Shown here one piece after another: positions 1 through 64,000 of a stretch of DNA of 64,000 nucleotides; the first letter of the stretch is position 1; the number at the start of each line of letters is the position of its first letter. The translations under genes were made by a program, and so were the position numbers. The stretch comes from Primulina eburnea (taxonomy: Eukaryota; Streptophyta; Magnoliopsida; Lamiales; Gesneriaceae): positions 62,001 to 126,000 of the forward strand of contig NW_027331447.1 in the NCBI RefSeq assembly GCF_022965805.1, written 5' to 3'. The notes under the pieces were generated by a model that worked only from the letters and a program-made list of their open reading frames with translations, searched no databases and had not been told where the DNA came from.

Positions 1-25
1 TGCTGGAGTTAATTAAGTTACTGAT

Positions 26-721
26 TTGTCTGCGGTGTCAGCACAGTTAGAGGCTTTGAACAGAAAGATTGATGGGATGAGTGCGAGTGGATCGGCTATG
101 CGTCTGCAAGAGATTTTCTGTGATAAGTGTGGAGGTGAGCATGACGTGCAGGATTGCCAAGACGGAAATCCATTCTACGTGCCTGAAGGAGCACCGGTAA
201 AACAAGTGGTATTCCAGAACCGTCCAAGAAATGACCCGTATTCAAACACATATAATCCGGGATGGAGGAATCACCCAAACTTTTCATGGGGAGGTCAAAA
301 CAACCAGAATCGCCAGCAAAGAGTTCCACCATATGGGATGCACCAAGGGTTCAAGCAAGAACCGCCTCGGGAGGAGAAATCTAATTTAGAGCAAATGATG
401 ACTAAATTCATTTCTGCGACGGAGACGAGATTTCAGAACCAGGATGCATCCATAAAGGGGTTAGAGACTCAAATTGGGCAATTGGCTAAGTTGATTGCTA
501 ACAGGGAGCAAGGAGCTTTGCCAAGCAACACGGAAACTAACCCGAAGGAACATGTGAAGGCGGTGGAATTGCGCAGTGGAAAAGCACTTGAGTCTAATGA
601 GAAAAAAACAAGTAAGGTGAGGATGAGGTGGAACATCAAGGAGGTAAGTCTTCTAACTCTACATTTACACCTATTGCACCGAATAAAATTGTTATCCCCC
701 CACCGTTTCCTGCAGCAATGA
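26..721 (+). CDS. gag: Athila gag, C-terminal part (partial, frameshifted end)
   Basis: C-terminal portion of the nucleocapsid protein that packages element RNA into cytoplasmic virus-like particles. A zinc-knuckle-like cluster [13 protein letters not shown] lies near the beginning, followed by an Asn/Gln/Pro-rich basic linker and a heptad-like segment. The true start is left of the window, so the first in-window start at 26 is not the real one. The related reading frame continues in the next frame from about 628, so a single-nucleotide indel near 610-650 separates gag from pol in this copy; Athila elements normally have one continuous gag-pol frame. The tail after about 630 is out of frame and not meaningful. 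Confidence 0.8.
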
Positions 722-3700
722 AAAAAGCTAAGATAGATGCACAATTTGGTAAATTTCTTGAGATATTCAAAAAACTGCATATTAACATTCCCTTTGCTGA
801 TGCTTTATTGAATATGCCAAGTTATGCAAAATTCTTGAAAGATATTTTGGCGAATAAGCGGAAGCTAGAAGATCATATGACTGTGAACTTGACTGAAAAT
901 TGCTCCGCTTTAGTTCAAAACAAGATGCCTCCAAAGAAAAAAGATCCAGGGAGTTTCTCTATACCTTGCATTATTGGTGATATTAATTTTCATAAAGCTC
1001 TATGTGATCTTGGTGCGAGTATTAATTTGATGCCCTATTCTGTGTTTAGGAGACTGGGATTGGGTGAACCCAAACCAACTAGGATGTCATTGCAGCTGGC
1101 TGACAGATCTGTCAAGTATCCACGTGGGATTATCGAAGATGTCTTGGTGAAAGTGGATAAGTTTATTTTTCCTGCAGATTTTGTAGTACTTGACATGGAG
1201 GAAGATTTAGAGATGCCTTTAATCCTAGGGAGACCATTTCTGGCTACAGGGAAAGCACTGATTGATGTTGACGAGGGAAAATTGAGACTGAGAGTTGGAG
1301 AAGAAGAAATTATTTTTGATGTCTTTAATACTCTCAAGCACACAATGCACAATGATAGTTGTTTTCGTGTTGATGTCTTAGATTCTCTCGTTTGTGATTT
1401 TGTGCAGGATGGATTGCAAGAGCCATTGGAGGCCACTCTCACTACGGAAAAGCAGGAAGACGAGTTAGACGAGGAAAAGATGGAGATGGTAGCTCACTTG
1501 AATGCCATTCCACCTTGGAGAAAGCAAGTGAGGCTTCGACTAGAGGAATTGGGAGACAGAAAAGATTTAATGCCTCAAAAGTCGAGCCTAGAGGAGCCAC
1601 CTACTTTGGAGCTCAAACCACTACCTCCACATCTCAAGTACGTATATCTAGGAGAAAATAATAAACTGCCTGTTATTATTTCCTCTTCTTTGACAGATGA
1701 TATGGAGAGTAAGCTCTTAGGAGTCCTTAAGGAGCATAGAGGAGCATTCGCTTGGAAAGTTGCGGACATCAAGGGGATAAGTCCTTCGATCTGCATGCAC
1801 AAAATTCTGATGGAGGATAAATACTCACCCCTAGCACAACCTCAAAGGAGACTCAATCCAAAGATGCAAGAGGTAGTAAAAGCTGAAATGATCAAACTTC
1901 TGGATGCAGGTATTATCTATCCTATCTCTGATAGTGCGTGGGTAAGTCCTGTACAATGTGTGGCGAAAAAGGGTGGGATTACTGTTATTACCAATGAAAA
2001 AAATGAGTTGATTCCCACTAGAACTGTTACGGGTTGGCGTGTGTGCATGGATTATAGGAAATTAAATGATGCAACCCGTAAAGATCACTTTCCGTTGCCA
2101 TTTATTGATCAAATGATTGAACGATTAGCCGGTCATGAATTTTACTGTTTTTTGGATGGATATTCGGGATACAATCAAATCACAATTGCACCCGAGGACC
2201 AAGAGAAAACTACTTTCACTTGCCCTTATGGTACTTTTGCGTTTAGACGTATGCCCTTTGGTCTATGCAATGCACCTGCTACATTTCAAAGATGCATGAC
2301 CGCTATCTTTCATGACATGATTGAGAATTTTCTTGAAGTTTTTATGGATGATTTCTCCATTTTTGGCTCTTCATTTAATGAATGTTTAGAGAATTTAAAC
2401 TTGGTGCTTATTAGATGTGAAGAAAGCAATTTGGTGTTAAATTGGGAGAAGTGTCATTTCATGATGCAAGAGGGGATTGTGTTAGGACACAAGGTGTCGG
2501 AGAATGGAATCGAGGTAGACAAGGCCAAGGTGGAAGTAATCAAAAATCTACCACCACCTGCATCGATAAAGGGAATCAGAAGTTTCCTAGGCCATGCGGG
2601 TTTTTATAGGCGTTTTATTAAGGATTTTTCTAAAATTGCTAAGCCTTTATCCTCTTTGTTGATGAAAGATGTTGAGTTTAAGTTTGATCCTACTTGTCTG
2701 CAGGCATTCGAAATACTCAAGGAGAGCTTGGTGACAGCACCTGTTCTGACTGCCCCTGATTGGGAGTTACCATTTGAGGTGATGTGCGATGCTAGTGATA
2801 CAGCTGTTGGTGCGGTGCTAGGTCAAAGGAAGAACAAGGTATTTCATACCATCTATTATGCAAGTAAGACCTTAAATGATGCTCAATTGAATTACGCTAC
2901 TACTGAAAAGGAATTACTTGCTATAGTATTTGCTTTTGAGAAATTTCATTCATACCTTGTTCTGTCTAAAGTGATTGTGTATACAGATCATTCTGCCCTA
3001 AAATACTTGCTTGCTAAGAAAGATGCGAAACCTAGGTTAATTAGGTGGATTTTACTATTGCAAGAATTTGATCTCGAGATTCGAGATAAAAAAGGTGTAG
3101 AAAATGTGGTTGCTGATCATCTGTCTAGGCTTGAGGATGTTAGAATTAATGGCGTTGATACTGATATAGATGACTGGTTCCCTGATGAGCAATTGTTTGA
3201 GGTGAATGCGTGCCCTTGGTATGCCAATGTTGCAAATTTTCTTGTCACTGGCACACCTCCCCCAAATTTATCGTTTCACCAAAGAAAGAAATTCTTTTCT
3301 GACGTGAAATATTATTTTTGGGAGGAACCATTTTTGTTTAAGATCTGTGCAGATGCCATGATAAGGAGATGTGTAGCGGAGGAGGAAACCAGTCAAATTC
3401 TGAACCACTGCCATGACCGTGAGGTAGGTGGTCACTTTGGACCCATACGGACGGCATCTAAGGTACTTGAATGTGGCTTCTATTGGCCAACTCTTTTTAA
3501 GGATGCTCGTTTGTATGTTCTCAATTGTGATAGATGCCAACGCACAGGTAATATTTCTAACCGTCATGAGATGCCTTTGAATAATATTATTGAGTGTGAA
3601 ATATTTGATGTGTGGGGGATTGATTTTATGGGTCCTTTTCCTGCTTCTTTTGCAAAGAAATTTATTTTGGTGACAGTGGAGTATGTGTCGAAATGGGTGG

Positions 3701-4500
3701 AGGCAGAGGCTTGTGCCACGAATGATGCACAAGTGGTGTTAAAATTTTTGAAGAAACACATTTTTAATCGATTTGGTACACCACGTGCAATCATAAGTGA
3801 TGGTGGCACCCACTTTTGCAATAAAATTTTTGATAAACTATTGGGCAAATATGGTGTCACCCACAAAGTTTCCACTCCATACCATCCCCAAACTAGTGGA
3901 CAAGTTGAAGTGTCAAATCGAGAGATTAAGAGGATTCTAGAGAAGACAGTGAATGTGAATAGAAAAGACTGGTCCATTCGGTTAGATGATGCTTTGTGGG
4001 CTTATTGTACTGCTTTTAAAACACCTATAGGCACTACACCATATAGGTTACTTTTTGGTAAAGCATGTCATCTACCCGTAGAATTAGAGCATAGAGCATA
4101 CTGGGCGACCAAGGCACTAAACTTTGATTTTGCTCTTGCAGGTGAAAAACGGTTGCTGCAGTTGAATCAGTTAGACGAGTTTCGAGGAAAAGCGTATGAT
4201 CTTGCACTATCTTACAAGGAACGCACCAAACGAGCCCATGATAAACACATTGTAAGAAGGGAGTTCAAAGTGGGTGAGGCGGTGCTGTTATACAATTCTC
4301 GCTTGCGACTTTTTCTGGGCAAGCTGAAGTCCAGATGGTCAGGACCATTCATCATAGCCGAGGTGTTCCCATCAGGTGCAGTGGTGTTGCATGATGGCAA
4401 GGAAGGGACGTTTACTGTGAACGCCCAAAGATTAAAGCACTATATTGGTGGCACAATTGAGCCACAAATTGGAGTCACTCGGCTCCATGACAGTCGTTGA
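628..4500 (+). CDS. pol: Athila protease-reverse transcriptase-RNase H-integrase polyprotein
   Basis: An uninterrupted 1290-residue frame. Aspartic protease: DLGAS with its Asp near residue 127 (DLGA rather than DTGA/DSGA, usual for Athila as I know it). Reverse transcriptase: MDYRKLND, then [10 protein letters not shown], then FMDD near residues 572-575. RNase [11 protein letters not shown] with Asp near 721, TTEKELLA, and a D-H pair. Integrase: His-His-Cys-Cys zinc domain from about residue 927, then catalytic Asp near 999 (GIDFMGP), Asp near 1058 (SDGGTHF) and Glu near 1094, a D-35-E spacing. All catalytic residues I can identify are present, so the enzyme could be functional, although gag is frameshifted relative to it. 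The ATG at 628 is only the first in frame; the natural product would be processed from a gag-pol precursor. Confidence 0.95.
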
Positions 4501-4653
4501 GGACACGGGTGAAAAGTCGAGCTCTAGACTATAAATTGAGAACTGCTTCTTCTCCTTTTAATTCTTTTTCCTTTATTCCTTCATCGTATCATTTGCATTT
4601 AGGTTGTTGCATGGCATGGCATTCATTGTTTTTATTTATTTTTTCGAGAGTAT

Positions 4654-4919
4654 CTCGCTAGGGCGGTCAAAACCGACCGCCCCAGCGAGACGTCGTTTTT
4701 TTCAAAAACATAGCCACCGAGAAAGCCTCGCTCGGGCGGTCACTTTTGACCGCCCCAGCGAGTGAATTTTTTTTAAAAAAAGAAAAAATTGGTTTTCCTG
4801 GCGAACACTTCTCGCTAGGGCGGTCACTTTTGACCGCCCCAGCGCGCCTTCATATTTTTCAAACAGTCTGTCACCGAAAACCACTCGCTAGGGCGGACAC
4901 CTTTGACCGCCCTAGCGAG
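4654..4919 (+). repeat. Four GC-rich hairpin modules upstream of the Athila extra ORF
   Basis: Four 36-bp units at 4654-4689, 4727-4762, 4811-4846 and 4884-4919. Each is an imperfect palindrome with arms of the type CTCGCTAGGGCGGTC and GACCGCCCCAGCGAG around an A/T-rich centre. Start-to-start spacing is 73, 84 and 73 bp; AT-rich linkers carry a CACCGA-type motif just before units 2 and 4. The same unit occurs three times in this element's LTR (7850-8058), and a close relative is in the LTR of element B. What it does is unknown; an upstream regulatory module is one possibility. Confidence 0.85.
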
Positions 4920-4924
4920 TCGGG

Positions 4925-4934
4925 CATATTTAAA
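4925..4934 (+). promoter_or_regulatory. TATA-like box, possible internal promoter
   Basis: CATATTTAAA begins a few bases after the last hairpin module and about 270 bp before the ATG of the extra ORF. In the LTRs of A, B, G and J a TATA tract also follows such modules, so this could be an internal promoter for the downstream ORF. Inference only. Confidence 0.35.
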
Positions 4935-5201
4935 AAGCTGCGTCGCGTTTTTTTCTTTCCCACTCGCAAACCCTCGCCTCCCTTCTCGATTTTCGGCGCC
5001 TCCTCCGTCTTTGAAGCTCAAATCTTCTTGTTTTGTGATATTTTCAGGAAAAGACTCGATCTTGGTTGCTACACTCCACCGGGACGCATTTACACTACAA
5101 TTTCTTCTACTCCGGTCATCTTCCAAGGATTCCGGCGAGCTTTTCCGGCGAACTTCGAAAATTTTCCGGCGACTTCAGACTCTTTGCACTCCCATCTCGA
5201 C

Positions 5202-6350
5202 ATGGCACCTAAACGGTCTAAGGTAACTCACGGTGCCTCTAGTTCTCGTTCGACTCCGTCTAATTTTGTTAATGAGAAAGCTCGGGAGCGGTTTGAGCAT
5301 GCTAAACTACATAGAAAACCAATCCCTGAGCGAGGGTTTACTACATCTGTTATTAGTGATTTTCCGGAAGTCTTAGTAGAGGGACGAGGGTGGAGTAATT
5401 TCTTAGCACAACCGAATGCCGCGGTGATTCCGGTTGTGCGTGAATTCTATGCAAATGCTCCGGAGCGGAGTGAGCCTAAGGCATCTGTGCGGGGGCGTCT
5501 AGTCCCGTATGATTCGAGAACTATCAATGACTTGCTGGGTTTACCGTCGGTCGATGACTCTGAGTTTCAGGCGTGGGTGCTCAACCCGGACTATGATTTA
5601 ATTATTCGCACGCTCTGCTATCCGGGCACCACGTGGAAACAGCCGGGGACGTATACGGTTTTTCTTGAAAAATTTTTGAGAGTGGACGCGGCAATGTGGT
5701 ATGCGTTTCTATCTAAGAGATTGATGCCGGTCGGGCATACGAGTGATGTCCAGCGTGAGCGGGCGGTTGTTCTGTATGCCATCCAGACTGGGATGGCGAT
5801 TGATGTGGGCAGACTCATCTTTGGACAGCTCAACATGTGCATACACAGCAGCAATTTGGCGTTTTATTTTCCGACGATCGTGACTGAGTTATGTGCCCGA
5901 GCGGGGGTGATATTTGCCGATGATGATGAGTGGCTACCACCGATGAGAGCTATTGATGACGCTCTTTATCGATCCAAGAGGGAGAAGAGGCAGGCAGAGC
6001 TGCCCGAGGATGTATTTTTCGAGTATGGGGGCGCAGCTCAACCACCTCCGGCTTTAGGACATGCACTGCCTCCTCCGCAGCCACGCCGCCGTGCCATGCG
6101 TGATCGCATCAACGAATTGGGCGCTTGGGCCACTTACCAGACTGAGTATCAGGCCGTCAATCAAGCTCATATTCAGAACGTCGAGTACTTGGTACAGGGG
6201 ATCACAACGCATTTGGGCATCGACACATCCGGCCTGCCACCACCACCCGCATACCCACCACCCTTCCAGTTCCAGTACCATTATCCTATGCCGCCACCAG
6301 CTGACGAGGGAGTCCCACCACCTGAGCATGACGAGGATGAGGAGTTCTGA
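5202..6350 (+). CDS. Athila extra 3' ORF, plant-transposon-domain protein (env-position)
   Basis: A 382-codon intact ORF in the position where Athila elements carry an env-like gene. I chose ATG 5202 (MAPKRSKVTHGASSS) because the open frame upstream covers GC-rich hairpins and leader-like sequence without protein-like character. The N-terminus is basic and Ser-rich; a central region with RTINDLLGLP, then TSDVQRERAVVLYAI and VGRLIFGQL, matches my memory of the putative plant transposon protein domain; the C-terminus is Pro-rich and acidic. No signal peptide or transmembrane segment is evident, so I would not call it an envelope protein. Function unknown. A domain of similar pattern appears in the SIRE ORF at 48168-50600. 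Confidence 0.82.
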   Translation: MAPKRSKVTHGASSSRSTPSNFVNEKARERFEHAKLHRKPIPERGFTTSVISDFPEVLVEGRGWSNFLAQPNAAVIPVVREFYANAPERSEPKASVRGRLVPYDSRTINDLLGLPSVDDSEFQAWVLNPDYDLIIRTLCYPGTTWKQPGTYTVFLEKFLRVDAAMWYAFLSKRLMPVGHTSDVQRERAVVLYAIQTGMAIDVGRLIFGQLNMCIHSSNLAFYFPTIVTELCARAGVIFADDDEWLPPMRAIDDALYRSKREKRQAELPEDVFFEYGGAAQPPPALGHALPPPQPRRRAMRDRINELGAWATYQTEYQAVNQAHIQNVEYLVQGITTHLGIDTSGLPPPPAYPPPFQFQYHYPMPPPADEGVPPPEHDEDEEF

Positions 6351-7643
6351 TCAGGGGAGTTCACTGTTTCCCCTTTCTTTTTATTTTTATTTTGTTTGTT
6401 TTGTCGTTGCATTTGCATTCATTCGTTTTTATGTTTTTAGTCTTTGTTTCGTTTTGTGCTATGAGGGCATGGCACAACTCTAGTATGAGGGGGTGGGTAG
6501 ATTGTTTTGGTTGTTTAGTCAATTGGTTATTGTTTTGATTGTTTAGTTAAGTGGTTTAGTTTCGTTGCATTTCTGTTGTTTGGTGTCGTTTATGTTGGTT
6601 TCTTTTGTTGGGTGTCGTTTATGGTGAGAAGACATCGTTTACGAGCCAATGATGATTTGAATTGATAGTTTACAAAAGTGTTGATTGGGTCACGTCGTGA
6701 ATGATACTCTTGATTGTTAAAGCATGAATTTCGGTACAAAATTTGAACCTTTTGAGCACACATGTGTGGGGACTAGAACGTTGTAGGAATAATGGTGAAA
6801 TTTGAAAGTTTTGTGTGGCTAACTTGAAAGGCACCATTTATGAGTTGATTTGGCATGTAAACCCGTGAAAATAAGTCGCTAGTTGGGACCTTGAATGAAA
6901 AAATTTGATTTGCCTTGAACTTTACATTTACCTCTTTTCCATTGCACTGAATTACAATGTCATACTCCTAACCAGCTGTGATCCAAAGTATTATATTCTT
7001 AGCCTAGGGAGTACATGTGTGAAAATTGTGCAATTAAAAAACAGAAAAAGAAAGAAAAAAAGAAGGAGATGTAAGGTGAGGGGGAGCCGAAATAAAAGGA
7101 ATGAAATTCTATTCCTCGGCTAAAAGTTGGAGATGTAAGGAGACGAGGAAAGTCAGACGAAAAGTCTTGACGATTGCACAATGAAAATGATCGGTGTACT
7201 CCCAACTTTTAGCCACTTGAGCTTATTTTCCTTCTTTTCGACACCCTTATCTATGCTTAAAAGCTGAATAAAGTTCAATTTGTGGCTAGTGATGAATGGA
7301 CATGGGGATGCATGCTAGTGAGACTTGTATTGAAGTGTTAATTGAGTGACTCGCATGATTTGATAATTGATCTATTTGAAGTGCGAATGACTAGACCCAT
7401 CATGACACACACACACGTTCAAATTAGTGTCGAAATTTATGTGTAGATGAGAATGAGTATTCGGTTGCGATTTGACTTGATTGGTTATGGGAAAGTAAAC
7501 TGAGGCATGAACATAAACGTTGTTAACTCACCATTGACATTTACTCGTGTTTTTTTTTTCTTGGTTGAGTTTTCTTTTTGTGTTTGTTGAGTTTGTTAGA
7601 ATCTCGTGCTTTAACCTATTTTACTCGAGGGCGAGCAAAAGGT
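6351..7643 (+). other. Athila 3' noncoding region with structured segment
   Basis: About 1.3 kb with no credible ORF. It holds a first copy of the polypurine tract at 6481-6494 and a segment with inverted repeats: TTGTGCAAT 7026-7034 with ATTGCACAA 7173-7181, and GGCTAAAAGTTGG 7118-7130 with CCAACTTTTAGCC 7202-7214. The two pairings interlock, the topology of a pseudoknot in RNA. Confidence 0.6.
6481..6494 (+). other. Internal copy of the polypurine tract
   Basis: TAGTATGAGGGGGT, identical over 14 bases to the tract at 7644-7657 that abuts the 3' LTR. Could prime a second plus-strand start during reverse transcription. Confidence 0.5.
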
Positions 7644-7657
7644 TAGTATGAGGGGGT
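7644..7657 (+). other. Athila polypurine tract
   Basis: TAGTATGAGGGGGT directly before the LTR start TGATAGGACTCG. This is the expected primer position for plus-strand DNA synthesis. Confidence 0.8.
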
Positions 7658-9093
7658 TGATAGGACTCGTTTTTACGTGTTTTTAGTGTTGTTTTCGAGT
7701 CGCATTCATGCATCATATTAGTTTGTTTTAGTTTAATTTAGCATTTTTCTATCATTATTTAGCATATGGCTGATCTCGTGTATTTTGTGGTTGTTTTGTA
7801 GGAATTGGACCGAAAAGTGGGATTTTATTTGGCACAACAGCGAAGAGATCTCGCTAGGGCGGTCAAAAGAGGGAGCCCCAGCGAGCATTTTAAGTTGATC
7901 GAGTAGTTGATGCGCGAGTGTCTCGCTAGGGCGGTCAAAAGTGACCGCCCCAGCGAGAATTTTAATCCAGCCGAGGAACAGCGAGACCAGAGACATGGCC
8001 AAGGATTTTAATTCGAGAACCACTCGCCCCAGCGGTAAAAGGTGGTCGCCCTAGCGAGCGACGAGATCAAAGAAGATTTGTTTCCAAGTTTTGTGGACTC
8101 TATTCTACACCTAACCTAATACACGAGATTGGGCGCCGTTTTTTCAGTCGGACACCATATTTTTCCATCACTTTTCTTGGGAGGAAGGCTAGGAGCAAAG
8201 AGATTTCGAAGACATCAAGATTTCCAAGCGTCGTGGCCGTCATCCATCGTCAACCTTAGTATTTTAATTATTCAGTTTTTATTTCTTAGATTGTTGTTGA
8301 TTTCTAGCATGAATTTTAGTGGCTAAACTCTAGATTTGTTGGGATTTGAGGGGATCCTACCCCGTACTCGTTGTTGAACATTATTTAGCGACGTTTTTAT
8401 GAGTGATTTGTTTATGCTTTTGTGCTCTCTTATTTCAATTGGAGTCTAGCTAACTTCCTTTGATTATTTCATGTTGTTGATGATTTCGATAGAATAATTG
8501 ACAATAGGATCGAATAGTATAGACCACGGATTTACAATTTTAGTAGATATACGGAATTGGATACGTGTCGATAGTGATAATTCACCCGGATGAAAGCTAG
8601 CGGGTTCCATAGAACGTAATGCAATCGTGAACTGTTAAATAATTGAGGATACTTGATTACTGCATGTTTATGATTAGTATTAATATAGCTCGACAGAGTA
8701 TATTGATTAGTCTAGGGAATTCCGTCGAAGGCACGAGTAAAAGTCGAGTATAATTGTTTAAACACGAGTGGTAGGTGAACTGATAATTCCCAACAAATTC
8801 GTCTCTCATTTGATTTTCATCCAATTTAATCATTGATTTCTTGATTATTTGTTCTTGCACTTTAATTATTTCAGTTATTGAATTCACTTTAGTTTAATCA
8901 CCAACTCAATCTATCGTTGCTGAAGAAATTTACTTGAAAATAAAGATATTGTAACGCAGTCCTCGTGGATCGATACTCGTATTCACTTACGTTTATTATA
9001 ACTTGACTATCGTGCACTTGCGATATTTTAAATCGAGCTTTCATTTATAAAACAAATTTTGGGACTATTCACTGTGCAAGTTTTGCTCGATCA
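7658..9093 (+). repeat. Athila 3' LTR
   Basis: A 1436-bp LTR starting TGATAGGACTCG after the polypurine tract and ending ..TTGCTCGATCA before an abrupt switch into gypsy pol. No partner LTR is in the window. It contains three of the GC-rich hairpin modules (7850-8058). Short open frames inside it are not protein-like. Confidence 0.85.
7850..8058 (+). repeat. Three GC-rich hairpin modules in the Athila LTR
   Basis: Units at 7850-7885 (right arm degraded), 7922-7957 (near perfect) and 8023-8058 (arms exchanged), about 190-400 bp inside the LTR. Same motif as at 4654-4919: CTCGCTAGGGCGGTC facing GACCGCCCCAGCGAG. Spacing 72 and 101 bp. Confidence 0.85.
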
Positions 9094-9094
9094 G

Positions 9095-10173
9095 GTAGAC
9101 CCGGCGAAAGTTGCAGCAGTTAGAGATTGGGTTGTGCCGTAAAATGCATCAGAGATCTGTAGTTTCCTTGGGCTAGCAGGATACCATCGGAAGTTTATTC
9201 AGGGATTCTCCTCCATCGCAGTTCCACTCACATCATTGACGAAGAAGAATGTTAAGTATGTGTGGAGCGAGGAATGTCAGAAGAGCTTCGATACATTGAA
9301 GCAAGCTCTTATTTCAGCACCAGTGTTGGCCATGCCTTCAGGACCCGGAGATTTTGTTCTGTATACCGATGCTTCGAAACTCGGTTTAGGCGCAGTATTG
9401 ATGGAGCATGGGAAGGTTATAGCATATGCTTCTCGTCAGTTGAAGATTTATGAGAAGAATTATCCTACCCATGCATTGAAGATTTGGAGGCATTATTTGT
9501 ACGGAGGGAAGTGCCGGATCTTTACCGACCACAAAACTCTCAAATTCTTATTTACACAGAAAGAGTTGAATATGCGGCAAAGGCGTTGGTTGGAGCTAGT
9601 GAAGGACTATGACTGTGACATTAGCTATCATCCTAGCAAAGCTAATGTAGTTGCGGATGCGTTGAGCAGGAAAGTCGCAGGGATGGCTCATTTGGTGGTT
9701 TCGAGACCTCTTCAGTTTGAGATACAGAGCTTTTATCTAGAGACGTGCCCTCGAGGTAGAGTTCCTCGTCTATCTACTTTGAAGATTCAGTCTTCTCTCC
9801 TAAACCGTATTCGCAGTGGGCAGTTAGCAGACGAGCAGTTGGCTAAGTGGAGACAGAGAGATGAAGCCAAGGGCAGTATCTTGTACACAGTTAGAGACGG
9901 TATTGTCAGATATCGAGACAGAATATGGGTTCCGAGCATTGATTCTATTCGAGAGGATATCTTATCTGAGGCCCATATGTCGTCGTACTCTATTCATCCT
10001 GGGAGAACAAAGATGTACAAAGACCTGCAGTTATTATATTGGTGGTCAGGGATGAAGATGGATATCAGACGATTTGTATCCGAGTGTCTGACATGTCAGC
10101 TAGTGAAAGCGGAACATCAGAGACCAGCGAGTATGCTCAAGCCTCTTCCTATTCCCGAGTGGAAGTGGGAGAA
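9095..10173 (+). pseudogene. pol: Element D pol, RT end to integrase start
   Basis: Encodes the end of reverse transcriptase ([18 protein letters not shown]), RNase H ([37 protein letters not shown]) and the integrase zinc domain (SEAHMSSYSIHPGRT..CLTC). A TAA at 9140-9142 interrupts the RT end. RNase H lacks about ten residues including the DLEL segment with a catalytic Glu: the frame reads [16 protein letters not shown], while element C keeps [16 protein letters not shown] at 45810-45860. The frame stops at the insertion of element B, in codons for EWKWEN, and resumes at 18129. Inactive. Confidence 0.9.
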
Positions 10174-10308
10174 TGTAATGCCCGAGAATTTAATTAACGT
10201 AATCTGAGATGATTTGTTGATTATGACTTGATGTAATTATAGCCGGGCCAGTTCGAGATTAAATTGGAAAAAAATTATGAGGGACACAAGATTTGGGCCG
10301 AATGTCAT

Positions 10309-10545
10309 TCGCCCGGGCGGGAGTTTATGACCGCCCGAGCGAGAGGGTTTAATGGTAGAAAGCCGAGAGTCCTTCGCCCGGGCGGCACTTTTTGTCCGCC
10401 CGAGCGAGATGTTTAATTTGTGAGGGCCGAGAGTTCTTCGCCCTAGCGAGCAATTTTGACCGCCCGAGCGACTGGAGATGTTCAGCCGAGGATCTCGACC
10501 GAAACCAACTCGCCCTAGCGAGCACCTTTCGTCCGCCCTAGCGAG
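10309..10545 (+). repeat. Four GC-rich modules, LTR B (5' copy)
   Basis: Units at 10309-10343, 10373-10408, 10438-10470 and 10509-10545, pattern TCGCCCGGGCGG..CCGCCCGAGCGAG; the last two use CGCCCTAGCGAG in the left half. Spacing 64, 65 and 71 bp, with GCCGAGAGT-type linkers just before units 2 and 3. Confidence 0.88.
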
Positions 10546-10591
10546 CGGCATGCATTTTGTCAAATCGCCACTTGTCTCTTGGGAATGCAAC

Positions 10592-10594
<3 letters not shown>

Positions 10595-10657
<63 letters not shown>
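10595..10657 (+). repeat. (TA)n microsatellite at LTR B core promoter, 63 bp
   Basis: About 31 TA units between CAACGTG and GCGATTCC. It takes the place of the TATA box. The 3' LTR copy (16413-16434) has only 22 bp and LTR J (63719-63736) 18 bp, so it has changed length since insertion. Confidence 0.92.
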
Positions 10658-10660
<3 letters not shown>

Positions 10661-12350
10661 ATTCCTTCTTCAGAAAGAAGAAAGGAAATCGAGGAAGGAG
10701 GAAGCTAAGAAATTCTCACGCCTTTTTACTTTAAGCCACCCGTCTGATTTTGAATCTGAGTATAGTACCGAGTTCCTGGCAACGATAGCTACAATTGGAC
10801 GTAAGTTTTGTTACGTTTAGACAAGATTTGATTTTATGATGTTGTCAGAATTGCATATGATTCAGATATAGCGTTTCTACTACCGTAGATATTGTAGAAT
10901 CGAAGTCAGATTTAGAAACAGATTGTTTAGAGAATTGTTATGAATTTTAGAGTTGATTTGATTGAGATTGCTATCAGAATTATGCTGTTATTCATTTTCA
11001 AGTGTACAGATACTGAAGTTATAGATTGTACTGAGATTTATTAGGAATTCTGGTAGTGTAATTGTGATGTTAAGACTGACGGGGTTACAAGACTGTAGTG
11101 TTATGCCGTCTAAACATCAGTTGGTACAGATTGATCAGATTCAGTATTGGTTTCTGTTATCTCGTGATATTGTTGATGTGATCAGATTTTGTACTGAATT
11201 GGGTATTGATCAGAACAGATTGTGTTTTGAGCTACACATTGATACAGTGTATTTGTTATTGTCGTTTCAGATCAGGGATGAACAAATTCGACTTCGAGAC
11301 TTCGTCTTCATCAGACGGGGACGACAAAGGTATAATTCATGTGATATTTGGGACGCATAACTCAAATTAGATTAATTTGAGTTTCCCAATAAAATCACAT
11401 ACTAGATTATTGGTTATATTGTTATCTGATTATGCTTTGATTATAGAATCTGTATTCAAGCAGATAAGATAATTGTGATATTCAGTTATGAATATGATTA
11501 TGCTTTGTTTGCAGATTGTTATTCATTGCAGTTAAGATAGGAAAGTCTTTGACAGGCATTGTCAAATATCTAGACGTTTCGGTGTATCTCAGCATAAGAG
11601 TAGGTATTACTCTTATTGCCGCCGTTGATACAGCTCAGACCGAAGTCTAGGAATGAGACGTTCATTACCCCGATTGGAGAGTAGGTAGTGACGTCTTATT
11701 CACACCGGGATCCCTAGAGTTCTAGTCGAGTCAAGTCTAGACGTGATTTGATTAGGACTGCATGCTTATATGGATGTGGTTCCTAGATCATAGGACCCAT
11801 CATTATTGCTTCCAATTGTGCTAGCATGTTTTTATGATTTAGATTGGTCATATGCATGGTTGGTTGATTTGAAGTGCATGCTTGTTGTGTGATTAGATTT
11901 CATAGCTTATGAAATCTAATGTTTCGAATTTATTCGTAACAGCATGTTTCATGAATTATTTTATGTATATACATGTTTACCATGTTTTATACTGGGATTT
12001 ATTCTCACCGGAGTTATCCGGCTGTTGTCTTATTTTGTATGTGTGCATGACAACAGGTGGGGCTGGATCAGGGTCGAGATGACGATGAGAGAAGACGAGT
12101 TAGCGTGGTGATTTCGGACTTACAGTAGATTGGGTTTTATTACTTGAATTTAGTAGTTGAACCTTAGATTAGATTATTGTATGTTAATACTGAAATGTAT
12201 TTTATACAGATATGTATATTATTTAGATTCCATTACCTTCCGCTATTGTATATTAAAAAGAAAAATTTTTAGACCCTGTTTTATCTTAATTGATAATTAA
12301 ATCCCAACGATGATTAAGAAAATGATTAGCGTCCGGGTCCCCACAACAGG

Positions 12351-12407
12351 TGGTATCAGAGCCGATAGTTCCTTTAGCGATAGTTCCTTTAGCGATAGTT
12401 CCTTTAG
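12351..12407 (+). other. Primer-binding site and 15-bp tandem repeat
   Basis: TGGTATCAGAGC at 12351-12362 pairs with the 3' end of initiator tRNA-Met (known plant PBS). It is followed immediately by three copies of CGATAGTTCCTTTAG (12363-12407) and a fourth degenerate one. Confidence 0.85.
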
Positions 12408-12741
12408 AGATAGATCTTTTAGATTGAGATAGTAAGAACTGATAGATCTTTTAGACTGACTCAGATTAAGATAGAAGAGAATGAGCGGGGTAGATGAATT
12501 TTCTTTCCTTGCATGTCTGTGCTAGCATGAGATTGATTTTCATGTTGATTGACATTGTGTGCTAGCATGAGACTATGTGTTATTGCTTTAAGATACATGC
12601 TTACCTGATTATATGATTTGGATTGGGATTATGTATTCTTGAATATGAATCGGATCGGATTCATGACCAGCAGTAAGATGGTCAGGAAAAGATTTGAAAC
12701 AGGTTTGTGGTATGGGATTACTGATGTTTTGGTAATCACAT

Positions 12742-13668
12742 ATAGCTCCCCGCAGAATTCCAGAAAAAGGCAGTACGTCATATGATCAGACAGATAGAAC
12801 AGAATCTCAGATAGATGTGGCAGAAATTCAGATGGAAACACAGTTACAGAGGTTTCAGTCGTTTCAACCGCCAATTCTGAAAGGAACTGAGACGTCAATA
12901 GATTGTGAGAAATGGCTAGAGGAGACAGAAATGTTATTTGAATTCCTGAATTTCACAGATGAGTGTAGAATTAGGCTTATTGAGAACCAGTTGCAAGAGA
13001 CTGCTAGAAGATGGTGGTTACTCACCAAAGGAGCCTTAGAGCAGAGTCGTTCAGTGATCACGTGGAAGACCTTTAGATTTGAATTTTATCAAAGATTCTT
13101 CCCTACCTCATATAGACAGGATAGAAGTGCAGAATTTGCAAACCTGAGACAGGGTCCTTTGAGTGTTGATGAATACCTGGCACAGTTCTTCACACTTTTA
13201 CGTTTTGCTCCTCTTGTGGCTAGAAATGATGATGCTATGGCTAGCCAGTTCATTCAAGGATTGAATCCAGAAATACGTACGTTGGTGAATGTGAAGCAAT
13301 CAAGTAATTTTGCGGATACCTTGAATAGAGCTAAAAGAGCAGAAACGGTTCTGATAGGACAACAGGGAGCATCATATGTTTTTCCAAAACAGACCGCACA
13401 GCAACTGCCTTCCAGAGTAGAGATTGGCAGTCATAGTGGTAAGGAAAAAGAACCATTGAGAATTCAAAAGAAACAGTTCAAGAAGTTAGGAAGTGATTCC
13501 TCTAGTTCTAGCAGTCCTGGTCCGAACTATATCGGAGTGTATTGTAGGATTTGCGGAGGGAGACATTCCCCAGAGCAATGCAAAGGAGTGCTTGGTAGGT
13601 GCAATATCTGTAAGCAGACGGGACACTTTGCTAAAGTTTGTCCTCAGAAACATTTTCGAAGATCTTAA
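12742..13668 (+). CDS. gag: Element B gag protein
   Basis: Open for 308 codons. The expected gag start PRRIPE is preceded by ATA (12742) where related gypsy gags have ATG; the same change is seen in element A. The first real in-frame ATG is at 12832, after a GTG at 12817. Contents: retrotransposon gag domain (ILKGTETSIDCEKWLEETE, ARRWWLLTKGAL, WKTFRFEFYQRFFP, FRF-type matrix/capsid motifs), a basic Ser-rich linker, and two zinc knuckles CRICGGRHSPEQC and CNICKQTGHFAKVC. The frame ends shortly after the second knuckle, before any protease. Capsid and RNA-packaging function is likely if translation starts at a non-AUG or internal codon. Confidence 0.85.
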   Translation: MAPRRIPEKGSTSYDQTDRTESQIDVAEIQMETQLQRFQSFQPPILKGTETSIDCEKWLEETEMLFEFLNFTDECRIRLIENQLQETARRWWLLTKGALEQSRSVITWKTFRFEFYQRFFPTSYRQDRSAEFANLRQGPLSVDEYLAQFFTLLRFAPLVARNDDAMASQFIQGLNPEIRTLVNVKQSSNFADTLNRAKRAETVLIGQQGASYVFPKQTAQQLPSRVEIGSHSGKEKEPLRIQKKQFKKLGSDSSSSSSPGPNYIGVYCRICGGRHSPEQCKGVLGRCNICKQTGHFAKVCPQKHFRRS

Positions 13669-15953
13669 AGAGCAGAGTCATTAGTGGTAATGACTGAGAA
13701 ACAAACCCAGAAACTACAACAGGTACTATTCTTTATGATTATATTGCAGATGTATTGATATATATTAATGCATTCTTCATGAGTATATGTGATTGAGTAG
13801 CATGGTGATATGCTATATTTATGGGGTCTGGTTGTGCTGTAGTATTGATTTCCTTACTGTTTGGAGGAATATGTTGATATCAGAGATTTCTGTGTCATGT
13901 TATATACTACAGTAGAATGAAACCGGGATTGGGCTAGATTATGATGTACTTGTGTTATATGATTTCGATCTCAGTATGGATAGGTACTGCTAAACAAGTA
14001 CAGAAATATTGTAGCATGTGTTCTGGAAATAGTTGATAAATGAGGATTCTAGATCTAGAATTCCTTAGATCATTGTACTGTTCTTGACTCGATTAGTACA
14101 AAAAGGAATAGATAGTATCCTTATGTATTCAGTAGATCCACTGAAATCGAGTCTAGCAGTAACACATGGGCTAGTAATCTAATAGTTGACTGGTGTTGGC
14201 CTAGATAGGATGTCAGATGTGTTTTATATCAGAATGAACAGGAAGAAGTGACAGATTAAAGTATGGGCTAAGGAATCCAGTTGATTGTGTATTTCTCTGG
14301 AAGACATTTTAGTTGGTTTCTAAATTGACAGATTATGTGTTCAGGGGTATTTTGAAGAATTATGCTTGTTATATCTATGATTCTGGGATATATCCATAGC
14401 ATCTGATTGTTTATATTGAATATTTGAAGACTGGGTTAAATATTTCGAGAACGGTGATTATTGTATACAGCAATGGGTCAGGTATGGATCCGAATGCAGT
14501 TATTGATACAGGTTTATAATCAGACTATGTGGTATCAGGAATGTCAGAATTAGCAGAATGTCAGATATGTCAGAACTTCCTTATCTGATTTGGACAGATT
14601 ATCTTATTCTGATTATATTTTTCTTGTATTACTTTACATCTGCTGAGTATTGTTATGATTCTAAATCAGTATTTGAGACATCTTATATTGGTTGGGAGTA
14701 TATTCTATTTGCAGATGAAATATAGTAGTTGATCTGGACAGTATGAAGATTGGTCAGCCAGCCAGAATCTATTATGTTATGAGTTTTCTTAAACTCACTA
14801 GATCTGTATAGGTTCTTTCTATTCAGAATTTGATGTTATTGGGAGTCAGTGTGTGATGCAGACTAGTGTAAACAGTTCAGAAATGTAATCAGAATGTTCA
14901 GAACTGTATTTTGTTGATCAGATCAGTATAACAGCTATGTAATTTGTGTTTTGTATAAGACCGATTATCGTGTTATATCAGAAGGTTTCAAATTGTTACA
15001 GCTTTTGGTATTGATAGTCAGAGCCGAATACCAGGTAGGTATTTCTTCGTTCTTTTATGTTATTAACTGATCTTGTACAGCATTAGTTCGAATCTGAAGT
15101 CACAGGTAGTGTCAGAACTGCACTGGGGTGGATTCAGGTTTCATTCAGCTATTTCCGAATGTAAGATATTCGAACAGATAATGTGGCATAGATAGATGAG
15201 ATCAGTTGGGACAGCAAATTATGTTGTAAGATTGGTAGAAATGGTACTGATATGTTTGAATTGAGAACAAAAGAAGCCAGAAAGATATGAATCAGAAGAT
15301 GATTACCGATTTAGTATATTTCTGAATAAGAAAATGTGAGTATGGCTTTCGGGATAAAAGTACCGTCAATTCTACAGCTTATGATATGATATGATTATGA
15401 TTGACAGAATATTCAATCTATATCTATCAGTTTGTACCAGATTACGTATAAACAGAACCAGATGACATAGATCAATGTCAAAGGAATTGTCAGATTTACT
15501 AGAATGCTGCATTAGATGATATCAGATTGTGATTTGGATGGAGCGGTACTTGTGACGGAAATATCATGAGTTCTCCCTCGCAGAGTTGTTACAGATTGAC
15601 AGGTAGTCAGCGTGTAGTAACCAGATATTGGCGGATATGGGTAGAACTTTAGTACTAGATGTTAGTACTAGCTGTTATGAATGGTTGTCAGGGTATGACT
15701 TACGGTATGACCATAACTATCCAGCTAGATTAGAATGAATAGATGTAAGAAACCAATGTCGGATGATGACGATTGGTATTGGGAGCCGAAGATGGAATAG
15801 CAACTACAGGTGGTATTGCTTTGTTATAAATTGCAATTGGCGTATACAGGTGTTATATAGCCAGTAATATGGGATTGATTCGGCTAGTGAAATGAGTTTG
15901 GATGTTAAACTCTGTCATATATTTCTTCTGACAGATTTGGTTTGATGATTGGT
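13669..15953 (+). other. Decayed pol-derived region of element B
   Basis: 2.3 kb without a usable ORF, rich in CAGA/CAGT words. Near 14090-14165 a trace RLVQKGIDSILMYSVDP corresponds to the protease-RT linker of gypsy pol and to the same trace in element A at 33536-33799. RT, RNase H and integrase are not recognisable. Much of the sequence aligns by eye with A's 33091-35722, so it was inherited, not newly degraded. Confidence 0.6.
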
Positions 15954-15991
15954 GAGTTCGAGGACGAACTCAGATCTAAGAGGGGGAGAAA
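15954..15991 (+). other. Hairpin and polypurine tract of element B
   Basis: GAGTTCG-AGGA-CGAACTC (15954-15971) then AAGAGGGGGAGAAA directly before the 3' LTR. Element A has the identical arrangement at 35723-35760. Confidence 0.8.
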
Positions 15992-18123
15992 TGTAATGCC
16001 CGAGAATTTAATTAACGTAATCTGAGATGATTTGTTGATTATGACTTGATGTAATTATAGCCGGGCCAGTTCGAGATTAAATTGGAAAAAAATTATGAGG
16101 GACACAAGATTTGGGCCGAATGTCATTCGCCCGGGCGGGAGTTAATGACCGCCCGAGCGAGAGGGTTTAATGGTAGAAAGCCGAGAGTCCTTCGCCCGGG
16201 CGGCACTTTTTGTCCGCCCGAGCGAGATGTTTAATTTGTGAGGGCCGAGAGTTCTTCGCCCTAGCGAGCAATTTTGACCGCCCGAGCGACTGGAGATGTT
16301 CAGCCGAGGATCTCGACCGAAACCAACTCGCCCTAGCGAGCACCTTTCGTCCGCCCTAGCGAGCGGCATGCATTTTGTCAAATCGCCACTTGTCTCTTGG
16401 GAATGCAACGTGTATATATATATATATATATATATGCGATTCCTTCTTCAGAAAGAAGAAAGGAAATCGAGGAAGGAGGAAGCTAAGAAATTCTCACGCC
16501 TTTTTACTTTAAGCCACCCGTCTGATTTTGAATCTGAGTATAGTACCGAGTTCCTGGCAACGATAGCTACAATTGGACGTAAGTTTTGTTACGTTTAGAC
16601 AAGATTTGATTTTATGATGTTGTCAGAATTGCATATGATTCAGATATAGCGTTTCTACTACCGTAGATATTGTAGAATCGAAGTCAAATTTAGAAACAGA
16701 TTGTTTAGAGAATTGTTATGAATTTTAGAGTTGATTTGATTGAGATTGCTATCAGAATTATGCTGTTATTCATTTTCAAGTGTACAGATACTGAAGTTAT
16801 AGATTGTACTGAGATTTATTAGGAATTCTGGTAGTGTAATTGTGATGTTAAGACTGACGGGGTTACAAGACTGTAGTGTTATGCCGTCTAAACATCAGTT
16901 GATACAGATTGATCAGATTCAGTATTGGTTTCTGTTATCTCGTGATATTGTTGATGTGATCAGATTTTGTACTGAATTGGGTATTGATCAGAACAGATTG
17001 TGTTTTGAGCTACACATTGATACAGTGTATTTGTTATTGTCGTTTCAGATCAGGGATGAACAAATTCGACTTCGAGACTTCGTCTTCATCAGACGGGGAC
17101 GACAAAGGTATAATTCATGTGATATTTGGGACGCATAACTCAAATTAGATTAATTTGAGTTTCCCAATAAAATCACATACTAGATTATTGGTTATATTGT
17201 TATCTGATTATGCTTTGATTATAGAATCCGTATTCAAGCAGGTAAGATAATTGTGATATTCAGTTATGAATATGATTATGCTTTGTTTGCAGATTGTTAT
17301 TCATTGCAGTTAAGATAGGAAAGTCTTTGACAGGCATTGTCAAATATCTAGAAGTTTCGGTGTATCTCAGCATAAGAGTAGGTATTACTCTTATTGCCGC
17401 CGTTGATACAGCTCAGACCGAAGTCTAGGAATGAGACGTTCATTACCCCGATTGGAGGGTAGGTAGTGACGTCTTATTCACACCGGGATCCCTAGAGTTC
17501 TAGTCGAGTCAAGTCTAGACGTGATTTGATTAGGACTGCATGCTTATATGGATGTGGTTCCTAGATCATAGGACCCATCATTATTGCTTCCAATTGTGCT
17601 AGCATGTTTTTATGATTTAGATTGGTCATATGCATGGTTGGTTGATTTGAAGTGCATGCTTGTTGTGTGATTAGATTTCATAGCTTATGAAATCTAATGT
17701 TTCGAATTTATTCGTAACAGCATGTTTCATGAATTATTTTATGTATATACATGTTTACCATGTTTTATACTGGGATTTATTCTCACCGGAGTTATCCGGC
17801 TGTTGTCTTGTTTTGTATGTGTGCATGACAACAGGTGGGGCTGGATCAGGGTCGAGATGACGATGAGAGAAGACGAGTTAGCGTGGTGATTCCGGACTTA
17901 CAGTAGATTGGGTTTTATTACTTGAATTTAGTAGTTGAACCTTAGATTAGATTATTGTATGTTAATACTGAAATGTATTTTATACAGATATGTATATTAT
18001 TTAGATTCCATTACCTTCCGCTATTGTATATTAAAAAGAAAAATTTTTAGACCCTGTTTTATCTTAATTGATAATTAAATCCCAACGATGATTAAGAAAA
18101 TGATTAGCGTCCGGGTCCCCACA
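15992..18123 (+). repeat. Element B 3' LTR
   Basis: 2132 bp, nearly identical to 10174-12345 apart from about nine substitutions and a TA tract 41 bp shorter (16413-16434). Modules at 16127-16363. Ends CCCCACA followed by target copy GAGAA. Confidence 0.93.
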
Positions 18124-18128
18124 GAGAA

Positions 18129-19214
18129 TGTCACCATGGACTTTGTTGTCGGTCTGCCGAAGTCAGTCAGAGGGTCGAATGCTATATGGGTGATCGTAGA
18201 TCGTCTTACAAAATCAGCTCATTTCTTGCCTATTAAGACGACCTTCTCCATGATCCAGTATGCAGAGTTATATATCCGGGAGATCGTCAGGCTTCATGGT
18301 ATTCCCTTTTCTATAGTGTCTGACTGAGATCCTAGATTCACTTCATCATTTTGGAAGAGTCTACATTCAGCTATGGGTACGAAGTTGTTGTTTAGCACGA
18401 CTTTTCACCCACAGACAGATGGTCAGTCAGAGAGAGTTTTCCAGATTTTTGAGGATCTTCTTCGTGCATGTGTTCTTGATTTCTCCGAGAGTTGGGAATC
18501 AAAGTTACCATTGGTGGAGTTTACCTATAACAACAATTTTCAGTCGTCTATAGGTATGGCTCCATATGAAGCACTGTACGGTCGTAAGTGTAGATCGCCT
18601 AATCATTGGGATGAAGTAGGGGAGAGAGCATAATTGGGTCCGGAGATTGTGCAGCAGGCTACTGATGTAGTGGTCAAGATCCGTGATAGGATGATGACTG
18701 CTCGGAGTAGACATAAGAGTTATGCAGATCAGAGGAGGAGAGATCTGGAGTTTGCTGTTGGTGACCATGTTTTCGTGAAGATAGCACCGATGAAAGGTGT
18801 CATGCGATTCGGAAAGAAAGGAAAGCTCAGTCCGAGATTCATTGGACCATTTGAGATCCTCGACAGAGTTGGGACATTAGCTTATCATGTTGCTCTTCCG
18901 CAGAATCTGGCCGGAGTACACAACGTATTTAACGTCTCCATGTTAAGGAAGTATATGGCGAATCCATCACATGTCTTGAATTTGAACCGTTTCAGCTCAC
19001 TCCGAACTTGTCGTATGAGGAAAGACCAGTGCAAATCTTAGACAGGCAGGATAAAAAGCTTCGGAACAAAATGGTCAAGCTAGTGAAAGTAAAATGGCTC
19101 AATCATACGGAGGAGGAAGCTAGATGGGAATCTGAGCCAGAGATGAGAGTCGATATCCCGAGTTATACGGTAAGTTTTAATTTCGTGGACAAAATTTCTT
19201 TTAAGGGGGGGTAG
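18129..19214 (+). pseudogene. pol: Element D pol, integrase core and chromodomain
   Basis: Continuation of 9095-10173 after element B. Integrase core: VTMDFVVGLPKS with first Asp, HGIPFSIVSD with second Asp, then QSERVFQ. A TGA at 18325-18327 directly follows SD, a TAA lies at 18631-18633, and a frameshift occurs near 18980-19010. The C-terminal part carries DHVFVKIAPMKGVMRFGKKG and a chromodomain-like end (RPVQILDRQDKKLRNKMVKL; VKWLNHTEEEARWESEPEM), which in chromoviruses targets integration to chromatin. Inactive. Confidence 0.88.
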
Positions 19215-19217
19215 AGT

Positions 19218-22200
19218 TGTAGAACCCGAAAATCAGATTACGTACAAGCCATGCATAATTGCTACTATTTAAATTAAAAATGAAAATTTTATATAGTTAA
19301 GAAGTGTTTGATTGATTTTAATAATTTTAAGTCATGATTATTTATTTTAAAGGTAGATGTTTAGTTTTATCTTTTCAGGATAAATACGCGAGGTCGGACC
19401 GGAGTTTGGAGATTTGAGATAAGATTAATAATAAGAAAAATATTCCTAAATTTAATTTAATTCAAAGAATGATTTAATTTAAAGAAATAGAATGTTTTAG
19501 GATTTATTAAAATTAGTTGGAATCAAGTTAGTAAATAAATTCTTTTAGGTTAAATATTTAATTAAAGATTAAAACAAAATGTGTAAACAAATGGGGATAA
19601 AGTAATCTAGATATAATATAGTCAAGAAATTTAACATAGCATTTAAATATTTAAATTTTTAAACCATGCAATGTAATGCAAGAATTTATTCTAAATAATG
19701 TGTTAATTCACTCAAATATATAATTGGTGTATTAAACCCTAAACATTTAAATACAAGAATTAATCAAGGTCATACCGTGCAAAATGGTGGATGAATTTCG
19801 GTCCATGCCTAAACAAATTCAAAATGTTAGTAACACCCCATTTAACCCATTCATAATTACACTTCATGGTGTATTCATTTACCCTCTTAATTCACTAAGA
19901 AATAGTAATTCAAATATTATAGCACACCACATTTATCCTCAACTTACTACCTAGCATATCAACGTGCGTATGCAACAAAAATGAGGGAAAAGAATCGGCT
20001 AGCAAGGAATATGAAAACATTTCAAACCATTCCACATCTTCAGTTGTAACCTCCCACCTTAATGCATATTATGGCTACTTTAACACCTCTTATAACACCC
20101 ACCTTCCATGTCTATCATAGCAACACCCTGACCTTCAAAAATTAGCAGAAACAGCAGCTTAGAAACCGTTAAAATTACAGCAGGAAACAAGGAAAAGAAA
20201 TCCAAATTCGTTCTATCGCGTCGAATTGTCGTTTTGATTTGTTTTCTTCAAAACAAATTCCAGGCATGTATATGTTGTTTCTTTTCTCTTCAATCAAGTC
20301 CTATAGATATTTTAAAAAATTATATGTTCAAGATTCATGAGGCAAAATGAAATTTGACAGCAACAATTTCGAAAATATAAAATCTGCACAGGTTCTCTCC
20401 ATTGGCTTATGTCTTCGTTTGAGATGTTTCTTGTGGTTTCATGATGTGGTTCGTTTCCAGGCAATCAAGGCTGCTTCTAGGCATAAATTAGAATGTGTTA
20501 GAGTGTTTTTGGTTCATTTGTTTCAGTCCAAATACTCAAGAACGAAGAAATGACAACAAACTCTTCTTATATGCAGAAATGAGTCACAATTTTTTTTCAT
20601 TGAGTGGTTAAGGAGTGTGTTCGAATCTTGGCTGTCCTAGGGACTATAACCATGGTTCGAACCCTTCTTTATCATGTCTAGGACGTGACCAAAACAATTT
20701 TTTTCAAGCTTGGTTCACGGATCCTTGGGATTTTTACATAAACATGACAATAGCCCATCGATTTTTTCAAAAATCTGATTTTTGTGTGAGTGTGAGTTCG
20801 GTTTTTGGGTGTTGTCTGGATTATGGTTGGCTTCTAGCCATAGCCATGGTTCATACAACACTTTATCATGTCTAGATTGAGCCATGGTCGATTATAGGAC
20901 CACTGGAAATGATACAAGACAGCAAGTTAGTGCAAAACATCACAGTACAGAATTTTGTGTTCTTGGGTTGGAGCTGTGATTTGTCCTAGGTATTTGCTTG
21001 GGTTGTGGTTGGCTTTTAGCCCTTAGCCATGGTCCAAGACATGCCTTAGGATGTTGGTAAGACTCTCTGGTCAATGGTTCAAACCAATAGCCATTTGTTT
21101 CAGAGTTTCAACCCAAATAAGCAACACAGCCGCTGCTGTAATTTCTGTTCTTGACAGCAACTTTGAGTTGCGGTTCAGGAGGTGGTTTGAGGCTTTTAGC
21201 CCATGGCATTGGACTGGACAGTACCTTAATGAGTTAGGAAAGTTGTGTTTTTGGCCGTTCGTGATTTGGTCGAGTTTAGAGGTCGTACGAGAATTTACGG
21301 TGAAAGGTGCCAAAATGACTCTCGGAAGAGTGTTTTATGTTTTTGGATTCCATTCACCAATTTTCGTGTACAGTTATCATCATGCATATTTTTAAGTATG
21401 TTTGGGGTATTTTTAATCATGGTTAAACGTTGGTTTAATGTTGGTTCGGGTTGGTACGAATCCATGATTAAAAATCAAGTTATTGGTTTTAATCGTCTCG
21501 TTTTTTGTTCTATTGTTAAGTTTTTGTCAAGTTAAGATTTATTGCATATGTCACATATTAGAAGGAAGTCGCAGCAAGCCTGGGAACGATCCAACTCATC
21601 CGGTAAAAATAAGTTTATAATTATATTACGTGCATAAAAATATAAAATGTTTATTTTTGAGATATATGCTATATGTCTTGTGGCCACCTTACGTTTATGG
21701 GTTTGGAAGTCGGTAGGCGCAACCGAGGACTCTCCGCCCAGTGACTTACGACCGGTTTATGATTATGTACGGGTACGGACATCCAGTCCAAAAGCTGTGA
21801 TTGATCTCTACCGCCTAGTATACTGCGGTTTAGTCTGATCAGGCGCTCACGTTATGTTATGGGCCACTTGCTTAGAAACATTATCTCTACCCGAAAAATT
21901 ATTATATGTTATGGCAGATATCTATTGAGCAAAGCTTTTATGTATGATTTTCAGTTATGCACGTAGTTATAATTATTCATGATACGATTTTTACCGTACG
22001 CTTTACGATACTTTATTTTTACGTTGCATGCGATTTTATGATATATTACTTGTTATTCACGATATATACATGTTGAGTCTTTAGACTCACTAGACTTGAT
22101 TGTTGTAGGTATTGATGAGGTCGAGACCGCGGGCGGAGACCAGTGAGCGATCTTGGGACAGCAGTAGTGAACCCGAGGACCTCATGATTTAATTTATGCA

Positions 22201-22397
22201 CCTTTTATCATTCAAACTCGATTTTAACATGTTGGATTATTTTTAAATTACTGTTTGAAATACTATGTTGACTTCCGCTGTTATTTTAAGGTTATGTTAT
22301 TTACATGTTTATTTTATAAATTGGCCAAGTTATTTATTTATTTAGAAAACTTTTAATAATTCCGCAGAATTATGAATACGAAATACGGGCCTTTACA
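19218..22397 (+). repeat. Element D 3' LTR
   Basis: 3180 bp, TGTAGAACCCG..GGGCCTTTACA, preceded by polypurine TTTTAAGGGGGGG. Homologous in places to LTR C (for example the segment GAGTCTTTAGACTCACTAGA and the DNA around 22080-22190) but clearly a different subfamily. No coding sequence. Confidence 0.85.
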
Positions 22398-22700
22398 ACT
22401 TTAGCACTAATTGGCAGGATGCCTTGCCTCTTTGCGAGTTTTCGTACAACAATATCTATCAGACGAGTATTGAGATGGCTCCATTCGAGGCGTTGTACGA
22501 AAAGAAATGCAGATCCCCTTTATATTAGGATGACATCTCTGAGGTTCCTGAGATTCGACCTGATAAGATCAGAGATATGACGGAAAAAGTGAAGCTGATT
22601 CAGAAGAAAATGAAGGCAGCTCAGGACCGACAGGCCAAATATGCCAACATCAGACGACAGATGTTTGGTTACATCGAAGTGGATAGAATTGGATTTTCTT
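22398..22700 (+). pseudogene. Older gypsy integrase fragment (host of D)
   Basis: Reads [32 protein letters not shown], stop, then DKIRDMTEKVKLIQKKMKAA: the C-terminal integrase region of a different gypsy. Reading is continuous across the D insertion target ACTTT. It fuses after about 22680-22720 to an LTR fragment, so it is a truncated relic. Confidence 0.75.
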
Positions 22701-23171
22701 CTATTACTGATGTTCGATATAGGAATACCAACGTCTGGAAACCGGGATCCGTAGACTAGGATTGAGTTTAGTCTGAGACGTGGAGTCACAAGTATGATCG
22801 ACAGTTTTGTATTGTTTATGTTTCAGATTTGATACATATTACTGATATTTGTTACATGCTTTTACATTGTTTATATGATTGCATGTTTCATTGATTTATA
22901 CTGGGATTTTATTATCACCGGAATTATCCGGCTGTTTTCGTGTTTGTATGTGTGCATGACAACAGGTGGGACAGGTTCAGGGTCGAGGAGATGAAGAGAG
23001 ATCGTGATTAGAGTGGAGACTACGGACTTTGATCCGAGATAGGGTTTGGAACACTTGAGATGTAGTTTTTAAACCTTAGCTCGAATGATTGCATATAGTA
23101 CCAGACTTGTACTTTTAATACTGATAAGTATATTTTCATGTATTCCATTTCGTTCCGCAATTTAAAAAAAA
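22701..23171 (+). repeat. LTR 3' end of an A/B-like element
   Basis: From ACCGGGATCC onward this matches the downstream half of LTRs A and B, including CACCGGAATTATCCGG, GTGTGCATGACAACAGGTGG and TATTCCATTTCGTTCCGCA. The start is fused to the integrase relic and the end lies in an A tract joined to copia F. Confidence 0.7.
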
Positions 23172-24410
23172 AAATCAATCACATTTTCAAATACATTATT
23201 TATTTGGCCAACTTTTAATTTAGGAAGACTTCCATAAATTAAAAGTTACATTCCCCATAATTCTCTTATAAACTCTTTTATAAGCCGTTCAATACATTGA
23301 ACTATTTTTCTTCTCAATGGGATCTAGAAAGTTAGCACTTGTGTGACCCTCAACAATTCATTGATACAACTAACAGTGGGTTCACATCTATATGTGTTTC
23401 GGGACTAAACACGTCCTTATATGAGCATAGCCCAATTGCTCCATTCTTACTTATAAAATCCTTGATAATGAGAACGTCAGAACTCAAGTTTGATAGTACC
23501 CAACCAATCGTGTTAAATGCCTAGCAGCATCGCTTACTTGATTCCCTAGGTATCAAATGAAAGTGCCTGCAAGAACCAATCAATTATGGTTAGCGTAGAC
23601 TACGGTCCCTTCATCCAATATATCCCGACCGATTCGACAACTATTGGTATATCAAGAGCTGTCAAAGAATCGATATTTTGTTTCATGTCGTAGTTGCATC
23701 GATGGTGTAATCTAAGAAACCCCTTTCTTAATTACCACTATAGTCTGATCACATATTTCATACTAGATACACATAGGATATCTATATCCGAAGGTAAGCG
23801 GTGAATCCCTGACTACAATGCATCGACTCCTATATGTTTCGACAAAACACCCACCCTTGCCACCTGATGACCGCATATGAGTCGGTAAACAAGTCAAAGT
23901 GCAATGCTAGCATATAAAGTCTCAATGTTGTCCCGGGTCATAAAGACTAATGGTGTACAACCATAAACTAGGATGTTTCCATTCGATAAGTGAGAACCAC
24001 TTGGAAAGTTCTTTATGGAGAGTTGTTCAGTGAACTCTACAAAGAGCACATATATATTTGCTCGGACATCACAATGTCCCCTACCAATGAAACATGGTAC
24101 TCACATCGCAGATACTAGTCTCAAACTTGAGCGGCCTATATCCCTCTTAGTGGTGGCTGAATCGACTAGGAACTGTTTAGAATATACAGTATTCCAAATA
24201 TGAGTTTCATGATACTATCATATGAGCATCTCATATTATTTCTACTATTTGTATAATCAAGGACTTTATCAATGCAACATGCATGAGTTTACAGATAAAG
24301 ATGTGCCATAATAATAATTTCAAATATTATTAAAATAAATATTATTTATACATAGAGTTTCAACGTGAACCATCGTCCAACACTTGGCTCGACGGGCACC
24401 TACTCTAACA
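23172..24410 (-). repeat. Copia F 3' LTR, truncated
   Basis: Aligns by eye with 58533-59880 (for example ATTTTCAAATACATTATTT, GGGATCTAGAAAG, CGGGCACCTACTCTAACA). Minus-strand start is at 24410 (TGTTAGAGTAGG). The part matching 46622-47082 is missing. Confidence 0.8.
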
Positions 24411-27400
24411 ATATCCCACTTGCACTAGAGCCAACTACCCATATGCTTCAAATCCATCGATTGGCGATGCTTCTCAAATAATGGTCCAGGTAAATGATTA
24501 GTTAGTGGATCAGCACATTATCTGTGGAGCCGACTTGGTCAATCGACACTTCTCCTCTTTCCACAATCTCTCGGAGAACATGGTACTTTCTCAATGCATG
24601 TTTGAATTTCTGATGAGACCTTGGATCCTTTGCTTGAGCTATAGCTCCCGTGTTGTCACAAAACACCGGGACAAGAGCAACTCCATTGAGAATGACGCCC
24701 AAATCTTGGACGAAATTCCTTATCCAAACAGGCTCCTTTGCTGCACTTGATGCAGCAATATATTCTGCCTCAGTGCTGGAATCCACAGTACTGTCTTGCT
24801 TGGAATTCTTCAAAGAAACAGCAGCACCATTGAGCATTAATATGAACCCAGAGGTTGACTTCAAGTCATCAATATCGCTTTGGAAGCTAGAGTCAGTATA
24901 GCCTTCAAATTTCAGTTCTCCACCCCCATATACCAAGAACAACTTATTGGTCCTTCTCAAATACTTGAGATGTCTTTCATAGCTTTCCAGTGTGGAAGAC
25001 CAGGGTTCGATTGATATCTACTCACTACACTTAGTATAAAAGCCACATTAGGACGTGTAGATATCATCCCATACAAGATGCTACCAATTTCAGATGCATA
25101 AGGAATAATTGTCATCGTCACATCTCTGCATCAGTCTTGGGAGACATAGACTTGGATAGGGACACGCCATGACACATTGGTAGATGTCCTCTCTTGGACT
25201 CATCCATCGAGAACTGCTTCGCGATGGTATCAATGTATGTGGACTGGGTGACACCAAGCAATCTTCTTAATCTATCTCTATAGATCTGTATTCCCAATAC
25301 AAAATATGCTTCACCCAATCCTGCATCGAGAACTTACTCGCTAACCATATTTTAGTTGATTGCAACATCCCTACATCATTCCCAATGAGTATAATTTCAT
25401 CAACATAAAGCACCAGGAATGTCAGAGAACTCCCAATGATCTTCTTATACACATAGGGTTCCTCAGGATTCTTATTAAAAACAAATTCTTTGATTGTACT
25501 GACAAATCTGACGTTCCAACTCGTAGATGCCTGCTTTAGACAATAAATATATCATTAAATTTTGCATACCATATGCTCACTTCTGATAGATGTAAACCCT
25601 TCAGGTTGAGACATGTAAATCTCTTCCTTAATATCCCCATTAAGAAAGGCTGTCTTTTCATCCATCTTCCATATCTCATAGTCATACCATGCAGCTATGG
25701 CTAGCAAAATCCTTATAGACTTGCACATTGCAACTGGAGAAAAAATTTCCTCAAAGTCAACTTCTTGTTCTTGAGTATATCCTTTTGCAACCAACCGTGC
25801 CTTGAAGGTCAATACCTTCCCATCCGCCCCAAGTTTCCTCTTGTAAATATATTTAAACTCTATGGGAACAGTTCCCTTAGGTGGATCCACGAGATTCCAC
25901 GCTTGGTTTGAATGCATGGAATTCATCTCAGATTCTATTGCTTCAAGCCACTTGGATGAATCGCATAAGATAACGCTTCCTTGAAGGTCAATGGATCACA
26001 GCCATGGTTAGGCTCATCATGGCCCTCTTCAAGAAGCATACCATACCTCATAGATGGTCTCAAGACTCTCTCGGATCTTCTAGGAGCTTGTATCTCCTCT
26101 CTTGGCTCTTCGGGTATGGGTTCTTCAATTGTGGGTGTCTCTCGAACTTCTTCGAGTTCTATCATCTCCCCTTTTCTATCCATTAGAAATTCCTTTTTCC
26201 AAAAATGTTGCATTCCTAGAAACAAACATTTTCTTTCTTGGAGATGATATAAATAATATCCAACTGAATTTCTTGGATATCCCACAAAGTAACATAAAAT
26301 TGATCGACTATCCAATTTATCTCCCACTGTCTGCTTCACAAAAGCAGGGCATCCCCATATTCTAAGATAAGAATATTCGGGAGGCTTACCCATCCATATC
26401 TCATATGGTGTCTTATCAACTGCCTTTGAATGAACATTGTTCAACAACAGTGCCGTTGTCTCAAGCGCATATCCCCAAAAGGATGGTGGAAACTCCGTGA
26501 ACCCCATCATAGACCGAACCGTGTCCATCAAGCTCCGGTTACGACGCTCTCAAACACCATTCAACCGTGGTGTAGCAGGCGGAGTCCTCTGCGAGAGAAT
26601 CTCATTTTCCCTAAGATACTCTTGGAACTCGGCAGTCAAGTACTCACCACCTCGATCCGATCGAAGTGACTTGATGCTTCATTCCAACTTTTTCTTTACT
26701 TCACTTCTAAATTCTTTGAACCTTTAAAAGGCTTCATATTTTATTTTATCAAATACACATACCCATACCTCGACAAGTCATCGGTAAAGGTGATGAATTA
26801 GGCATGTCCATGCTTAGTGGTGATGCTAAGCGGACCGCACACATCGGTATGGATCAAATCAGATAACTCTTTGGTTCGCTCCACATGGCCCTTAAAGGGA
26901 ATTTTGGTCATCTTTCCTTTCAGACAGGATTCACAAGTCGTGAGAGCATTAATATCAGACATATCAAACATGCCAACTCTCACTAGCTTGTTCATTCTTC
27001 TTAGGGAAATATGTCCTAATCGAGCATGCCAAAATTGTGCCGAATTTAGAGTATCTTGTTTTCGCTTATTTGTTGTTGTTATAGCTTGGACATTGTTTAG
27101 TGGAATATCTTTCAATTTTAAGTTATAGAGATCTTTTTCAAGTTCTCCAGTTCCAATCAAACATTCATTCTTGTAAATATTGCAAACACCTTGGCTAAAT
27201 AAACAAGAATATCCATCTTTATCAAGCATAGAAATGGAAATAATGTTTTTCACCAAATCAGATACAAACAAATCATCTCTTTAAATTAACTTAAAATCAT
27301 TGATTAAAAGCAACTAAACATCTCCTATGGCCTTGGCAGCAACTCTTGCTCCATTGCCCATCCTCGAGAAGGTTTGACCTTCCTTAAGTCCCCTACTTCT

Positions 27401-28265
27401 TCCCATCACCTGCAAATCATTACAAAGATGTGAGCCACAGCCGGTATTCAATACCCAAGAAGTAGAGTTAATTGAAATATTTACTTCAATTTAGAACATA
27501 ACATTTCAAGAACCCTTCTGGGCAAGATATTCTGTGCAGTTACGCCTCCAATGTCCAGGCTTCTTGCAGTGATGACATACATCAGTAGTCTTGTCAGCCT
27601 TCACTGAATGGCTGCCACAACGGGACTCGGAGATTGCCTCTTCAATGGCACGTTCTTCTTGTGATGTTGGAAAGAACGCTTCTTTCCCTTTTCATGTGGA
27701 CCAATCTTCGTACCAGATGAAGAACCCGTATAAAGAACCAGCTTCTCTTTCTTGATGGTGGACTCAAAGGTAACAAGCATATTTACCAACTCCTTAATGG
27801 TAGCACCAGATTTTTCATGTTGAAATTCAACACAAAAGAATCAAATGAGCTAGGAATCGACAAGAGCAACACGTCAGTGGTCAACTCCGAAGGCAACATA
27901 AGATCCATGCCAACGAGCTTGTCCACAAGCCCAATCATCTTTAGGCCATGATAATGGATCGAGGACCTATCTCGCATGCGTAAAGTGATCAGCTCCTTAA
28001 CGGTAGCATGCCTAAGAGGTCGAGTATGCTCACCAAAGAGATCCTTGATAAGCAAATGAATGTCAGCAACATTTTTTGCATCCTCAAAACGACTCTGCAG
28101 CTCATCATTCATAGAAGCCTGCATTTAACACTTGGCTTTCATGTCATAGTCACACCATTCCTGGTAAGTCTGCAATTACTCAGGAGTGCAGTCAGTCGGA
28201 GCCTCAGCAGGGGGCGACTTAGGAAGTGTATATGCCATCCTTTCCGAATTCAAGACGATTTTTAG
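24411..28265 (-). pseudogene. Copia F gag-pol, degenerate
   Basis: Minus-strand gag begins near 28245 (MAYTLPKSPPAEAPTD) with MRDRSSIHYHGLKMIGLVDK and a zinc knuckle CHHCKKPGHWRRNC near 27543-27585. Then protease/integrase zinc region (FWHARLGHISLRRMNKL, CESCLKGKM at about 26900-27060), integrase remnants at 25935-26531, RT pieces (WKMDEKTAFLNGDIKEEIYM; LVLYVDEIILIGNDV, with DE in place of DD), and RNase H ending at 24502 (GYTDSSFQSDIDDLKSTSG; STEAEYIAA). Many stops and frameshifts. Polypurine tract AAGTGGGATAT abuts the LTR at 24411-24421. Lineage within copia not assigned, but not SIRE. Confidence 0.85.
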
Positions 28266-29767
28266 ATTTCTTAGCCAATTGAGATAATTAGGTCCAGTTA
28301 AAATGTGTTTGTCGAGTATTGCAGATGGCGGATAGAGAATCGAAGACATTGTCAAAATTGTACTGAAAGTAAAAAAGAAAAATGTTAATGACTACTTTAA
28401 AATATTTAGTAAGATATAAAGTATGGACTTTTACTTCATAAATTTTCGCTCCCACTGTTTTTACATCTTTCACTACCCACTAGTGAAAACGAGAAACTCC
28501 TTTCCTCAGTAGGTACGTAAGGTCCAATTAGCAAATTATGATCTCGAATAATATTAGCCAATCATAATTCCAAAAAAGTAGTTTCCAATTGCATCTCCAA
28601 GCAACCCTTTACGTAAACCTTTGTCTCACGTTTGATTAGGACCCAATCATATGACATCATTCATCTTCACGTATCAAGCATTACCCATTGATGTTGAACC
28701 TTAATGGACGGTCGCCATGATTTCCCTCAATAATATGAGCCGAAATCATGGAAGTTCCACATAGTTCACATCACCATGTCAATGGATGTCGCAGTTTTCC
28801 GGTGTCCAGGCCCCCCCCCCCCCCCCCCAATAATATTAGCCGAGCCCCGAGCACATGTAGCTTTCATCATGCACTCATTGTCGATGGAAGACATGGAAAT
28901 TATAAACACCTTTATAATTCCCCTTTTCGGGCTTGATATTTATTTTGAATCTTAATCAAAATGAGGGTTTTTAATTTCGAAAGGTCTCATCATTAATTTT
29001 GTTTAAAACCTTTCCATGTTTGATTGTATGTTTCCGGATTCATGCAACTTTGTTATTATCATAATAATAACGCACATACTCATTATTTAAAATATATCAT
29101 GCATATATCATAAACAGTAAATTAAACAAGGATGATCAATCACCCCAAAACTAATGGCCTGTGTGAGCTAAGCACAGGCCTAGGTCCAATCCTAGGGAAT
29201 TGCATTGGATGCAAATGCAAGTTTTACATAAGCCTCCAATATTTACATGTCTTTTCCGATCTTCATAATAATCAAGGACACCATCTTCCAATCTTGATTT
29301 TCCACTATACTAATATTTACAAATATATATCAATGACAAATAGGGATACATCTCATGGGGTGGGGACGGGCCATAAACCAAGCCGACTTATAATTGATAA
29401 TTATTACAATCATTCAACACAAAATATCATAGCATACACCTAGCAAATTGGGCTTGGGATTTTGATCATCCTTCATGCATAATACACATACCATACACCA
29501 TCAATTATTATCACAATCATTAATTGATCCAATATTATATATATTTATCCAATCAATAACTGCCACGATGATAAACTAAATCAACAAAGTAAACAAATTC
29601 TTTTGTCAACTTTCTAATTAATTTATTTATAAACGATTTCTTGTAAATCACAATTTACAATAAATAATTAAATTCCAACTCCAATTATTTATTTTATGAT
29701 AAAATATGTACAACTTTTGTAGATTTAAACTTAAGGGCCCAAAAAATCATTTTTCACCAAAAATACT
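28266..29767. other. Noncoding: copia F leader and unassigned AT-rich sequence
   Basis: No credible ORF. The part next to gag (to about 28500, perhaps 28800) is probably copia leader. It includes an 18-base C run at 28811-28828 and a small hairpin GGCCTGTG/CACAGGCC at 29156-29180. I see no LTR boundary and no tRNA or promoter signal. Confidence 0.5.
28811..28828. repeat. Poly-C tract (18 C)
   Basis: Uninterrupted C homopolymer after GGTGTCCAGG. Could be real or inflated by sequencing. Confidence 0.9.
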
Positions 29768-29896
29768 TGTAAGGCCCAAGAATTACAGAATCGATAACCA
29801 AGATTATTAATCGTCATTAACGTGAGACTCGGAAGATATGAGAATGCATGACATGCGATGAGGGAAGAAAAGACATGAGAAAAATAGGGTTTTCAA

Positions 29897-30162
29897 GACC
29901 GCACCCGCGCCCAGAACAGGAGTGCACTCGCGGTCATGCAATTGTGGATTTTTGCAAGAAAGGCCGAAGCCACACCGCACGCGCGGTGCAACCAAGACCG
30001 CACCCGTGGTTGAGTGGCAGAAAATAGGGGGTTTTTGGAAATGGCAAGATCGCACCCGCGGTCTTGTACGTAGCGCACCCGCGGTCGTCAAAATTCAGAA
30101 AATGAAGATAATGCCAAAGCTTGAGCGCACCCGCGGTGCATGACACGACCGCACCCGCGGTC
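29897..30162 (+). repeat. Four paired GC-rich modules, LTR A
   Basis: Units start at 29897, 29973, 30048 and 30123 (spacing 76, 75, 75 bp) and are 38-40 bp long. Each has two half-sites of the form GACCGCACCCGCGGTC, each half nearly palindromic around CCGCGG. The 3' LTR copy is 35889-36153. Different sequence from the B and Athila modules, same placement upstream of TATA. Confidence 0.85.
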
Positions 30163-30210
30163 ATGCGTGTTGCTTGAAAAATAATGCCACGTTTCAGAAT
30201 TTTCATGCAG

Positions 30211-30220
30211 TATATATAAG
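30211..30220 (+). promoter_or_regulatory. LTR A TATA box
   Basis: TATATATAAG about 50 bp after the last module; equivalent copy near 36202-36211 in the 3' LTR. Likely core promoter for element transcription. Confidence 0.65.
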
Positions 30221-31864
30221 TTCGAATGACGCCTTTTAGATTGGCGATTGTGGAAGATTCGTCCATCAGAATTCGAATTCGAACGCAGTATCGTGTTCCT
30301 CTTGACTCGAGCTACACAAGGACGTAAGTTTTGTTACGTTTTGAGGTGTTTTGAAAATATGAGGTTACTAGAATTGAATGTGATTCAGATATAGCATTTC
30401 TGATACCGTAGACATTGTAAAATTGAAGTCAGATTAAAGAACAGACTGTTTCAGTAATTGTTATGATTTTCGAAAGATATTGACCGAGATTATATATTAG
30501 AATTGTGTTAGTATTCAGATTATGAATTGTGGTGACACAGATTATGGGTTCAAGAATTATATTTGTGATGTTCAGATTGACGGGGTTATTGAGATTGTAT
30601 TGTTATGCCGTCGAAACATCAGTAGATTGATATTGATCAGATTCAGTAGTGATTTAGATTGATCAGATTCAAATATGATTTCGATTATATTGTGATGTCG
30701 ATGATATGAATTGAATTGTGTCTTGTTCAGATATTGATCAGATTACGTACTGAGTTGAGTATTGATCAGAACAGATTCTGAACTGAGATATATACTGATA
30801 TTGTATTTAATTGATTTGTCATTATCAGATTGATATGGAAAGATTTGATTTCGAGACTTCGTCATCGTCAGATCGGGACGACAAAGGTATAATTCATGTG
30901 ATATATGGGAAGACATAACTCAAATAAGATCCTATTTGAGTTTCCCAACAAAATCACATACTAGATTATTTTTATATTCTTATCTGAATAGGCTTTGTTT
31001 ATATGCTGATATGCTATGCTTTGTTTACAGATTGTTATGCATTGCATTTAAGATAGGGAGTCTTGACAGATCAGTCAAACTTCTAGATGTTCGGTGATAT
31101 CACAGCTTAGGGGAAGATCATTCTCCAATTGTAGATGTGGATACAGATCAGACCGAAGTCTAGGAATAAGACGTACCGTCACCCCGATTGGGAGAGTAGA
31201 TGATAGATCGTCTTATTCACACCGGGATCCCTAGAGTTATAGTTGAGTCGAGTCTAGACATGATTTGACTAGAACTGCATGTGTTTATAGATGTGGTTTC
31301 ATAGACTATGAAACCCATGTTTATTGCTTTCAGTTATGATAGCATGTTTATATGATTTGATTTAAATTGCATGTTTATCTTAATGGAGTTGCATGCTTAT
31401 TTTGATTTGATTTAATAGATTATGAAATCTATTACTTTTGAATATGATCATGATAGCATGTTTTATGATTTAGATTGTTTCTATACATGCTTACCATGTT
31501 TTATACTGGGATTTATTCTCACCGGAGTATCCGGCTGTTGTCTTGTTTTGTATGTGTGCATGACCACAGGTGGGACAAGATCTGGGTCAGATGATGATGA
31601 GAGAAGATGAGTTTAGCGTGGTGATTCCGGATTTGGATAGATTTGGTTTTATTACTGGAAATTTAGTAGTTAAACCTTAGATTAATTTGATCTAGAAACA
31701 TGTTGTACAAGATTTGTATTATTATACTGGTCTGTATAATACATAGATTCCATTACCTTCCGCATTTTAAAACAAAAATTTTTAGACCCTATTTTATCTT
31801 AATTGATAATTAAATCCCAAAAGATGATAAATAAGATGATCAGCCTCCGGGTCCCCACAACAGG

Positions 31865-31876
31865 TGGTATCAGAGC
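31865..31876 (+). other. Element A primer-binding site
   Basis: TGGTATCAGAGC, complementary to initiator tRNA-Met, six bases after the LTR end. Confidence 0.88.
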
Positions 31877-32190
31877 GATAGATCCTTTAGGATGAGATAA
31901 TTAGAGACATAGATCCTTTAGACTGAGATAGAAGATAATGAGCGGGGTAGATTGAATTTTCTTTCCTTGCATGCGATTGCTAGCATGAGAATTATTTCAA
32001 TGTTAACCTACATCGTGTGTGCTAGCATGATTTATTTCTTTCCCTATTACATGTTGTTTGTTATCTGAGTTGAATACATCATGTAATTAGCAAGAATGAA
32101 TCAGAACCGAGTCTGAATCAGAGGTATATGATCAGAGGAGGGCTGAGGCAGATTATATAGATTGTGTATTGATTTGTTTGATATTCAGAT

Positions 32191-33090
32191 ATACCGCCTC
32201 GGAGAATTCCAGAAAGGGGTAGTACTTCGTCTGAACAGATAGATGCTTCAGAAATTCAGATAGAAGCCAAGATGAGGGAGTTTCAGTTATTACAGCCGCC
32301 GATTCTGAGTGGTACCGAGACATCTGAAGATTGTCAGAACTTGTTTGATGATATAGAAATCTTGTTCGATTTACTTGCTTGCACAGATGAACAGAGGGTT
32401 AAAATGGTGCCTTATCAATCACGAGAAACCGCCAGGAATTGGTGGATTACAATCAAAGGAGTATTAGCACAACGTGGTACTGTGATCACGTGGGAAGTCT
32501 TCAAGACTGAATTCTATCGAAGATTTTTCTCAGCCTCGTACCGAGAGGACAAGAAAGTAGAGTTTGAGAATTTGAGCCAAGGCTCATTGAATATTGATGA
32601 ATATGCTGCTAGATTCTCTACTTTACTGTGTTTTGCTCCTAATTTAGCTGGAAATGATGAAGCTGTAGTGAATCAGTTCATCAGAGGGTTGAATTCAGAA
32701 GTAGTTGCATTTATGAATCTGCAGCGACCTTACCATTTTGCGGATATCTTGAGTAGAGCAAAGAGAGCTGAGGCAAGTCTGATTAGACAATTGACAAGGT
32801 TATGTGTGAAGCAACCTCAGACACAGCAATTCCCTCTCCGATTTGATCGCGGCAGTACGAGTAGGAAGCAAGATTTGCTGAAAGCTCGAAAGAAGCCATT
32901 CAAGAAATTGGGAGGTGGTTCCTCTAGCTCAAGTGGTTCCAGTCCAAGTCATATTGGAGTCTATTGCAGGAATTGCGGAGGGAGACATTCCTCAGAGCAA
33001 TGCCAAGGAGTGCTTGGTAGATGCAATATTTGTAGACAGCCAGGGCATTTTGCTAAGGTGTGTCCACAGAGAGGTCCCCGAAGATCTTAG
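32191..33090 (+). CDS. gag: Element A gag protein
   Basis: Open for 299 codons from ATA at 32191 (followed by PPRRIPERGSTSSEQ), the position of the usual gypsy gag ATG; first true ATG is 32272. Gag domain motifs: ILSGTETSEDCQNLFDDIE, ARNWWITIKG, WEVFKTEFYRRFF, VEFENLSQGSLNIDEYAARF. Two zinc knuckles near the end: CRNCGGRHSSEQC and CNICRQPGHFAKVC. Ends in RRS-stop, as B does. Intact reading frame in an old copy whose pol is gone suggests selection on gag in the family. Probable capsid/nucleocapsid protein. Confidence 0.85.
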   Translation: MPPRRIPERGSTSSEQIDASEIQIEAKMREFQLLQPPILSGTETSEDCQNLFDDIEILFDLLACTDEQRVKMVPYQSRETARNWWITIKGVLAQRGTVITWEVFKTEFYRRFFSASYREDKKVEFENLSQGSLNIDEYAARFSTLLCFAPNLAGNDEAVVNQFIRGLNSEVVAFMNLQRPYHFADILSRAKRAEASLIRQLTRLCVKQPQTQQFPLRFDRGSTSRKQDLLKARKKPFKKLGGGSSSSSGSSPSHIGVYCRNCGGRHSSEQCQGVLGRCNICRQPGHFAKVCPQRGPRRS

Positions 33091-35722
33091 AGGGCTGGAC
33101 CATCTGGATATGATGATCGAGGGACAGACCCAGGACCCAATGGGTGACATAGTGACAGGTACTGATCTTTTATGAATAGATTGCATATGTATTGATATAT
33201 ATTAATGCATTCCCTACGATTATCTTTGACTGAGTTGCATTGATACATGATGTACCTATTGGGTCTGTTTATGCTGTAGTATTGATTTATACATTTTGGG
33301 AAAGAGAGATTGATATCAGAGATTTCTGAGACATATTGTATACTGCAGTAAGATGAGAATAAGATTGAGTCAGATTATAATGTACTTGTGTTTCTGATTT
33401 GATTGCATTATTGATGTTAATATGCTAAACAAGTACAGAACTGTTATAGATTCCTTTCAGGAGAATATAAGATTCAGACCAGATATGGTTGATGACTAAA
33501 GATTTCACAGTAAGTATTCTAGATTTAGAATTCCTGTGATATTTAGATTGTCTATGACTCGATTAATACAGAAAGGAACAGATGGTATCCTTATGTATTC
33601 AGTAGATTTACTGAAATCGAGCCTAGTATTGGCAGATTTGCCAATAATGCATGAGTTGGCTGATGTTTGCCTAGATAAGATGTTAGATTTAATTTATATC
33701 AGAAAGATAGATTTCAGAATTGAATTCAGATCAGATACTGATTGTTGTTTTAGAATTCAGTACAGAATGATATTGAGTGTACAGAATGATACAGAATGAA
33801 TTGAAAGATCATTAGAAGAGTACCGACCAGGAGTTACATTTGATTTAGTGTTTCTCTTTGGCATGTGTCAGTATATTCAGAGATGTTCTGATGATTCTAT
33901 GCTCATTGTATCTATGAGATTTTGATATATTTGCAGCATCTGATTGATTGAATCGAATATTTGAAGATTGTATTGAAAATTCATAGAACTGTGATGATTA
34001 TATACAGAAATTATTCAGATAAGAATCTTGCTTGAAACAGATTGTATTCAGAGTATGCGTTATCTGAAATTAGTATATCGATTGAGTTTGACACAGTTGA
34101 GATTGTGATCAGGGGCTGATAACGATATCGATATCAGAAAAATCAGAAATTGCAGAGATGTCAGAAATATCAGAAATGTCAGAAATGTCTGATTTGGCAG
34201 ATTATTTTATTCGACTGTTGCTTTATATCTGCTGAGTATTGTTATTGTTCTAAATCAGTATTTGAGACATCTTATATTGTTTTGGGGAGCATATTTTCCT
34301 TGCAGATGAGATATACCAGTTGATCAGAATGACATGAAGATATTTACCTGGAATCCTTGTTTTATGAGTTCACTGAACTCACTAGATCTGTATAGGATAT
34401 TGATATTTCGTTTCTGATTTAGTATTATTGTTGTTTTTGAATCCGTATATGCTACGGATTATTGTGAACCAGTGAGAGTATATACAGTTTCAACCGAATC
34501 AGAGCAGAATTCGAGAGTTACAGTAATTCAGGAATGTGATCAGAATGTTCAAAACTAGATTTCAGTAATTAGAGCCGAGTAACAGATATGTGATTTTGTG
34601 TTTTGTATGAGGCTGATTATCTTGTGATATCAGAATGGTTCAGAATTGTCTAACAGAAGTTGATGTTGATAGTCAGAGCCGAATACCAGATAGGTATTTC
34701 TTCTTTAATTAATGTTATTAACTGCTTTGTTTGTATCAAACAGTTCGAATCTGAAATCACAGATAGGGTCAGAAATGCACCGTAGTGGATTCAGTTTTCA
34801 GTTTGATGATTGAGAATGTATTGTATTCGAACAGATAGTTGTGATATAGACGGATGAGATCAGTTATGACAGAATTTGTATCGAAATGTTGGCAGAAATT
34901 GTACTGATATGTCTGAATCGCTAACAGAAAAGACAGAAAGATAGAAATCAGAATATTTATTACAGAATTATGTAGTCTAAATAGAAATGGAAGTACATTT
35001 CTATGGCTTTCGTAATGACATTACTGCCATTTTTTTTTTATAGATTGTGATATGATATGATTAAGATTGACAGATTATTCAATCTATATCTATCAGTTTG
35101 TACCAGATAACGTACAAACATGACCAAATGACACAGATCGGTGTCAGAGAAGTGGTCAAAAAGATCAGAATGCCACAGTAGATTATGCAGATTGTGATTT
35201 TGCTTGAGTTTGTATTCGTGACAGAATATATCATGAACTCTATCTTAGAGTGTTTCACAGGTTGACAGGCAGTCAGAATGGGTTATCCAGATATTGGAAG
35301 ACTTTGGTACAGCTTTAGTGCTGGATGTTAGCACTATGCAGCTTTAGTGCTGGATGTTAGCACTAATGGTTATGACTTATTAGTACCGTATGACAATAGC
35401 TATTAAGATAGTTTAGAATGGACAGACTTAGGAAACCAACGTCGGATGATGACGATTGGTATTTGAAGCTGAAGATGGTATATGTCTTTGTTTAAAATAA
35501 ACAGATTTGATAACAGCAGACGGTACTGATATGTGATGAGTTGTAGATTGGTTTATACGGATGTCGTATAGCCAGTAATGCGAGATTGATTCTGTCAGAA
35601 GGATTGGAGAAGTATTATGACATTATACTTACTGAGTTCTTATTCTAGACCGGAATCAGATGTTTGAGTTTTGATTTAACTTTGTTATACATTTCGTCCG
35701 ATATCTCTGAATTGATTATTAT
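33091..35722 (+). other. Decayed pol-derived region of element A
   Basis: 2.6 kb with no pol ORF. At 33536-33799 an open stretch reads LIQKGTDGILMYSVDLLKSS then LADLPIMHELADVCLDKM and IDFRIEFRSDTD, the recognisable protease-RT linker of gypsy pol (normally ..LPVVREFPDVFP..). The remainder aligns with B's 13669-15953. A 29-bp tandem duplication (TTTAGTGCTGGATGTTAGCA core) sits at 35310-35365. Confidence 0.65.
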
Positions 35723-35760
35723 GAGTTCGAGGACGAACTCAGATCTAAGAGGGGGAGAAA
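35723..35760 (+). other. Hairpin and polypurine tract of element A
   Basis: GAGTTCG-AGGA-CGAACTC then AAGAGGGGGAGAAA immediately before TGTAAGGCCC. Confidence 0.8.
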
Positions 35761-36886
35761 TGTAAGGCCCAAGAATTACAGAATCGATAACCAAGATTAT
35801 TAATCGTCATTAACGTGAGACTCGGAAGATATGAGAATGCATGACATGCGATGAGGGAAGAAAGACATGAGAAAAATAGGGTTTGCAAGACCGCACCCGC
35901 GCCAGAACAGGAGTGCACTCGCGGTCATGCAATTGTGGATTTTTGCAAGAAAGGCCGAAGCCACACCGCACCCGCGGTGCAACCAAGACCGCACCCGCGG
36001 TTGAGTGGCAGAAAGTTGGGGGTTTTTGGAAATGGCAAGACCGCACCCGCGGTCTTGTACGTAACGCACCCGTGGTCGTCAAAATTCAGAAAATGAAGAT
36101 AATGCCGAAGCATGAGCACACCTGCGGTGCATGACACGACCGCACCCGCGGTCATGCGTTTTTCTTGAAAAATAATGCCACATTTCAGAATTTGCATGCA
36201 GTATATATAAGTTCGAATGACGCGTCTGTTCCTCAGAAAACTCAGAATAAGGCCGAATATTTTGATAGAAAATCCTTACGCCTTTTAGATTGGCGATTGT
36301 GGAAGATCCGTCCATCAGAATTCGAATTCGAACGCAGTATCGTGTTCCTCTCGACTCGAGCTACACAAGGACATAAGTTTGTTACGTTTTGAGGTGTTTT
36401 GAAAATATGATGTTACTAGAATTGAATGTGATTCAGATATAGCATTTCTGCTACCGTAGACATTGTAGAATTGAAGTCAGATTAAAGAACAGACTGTTTC
36501 AGTAATTGTTATGATTTTCGAAAGATATTGACCGAGATTATATATCAGAATTGTGTAAGTATTCAGATTATGAATTGTGGTGACACAGATTATGGGTTCG
36601 AGAATTATATTTGTGATGTTCAGATTGACGGGGTTATTCAGATTGTATTGTATGCCGTCGAAACATCAGTAGATTGATATTGATCAGATTCAGTAGTGAT
36701 TTAGATTGATCAGATTCAAATATTATTTCGGTAATATTGTGATGTCGATGATATGATTGAATTGTGTCTTGTTCAGATATTGATCAGATTACGTACTGAG
36801 TTGAGTATTGATCAGAACAGATTCTGAACTGAGATATATACTGATATTGTATTTAATTGATTTGTCATTATCAGATTGATATGGAC
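35761..36886 (+). repeat. Element A 3' LTR, truncated
   Basis: Matches 29768-30841 and then stops at GATATGGACAGGTT, where an inverted LTR begins. About 950 bp of the expected 3' end are absent. Retains the ~56-bp segment that the 5' LTR lost. Confidence 0.88.
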
Positions 36887-36902
36887 AGGTTTGAACCTGT
36901 CC
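36883..36902. repeat. Palindrome at junction of LTR A and inverted LTR G
   Basis: GGACAGGTT-TG-AACCTGTCC, a perfect 9-bp inverted repeat exactly where the plus-strand LTR A switches to minus-strand LTR G. A's side and the GTGGGACAGGTTCAG sequence of such LTRs (see 22966-22980) each supply one arm. Confidence 0.8.
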
Positions 36903-38500
36903 CACCTGTTGCCATGCACACATACAGACAAGACAACAGCCGGATAACTCCGTTGAGATATAAATATCCCAGTATAAACAATGCATCAATGCAATCATAT
37001 AAAACATATATAAAAGCATAAACAATCATTAAAACATGTATTCAATCTAATTACATGAACAAATACGAATCTGTATTTAAGTCAATGACTTGTTATCTGA
37101 TCTTATCTTATTTCTAACATAGGGATCCCAATCTAAATTTAGACTTCGGCATGCTGTATCGAATGTCTACAATAGAAGTCGATCTACATCTAAGCACATC
37201 GATACACCGTAAGTCTAGAGTCTTAGCGGTTCTGACAAAGACTCGGCGGTTCTGCCCTAGCTAGGCTGACCTGCCCTAGACTCAAACTCTGGCTCTGCTA
37301 TCATTCAATAGACGAAACATATCAATCTGATAATCTGCAAATATCAATGCAATAAAATAAAGTATATGATTTTGGGAAACTCAAGTCAAACCTAACTCGA
37401 GTTGTGCAATCCCCAATCAACATTTATTTATACATTTCTTAATGTTGCTCTGATACAATCGAAGTCTTGACTCAAAGTCTGTCACTGTTCAATCTGGCAA
37501 TGACAATATCAATACACTGTATCAATGTTCTAATTAAATCACGACACCTCTGTTTTATCAAATTCTTACAGTACAACAGTATAATCTTGTGATACTGGTA
37601 ATACCATATCAGTCTATACCAATTCCATTAGCTTATAATCAACCACCGTACAAATCTGACATCACATTTCAGTCAATTCAACTTTGAAATTCATAACAAT
37701 TCTATATGATATCCGTTTCTTAATCTGACTTCGATTCTACGATGTCTAACATGTCAAGAACATCATATATGACGTGTATTAAATTCTAACAACATCATAT
37801 TTTCAAAACATGTCAAAACGTAATAAAACTTACGTCCTGTAGTAGCCTGCATTGATATGAACACAATACCGAAGTCGGATTTAAAATCTAACGGACGGAT
37901 TGATCGCAAATCGAATTCTAAAATCAAGAATCGACTTTCCCCTTAAATTTCGATTTTTGCTCTGATTCTTCGATTTTCTTTTGTATGTATATATATATAT
38001 ATATATATACCGTTCATGCTTATGGCGAGGTGGCGCATCCTTTGTAAAACACGTCTCGCGCATATGTGCGACACCAATTGGCGCATATGCGCGAGACCCT
38101 AAGTCTCGGCGCGTCTGTCTCACGGTGGCTCGCGCATATGCGCGACATATCTTGGCGCATATGCGCGAGGCTTCTGCTCAAAAATGCCAAGTGTCGGGTT
38201 GTCTCGCGCATGTGCGCGAATCCACATCGCGCATGTGCGCCAACATCTCTGGACCCCTCGCGCATGTGCGCGCATACAGTCGCGCATGTGCGCCTAGTGT
38301 TCTGTTCCGCACCATGGGCTTCTGCCCTACTCGCGAATATGCGCGCCTACTCTTCGCGCATATGCGCGATACCTTCGGCCCTCGCACCAACAATTTCATA
38401 TACAAACTTTTAATTCGTGTCTCGATTAGCCCTTTCGTAATCATCTCGATTAAAAATTAATAATCGTAATTTAACACGATATAAAATCTTGGGCATTACA
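36887..38500 (-). repeat. Inverted LTR G of the A/B superfamily, 3' end missing
   Basis: Minus strand starts TGTAATGCCCAAG at 38500, then five CGCGCATATGCGCG module units, a TA tract (37988-38009), GGACGTAAG, and sequence homologous to LTR B to the CAACAGGTGGGACAGG region at 36887. No internal region is attached. The left (3') end is fused to LTR A. Confidence 0.82.
38055..38371 (-). repeat. Five paired CGCGCATATGCGCG modules, LTR G
   Basis: Units start at 38055, 38129, 38203, 38257 and 38330 (spacing 74, 74, 54, 73 bp), ~38-42 bp each. Each contains two near-perfect palindromes such as CTCGCGCATATGCGCGA and GCGCATATGCGCGAG. On the minus strand they lie between LTR start and TA tract, as in A, B and J. 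Confidence 0.88.
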
Positions 38501-39991
38501 TTATGTTAACAAATTTCGAACGGTAAAAGTACGGTACGCTACACGCACACAACCCGAGGACCAATGCTTCTACTTTTTCCGCATTTACGATTTATGAATC
38601 ATGATTTATGTTAAAGATTTTAAGACTATTTATTTATTCTTTTTGAGATATTTTTGAGAGGTTAAGTATGGGCTATACTTTTCAAATTTATTGCTTTTTA
38701 GGTTTGGTAAAACATGCGACGATTTCATTTTATGACTATTTCACTTGATTTTTAAAATGCTAGTTAGATGATCTTTTATTTTAAAGGGGAAAATATGTTA
38801 TAAAAATATTTTCATGAGGGTTATGTATATGGCCGAAAATTGAGTGATTGAAAAAAAAATTCTAGTACTTTTAAGCAATAAAAAGGACAGACGTTTCAGT
38901 TGGTATCAAAGTAAAGGTCCTGAAAAGGGTTGTGCCACCATCAGCACCAGAAAGATCAGTCGTCAAGCCTCAAAGTTGCAAGTTTTACATGCTTTATGTG
39001 ATTTAATATGTTGTTACCTGCATGACGATATGAATATTATGTTTACGTTACATGTTTATTAGCTTTTTGAGTACTTATGCCTTGCATGCTTTAATTGCTA
39101 AAACGATTTAGGATATGTCACATGGTTAGAGAACTTAGATTTAAATGCATGTTGGTTACGTTAGAAATTAGAATACATTCAGATAAAATTCCTCCTAGAC
39201 ATGCCCCTGTTAATGAAACCAAGCAGAAAAAGCGTGAATCACCAAGGGAACAATCAAGGAAATGCACCACCACCACCCCCACCAGGGGATGCTGCTACTC
39301 GTGCTCTTGATGGCATGGCTTGTCTCTTCGAGCCGGAGATACAGCAGCAGCAGCAGTTACAGCAGGCGCCTAGGCGACATCACGACATTTATGATCAGTT
39401 CCGGAGGCTAGGGCCGAAGGAATTTTCTGGCACCACCGATCCCTTTGCTGCTGAGAGTTGGATCCGTTCACTTGAGTTACACTTTCATTATTTGGATATG
39501 GCGGATACGGATCGAGTGAGGTGTACTACTTGTCTATTCAGGGATGACGCTTCTTTATGGTGGGAGGGAGCCGAGCACAGTGTTGATCTTGCTACTATCA
39601 CTTGGGCTCGTTTCAAGGATATATTCGAAGAAAAATACTTTACTGTCGATGTTAGAGGATGACTGATGAGGGAGTTTATGACCCTCATCCAGGGGGACGC
39701 GACTGTTGCCGAGTTTGTAAAGAAATTTGATAGGGGTTGCCATTTTGTACCCCTCATTGCTGGGATTCTGCGATGAAGTTTAAGCATTTCATGGATGGCC
39801 TTCACCTACCCTTCGCAAAAAGGTTATGATGATGCGACCTTTGGATTGTGCTACTGCCATCACTTACGCTTTCCATTCCGAATAGGCTTTGAGGGACATC
39901 GATTTTGAGAATCAGCGCAAGAGGCAACAGCATCAGAATAATAACAATCAGCCTAACAAGAAGCCGTACACGGGTCCTCCTAGACCTCAAA
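38501..39991 (+). mobile_element. Gypsy fragment H: LTR end, PBS, gag
   Basis: LTR remnant to about 38898, a degenerate PBS TGGTATCAAAGT at 38901-38912, leader, and gag, then interrupted by element C at 39992 (target copy TCAAA at 39987-39991). The rest of H is not in the window. Confidence 0.75.
39201..39991 (+). pseudogene. gag: Element H gag, degenerate
   Basis: Starts MPLLMKPSRKSVNHQ, though the original start may lie at 39187 in another frame (ATTCCTCCTAGACATGCC). Gag motifs: FRRLGPKEFSGTTDPFAAES, WIRSLELHFHYLDM, SLWWEGAEHS, TWARFKDIFEEKYF. TGA at 39660-39662, then LMREFMTLIQGDATVAEF continues; further frameshifts near 39770 and a stop near 39880. Broken by the C insertion before the zinc knuckle. 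Confidence 0.8.
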
Positions 39992-42900
39992 TGTAGAACC
40001 CGTAAATTATACTACGTATAAGCCATGCATAATTCTAGTATTTAAATATGATTTTATTGCATGAGAATTTAAATTCTTTTCCTTAAATTTAATTATTTTA
40101 TTGCAGTAGTTTAATTGTTACCTTTTCAGTTAATTGAGTGAGGCCGGACTGGAGTTGGAATTTGAGATAAAATTTAATATTAAGAAATCATTCCTAGAAT
40201 TTATTTAAGTTAAATAATAAGTTAATTTAATGTAAAAGAAAGATTGAGGAATTATTTAAATAATTTGAGATAGGTAGAAAATAAAGTTCAATAATTAATT
40301 TCTTAATTTACTAAAATATTTATTGGGTAGATAAAACACTAAAGACTTAAAATAAAATATTTAAGAAATATTTTTCCCTTCCATTATCAAAATTTTTGGC
40401 CACTTCACTGGTAGGGATTTAATTAATTGTCAACCCTCAAACTTTGATATCTTTCCCTATCCATTCATGATGGATAATTCCTTAAATTTTATTTACCACT
40501 AAATAATATTTAAGCAATAATTTTACCATGTTTATCTAGCAACTTTTCCCTCCTTTTTAATGATGATAAAATCGGCCATGCACCCTATAATATCAACCTC
40601 AAATCTTTGATATCATTCTCCCTTCCTTATCTCTCAAACTCAAAGATAGAAAAGATTATTTGCTCCATTTATCTTGCAAACTTTCCTTCATCTCTTAGAC
40701 TCATTTCTTCTCTCCATTATTTCAAAATTTCAGAGCTTAAACAAGAGAGAAAATCGTGAGGTAGCCAAATAAAAATAGAGAGAAAAAGTGAGAAAAGCGA
40801 AGCACTCCGCCTCCTCCGCGCCGCGTCGTTGTTTTCTTTTGTTTTCTTCAAAACAAAATCCAGGCATGTCTATATTCTTCTTCCACTCTTCAATCAAGCC
40901 ATATTAATATTTTGAAACATCATACTCATGATTTTTTTTAGCAAAACCCGAAATTACATGACAGAAATTTTGAGTGAAACATGCACAGATTTTTCGGCCC
41001 TCTTCATTGCTACCATACGGTTTGGTTGTTTTTTTGAGTACAGGTGGTTGGCTCGTGTCCAGACTCCCAAGGCTGCATCTAGACATGTACTAGGACATGT
41101 TAGGATCATACTGGTCCATTCGTTCAAGCCCCATACCCGCTGGAAATTTAGAAACGACAGCAACACGTCCCTATTGTCACTTCACTACAACAATAAATGG
41201 CTATTGTGACACATTTTTGTAGACACTTTTAATCAAATGTTGTTACAAATACTTAATAATGACACTTGTAAAAAATTAATAATATGTAAAATAAAAAAAC
41301 ATATTAGATTAATTACCATGACATTTTTAATTGATGTCATCTTTTATATGGAGGGAAACAATTACTTTTCCCACATCGTAAAAAATCGTTAAAAACTAAA
41401 AAATTTCACTATAAATAAGTGTGAGAATATTTAGGTTAGATAAATATTGGAGGACGGAAAATAATTGTCTCCCTCTATATAAAAAATGACATCAATTAAA
41501 AATGTCAGGATAACTAATCTAATATGTTTTTTATTCTCACATTTATTTTATCTAATTTCCCTCCTCCTATATTTATCCAACCCAAATATTCTCACATTTG
41601 TTATTGTCACTATAAATAACATACACGATACTTTTAGTTGTCATTATAAATGATTTTAACTGACATATAAATTTGTCATTATTACTATAATAACAAGGCA
41701 TCTATAAATGTATTTAAATATGAGTTTTCCTGACATTTAAAATTGTCATTATATGAATAATTATTAACACGTATGAAGTTGTCATTAACATCTTATAATG
41801 ACATTAAAAAATGAGAGTAAGTTTAAGACGACATTGGAATAGATGACATTTGTTGGAGGTGTCACTAAAACTTAAATGTCACTAAATATTGAATATGATG
41901 ACATTTATGAATGTCACCATAAGCATTTTTTCTTGTAGTGCTTGTGTTCGATTTTTCTTCTGTCAAAGGATGATGCTCCTGACCTTGGCTGCCCTAGGGG
42001 CTACAGCCATGTTTAGAACACCTCCTTGTTATGTCTAAGAGATGACCAAGTCGCCCATTCGAGGCTTGGTCCACGATGGAATCGGTTTTCAAATCAAAAC
42101 AAGAACAGCCCCCTTCGACCCTTCCCTTTTACTGCATGTGTATTTCTCGGTTTTGATGGTTGGGGTGAATCTCAATTGGCCTCTGGCCCTTAGCCCTGGT
42201 TCCCTCCATACCAAATGATATCTAGATCATGCCATGGTCAATCAAATGGCCATTGGAATGGTCCGTGACAGCAAGCAAACCCGTCCTCCCCGCACGCGCA
42301 TAATTGGTCTCGGGTGGGACGTGCGGCGCATTTCTGGTGTAGTTTGAATTGTGGCTGGCCTAGGGGCCTTAGCCATGGTTCAAACCATTCCTTAGGATGT
42401 TTTTAAGAGGTTCTGGTCAGTGGTTCAAGCCCCAATGGCCATTAGCCTTGCAAACGACGCAAGGAAACGCAAACACAGCAGCTATATATTTTTGATAGCA
42501 AGTGTGCTTCGGTTCAGAGGCGTGTTTCGAGTTCTTGGTTGGGTTTTAGCCTATGGCCTTGGACTAAACAGTGCTTCATCAAGTTAGAAAGGTCATGATT
42601 TTGGCCGTTTGTGATTTAGTCAAGCTTAGAGGTCGTACGAGTAATTACGGTGCTTTGTGCCAAATTGACTCTCGAAAGAGTGTTTCATGTTTTGGCCTCG
42701 ATTAACCAAAATTTCAACTTGTATCATTTTAGGAGCACTGTTTCATCATTTTAGGTGTATTTTAATCATGACTAAATGATGGTTCGGTGTCGGTTCGGGT
42801 TGGCACGGAGTCATGATTAAATACTAAGTCATTGGGCGTAATTGTCTCGTTTTTGGAGTCAATTACAAAGTTTGGTTAAGTAAAATCATTTGCATATTTT

Positions 42901-43736
42901 TCATGTTAGATTTAAGTCGCAGCGAGCCTGGGAACGATCCAACCCATTTGGTAAAATTAACACAGGATATTTAATTACGTTATTTAATTATATTACGTGC
43001 ATAAAAATATAAAATATTCATTTTTGAGATTTATGTGATATTGCTTGTGGCCACTTCACTATCATGGGATTATTAATTCACCCGGTGGTCACTCACCGGT
43101 TCAGTTCAGTTCAGTTCCACCCAGTAAACTGTGGCATTACACTGATCAGACGATTATTACTTCACCCGGTGGTCACTTACCGGTTCAGTTCAGGAGCCAC
43201 TAGCGTAGAACATAATCTCAACAGAAAATTTATGACATGTTATTTTATGACAGGGCTCGATTGAGCAAGCATTACACTTATGATTTCCAGTTCAGTTATG
43301 CACGTATTATAATTACTCATGTCATGATATTTACACGTTATGCCAGTCTCATGATAATTTCATGTTGCATGAAATTTTATTATATTTACTTCTTATTTAT
43401 GATGTATGCATGCTGAGTCTTTAGACTCACTAGACTTGATTGTTGTAGGTACTGATGAGGTTGGGATCGAGGGCGGGGACCAGTGAGCCATCTTGGGTCA
43501 GCAGTAGGTGGAACCCGAGGACCTCATTTTCAGCATTTACCAATTTTATGCTCAAACATGTCATTTTTGTTGGATTTGTTATTTTTCAAACAATAATTAC
43601 TTCCGCTGCTATTTCGAATATTTAAATATTGAATCTTTTTAATAGTTTATTTATTTAAAGAGGCATTTTAATTAGTTAAAGAGAAAATTTTAAATTTTTC
43701 CGTAAATTTTCAAACACGAATTTTTAGGCCATTACA
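39992..43736 (+). repeat. Element C 5' LTR
   Basis: 3745 bp including the MITE (about 2.98 kb without it), ending TTTTTAGGCCATTACA before the PBS. Contains a direct repeat of about 40 bp (TTCACCCGGTGGTCACTCA type) at about 43071 and 43154. A ~100-bp stretch near 40385-40490 is missing from the 3' LTR. Confidence 0.88.
41183..41940. mobile_element. CACTA-like MITE
   Basis: 758 bp with ends CACTACAA..TTGTAGTG and 3-bp target duplication CTT (41180-41182, 41941-41943). The 3' LTR of C has the uninterrupted site GTCACTTGTGTTCG at about 61976-61990. No transposase. Many TGACATT/AATGTCA words and an internal inverted repeat (arms about 41290-41380 and 41455-41540). Confidence 0.92.
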
Positions 43737-43738
43737 GC

Positions 43739-43751
43739 TGGTGTCAGAGCC
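43739..43751 (+). other. Element C primer-binding site
   Basis: TGGTGTCAGAGCC, one mismatch from the tRNA-Met-complementary TGGTATCAGAGCC, two bases after the LTR end. Confidence 0.85.
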
Positions 43752-43976
43752 TATGTTCTTGTAAAGGGTTGTACTACAACTGACCACGAGAAGCTCATGA
43801 AGTCACGTCTTCGGTCTGTAAGTTTTACATTTACGCATTTTATTTAAAGCATGAATTATTTAACAGCATGTTTTCATGACATATTTTACGTCCAGATTTT
43901 TATTGTACAGTATTTAAATTTAAATAAATTATGGAATTATGCATGTTGGTTACATATGGGTTATGTATGGAACAGT

Positions 43977-45040
43977 ATGCCCCCTAGACGCATTCTCGAG
44001 CACACTAGAAATGACGAGCCTCGCTAAGAGGACGGTGAGGAGCAGAGGCAGGAGAGGCAGGGACTTCCAGCCCCTCCACCTGACATGAATGCCCAGATGC
44101 TAGCTAGGATGACTCAGTTCTCCGCACAGTTTGCGGGGAACAATGGTGTGGCAGCCAGGCCGACAGGGACTGCGGCTACTTATGAGCGCTTCATGAAGAT
44201 GAGGCCGAAGGAGTTTTCAGGGACGACGGATCCCATGATTGCCGAGGGCTGGATTAAGTCCCTCGAGGTTATCTTCGAGTTTATGGAGCTTGGGGATGCA
44301 GACAGAATTCGTTGTGCCACATATCTTTTCGGGGGAGATGCCCGTTTATGGTTGAAAGGAGCGTCAGTAGCCCTGAACCTGGCTACGTTGAGCTGGACAC
44401 GATTCACGGAGGTATTTTACTCCAAATATTTTACTCACGAAGTGCGTTCCACATTGACCAGGGAGTTCATGACCCTGAGGCAGGGAGATCTGACTGTTAT
44501 GGAGTTCATCCGTAAGTTTGAGAGGGGTTGCCATTTCGTGCCCCTAATTGCGAATGATGCTTTAGAAAAGTTGAGACGCTTTCTGGACGGACTACGGACG
44601 ATCTTGCGCCGTGATGCTAGGGTGGCTGGCCCTACTACTTATGATGTTGCCGTCTCCAGAGATCTAGCTGCAGAGCAGGACCAACGTGACGTTGAAAGGT
44701 ATTGCCAGCGTAAGCGACCGATTCCAGTACCACACCACCCTCCTCCTCCTCAGGAGCAGCATCAGAATAAGAGGCCCACGGCTCTCCTATAAACAGAGGT
44801 CAGCATCAGCAGTAGCAGCAGCGGGTACGCCCAGTCCCAAAGACTTTTGAGCATCCAGTCTGTCCTAAGTGCACACGCCGCCATGCTGGAGCGTGTATGT
44901 ATGGCCCAAAGTGTTACAAGTGGTCCAGACCACTTGCTGCCGCAGTGCCCTCAGAGGAATCTGCCTACCCAAGGAAGAGTTTTTGCTCTCCATGCTATAG
45001 AGACGAACCCGGAGACAATGCTTATGACAGCTACCTTTAA
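43977..45040 (+). pseudogene. gag: Element C gag
   Basis: ATG 43977 begins MPPRRILEHTRNDEPR, then in-frame TAA at 44025, then open from 44085 for 235 codons with MRPKEFSGTTDPMIAEGWIK, DARLWLKGAS, SWTRFTEVFYSKYFTHEV and LTREFMTLRQGDLTVMEF. After a stop near 44790 a zinc-knuckle remnant CPKCTRRHAGACMYGPKC lies near 44860-44910. Encodes a Tekay-type capsid/nucleocapsid in intact relatives. Protease does not follow; the sequence jumps into RT near 45120. Confidence 0.85.
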
Positions 45041-45119
45041 GTTTTAAGTTTATATTTGGGATTTAATGTTTTGGGCTAAGATGTTGAACAAAGAATTGCA
45101 GTAGGATTGCATGAGATGC

Positions 45120-46621
45120 CGATGATTCCAAGACTGCTTTTAGGACTCCTTATGGCCACTACAAGTTCCTTGTGATGCCGTTCGGTCTGACGAATGTGCC
45201 AGCGATCTTCATGGATCTCATTAATCGCGTATTTAAGCCGTATCTTGATCAGTTTGTGATAGTGTTCATAGAAGACATTCTCGTCTACTTAAAGAATCTG
45301 GGTGATCACAGCAGAGATTTGACCACAGTTTTGCAGACCTTGCAGAAGCATAAGTTATTCGCGAAGTTCAGTAAATGCGAGTTCTGGTTAGAGAAGGTGG
45401 CGTTCTTGGGCCACATCATTTCTAGCATTGGTATTGAGGTAGATCTAGCGAAAGTTGCAGCAGCCAGAGTTTGGGTTGTCCCGCAGAATGCATCAGAAAT
45501 CCGTAGTTTCCTTGGCCTAGCAGGATATTATCGGAAGTTTATTCAGGGATTTTCCTCCATCGTAGTTCCACTCACATCATTGACTAAGAAGAATGCTAAA
45601 TTTGTGTGGAGCAGTGAGTGTAAGAAGAGCTTCGATACTTTGAAGCAAGCTCTTATCTCAGCACCAGTATTGGCCATTCTGTCAGGGCCCGGTGAGTTGT
45701 TCTGTATATTGATGCTTCGAAGCTCGGTTTGGGCGCAGTATTGATGCAGCATGGAAAGGTGATAGCGTGTGCGTCTCTTCAGTTGAAGACCCATGAGAAG
45801 AATTACCCGACCCACGATCTGGAGTTGGTAGCCGTAGTTTTTGCTTTGAAGATTTGGAGGCATTATTTGTACTGAGAGAAGTTCCAGATCTTCACCGACC
45901 ATAAGAGCCTCAAGTATTTCTTTACGTAGAAGGAACTGAATATGCGACAGAGGTGTTGGTTGGAGATTGTGAAGGATTATGACTTTGACATTAGCTACCA
46001 CCTGGGTAAAGCTAATGTAGTTGCAGATGCTCTGAGCAGGAAAGTCGCAGTGATGACTCATCTAGCGATTTCGAGGCCTCTTCAGTCTGAAATGCAGAGG
46101 TTTGATCTAGAGACTTATCCTCGAGGTAGAATTCCCCGTCTATCTACCTTGACGATTCAGTCTTCCCTTCTAGACCGTATTCACAGTGGTCAGTCAGCAG
46201 ATGAGCAGTTGGCAAAGTGGAAGCAGAGGGATGAGACCAATGGCAGTGTCTTGTATTCAGTTAGTGACGGCATTGTGAGATACCGAGACAGGATGTAGGT
46301 TCCTAGCAGTGATTCTCTCCGAGCAGATATTCTATCAAAGGCCCACATGTCACCGTATTATATTCTTCCAGGGAGTACGAAGATGTACAGAGATATGCAG
46401 TTGTTGTATTGGTAGCCCGTAATGAAGAAGGACATCAGACGATTTGTATCCGAGTGTCTGACTCGTCAGTTTGTGAAAGCGGAGCATCAGAGACCAGCAG
46501 GTCTGCTCAAGCCTCTTCCAATTCCCGAGTGGAAATGGAAGAATGTTACTATGGACTTTGTGACCGGTTCGTCGAAGGAAGTGAGAGGGTCAAATGCTAT
46601 CTGGGTGATTGTAGATCGTCT
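45120..46621 (+). pseudogene. pol: Element C pol, RT centre to integrase core, deleted and frameshifted
   Basis: Protease and the first half of RT are deleted. RT resumes at [20 protein letters not shown], then [12 protein letters not shown] where the catalytic DD is [20 protein letters not shown], and the RNase H start. A frameshift near 45705 and several stops follow. RNase H keeps [16 protein letters not shown] and [11 protein letters not shown]. The integrase zinc region has a stop near 46296 and another near 46412, then VTMDFVTGSSKEV..WVIVDRL up to the solo-LTR insertion (target copy CGTCT 46617-46621). Continues at 59886. Nonfunctional. Confidence 0.88.
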
Positions 46622-47087
46622 TGAATGGGGATCGATTAAGGTGCCCGAATACGCAATGGAAGCAAAATTTTTTCGAAATATACATGTTAGATTTCGGCCA
46701 CCTTGTACTAGGTGTAGCATATACAAAATCTCAACTTTGTCAGACATAGTGTGTTTAGAATTTTACCTATCAATCGTAAGGATTAATGTATGGCTCCAAC
46801 TAAGGTGTAAACACCTTAGCTCTTCAATCGTAGAAACTATCTTCAAGCTTCCTTTGAGCACTCCTTGCTCAACTATTAAGCCCACCACCAACTAGGTAGA
46901 TCCCCTCTTAATTTGCACTAGAAAACTAAGAGGATTTTTCTTTGAGAAGTGTAGGCTTTCCTCAACAATTGAAGAAGCAAAAAAATGGAGGAGAATGAAT
47001 AGTAATTTCGGCCACTATTCATGCTAGGAGAGAAAGAGAGACATTTTTTTTGGTTGTGGGAAAAGTTAAAGTAAAAAGGTTGCATGC

Positions 47088-48038
47088 TGAAAGGATCGGT
47101 GAATCGGGTGAAGAGTGTTTAGAAGGGGGGGTTGAATAAACACTGCACGATTAAAATAATTCTTCGACAAACTGATTTCAGTGGTATTACAAACTGTATC
47201 TAAAATATTCTTTCGGTCAACAACAATCAGTTAAACTGAATAAAGAGTTGCGGAAAACTAACTGACGGAAGGATAGAGTATCTAACTGAAAATAATAACT
47301 GAAGGTAATAACAACACAATTTGTTTCTGGATGTTTGGAGACTTGAACAACTCCTACGTCACCCCTTCTATCACGCAGATAGGATTTTCACTAAAAGACT
47401 TTGATCAAATACAAATCAGTGTACTGACCCACTTCAGTTTGGACTTATCACTTTGCCAATACTGAAACTCTTAGTATACAACACTTTTACAGATCGTAAC
47501 TGATCTTAGCACAATTTAGAAATTCTATCAATCGATTACAAAGTGCTACGAAAGCTCAAGAGCGTAGTCTAGAATACTACTGATAAAACTGATAAGCGTG
47601 AGCTTGATTCCTGAGTGTGAGCGGATATTTTTGCAGCGTAACAGCAAGTAAGATGACTGAGAATGCGATTATACTTAAGCTGCTGCCTTCGACTATTTAT
47701 AGGCTTCTCTCTCAACAGTAACCTTAAAGATATTTGAATATTCTAACCGTTGATTGCCACGTCGATATATCCTGACAATAGTACACTGTTCATTTCTGAA
47801 ATGCGGCGAGCCACTACCAGTTGCAGATAGCTGTACTAAATGTCGGTTGCCGCTGTCAACTGATGACGTGTACAGCTGAGAGATCAGCTAGTAAAGATCA
47901 ATTGACGAAGAAATATACTTTAGTTGAAGAGATCAGTTGACTGATGACGTGTTCAGTTACGTCGATCAGTTAGTCCAGTTCAGTTGCTAGAATCAGTTGG
48001 TCAATCTTTTGTCAAACGCCGGAATTTCGTTTCCAACA
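47088..48038 (-). repeat. SIRE 3' LTR
   Basis: 951 bp, minus-strand TGTTGGAAACG..GATCCTTTCA. Minus-strand TATA box TATAAATA at 47694-47701. Contains several TGACGTG/ACGTCA words near 47865-47975. Polypurine-rich AAATGGGGAAAT precedes it on the minus strand (48039-48052). Confidence 0.92.
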
Positions 48039-48167
48039 ATTTCCCCATTTATGGTGTTTGACAAAACTATAGTGAAAGATACTTGACTGAATGAAAAGTA
48101 GATAAAATAATTAACTGAATCAACTGAATTCATGTTTCTTCAAAAATAAATGCAATAGATACAGCGC

Positions 48168-50764
48168 CTATTGTTGTTTCTTCTGCTGCTCTAAGATCTC
48201 CTTTATTTCTTCCCCCTTTTTGTCAAACTGCTCCATCTTGAGAGATATCTTCCCAACATCAGTAGAAAGGAGCTTGACAGAGGTAAAGATGTTATCGATA
48301 GCAGTAGTCATAGTGATTTGTAGCAGTTCCACTTTTCTTGACATAATTGACTCCATGCTGTCGACCCGTCGGTTAATAGAGTTTTGAGTGGCAGTCAAGA
48401 TTGAAATAATTCCTCTATTTTTCTGAATGTCATTGATGGCGAAAGAGAGAGCCGAAACAGCAGATTTAATATCCTTCAGACTTTTTAACGATTCCTGATT
48501 ATCGTCCAACTTCAGAGTATGCGATAATTGAGTGTTTTGAATCTTCGAGATGGCAGAAATCAATTGACTCATACTGTCTTGCATATTTTGAACCTCTTCA
48601 AAAACAAGATCAAAATCTGCGGAAGATGGAGGATGAGATTGTCGAGAAGTGCTTGGTTCACTTGTAGTATGTTCAGAAATTATCAAGGCTTGATCAGTCG
48701 AGATTGTTTCAGCAGCATCTCGAACTGAAGTATCAGCAGTAGTAATTTCTCCTTGATCCCGAGGTGGTGAAGGAGGATTTGGTTCAGCAGATGGTGACAC
48801 AGCTGAAACTGGTGCCTCTAAAGAGTGATCAATAGAATTAACTGGCATATCAGTTGAAGGGATCGAAGAATCAACTGGCACATCAGTTGAGATAAGTTGA
48901 TCAGTAGATGGATCTGGCTGAACAGGTTCTTCTGTAGAAAGAACTGCTTCTGGATTGATTTGATCAGCAGAGTGATCAACTTTGTCAGAAATGGGTGCAC
49001 TGATCTGGGATTCTTCCACAACGGCCTGAATAACTTCATCGATGTGTGCGAAGGAAAGCTCAGCATCAGTATACATTTGTTGTTCAACATTAGGTGAAAG
49101 AGGCTTATCATGAGCTGGCTCTTCAGTTGGAACAAGAGCTAAGGCTGATGATGGTTCTGTTCTTTCAGAGGGTGCTTCCTCCAATATTTCCTCGTCATCA
49201 TCATCTGAATCTCCTTGATAGGGAACCAGTTCTTGATTCATTTCCCAGAACTTGATTTGAGATAGCAGTCCTATGAGATCAGTGTTGAGCTGAGTGATTA
49301 CAGCTTGATCAGCGTAGGCAGTAGGACTAGTAGGTAAGTAGTTGGTCTTTAGCTTGGCAACAATTTGAGCCAACTTCTTCACTCTTGTCTGATCAAAAAG
49401 ATAACTTTTCCTCTCCATAGCTTGAGCAATCGAGGCAGCTTTGACTGTCCTGAGCACAAAGGCCTCCAGCTTGATGAATTTGCTCAGTTCGGACTTCTTC
49501 CTCAATTGCTTGGCGAAAACTTCAGTGTGGTAGGTTGTCCAAGCATCAACGGACTTAATTTTTGAAGCAGCAAAACTGTTAACTTTCGCCCATACAAGAT
49601 CAATATGAGTCTGAATTGGATTGGTGGGTCTGGACTCTTCAATCAACTTTCCTTTCCCTTTATCAGTACTCAAAAGATGAGGAATTTCCAGTCCTGTTCG
49701 AGTAGATTCCACCTGCTCTACAAATTTTATGCCTTTAGGTCTAGCAGGTGCCACAACAGTAGGACGAGATATCTGAATCAGAGGAGCTTTGATCCTAATT
49801 GATTCCTTTTTGGTACCAATTGAAGCTTCTTGTGGAATGATCTGCAGAGGAACTGCTTCTATAGGCTGCTGATCAGTTGAAGAAATCATTGCATCAATAG
49901 GAATGGATACCTCCGAAGTCGTTTTAACCCTTTGGGTTCTTGGTTTCTTCGTAATCTGTGGAGATGGAGTCTTTTCTGACTCAGATGTACTCAACAATAA
50001 TTTTCTTTTGGCGGCCTTCAGTTGACCCAAGGTTTTGGCCTTCTTAACTGATTTAGGAGCTGTTAACTGAGTCCCAATCTCCTGTTTGATTTGCACAAAC
50101 TGACCAGGAGTTATATCCATTTTGGTTTTGGGTGGCATCGTATTCTTTGCATTGAACACTTTAAATTTTGATGACCTTTCAGAATCATCAGCCACAAATC
50201 CCTTGACTTTCAACATATAACTGATTTGAACAGCAAATCCTTTGGACTGTTTTGAGGATAAAAACATATTCTTCATAATGGTAAAGATAAGGTGCTTCCA
50301 GTTAAGTTTGCGGTCAGCCATAATAGCAGAAATGGCTTGAAATTTTTCCAAGGTGAGGGCAGCAAATGATCCAACTGTTGACAAAAGCCCCTTAGCAACT
50401 ACATCAGCAAGCAACTGAATTTCATGCTTCAGTTCCTTCTTAGAATCGGAAACCTTAATCTTCCGTCCATCAGCAAAGAGAAGAGTTTGCATCTCTTCAA
50501 TATCAGAGGGTAAAGAAAATACATCCCCAAGAGAGTCTTCAGAGATGGTCAGCGACTGACCATTGACAGTAGAGATAATGTTACCTTCAGAATCAATCAT
50601 CCCAGTGGAGTAGAAATCCTGAAGTTCTTTGGGATAAATGTCCTGCGAGGATTGTCCTAAAATGTTTTGAGTCCAGCAGCTTCAAGTTTCTGAAACACCT
50701 TCTTGACTTCAGCATCGCTGAAGGATAAGATGGATCCAAAATTAATGGCCATAGCGTTCAGCAT
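48168..50764 (-). CDS. SIRE long 3' ORF (env-position), N-terminus frameshifted
   Basis: 810 codons are open from 50600 (MIDSEGNIISTVNGQ) to 48168. The natural start lies further upstream: in another frame from 50764 the sequence reads MLNAMAINFGSILSFSDAEV and VKKVFQKLEAAGLKTF, then TAG at 50657-50659, and the frame of the main ORF includes YPKELQDFYSTG just before MIDSEG; so a stop and a one-base shift break about 55 residues off. N-terminal globular region (SLGDVFSLPSDIEE, LTLEKFQAISAIM), a basic KKAK/KPRTQR middle resembling nuclear-localisation clusters, a long acidic Ser/Thr/Pro-rich region, and a C-terminal coiled-coil-like segment (KISLKMEQFDKKGEEIKEIL). No transmembrane segment seen, so an envelope role is doubtful. 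Function unknown. Confidence 0.85.
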
Positions 50765-51329
50765 AAAAGCGGGATTTGGGTAGCCATTGATAACTGAGTG
50801 AGTTCCTGAAAGAAAATTCGAAGGATGAAATAGTTCTTGCTCTCAAAAGTTTGTGGATAAATGTAAGATGAAACTGAATAGAGGCGGGTAATGGTACATA
50901 TGTACGTGACCATTCAAATTCTGGACACGTGTCAGTCCGTAGAAATTTTGAAAAAGTAGAGTGTGTACGTGTGCTATAAGCGTGTGTACAATTTGAGCGG
51001 TTAAAAATGAGTCCACGTCATAGACTGAAATTCATCATGAGATTAGCAGACAGTCACGTCATTGATTTGGAATAAAATAGATTTAATTAGTTAACTTATA
51101 TGAGAAGATTAGTAAAATATTCAACTGAATGATCAGTTAGTAAAACTGAGTCCTTTCAGTTGAGAATTCCCTAACAACTGTCTTCTCAGTTAACCTCTTA
51201 GACCATTATTCCCCCTTAATAAATGAAAAGAAATGACGGCAATAGACAGAAATGATTAAAAGAGAGCCTGGTGCTTGGCAGAGTAATCGTCACTTAAAGA
51301 AGTGTCCTTTCATTTCCCTCATCTTGGCC
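50765..51329. promoter_or_regulatory. Divergent intergenic region with ACGT-core motifs
   Basis: 565 bp between the minus-strand 3' ORF and the plus-strand ORF. Holds the palindrome GTACATATGTAC (50894-50905), a G-box GACACGTGTC (50924-50933), CCACGTCA (51013-51020) and TCACGTCA (51054-51061), plus TACGTG near 50904 and 50966. ACGT cores are known plant bZIP sites. No ORF. Confidence 0.5.
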
Positions 51330-51337
51330 TATAAATA
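51330..51337 (+). promoter_or_regulatory. TATA box of the opposite-strand SIRE ORF
   Basis: TATAAATA in GGCCTATAAATAAGAG, 63 bp upstream of ATG 51393; resembles the LTR's own GCCTATAAATAGTCG. Confidence 0.65.
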
Positions 51338-51392
51338 AGAGTAAGATGGTTAGTCACAACTATCTCTGCAAATAATTTCATAGAGAAGAAGA

Positions 51393-51761
51393 ATGGCCGG
51401 TGCTGGAAGCTCAAGCGTCTCTCCGTTTTCACTGCAGGCCAGAAAGGAGGCCATCGAGGACGAAGTCTTTTACTCAAGCCTTTCCTACTGGGAGGAGTTG
51501 CAGCAGTTGGAGTTCCTGTACTACTCTGGACGAGTCACCACCTTCAAACGGATGGCCCAACTAAGAGAAGTGCGGGAGCTCTTGAATGTTCCTGCAGGGG
51601 TGGACGTCTTCAAGGATGGTCATCTCTATCAACTCTTTCTTCGGAAGGAGCTGGAGATCCTCCACCGCATCGCTTCCTCCCACAGTTTCTGCAAAACCTC
51701 TTCTTCAGCACTAGCTGCTTGGTTGAGTATGTGGATAGCTGATGTGGAGGAAAAAATATGA
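51393..51761 (+). CDS. Opposite-strand accessory ORF inside SIRE, 122 aa, unknown
   Basis: A 122-codon ORF antisense to the retrotransposon, between pol and the long 3' ORF. ATG context GAAGAATGGCC is good for plants. The protein starts MAGAGSSSVSPFSLQARKEA, is rich in Leu/Glu/Arg, and looks mostly helical (VTTFKRMAQLREVRELLNV; LYQLFLRKELEILHRIASS), with a Trp-rich C-terminal helix. GC content is visibly higher than in flanking DNA. A TATA box lies 63 bp upstream, an AATAAA signal 22 bp downstream. The element's own strand has no sizeable frame here. I do not recognise the family. Alternatives: captured host exon, regulator of the element, or chance ORF; the promoter-ORF-polyA order argues against chance. 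Confidence 0.7.
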   Translation: MAGAGSSSVSPFSLQARKEAIEDEVFYSSLSYWEELQQLEFLYYSGRVTTFKRMAQLREVRELLNVPAGVDVFKDGHLYQLFLRKELEILHRIASSHSFCKTSSSALAAWLSMWIADVEEKI

Positions 51762-51782
51762 AAAATGTAACCCGCTTCCATT

Positions 51783-51788
51783 AATAAA
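51783..51788 (+). terminator. AATAAA polyadenylation signal
   Basis: AATAAA 22 bp after the stop codon of the 122-aa ORF, followed by T-rich sequence (ATGTTTATTTTGATTTATCG). Between here and pol's end at 51977 no other feature is seen. Confidence 0.55.
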
Positions 51789-51976
51789 ATGTTTATTTTG
51801 ATTTATCGTTGTTCTCCTTTGTTCCTGCTTGCAATGATCTGTATGAGATACAAACACAAGAACTACTGAAACGCTAACTGACATCAGTTAAAAATTCATA
51901 TGAATAAGCAACTCATTTAAGTAATCAGTGAGAAGGCAGTAAGGCTGACATAAGAATTACAAGCAATAATAATTAA

Positions 51977-54900
51977 TTAGGATAAATCAATTAATCCAAG
52001 TATATTGCGAAAATGAGAAAACTTAGTCTCAGCCAGTGGTTTGGTGAAGATGTCAGTCGCTTGCTGTTCAGTTGATACGTATTCCAATCTGATGTTCTTC
52101 TTTAAAGCATGAAATCTGATGAAGTGATGTCTAACATCTATGTGCTTAGTCCTGGAATGAAGAACTGGATTATACGTAATAGCAATTGTACTCGTGTTGT
52201 CACAGAATATTGGCGATTCCTTTGCTTCAACACCATAATCTTTCAGTTTTTGCTGAATCCAGAGCAGTTGGGCACAGCAGCTTCCAGCAGCAAGATATTC
52301 TGCTTCAGTTGTGGAAGTTGCTATGGATGTTTGCTTCTTACTGAACCAAGAAATCAGTCTGTCTCCTAGAAACTGACATGATCCACTTGTGCTTTTTCGA
52401 TCAAGCTTACATCCTGCATAGTCTGCATCTGAATAGCCAACTAAATTGAAAGACGAATTTTTAGAGTACCATAAACAAACATTTTGCGTGCCTTTAAGAT
52501 ATTTCAAGATACGTTTGGCAGCAGAAAAATGTGATTGTTTAGGATTAGCTTGAAATCTTGCACACATACATATAGCAAACACAATATCAGGACGACTAGC
52601 AGTTAGGTACAGTAATGAACCTATTAAACCTCTGTAAAGCATCGTCTCAACTGACATTCCCCCTTGATCAGTGTCCAATTTAGCTGATGAGCTCATAGGG
52701 GTGTTTGCAGCTGAACATGATTCCATGCCAAATTTCTTCAGCAATTCCTTTGTGTATTTAGTTTGACTGATAAAAGTTCTTGAATCCAGTTGTTTCACTT
52801 GTAGACCAAGGAAGAATGTTAGTTCACCCATCATGCTCATCTCGAATTTCTCCTGCATTAAATTGGAAAACTTCTCGCATAATTTGGGGTTCGTTGACCC
52901 AAAAATAATATCATCAACATAGATTTGAACAAGTAAGATATGATCATTCTTGGAAAATTTGAACAATGTTTTATCAACTGATCCAACAGAAAAGTCATGA
53001 TCAGTTTGAAATTTTGAAAGGGTTTCGTACCAAGCTCTTGGAGCTTGTTTAAGACCGTATAAGGCTTTGTTCAAATGATAGACATGATCAGGAAGGTGAT
53101 GATTGACAAAACCTGGGGGTTGTTCAACGTAGACTTCTTCCTGCAACTGGCCGTTCAGAAATGCACTTTTTACGTCCATTTGGTAGACTTTGAAGTTTTT
53201 GAATGAGGCATAGGCTAGGAATATTCCGATTGCCTCCAGTCTTGCAACTGGTGCATAAGTCTCATCGTAATCAATTCCTTCTTCCTGCCTATATCCTTGT
53301 GCTACCAACCTTGTTTTATTGCGCACAACTGATCCATCTTCTTTTAGTTTGTTCCTGTATACCCACTTTGTACCTATCACAGTTTTTGAGATTGGTCTTG
53401 GAACTAAATTCCAGACATTGTTATGGATAAACTGATTTAGCTCTTCTTGCATTGCATTTATCCAGTTTGGATCGGCAAGAGCTTCATCAGTTTTCTTTGG
53501 CTCCAGTTGAGACACAAAAGCTGAATGTATAAATAAGTTAAGCATTTGATTTCTTGTTCTTACCGGATCAGATGGATTACCTATCACTAATTCTGGAGGA
53601 TGTGATTTCTTCCATCTAAGTTCAGCATTTGTTTCTTCTGTATTAGCAATTTCCTCAGTAGGCAACTGAATGTTTTCAGTTTCAGTTGGAGCTAATTCAG
53701 TTGGAAACTGATTCTCATTAGTATGCTCCACTAACTGATTGTCAAGATTTGGTTCCAATTCAGCTGATTGATCCAATATATCAGGTTCAGGTGTTTGGAG
53801 GTTGTTTTGATTAAGATGGATATCTTCTTCATCATTACCATCGTCCAAGCTTATATCTGTAAATCTATCAGCTAGCTCAACTGTATCAGTTGGCTTAGAA
53901 GTTAGTGTAGACTCATCAAACACAACATGAATAGATTCTTCAACATTCAAAGTATTTTTGTTGACGACTCTATAGGCTTTACTTACTGAAGAATAACCAA
54001 GAAATATTCCTTCTTCAGATTTAGCATCAAAGGCTGTTAAATGGGTTTTACCATTGACAAGTATAAAACATCTGCAGCCGAATATTTTGAAGTAAGAAAC
54101 CACACTTTTTCTTCCATGCCAGATCTCATAAGGTGTTTTCATATGATTTTTATTAATCATTTATCTGTTTTGAGTATAACACGCAGTGTTCACTTCCTCT
54201 GCCCAAAACCTTTGAGAGATAGAGGAATCAGCAAGCATTGTTCTAGCAGCCTCTTTGAGGGTCCGATTTCTCCTTTCAGCTACACCATTTTGCTGAGGAG
54301 TTCTGGCTGCTGAGAGCTCGTGCTTGATTCCAGCAATATCTAAATAATTTGAAAGAATTTGATTGATAAATTCAGTTCCTCGATCGGACCTAATTTTATC
54401 AATTCCAACTGATTTTTCATTTAATAATCTTTTGAAAAGATTAATCAGTTGAGCAGCAGTTTGGTCTTTGGACTTGAGAAATATAACCCAAGTGAATCTT
54501 GAAAAATCGTCTACAACCACCAAGGTATATTTCATTACCCCTAAGCTCATGACTGGTATAGGACCAAATAGATCCATATGTAACAGTTCTAAGCACCGGG
54601 AAGAAGATTTACGACCCTTGTTCTTAAAAGAGGATTTGATTTGTTTACCAAACTGACATGCTGAGCAAATTTTGTCTTTGATAAAATCCATTTTGGGCAA
54701 TCCAGTAACAAGATCGTGGTTACTCAAATATGCAATAGATTTGAAATTTAGGTGGTTCAATCTCTTATGCCACAACCAGTTTTTAGAAGATTTTGAGGCA
54801 AAAAAACATACTGGTGCATAAGGTTGATCATTCCAACTGACTTTGTAAGTGTTTCCACACCTTTTGCCATTTAGGATGATCTCTTCAGTTGAGTTTTTGA

Positions 54901-55665
54901 CTGAACAAGAATGTTTGTCAAACTGAACTGAGAATCCATTATCGCATAACTGACTAATGCTGATCAGATTATACTTGAGATTCTCAACTAATAAAACATC
55001 ATTAATGGTGAAATTACCATGAATAAGCTAACCCTTACCCACAGTTTTACCTTTAGATTTATCTCCAAAACTGATGTTTGGTCCAGTGTACTTAGTCAGT
55101 TGAGATAATAAATTTGAATCTCCAGTCATGTGGCGTGAACATCCACTGTCCAAATACCATATAGATCCAATGCTTGTACCTATTACCTGCAATCAAACAC
55201 AAGATAAGATTTTGGTACCCTTTTCTATTTGGGTCCAAAGTTGATTAGTCCTTTAGGAATCCAAACTTGGATCAGTCTAACTGACCGTCCAGTTGCTGTA
55301 TTCCAAATTGTCTTTCCCAGCCTGTGTGTGTGTGATGTATGGTATGTAGAAGGTACAACATGTGATTTGTCCTTTTTCGACTGATTGTTCAGCCAGTATC
55401 TTTTCTGAACTGGCCTGCTGCTGTAGTAATTTGAATAGCCACTTGAATGGTTTTTGCTGAAAGATTTTGGTGGCTGACTTCGTGAGTCAGTCACAACTCT
55501 TGGACTGTAACCAATACCACATCTTTTGCCCTTGCTCATATTATGAGTCGGCTGTTAAATCAGTTTACTCAGCTCAACATGTTCTTGTACCATAACTGAT
55601 TTGACAAAGTGAATATATTTCCCTTTGTCCTTATTCAGTTTTAGTTGAATATCTTTGGAAGGTAT
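51977..55665 (-). pseudogene. pol: SIRE pol: protease, integrase, RT, RNase H with few stops
   Basis: Minus strand. Linker piece 55225-55539; protease WYLDSGCSRHMTGDSN near 55120-55160; TAG at 55028-55030; integrase zinc domain (WHKRLNHLN, CSACQFGK) and catalytic core with Asp in LLHMDLFGP, Asp in IRSDRGTEF and Glu in NGVAERRNRTL, open 54161-54775. A TAA at 54161-54163 then separates a 727-codon frame 51977-54160 with RT ([27 protein letters not shown]) and RNase H ([28 protein letters not shown]). All catalytic motifs remain, so only a few lesions disable it. Normally one gag-pol polyprotein. VDDIIFGS supports SIRE. Confidence 0.92.
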
Positions 55666-56076
55666 TTAATCCTGGTTACTGAACCCTAAGCCAGTTTTAT
55701 CAGTAAATGATTTCTGAGAGTTCTGTATATTAGTCAATGCAACGGATGATTTATTCCAAGCCTGAATGAGCTCAGTTTGCTTTGTATTTTCAAGCGTTAA
55801 CTTTTGAATCATTAATTGATTCTTGATCCTTTCAGTATTGAGTTCGGCAATCTCCCTTTTTAGACTCAACATTTCAACTGATACAACAGTTGTTGTCTTA
55901 TTGTCAGAGGGATCAGTTTGCTCTACTCTGGCCTTTTCAAATGATAAGGCAAGCTTTTGATATTCACTAACCATGTCATGAAGAGTCGAAATAAGTTCTT
56001 CTCTTGTGAAATCAGTTGAACTGAAGTCAAATACCTGTTGGCTGCTTGAATGAACTTCTGTGTCATTAGCCATCAA
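55666..56076 (-). pseudogene. SIRE gag-pol linker segment, coiled coil
   Basis: 136 codons reading MMANDTEVHSSSQQVF onward, with a heptad-like region (LSLKREIAELNTERIKNQLM). It overlaps the gag stop by a few bases in another frame, consistent with a one-base deletion that broke a continuous gag-pol frame at EEEVS. A second break follows GLGFSNQD near 55666. Coiled-coil extensions of gag are known in SIRE elements. Confidence 0.7.
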
Positions 56077-57200
56077 GCACTCACTTCTTCCTCATCTTCA
56101 CTAGAGCTACAAGAGGTTTCTGGTTCTGACTCTTCGCTGTCAGTCTCTGCCCATTTGGCTTTGCTATCCTCAGCTAGGAGTACTTCATGCTTCTTTCTGT
56201 AAGGCTTCTTATCGTCCTTAGATCTCCTCTTATGCTCATACACTTTCTTCTTTCTTTCAGTCGAAGCTTGACTATCCTTTTTAGGCTTGGGACAGTCAGC
56301 AATAAAATGACCAGGTTTGCCACAGTTGTAGCATGCATTGGACTCTTCTCTGGGATTGTTTCTTTGGTACTGCTTCTGAAAATTTCCTTGATTCTTCCTC
56401 ATGAATCTCCCAAATTTCCTGATGAACAATGACATGGCGTCATTGCTTAATTGATCTGCGGCTTTCTCAACGGAACCAGTTGATTCTGATCTCACAGCAG
56501 CTAAGGCAGTAGTTGCTGCTGGGGTAGATGGTTCTCCTTCTCGAGTTTGCAGTTCAAACTCATATGCTTTTAAGTCAGCAAACAAGTCATGGAGTTCAAC
56601 TTTGTTCAGATCTTTAGACTCCCTCATAGCCATGGTTTTCACATCCCATTCTTTGGGAAGACCTCTGATAACCTTCAATGCTACTTCTTTATCGGTATAA
56701 ACCTTTCCAAGTGCATTCAGTTCGTTGATGATGCAGTTGGTTCTCTCATCGTATTCATGCATCGTTTCTCCAATTTTCATTCTGATGTTATCGAACTTTT
56801 GTACAGCAACAGATAGCTTGTTTTCTTTGGTTTGTTCATTGCCTTCCCAAAGCTGGATTAATTTCTCCCAAATCTCTTTGGCTGTTTTGCACATCTTGAT
56901 TTTACTGGACGTCACTTTGTCCAGTGTTTTGTACAATATGTCTTTTGCTACATTATCCAAATTAGCTTTTCTCTTGCCTTCAACAGTCCATTCATCTCTG
57001 GGCTTTTCAATATGGTGAGGTGCCCCATCTGTGATTGCAACTGCTGTGTTGGCTTTCAAAATCTTCATGGGTCCGTCAGTTATAACGTACCACATGTCAT
57101 CATCCTGTGCAGCTAGATGAGCCTGCATCCTGATCTTCCAATCGTCAAAATCTTCTCTAGAGAACATGGGAATCTTGTTGAATGAAGACATAGTGAGCAA
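56073..57200 (-). CDS. gag: SIRE gag protein
   Basis: 375 codons, minus strand. Copia gag domain: FSREDFDDWKIRMQAHLAA, DDDMWYVITDGP, AKEIWEKLIQLWEG, LKVIRGLPKEWDVKTMAM, VELHDLFADLKAYEFEL. One zinc knuckle CYNCGKPGHFIADC, then a basic segment (KKKVYEHKRRSKDDKKPYRK) and an acidic Ser/Glu tail that ends early by frameshift. The second methionine (MSSFNKIPMF, 57191) is the likelier start since it begins the conserved sequence. The start lies about 40 bp from the PBS. Capsid and RNA-packaging role. Confidence 0.92.
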   Translation of the reverse strand: MLTMSSFNKIPMFSREDFDDWKIRMQAHLAAQDDDMWYVITDGPMKILKANTAVAITDGAPHHIEKPRDEWTVEGKRKANLDNVAKDILYKTLDKVTSSKIKMCKTAKEIWEKLIQLWEGNEQTKENKLSVAVQKFDNIRMKIGETMHEYDERTNCIINELNALGKVYTDKEVALKVIRGLPKEWDVKTMAMRESKDLNKVELHDLFADLKAYEFELQTREGEPSTPAATTALAAVRSESTGSVEKAADQLSNDAMSLFIRKFGRFMRKNQGNFQKQYQRNNPREESNACYNCGKPGHFIADCPKPKKDSQASTERKKKVYEHKRRSKDDKKPYRKKHEVLLAEDSKAKWAETDSEESEPETSCSSSEDEEEVSA

Positions 57201-57236
57201 TTTGATTATAGATATTCTTTTGAAAGGATATGACTT

Positions 57237-57248
57237 GCTCTGATACCA
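57237..57248 (-). other. SIRE primer-binding site
   Basis: Minus-strand TGGTATCAGAGC (plus GCTCTGATACCA), two bases inside the 5' LTR end; pairs with initiator tRNA-Met. Confidence 0.9.
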
Positions 57249-57250
57249 CT

Positions 57251-58203
57251 TGAAAGGATCGGTGAATCGGGTGAAGAGTGTTTAGAAGGGGGGGGGTTGA
57301 ATAAACACTGCACGATTAAAATAATTCTTCGACAAACTGATTTCAGTTGTATTACAAACTGAATCTAAAATTTTCTTTCGGTCAACAACAATCAGTTAAA
57401 CTGAATAAACAGTTGCGGAAAACTAACTGACTGAAGGATAGAGTGTCTAGCTGAAAATAATAACTGAAGGTAATAACAACACAATTTGTTTCTGGATGTT
57501 CGGAGACTTGAACAACTCCTACGTCACCCCTTCTATCACGTAGATAGGATTTTCACTAAAAGACTTCGATCAAATACAAATCAGTATACTGACCCACTTC
57601 AGTTTGGACTTATCACTTTGCCAATACTGAAACTCTTAGTATACAACACTTTTACAGATCGTAACTGATCTTAGCACAATTTAGAAATTCTATCAATCGA
57701 TTACAAAGTGCTATGAAAGCTCAAGAGCGTAGTCTAGAATACTACTGATAAAACTGATAAGCGTGAGCTTGATTCCTGAGTGTGAGCGGATATTTTTGCA
57801 GCGTAACAGCAAGTAAGATGACTGAGAATGCGATGATACTTCAGCTGCTGCCTTCGACTATTTATAGGCTTCCCTCTCCACGTTAACCTTAAAGATATTT
57901 GAATATTCTAACCGTTGATTGCCACGTCGATATATCCTGACAATAGTACATTGTTCATTTCTGAAATGCGGCGAGCCACTACCAGTTGCAGATAGCTGTA
58001 CTATATGTCGGTTTTCGCTGTCAACTGATGAAGTGTACAGCTGAGAGATCAACTAGTAAAGATCAGTTGACGAAGAAATATACTTTAGTTGAAGCGATCA
58101 GTTGACTGATGACGTGTTCAGTTACGTCGATCAGTTAGTCCAATTCAGTTGCTAGAATCAGTTGGTCAATCTTTTGTCAAACGTCGGAATTTCGTTTCCA
58201 ACA
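57251..58203 (-). repeat. SIRE 5' LTR
   Basis: 953 bp, same ends as 47088-48038. Minus-strand TATA box near 57859-57866. G run of nine versus seven in the other LTR. Confidence 0.92.
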
Positions 58204-59885
58204 CATTCCATGCTTAGATAATAGAAAATTTTGTCTCCCAACCTTTCACCTCCCTTGCATGCCTTTCTTTTTGGGTTTGTAACAATTACAAAGCCCATGG
58301 ACTTTTATTTAAATGTCCGAAACACATTTGAGACCATTTAACCATTGCTTGATTTTACTCAAGCCCACTAGTCTAATAATTATTTCTAATTGGGCTCTAC
58401 AAGACCCAATATTGTTTAATTAATTTAACAATTGAATTAGTTTAATTATTTGGACTCTACTAGGCCCACTAGTGTTTGATTAGTTCAACACTTGAATTAA
58501 TTTAATTTAGTCCATAATAATGTTTATGAAAATCACAATTTTCAAATACATTATTTGTTTGGCCAACTTTTAATGTAGGAACACTTCCATAAATTAAAAT
58601 TTACATTTCTCTCATAGAAGTCATACTTCTATTTTGTCTTTACGCTTATAAACTCATTTATAAGCCGTTCAACACATTGAACTAATTTCTCCTTTATATA
58701 AGTCATAATTCTAATTTTCCTTACGCTTATAAACTCCTTTATAAGCCGTTCAACACATTGAACTATTTCTCTTCTCAACGGGATCTAGAAAGCTAGTACT
58801 TGTGTGGCCCTCAATGGTTCATTGATACAACTAGCCGTGGGTTCACATCTCCATGTGATTCGGACTAAACATGTCCTTATATGAGCATACACCAATTGCT
58901 CCATTCTTACTTATCAACTCCTTGATAACAAGAATGTCAGAACTCAAGTCTGATAGTACCCAACCAACCATGTTAAACGCCTAGCAGCATCGCTTACATG
59001 ATTCCCTAGGTATCAAATGATAGTGCATGCAAGAACCATTCATTTATGGTTAGCGTACAGTACGGTCCCTTCAACTCATATATCCCGATCGATTCGACAA
59101 CCATTGGTTTATCGAGAGTTGTCAATGAATCGATACTATGTGTCATGTCGTAGTTTCATCGATGGTGTAATCTATGAAACCTCTTTCATAATTACCACCA
59201 TACTCTGATTAGAGATTTCAATCTACATACATATGATAACACATAGGATATCCATACCCGAAGGTAAGCGGTGAATCCCGACTACAATGCATCGACTCCT
59301 ATATGTTTCGATAGAACACCCAACCTTGCCACCTGATGACCCCATGAGTGTCGGTAAACAAGTCAAAGTGTAATTCTAGCACATAGAGTCTCAATGTTGT
59401 CCCGGGTCATAAGGACTAATGGTGTACAACCATAAACTAGGACGTTTCCACTCGATAAGTGAGAACCACTTGGAAAGTCCTTTATGGAGGGTTGTTCAGT
59501 GCACTCTACCAAGAGAACCTATCTGCATGCTCGGACATCACAATGTCCCCTACCAATGAAACATGGTAATCACATCGCAGATACTAGTCTCGAACTCTAG
59601 CGGCCTATATCCTTCTTAGCGGCGGCTGAATCGACTAGGAACTGTTTAAAATATACAGTATTCCAAATATGAGTTTCATGATACTCATCATATGAGCATC
59701 TCATATTCTTTCTACTATTTGTATATTCAAGGTCTTTATCTATGCAACTAGCATGGGTATACAGATAAAGATTTGCCAAAACAATAATTTCAAATATTAT
59801 TAAAATAAAGATTGCTTATACATAGAGTTTCATTGTGAACACTCGGCCAACACTTAGCTTGACGGGCACCTACTCTAACACGCCT

Positions 59886-60860
59886 TACAAAATCAGCGCA
59901 CCTCTTGCCTATTAAGACGACTTTCACCATGACTCAGTATGCAGAGTTGTACATCCGCGAGATATACAGACTTCATGGTATCCCAGTTTCGATCGTGTCT
60001 GACAGAGACCCCAGATTCACTTCCTCGTTTTGGAAGAGTTTGCATTCGACCATGGGTACGAAGTTGTTGTTTAGCACGGCTTTCCACCCTCAGACTGTTG
60101 GTCAGTCAGAGCGAGTTATTCAGATTTGGAGGATCTTCTCCGTGGTTGTGTTATTTACTTCTCAAGGAGTTGGGAGTCGAAATTTCCATTGGTAGAGTTC
60201 ATTTATAACAACAGTTTTCAGTCTTCTATAGGTATGGCACCGTATGAAGCACTCTATGGTCGCAAGTGCAGATCTCCTGTTCATTGGGATGAAGTAGGGG
60301 AGAGATCAGAGTTGGGCCAGAGATTATTCAGCAGGCTGCCGATGTAGTAATCAAGATCTGTGCTAGAATGAGGACTGCTCAGAGACGACACAAGAGTTAT
60401 GCGGATCAGAGGAGGAGAGATCTAGAGTTTGCTGTCGAAGACCATGTCTTTGTGAAGATAACACCTATAAAGGGTGTTATGCGCTTTGGAAAGAAAGGAA
60501 AGCTCAGTCCGAGATTCATTGGACCATTTGAGATCCTCGACAGAGTTGGGACGTTAGCTTATCGTGTTGCTCTTCCGTCGAATCTGGGCGGAGTACACAA
60601 TGTGTTCCACGTCTCTATGCTGAGGAAGTATATGGCAAATCCTACGCATGTCTTGAACTTTGAGCCGTTGCAGCTTACTCCGAACCTGTCTTATGAAGAG
60701 AGACCAGTGCAGATCTTAGACAGACAGTAGAAGAAGCTTCGGAACAAGCTGGTTAAGCGAGTGAAAGTCAAATGGCTTAACCATTCAGAGGAGGAAGCTA
60801 CGTGGGAGTCTGAGCCAGAGATGAGGAGTCAGTATCCCGAGTTATTCGGTGAGTTTTAAT
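59886..60860 (+). pseudogene. pol: Element C pol, rest of integrase and chromodomain
   Basis: Joins 46621 across the solo LTR: TKSAHLLPIKTTFTMTQYAE, HGIPVSIVSDRDPRFTSSFW with the second catalytic Asp, QSERVIQI with the Glu, then a frameshift near 60125, DLEFAVEDHVFVKITPIKG, a shift near 60345, RPVQILDRQ followed by TAG near 60728, and VKWLNHSEEEATWESEPEM: a chromodomain-like end. Inactive copy. Confidence 0.88.
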
Positions 60861-60880
60861 TTCAAGGATGAAATTACTTT

Positions 60881-63408
60881 TAAGGGGGGAGGGTTGTAGA
60901 ACCCGTAAATTAGACTACGTATAAGCCATGCATAATTCTAGTATTTAAATATGATTTTATTGCATGAGAATTTAAATTATTTTCTTTAAATTTAATTATT
61001 TTATTGCAGTAGTTTAATTGTTACCTTTTCAGTTAATTGAGTGAGGCCGGACTGGAGTTGGAGTTTGAGAAAAAATTTAATGTTAAGAAATAATTTCTAT
61101 AATTTATTTAAGTTAAATAATAAGTTAATTTAATGTAAAAGAAAGCTTGAGGAATTATTTATATAATTTGAGATAGGTAGAAAATAAAGTTCAATAATTA
61201 ATTTCTTAATTCACTAAAATATTGAATGGGTAGATAAAACATTAAATACTTAAAATACAATATTAAGAAATATTTTTCCCTTCCATTTAAATTTTATTTA
61301 CCACTAATTAATATTTAAGCAATAATTTTACCATGTTTATCTAGCAACTTTTCCCTCCTTTTTAATGATGATAAAATCGGCCATGAACCCTAGAATATCA
61401 ACCTCAAATCTTTGATATCATTCTCCCTTCCTCATCTCTCAAAATCAAAGATAGAAAAGATTATTTGCTCCCTTTATCTTGCAACCTTTCCTTCATCTCA
61501 TAGACTCATTTCTTCTCTCCATTATTCGAAATTTCAGAGCTTAAACAAGAGAGAAAATCTTGATGTAGCCATAGAAAAATAGAGAGGAAAAGTGAAAAAA
61601 GCGAAGCGCTCCGCCTCCTCCGCGCCCCGTCGTTGTTTTATTTTGTTTTCTTTAAAAAAATCCAGGCATGTCTATATTGTTCTTCCACTCTTCAATCAAT
61701 CCATATTAATATTTTGAAACATCATACTCATGATTTTTTTAGCAAAAACCGAAATCACATGACTGAAATTTTGAGTGAAACATACACAGATTTTTCGGCC
61801 CTCTTCATTGCTACCTCACGGTTTGGTTTTTTTTTTAGTACAGGTGGTTGGCTCGTGTCCAGACTCCCAAAGCTGCTTCTAGACATGTACTAGGACATGT
61901 TAGGATCATATTGGTCCATTCTTTCAAGCCCCATACCCGCTGGAAATTTAGAAACGTCAGCAAAACGTCCCTATTGTCACTTGTGTTCGATTTTTCTTGG
62001 TTGCTGTCAAAGGAGGATGCTCCTGACCTTGGCTGCCCTACGGGCTATAGCCATGGTTAGAACACCTCCATGTTATGTCTAAGAGATGACCAAGTCGCCC
62101 TTTTGAGGCTTAGTCCACGATGGAATCAGTTTTCAAATCAAAACAAGAACAGCCGCCTTCTACCCTTCCTTTTTACTGCATGTGTATTTCCCTGTTTTGA
62201 TGTTTGGGGTGAATCTCGGTTGGCCTCTGGCCCTTAGCCCTGGTTCACTCCATACCTCATGATGTCTAGATCGTGCCATGGTCAATAAAATGGGCATTGG
62301 AATGGTCCGTGACAGCAAGCGAACCCGTCCTCGCCGCACGCACAAATTTTGTCTCGGGTGGGACGTGCGGCGCATTTCTGGTGTGGTTTGAATTGTGGCT
62401 GGCCTAGGGCCCTTAGCCATGGTTCAAACCATTCCTTAGGATGTTTTTAAGAGGTTTTGGTCGGTGGTTCAAGCTGCAATGGCCATTAGCCTAGCAAACA
62501 ACGCAAGGAAATGCAAACACAGCGGTTGTATATTTTTGACAGCAAGTGTGCTTCGGTTCAGAGGCGTGTTTTCGAGTTCTTGTTGGCTTTTAGCCTATGG
62601 CCTTGGACTAGACAGTGTTTCATCAAGTTAGAAGGTCATGTTTTTGGCCGTTTGTGATTTGGTCAAGTTTAGAGGTCTTACGAGAAATTACGATGCGATG
62701 TGCCAAATTGACTCTCGAAAGAGCGTTTCATGTTTTGGCCTCCATTCACCAAAATTTCTACTTGTATCATTTTAGGAGCACTGTTTCATCATTTTAGGTG
62801 TATTTTAATCATGAATAAATGATGGTTCGGTGTTGGTTCGGGTTGGCACGGAGTCATGATTAAGTACTAAGTCATTGGGCGTAATTGTCTCGTTTTTGGA
62901 GTCAATTACAAAGTTTGGTCAAGTAAAATCATTTGCATATTTTTCATGTTAGATTTAAGTCGCAGCGAGCCTGGGAACGATCCAACCCATTTGTTAAAAT
63001 TAACACAGGATATTTAATTACGTTATTTAATTATATTACGTGCATAAAAATATAAAATATTCATTTTTGAGATTTATGTGATATTGCTTGAGGCCACTTC
63101 ACTATCATGGGATTATTACTTCACCCGGTGGTCACTCACCGGTTCAGTTCAGTTCAGTTCCACCCAGTATACTGTGGCATTAGTGTGATCAGACGATTAT
63201 TACTTCACCCGGTGGTCACTTACCGGTTCAGTTCAGGGGCCACTAGCGTAGAACATAATCTCAACAGAAAATTTATGACATGTTATTTTATGACGGGGCT
63301 CGATTGAGCAAACATTCCACTTATGAATTCCAATTCAGTTATGCACGTATTATATTTACTCATGTCATGATATTTACACGTTAAGTCAGTCTCATGATAA
63401 TTTCTTGT
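60881..63408 (+). repeat. Element C polypurine tract and truncated 3' LTR
   Basis: Polypurine TAAGGGGGGA at 60881-60890, LTR start TGTAGAACCCG at 60895. Colinear with 39992-43380 of the 5' LTR, without the MITE (empty site near 61980) and lacking a ~100-bp piece near 61290. Stops at TTTCTTGT where J begins; about 330 bp of the expected end are not seen. Confidence 0.88.
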
Positions 63409-64000
63409 TGATATGAATCTGGCCGGGCATGACGTGCTAATGGTTGGAAATAAATTCAAAGAGGCACTACAAGGAGTGATGATCATGGAAGAGGGGCTCG
63501 TGATGCATGGGAGTATGTTTGGAGATCAAAAGAACATTATTCAAGCATAATTTTTGTCGATCGAGGATACACGGACCTGTACACGGACCTGTACATGGGG
63601 GGGTCCGTGTCCATCACAATCGACAATGAAGAAAACCGAGCCTACACGGACCCATGCACGGAGGACTACACGGGGTCTGTGTCTTTTGTTTGCTGGATCT
63701 CTTGGGAATGCAACGTGTATATATATATATATATATGCGATTCCTTCTTCAGAAAGAAGAAAGGAAATCGAGGAAGGAGGAAGCTAAGAAATTCTCACGC
63801 CTTTTTACTTTAAGCCACCTGTCTGATTTTGAATCTAAGTATAGTACCGAGTTCCTGGCAACGATAGCTACAATTGGACGTAAGTTTTGTTACGTTTAGA
63901 CAAGATTTGATTTTATGATGTTGTCAGAATTGCATATGATTCAGATATAGCGTTTCTACTACCGTAGATATTGTAGAATCGAAGTCAGATTTAGAAACAG
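63409..64000 (+). repeat. LTR J, start of another A/B-superfamily element
   Basis: Probably starts TGATATGAATCTGG at 63409 inside LTR C, and runs off the window. From TCTCTTGGGAATGC (63698) it matches LTR B from 10575 with two substitutions to the window end, apart from TA-tract length. Upstream of that it has no similarity to B. TA tract 63719-63736. The start is uncertain, since it differs from the usual TGTAATGCCC. Confidence 0.75.
63569..63682 (+). repeat. Two paired modules in LTR J
   Basis: Units at 63569-63610 and 63644-63682 (spacing 75 bp): ACACGGACC..GGTCCGTGT and ACACGGACCC..GGGTCTGTGT, with internal repeats of CACGGACC. The linker ends AAAACCGAGCCT. Same position relative to the TA tract as modules in A, B and G. 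Confidence 0.78.

Follow-up and report, generated by a model that had tools for sequence, protein, structure and literature searches.

A constant gapped palindrome, CGC-N4-GCG, underlies arrays of short modules carried by two distinct kinds of Ty3 retrotransposon in a 64-kb window (the whole stretch of DNA that was analyzed). The arrays are real and non-random. The core is constant across arrays A, B, G, E, and F, whereas its four inner bases and its flanks are family specific, and within these arrays similar units are separated by mostly dissimilar linkers. On balance, we favor the reading that the modules are enhancer-like arrays of binding sites for a dimeric DNA-binding protein, homogenized by tandem duplication, and by analogy the arrays are best read as the Ty3 counterpart of the boxes found in Sireviruses.

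The window is a nest of LTR retrotransposons (Table 1). Elements A and B encode Ty3-type gag (PF03732 and PF19259), and no open reading frame of at least 130 amino acids other than gag, hence no pol open reading frame, was found between their LTRs. Pieces of the remaining, non-gag internal region (elements at 12346-15990 and about 31866-35760) are ~71% alike between the two; with gag present and pol lacking, this non-autonomous family seems, from its sequences, to have persisted over time. Element B, whose LTR is ~2.17 kb long, was inserted into the integrase gene of another Ty3 element, as recognized by an integrase domain match, and the interrupted pol has a weak Chromo match (E value of 8e-4; 19.7 bits versus a cutoff of 25.1). 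The LTRs of A, B, G, and J presumably belong to Del/Tekay, a label taken from LTR length and ends. The element that carries arrays E and F has reverse transcriptase and RNase H ahead of integrase, which is the Ty3 order. Its pol is 38 to 39% identical, over 185 residues each, to two other Ty3 pol fragments in the window, and a self-comparison of the window gave no match of at least 120 bp between its array region and the LTRs of A, B, G, and J. The start of its putative 3' LTR near 7658 was read by eye. A possible polypurine tract, TAGTATGAGGGGGT, occurs in two copies 3' of the PF20167 open reading frame (about 6482 and 7645) and recalls the multiple polypurine tracts of Sireviruses (PMC2829016). 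Another repeat family, probably LTRs, comprises three mutually related stretches (20228-22395, 41941-43740, and 61632-63410) with a recurring TAGCCATGG-like word; none of them contains CGC-N4-GCG. The window has no Rfam match at the gathering score and no tRNA, and a search for relatives in viral contigs, where plant DNA is hardly expected, gave 0 confirmed matches.

Table 1. Elements, module arrays, and promoter-associated features of the 64-kb window. Exact sites are CGC-N4-GCG; pair spacing is measured between site centers and module spacing from left end to left end.
Feature	Position	Strand	Sites; pair spacing (bp)	Module spacing (bp)	Remarks
Element A	LTRs from 29768 and 35761				gag ORF present
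Element B	LTRs from 10174 and 15992	+			Flanking direct repeat GAGAA, read directly
Start of LTR B	10174..10178	+			TGTAA, read directly
Element E/F	pol 616-4497; probable 3' LTR from ~7658				Starts before the window
PF20167 ORF of element E/F	5202..6350	+			Transposase_32, putative plant transposon protein; E value 1.2e-42; downstream of array E
LTR G		-			Truncated LTR
LTR J		+			Runs off the window end
LTR J past the array	63698..64000	+			B-type; versus B1, 39/39 bp (63698-63736) and 281/283 bp (63718-64000), setting aside length differences in the TA run
Array A (A1)	29897..30163	+	8 sites, 6 exact and 2 with one mismatch; 23, 23, 23, 24	76, 75, 75	U3 of element A 5' LTR; 4 modules (29897-29936, 29973-30012, 30048-30087, 30123-30163); N4 mostly ACCC
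Array A2	35889..36154	+	8 word matches, 5 exact; 22, 23, 23, 24	75, 75, 75	Copy in element A 3' LTR
Array B (B1)	10308..10545	+	8/8 exact; 22-23	65, 65, 72	U3 of element B 5' LTR; 4 modules; N4 CCGG/CCGA/CCTA
Array B2	16126..16363	+	8 exact		Copy in element B 3' LTR
Array G	38056..38370	-	10 sites, 8 exact and 2 with one mismatch; 22-23	74, 74, 54, 73	U3 of truncated LTR; 5 modules; N4 ATAT/ATGT
Array J	63569..63682	+		about 75, read directly	2 modules, ACACGGACC..GGTCCGTGT
Array E	4654..4919	+	8/8 exact; 22	73, 84, 73	4 modules, B-type word; between pol and PF20167 ORF
Array F	7850..8058	+	6 sites, 5 exact and 1 with one mismatch; 22	72, 101	3 modules, B-type word; ~190 bp into the probable 3' LTR of element E/F
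GCCAC	30186..30190	+			22 bases past the last array A module
TATA-like TATTTAAAA	4927..4935	+			Starts 8 bp past array E; putative promoter role
GGACGTAAGTTTTGTTACGTTT	10797, 16575, 30320, 63876	+			Promoter-downstream stretch
GGACGTAAGTTTTGTTACGTTT	37816	-			Promoter-downstream stretch

The modules that the first-pass annotation placed in A, B, G, and J are present in the sequence, as are modules in all six U3 regions of this LTR superfamily found in the window (A1, A2, B1, B2, G, and J). Arrays E and F had been overlooked and surfaced in scans of the window for structure and CpG. With up to three mismatches allowed across the whole window, the A word has 18 matches (0.60 expected from shuffles; both A LTRs counted), the G word has 10 (0.52 expected from shuffles), and the B word has 30 (3.09 expected from shuffles; both B LTRs, E, and F counted). 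Taken by itself, the J word does not exceed chance at this threshold (23 matches versus 26.4 in shuffles of the whole window); the exact 12-bp repeat in J is real.

The palindromes had been described as unrelated in sequence, with a recognized word that changes from family to family, yet CGC-N4-GCG occurs in every module of A, B, and G, one constant core runs through A, B, G, E, and F, and J is the single array that changes the word. A dyad search over all 64 triplets, spacers of 0 to 9, and 22 modules (leaving out the copies A2 and B2) singled out this core, which is present in 20 of the 22 modules and 5 of the 6 arrays; any other dyad reaches at most 6 modules, as do shuffled modules (60 shuffles). 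At least one exact site is present in every module of these five arrays (20 of 20), and of the 40 sites obtained when partners are counted, 35 match exactly and 5 carry a single mismatch. Across the window there are 49 sites versus 1.63 expected, a number that 0 of 100 shuffles reached, and 48 of them lie inside arrays, the exception being a site at 39367. The spacer of four is distinct: CGC-N3-GCG has 1 match in the window and CGC-N5-GCG has 0, and the remaining spacers up to 15 each yield between 0 and 6 matches, except for N6 (17 matches, all in arrays) and N8 (11 matches, 10 in arrays); within modules, 14 of the N6 and 7 of the N8 matches belong to G and one N6 match belongs to E. The inner four bases are ACCC and once ACGC in A; CCGG, CCGA, and CCTA in B; TAGG, TCGG, CCCA, and CCTA in E and F; and ATAT and ATGT in G. 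The 48 array sites are not independent, because A2 and B2 copy A and B, the units within an array are duplicates, and B, E, and F use one word, so that there are just three independent words. The chance that three CpG-rich palindromes share some triplet dyad with an equal spacer is 0.043 for perfect and 0.011 for imperfect palindromes, figures that cover the dyad only and to which the shared pair distance described below adds. A core common to seemingly unrelated words, at a fixed spacing, suggests binding sites for one kind of protein.

Outside J, all 20 modules consist of two sites whose centers are 22 to 24 bp apart. The spacing of ~74 bp proposed for the modules was recovered with E and F included, left-to-left distances being 72 to 76 bp in 10 of 15 cases and departing from this range in the other 5. 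Gaps between successive pairs are 50 to 53 bp in 10 of 15 cases, with values outside that range of 43 and 42 in B, 62 in E, 79 in F, and 31 in G, and linkers are 33 to 37 bp long in 10 of 15 cases, the others being 29 and 29 in B, 48 in E, 65 in F, and 13 in G. The gaps between modules show only weak helical phasing: P is ~0.03 for a period of 10.5 bp and 0.13 once the period is left free (best value, 9.5).

Mean identity among modules within an array is 0.74 in A, 0.79 in B, 0.87 in E, 0.79 in F, and 0.78 in G. Mean identity among linkers is 0.55, 0.54, 0.51, 0.35, and 0.33 in the same order, and that of shuffled linkers is 0.49, 0.45, 0.46, 0.35, and 0.37. Only linkers 1 and 2 of B (0 of 200 shuffles) and linkers 1 and 3 of E (2 of 200) are clearly alike; the likeness of the remaining 14 of 16 pairs within arrays was reached by at least 11 of 200 shuffles, with linkers 1 and 2 of A being borderline (11 of 200). 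The proposal that spacing and symmetry are kept while much of the sequence is not is consistent with these counts. Ordinary tandem duplication, which had been named among the findings that would overturn that proposal, applies in part to B, where TRF reports a period of 64 and linkers 1 and 2 are alike, and to the one pair of E linkers, and it is not clearly seen in the other 14 pairs; an ordinary tandem repeat as a description of whole arrays was accordingly set aside. Since modules are alike and linkers mostly are not, it seems that whole units are duplicated to form an array and that the linkers subsequently drift while the sites stay. Among linkers compared between arrays (10 array pairs), the B-F pair alone stands out (1 of 60 shuffles), followed by B-G (5 of 60). 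Ten of the 22 modules have the 4-mer CCGA no more than 15 bp upstream, and a 4-mer before that many modules was seen in 1 of 300 shuffles; as a shared linker word, arrays and modules taken together, it was equaled by 23 of 300 shuffles, and it stays a lead because B, E, and F are not independent. By eye, CGAR also lies a few bases upstream of many modules in B, E, F, and J and partly in A and G, a word that is the inverse of the CTCG/TTCG at the opening of the B, E, and F modules.

The two LTR copies of each element give a view of mutation within the arrays. B1 and B2 have one difference in 419 bp of U3. A1 and A2 differ at 8 positions in 161 module bases and at 11 in 282 other U3 bases, indels counted; transitions make up 6 of the 8 module differences and 3 of the 11 elsewhere in U3, and 5 of the 6 module transitions are at CG or CCG cytosines, by reading of the difference list. 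This pattern fits methylated, decaying copies, although the numbers are small.

The arrays have a consistent place relative to the promoter in A, B, and G, beginning 128 to 134 bp from the LTR start and ending 47 to 49 bp ahead of the TATA box; the J array ends 36 bp ahead of it. The pentamer GCCAC follows the last module by 21 to 22 bases in A, B, and G, and a shared 5-mer was found in 2 of 2,000 shuffles. Homology of the A, B, G, and J LTRs downstream of the TATA tract, as first proposed, is present. For the LTR stretch ahead of the array, the observed likeness was reached by 0 of 200 shuffles for B-G, 3 for B-J, 8 for A-G, 17 for A-B, 127 for G-J, and 175 for A-J. The 22-bp stretch GGACGTAAGTTTTGTTACGTTT, which holds a short inverted repeat, is present downstream of the promoter with at most one mismatch in 5 of 6 LTR copies. 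Array E stands ~280 bp ahead of the ATG of the PF20167 open reading frame, and the distance of 8 bp to its TATA-like box is unlike that seen in A, B, and G. No TATA box was seen by eye at array F.

Array J departs from the others in both core and geometry. It contains no CGC-N4-GCG and no pairing at 22 to 24 bp, and its arms, ACACGGACC and GGTCCGTGT, lie at other distances when read directly. Strong homology between J and B ends at 63698, with only weak matches upstream of that point, and the change of word in J is abrupt, not gradual. By sequence, J would be a B-type LTR with an unrelated upstream part, which could have come about through a swap of U3 or through rearrangement. Inspection by eye found no proper LTR start in J, and rearrangement or truncation of the copy is therefore just as possible as exchange of U3.

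The arrays were said to be unlike any described element, a view that does not hold beside two close precedents, the repeat motif (RM) boxes of Sireviruses (PMC2829016) and the CpG islands of Del elements (PMC4029996). Sirevirus RMs are palindromes showing dyad symmetry, and CGG-CCG is their core in every one of 13 elements but one. They form CpG islands, with TATA following on average 37 bp past the island, and 77 of 79 linker copies lie upstream of env; they were called Sirevirus specific by the authors and are absent from the classic Ty1/copia elements compared (PMC2829016). The modules described here resemble them in combining a constant core with family-specific inner bases and flanks and in being CpG rich, concentrated mainly in the upper LTR half shortly before TATA, and present in at least eight copies (PMC2829016). 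With one-mismatch sites counted, A and B have 8 sites each, G has 10, and E and F together have 14; J falls short of eight. Judged by length (243 to 320 bp) and GC content (0.58 to 0.60), arrays A, B, and G also correspond to CpG islands before TATA. The further boxes that Sireviruses have upstream of env, in the linker after pol (PMC2829016), would have a parallel in the position of array E between pol and the PF20167 open reading frame if that frame were env-like. Superfamily, core, and pair geometry differ from these precedents. Sireviruses belong to Ty1/copia, and elements A, B, and E/F are Ty3 by gag type or domain order. The published Sirevirus RMs have CGG-CCG in 12 of 13 cases and CGC-N4-GCG in 0 of 13. 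In the window, CGG-N4-CCG (1 match) and CGG-N5-CCG (2 matches) do not occur in any array, one of 6 matches to CGG-N6-CCG (at 4664) is in array E, and 9 of 14 matches to CGG-N10-CCG are inside B, E, and F modules. Neither the 22- to 24-bp pairing nor the 72- to 76-bp module period was found in the sections of the Sirevirus description drawn on here (PMC2829016), and a word common to two distinct elements is likewise unlike Sirevirus RMs.

Tnt1 is a Ty1/copia element, and VANDAL elements are DNA transposons. Subfamilies of the Tnt1 superfamily differ mainly in U3, which has been read as modular evolution and resembles the difference between J and B; no constant gapped palindrome was found in the portion of the Tnt1 description consulted (PMC1838419), and the symmetry of its box I has been remarked on (PMC2829016). 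New lineages of Athila have been described as arising through recombination among distant families. Del LTRs have a 5' CpG island that is variable in length and sequence, comparable to the variable CpG-rich stretch in the 5' half of the long Ty3 LTRs here, and a eudicot group of Del has no CpG island, the feature not being common to all Del groups (PMC4029996). The main text of that paper does not contain the terms palindrom, dyad, spacing, or tandem repeat. The targets of the VANC protein of VANDAL elements are short words in noncoding tandem repeats that vary between related elements, and like the modules they are amplified in tandem and turn over, with the VANC words being bound by protein (PMC5735166); in that system, unlike here, the protein is known, and the term palindrom is absent from the main text. 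A study of nesting (PMC6911290) concerns insertion sites and, in the sections available, has no bearing on the arrays.

Several explanations other than protein binding to a fixed core were weighed. One is a plastic CpG island, shaped in the 5' part of the LTR by slippage and unequal exchange and acting through CpG density or as a moving target of silencing, with no protein reading the core. The same explanation was offered for the variable island of Del LTRs (PMC4029996), the modules are CpG rich (7.3 CpG per 100 bp in J and 10.2 to 17.3 in the other five arrays, versus 2.7 in the window), and most of the transitions between A1 and A2 modules are as methylation predicts. Density alone, however, predicts neither one core with a spacer of four nor the paired sites of all 20 modules, and we regard this explanation as unlikely. 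By analogy with VANC and VANDAL, the arrays might instead be targets of an anti-silencing protein encoded by the retrotransposon, with words and protein coevolving; the variable repeat words of VANC targets (PMC5735166) and the extra open reading frame directly after array E would agree with this. Because A and B show gag alone, such a factor would need to act in trans; in addition, nothing here ties PF20167 to DNA binding and the core is constant rather than coevolving, which makes this proposal quite unlikely.

It is also conceivable that the modules act as stem-loops at the 3' end of the RNA or as cruciforms in DNA. The window has 26 GC-rich inverted repeats with 11-bp arms, compared with 3 to 8 in 10 block shuffles, and 17 of the 26 fall in arrays, taking in 4 of 4 modules in E, 2 of 3 in F, 5 of 5 in G, 2 of 4 in B1 and in B2, and 1 of 2 in J. 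A word-free scan placed 30 of 198 short GC-rich palindromes in arrays, 5.8 times the density outside; word-free scoring recovered G well and few half-sites of other arrays. Folding z-scores (60 shuffles for each array) are strong in E (-11.9), G (-6.2), and F (-4.7), but A (-1.6 and -2.3) and J (-1.7) show little gain over shuffles, B reaches -2.9, just 1 of the 8 A modules in both LTRs is in the inverted-repeat list, and the paired sites of an A module are direct repeats. Many non-array windows also rank high in a window-wide fold scan, and the hairpin as a common feature was rejected; a role for such structures appears very unlikely. Finally, the arrays could be by-products, devoid of present function, of a GC-rich stretch that underwent tandem duplication and gene conversion, as the 64-bp tandem repeat in part of B, the small number of words, and the chance of dyad sharing of 1.1 to 4.3% would allow. 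This is highly improbable when sites and distances have been kept although most linkers have diverged, and when the array holds the same place in three LTR families and recurs in another element.

In the favored reading, that of binding sites, each CGC/GCG pair would be recognized by one protein dimer, encoded by either the host or the element, and a module would engage two dimers acting jointly, the distance between site centers being about two helical turns. Three to five modules follow in series, mostly at 72 to 76 bp, and may activate transcription from the promoter downstream. Arrays would grow and shrink through tandem duplication, which would keep spacer bases and flanks alike within a family by concerted evolution, and the core and geometry would be held by selection in lineages that are still transposing. 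The upstream part of U3 may be replaceable outright, as J suggests. Counting against the binding-site reading are the limitation to three independent words, the absence of core and pairing in J, the weak phasing, the 5 of 15 spacings that are off, and the promoter context of E and F, with the TATA-like box of E at 8 bp and no visible TATA box in F.

A broader proposal, which we put forward tentatively as a possibility, is that one promoter grammar (paired CGC-N4-GCG at two helical turns, repeated at about seven) operates within a single genome in unrelated Ty3 lineages, at LTRs as well as ahead of an extra gene, in parallel to the CGG-CCG boxes of Sireviruses. A single dimer-of-dimers factor would read it, spacer words would be free and homogenized in each family, and a single step could replace the whole U3 with one of another grammar, of which J would be an example. 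If true, this would provide a testable code of core, pair distance, and module period for the transcription of large plant Ty3 elements despite silencing, as well as a defined bait for seeking the DNA-binding factor. It would also mean that the other LTR superfamily shares, with a different core, the layout known from Sireviruses, in which palindromic CpG boxes precede both the LTR promoter and a downstream gene.
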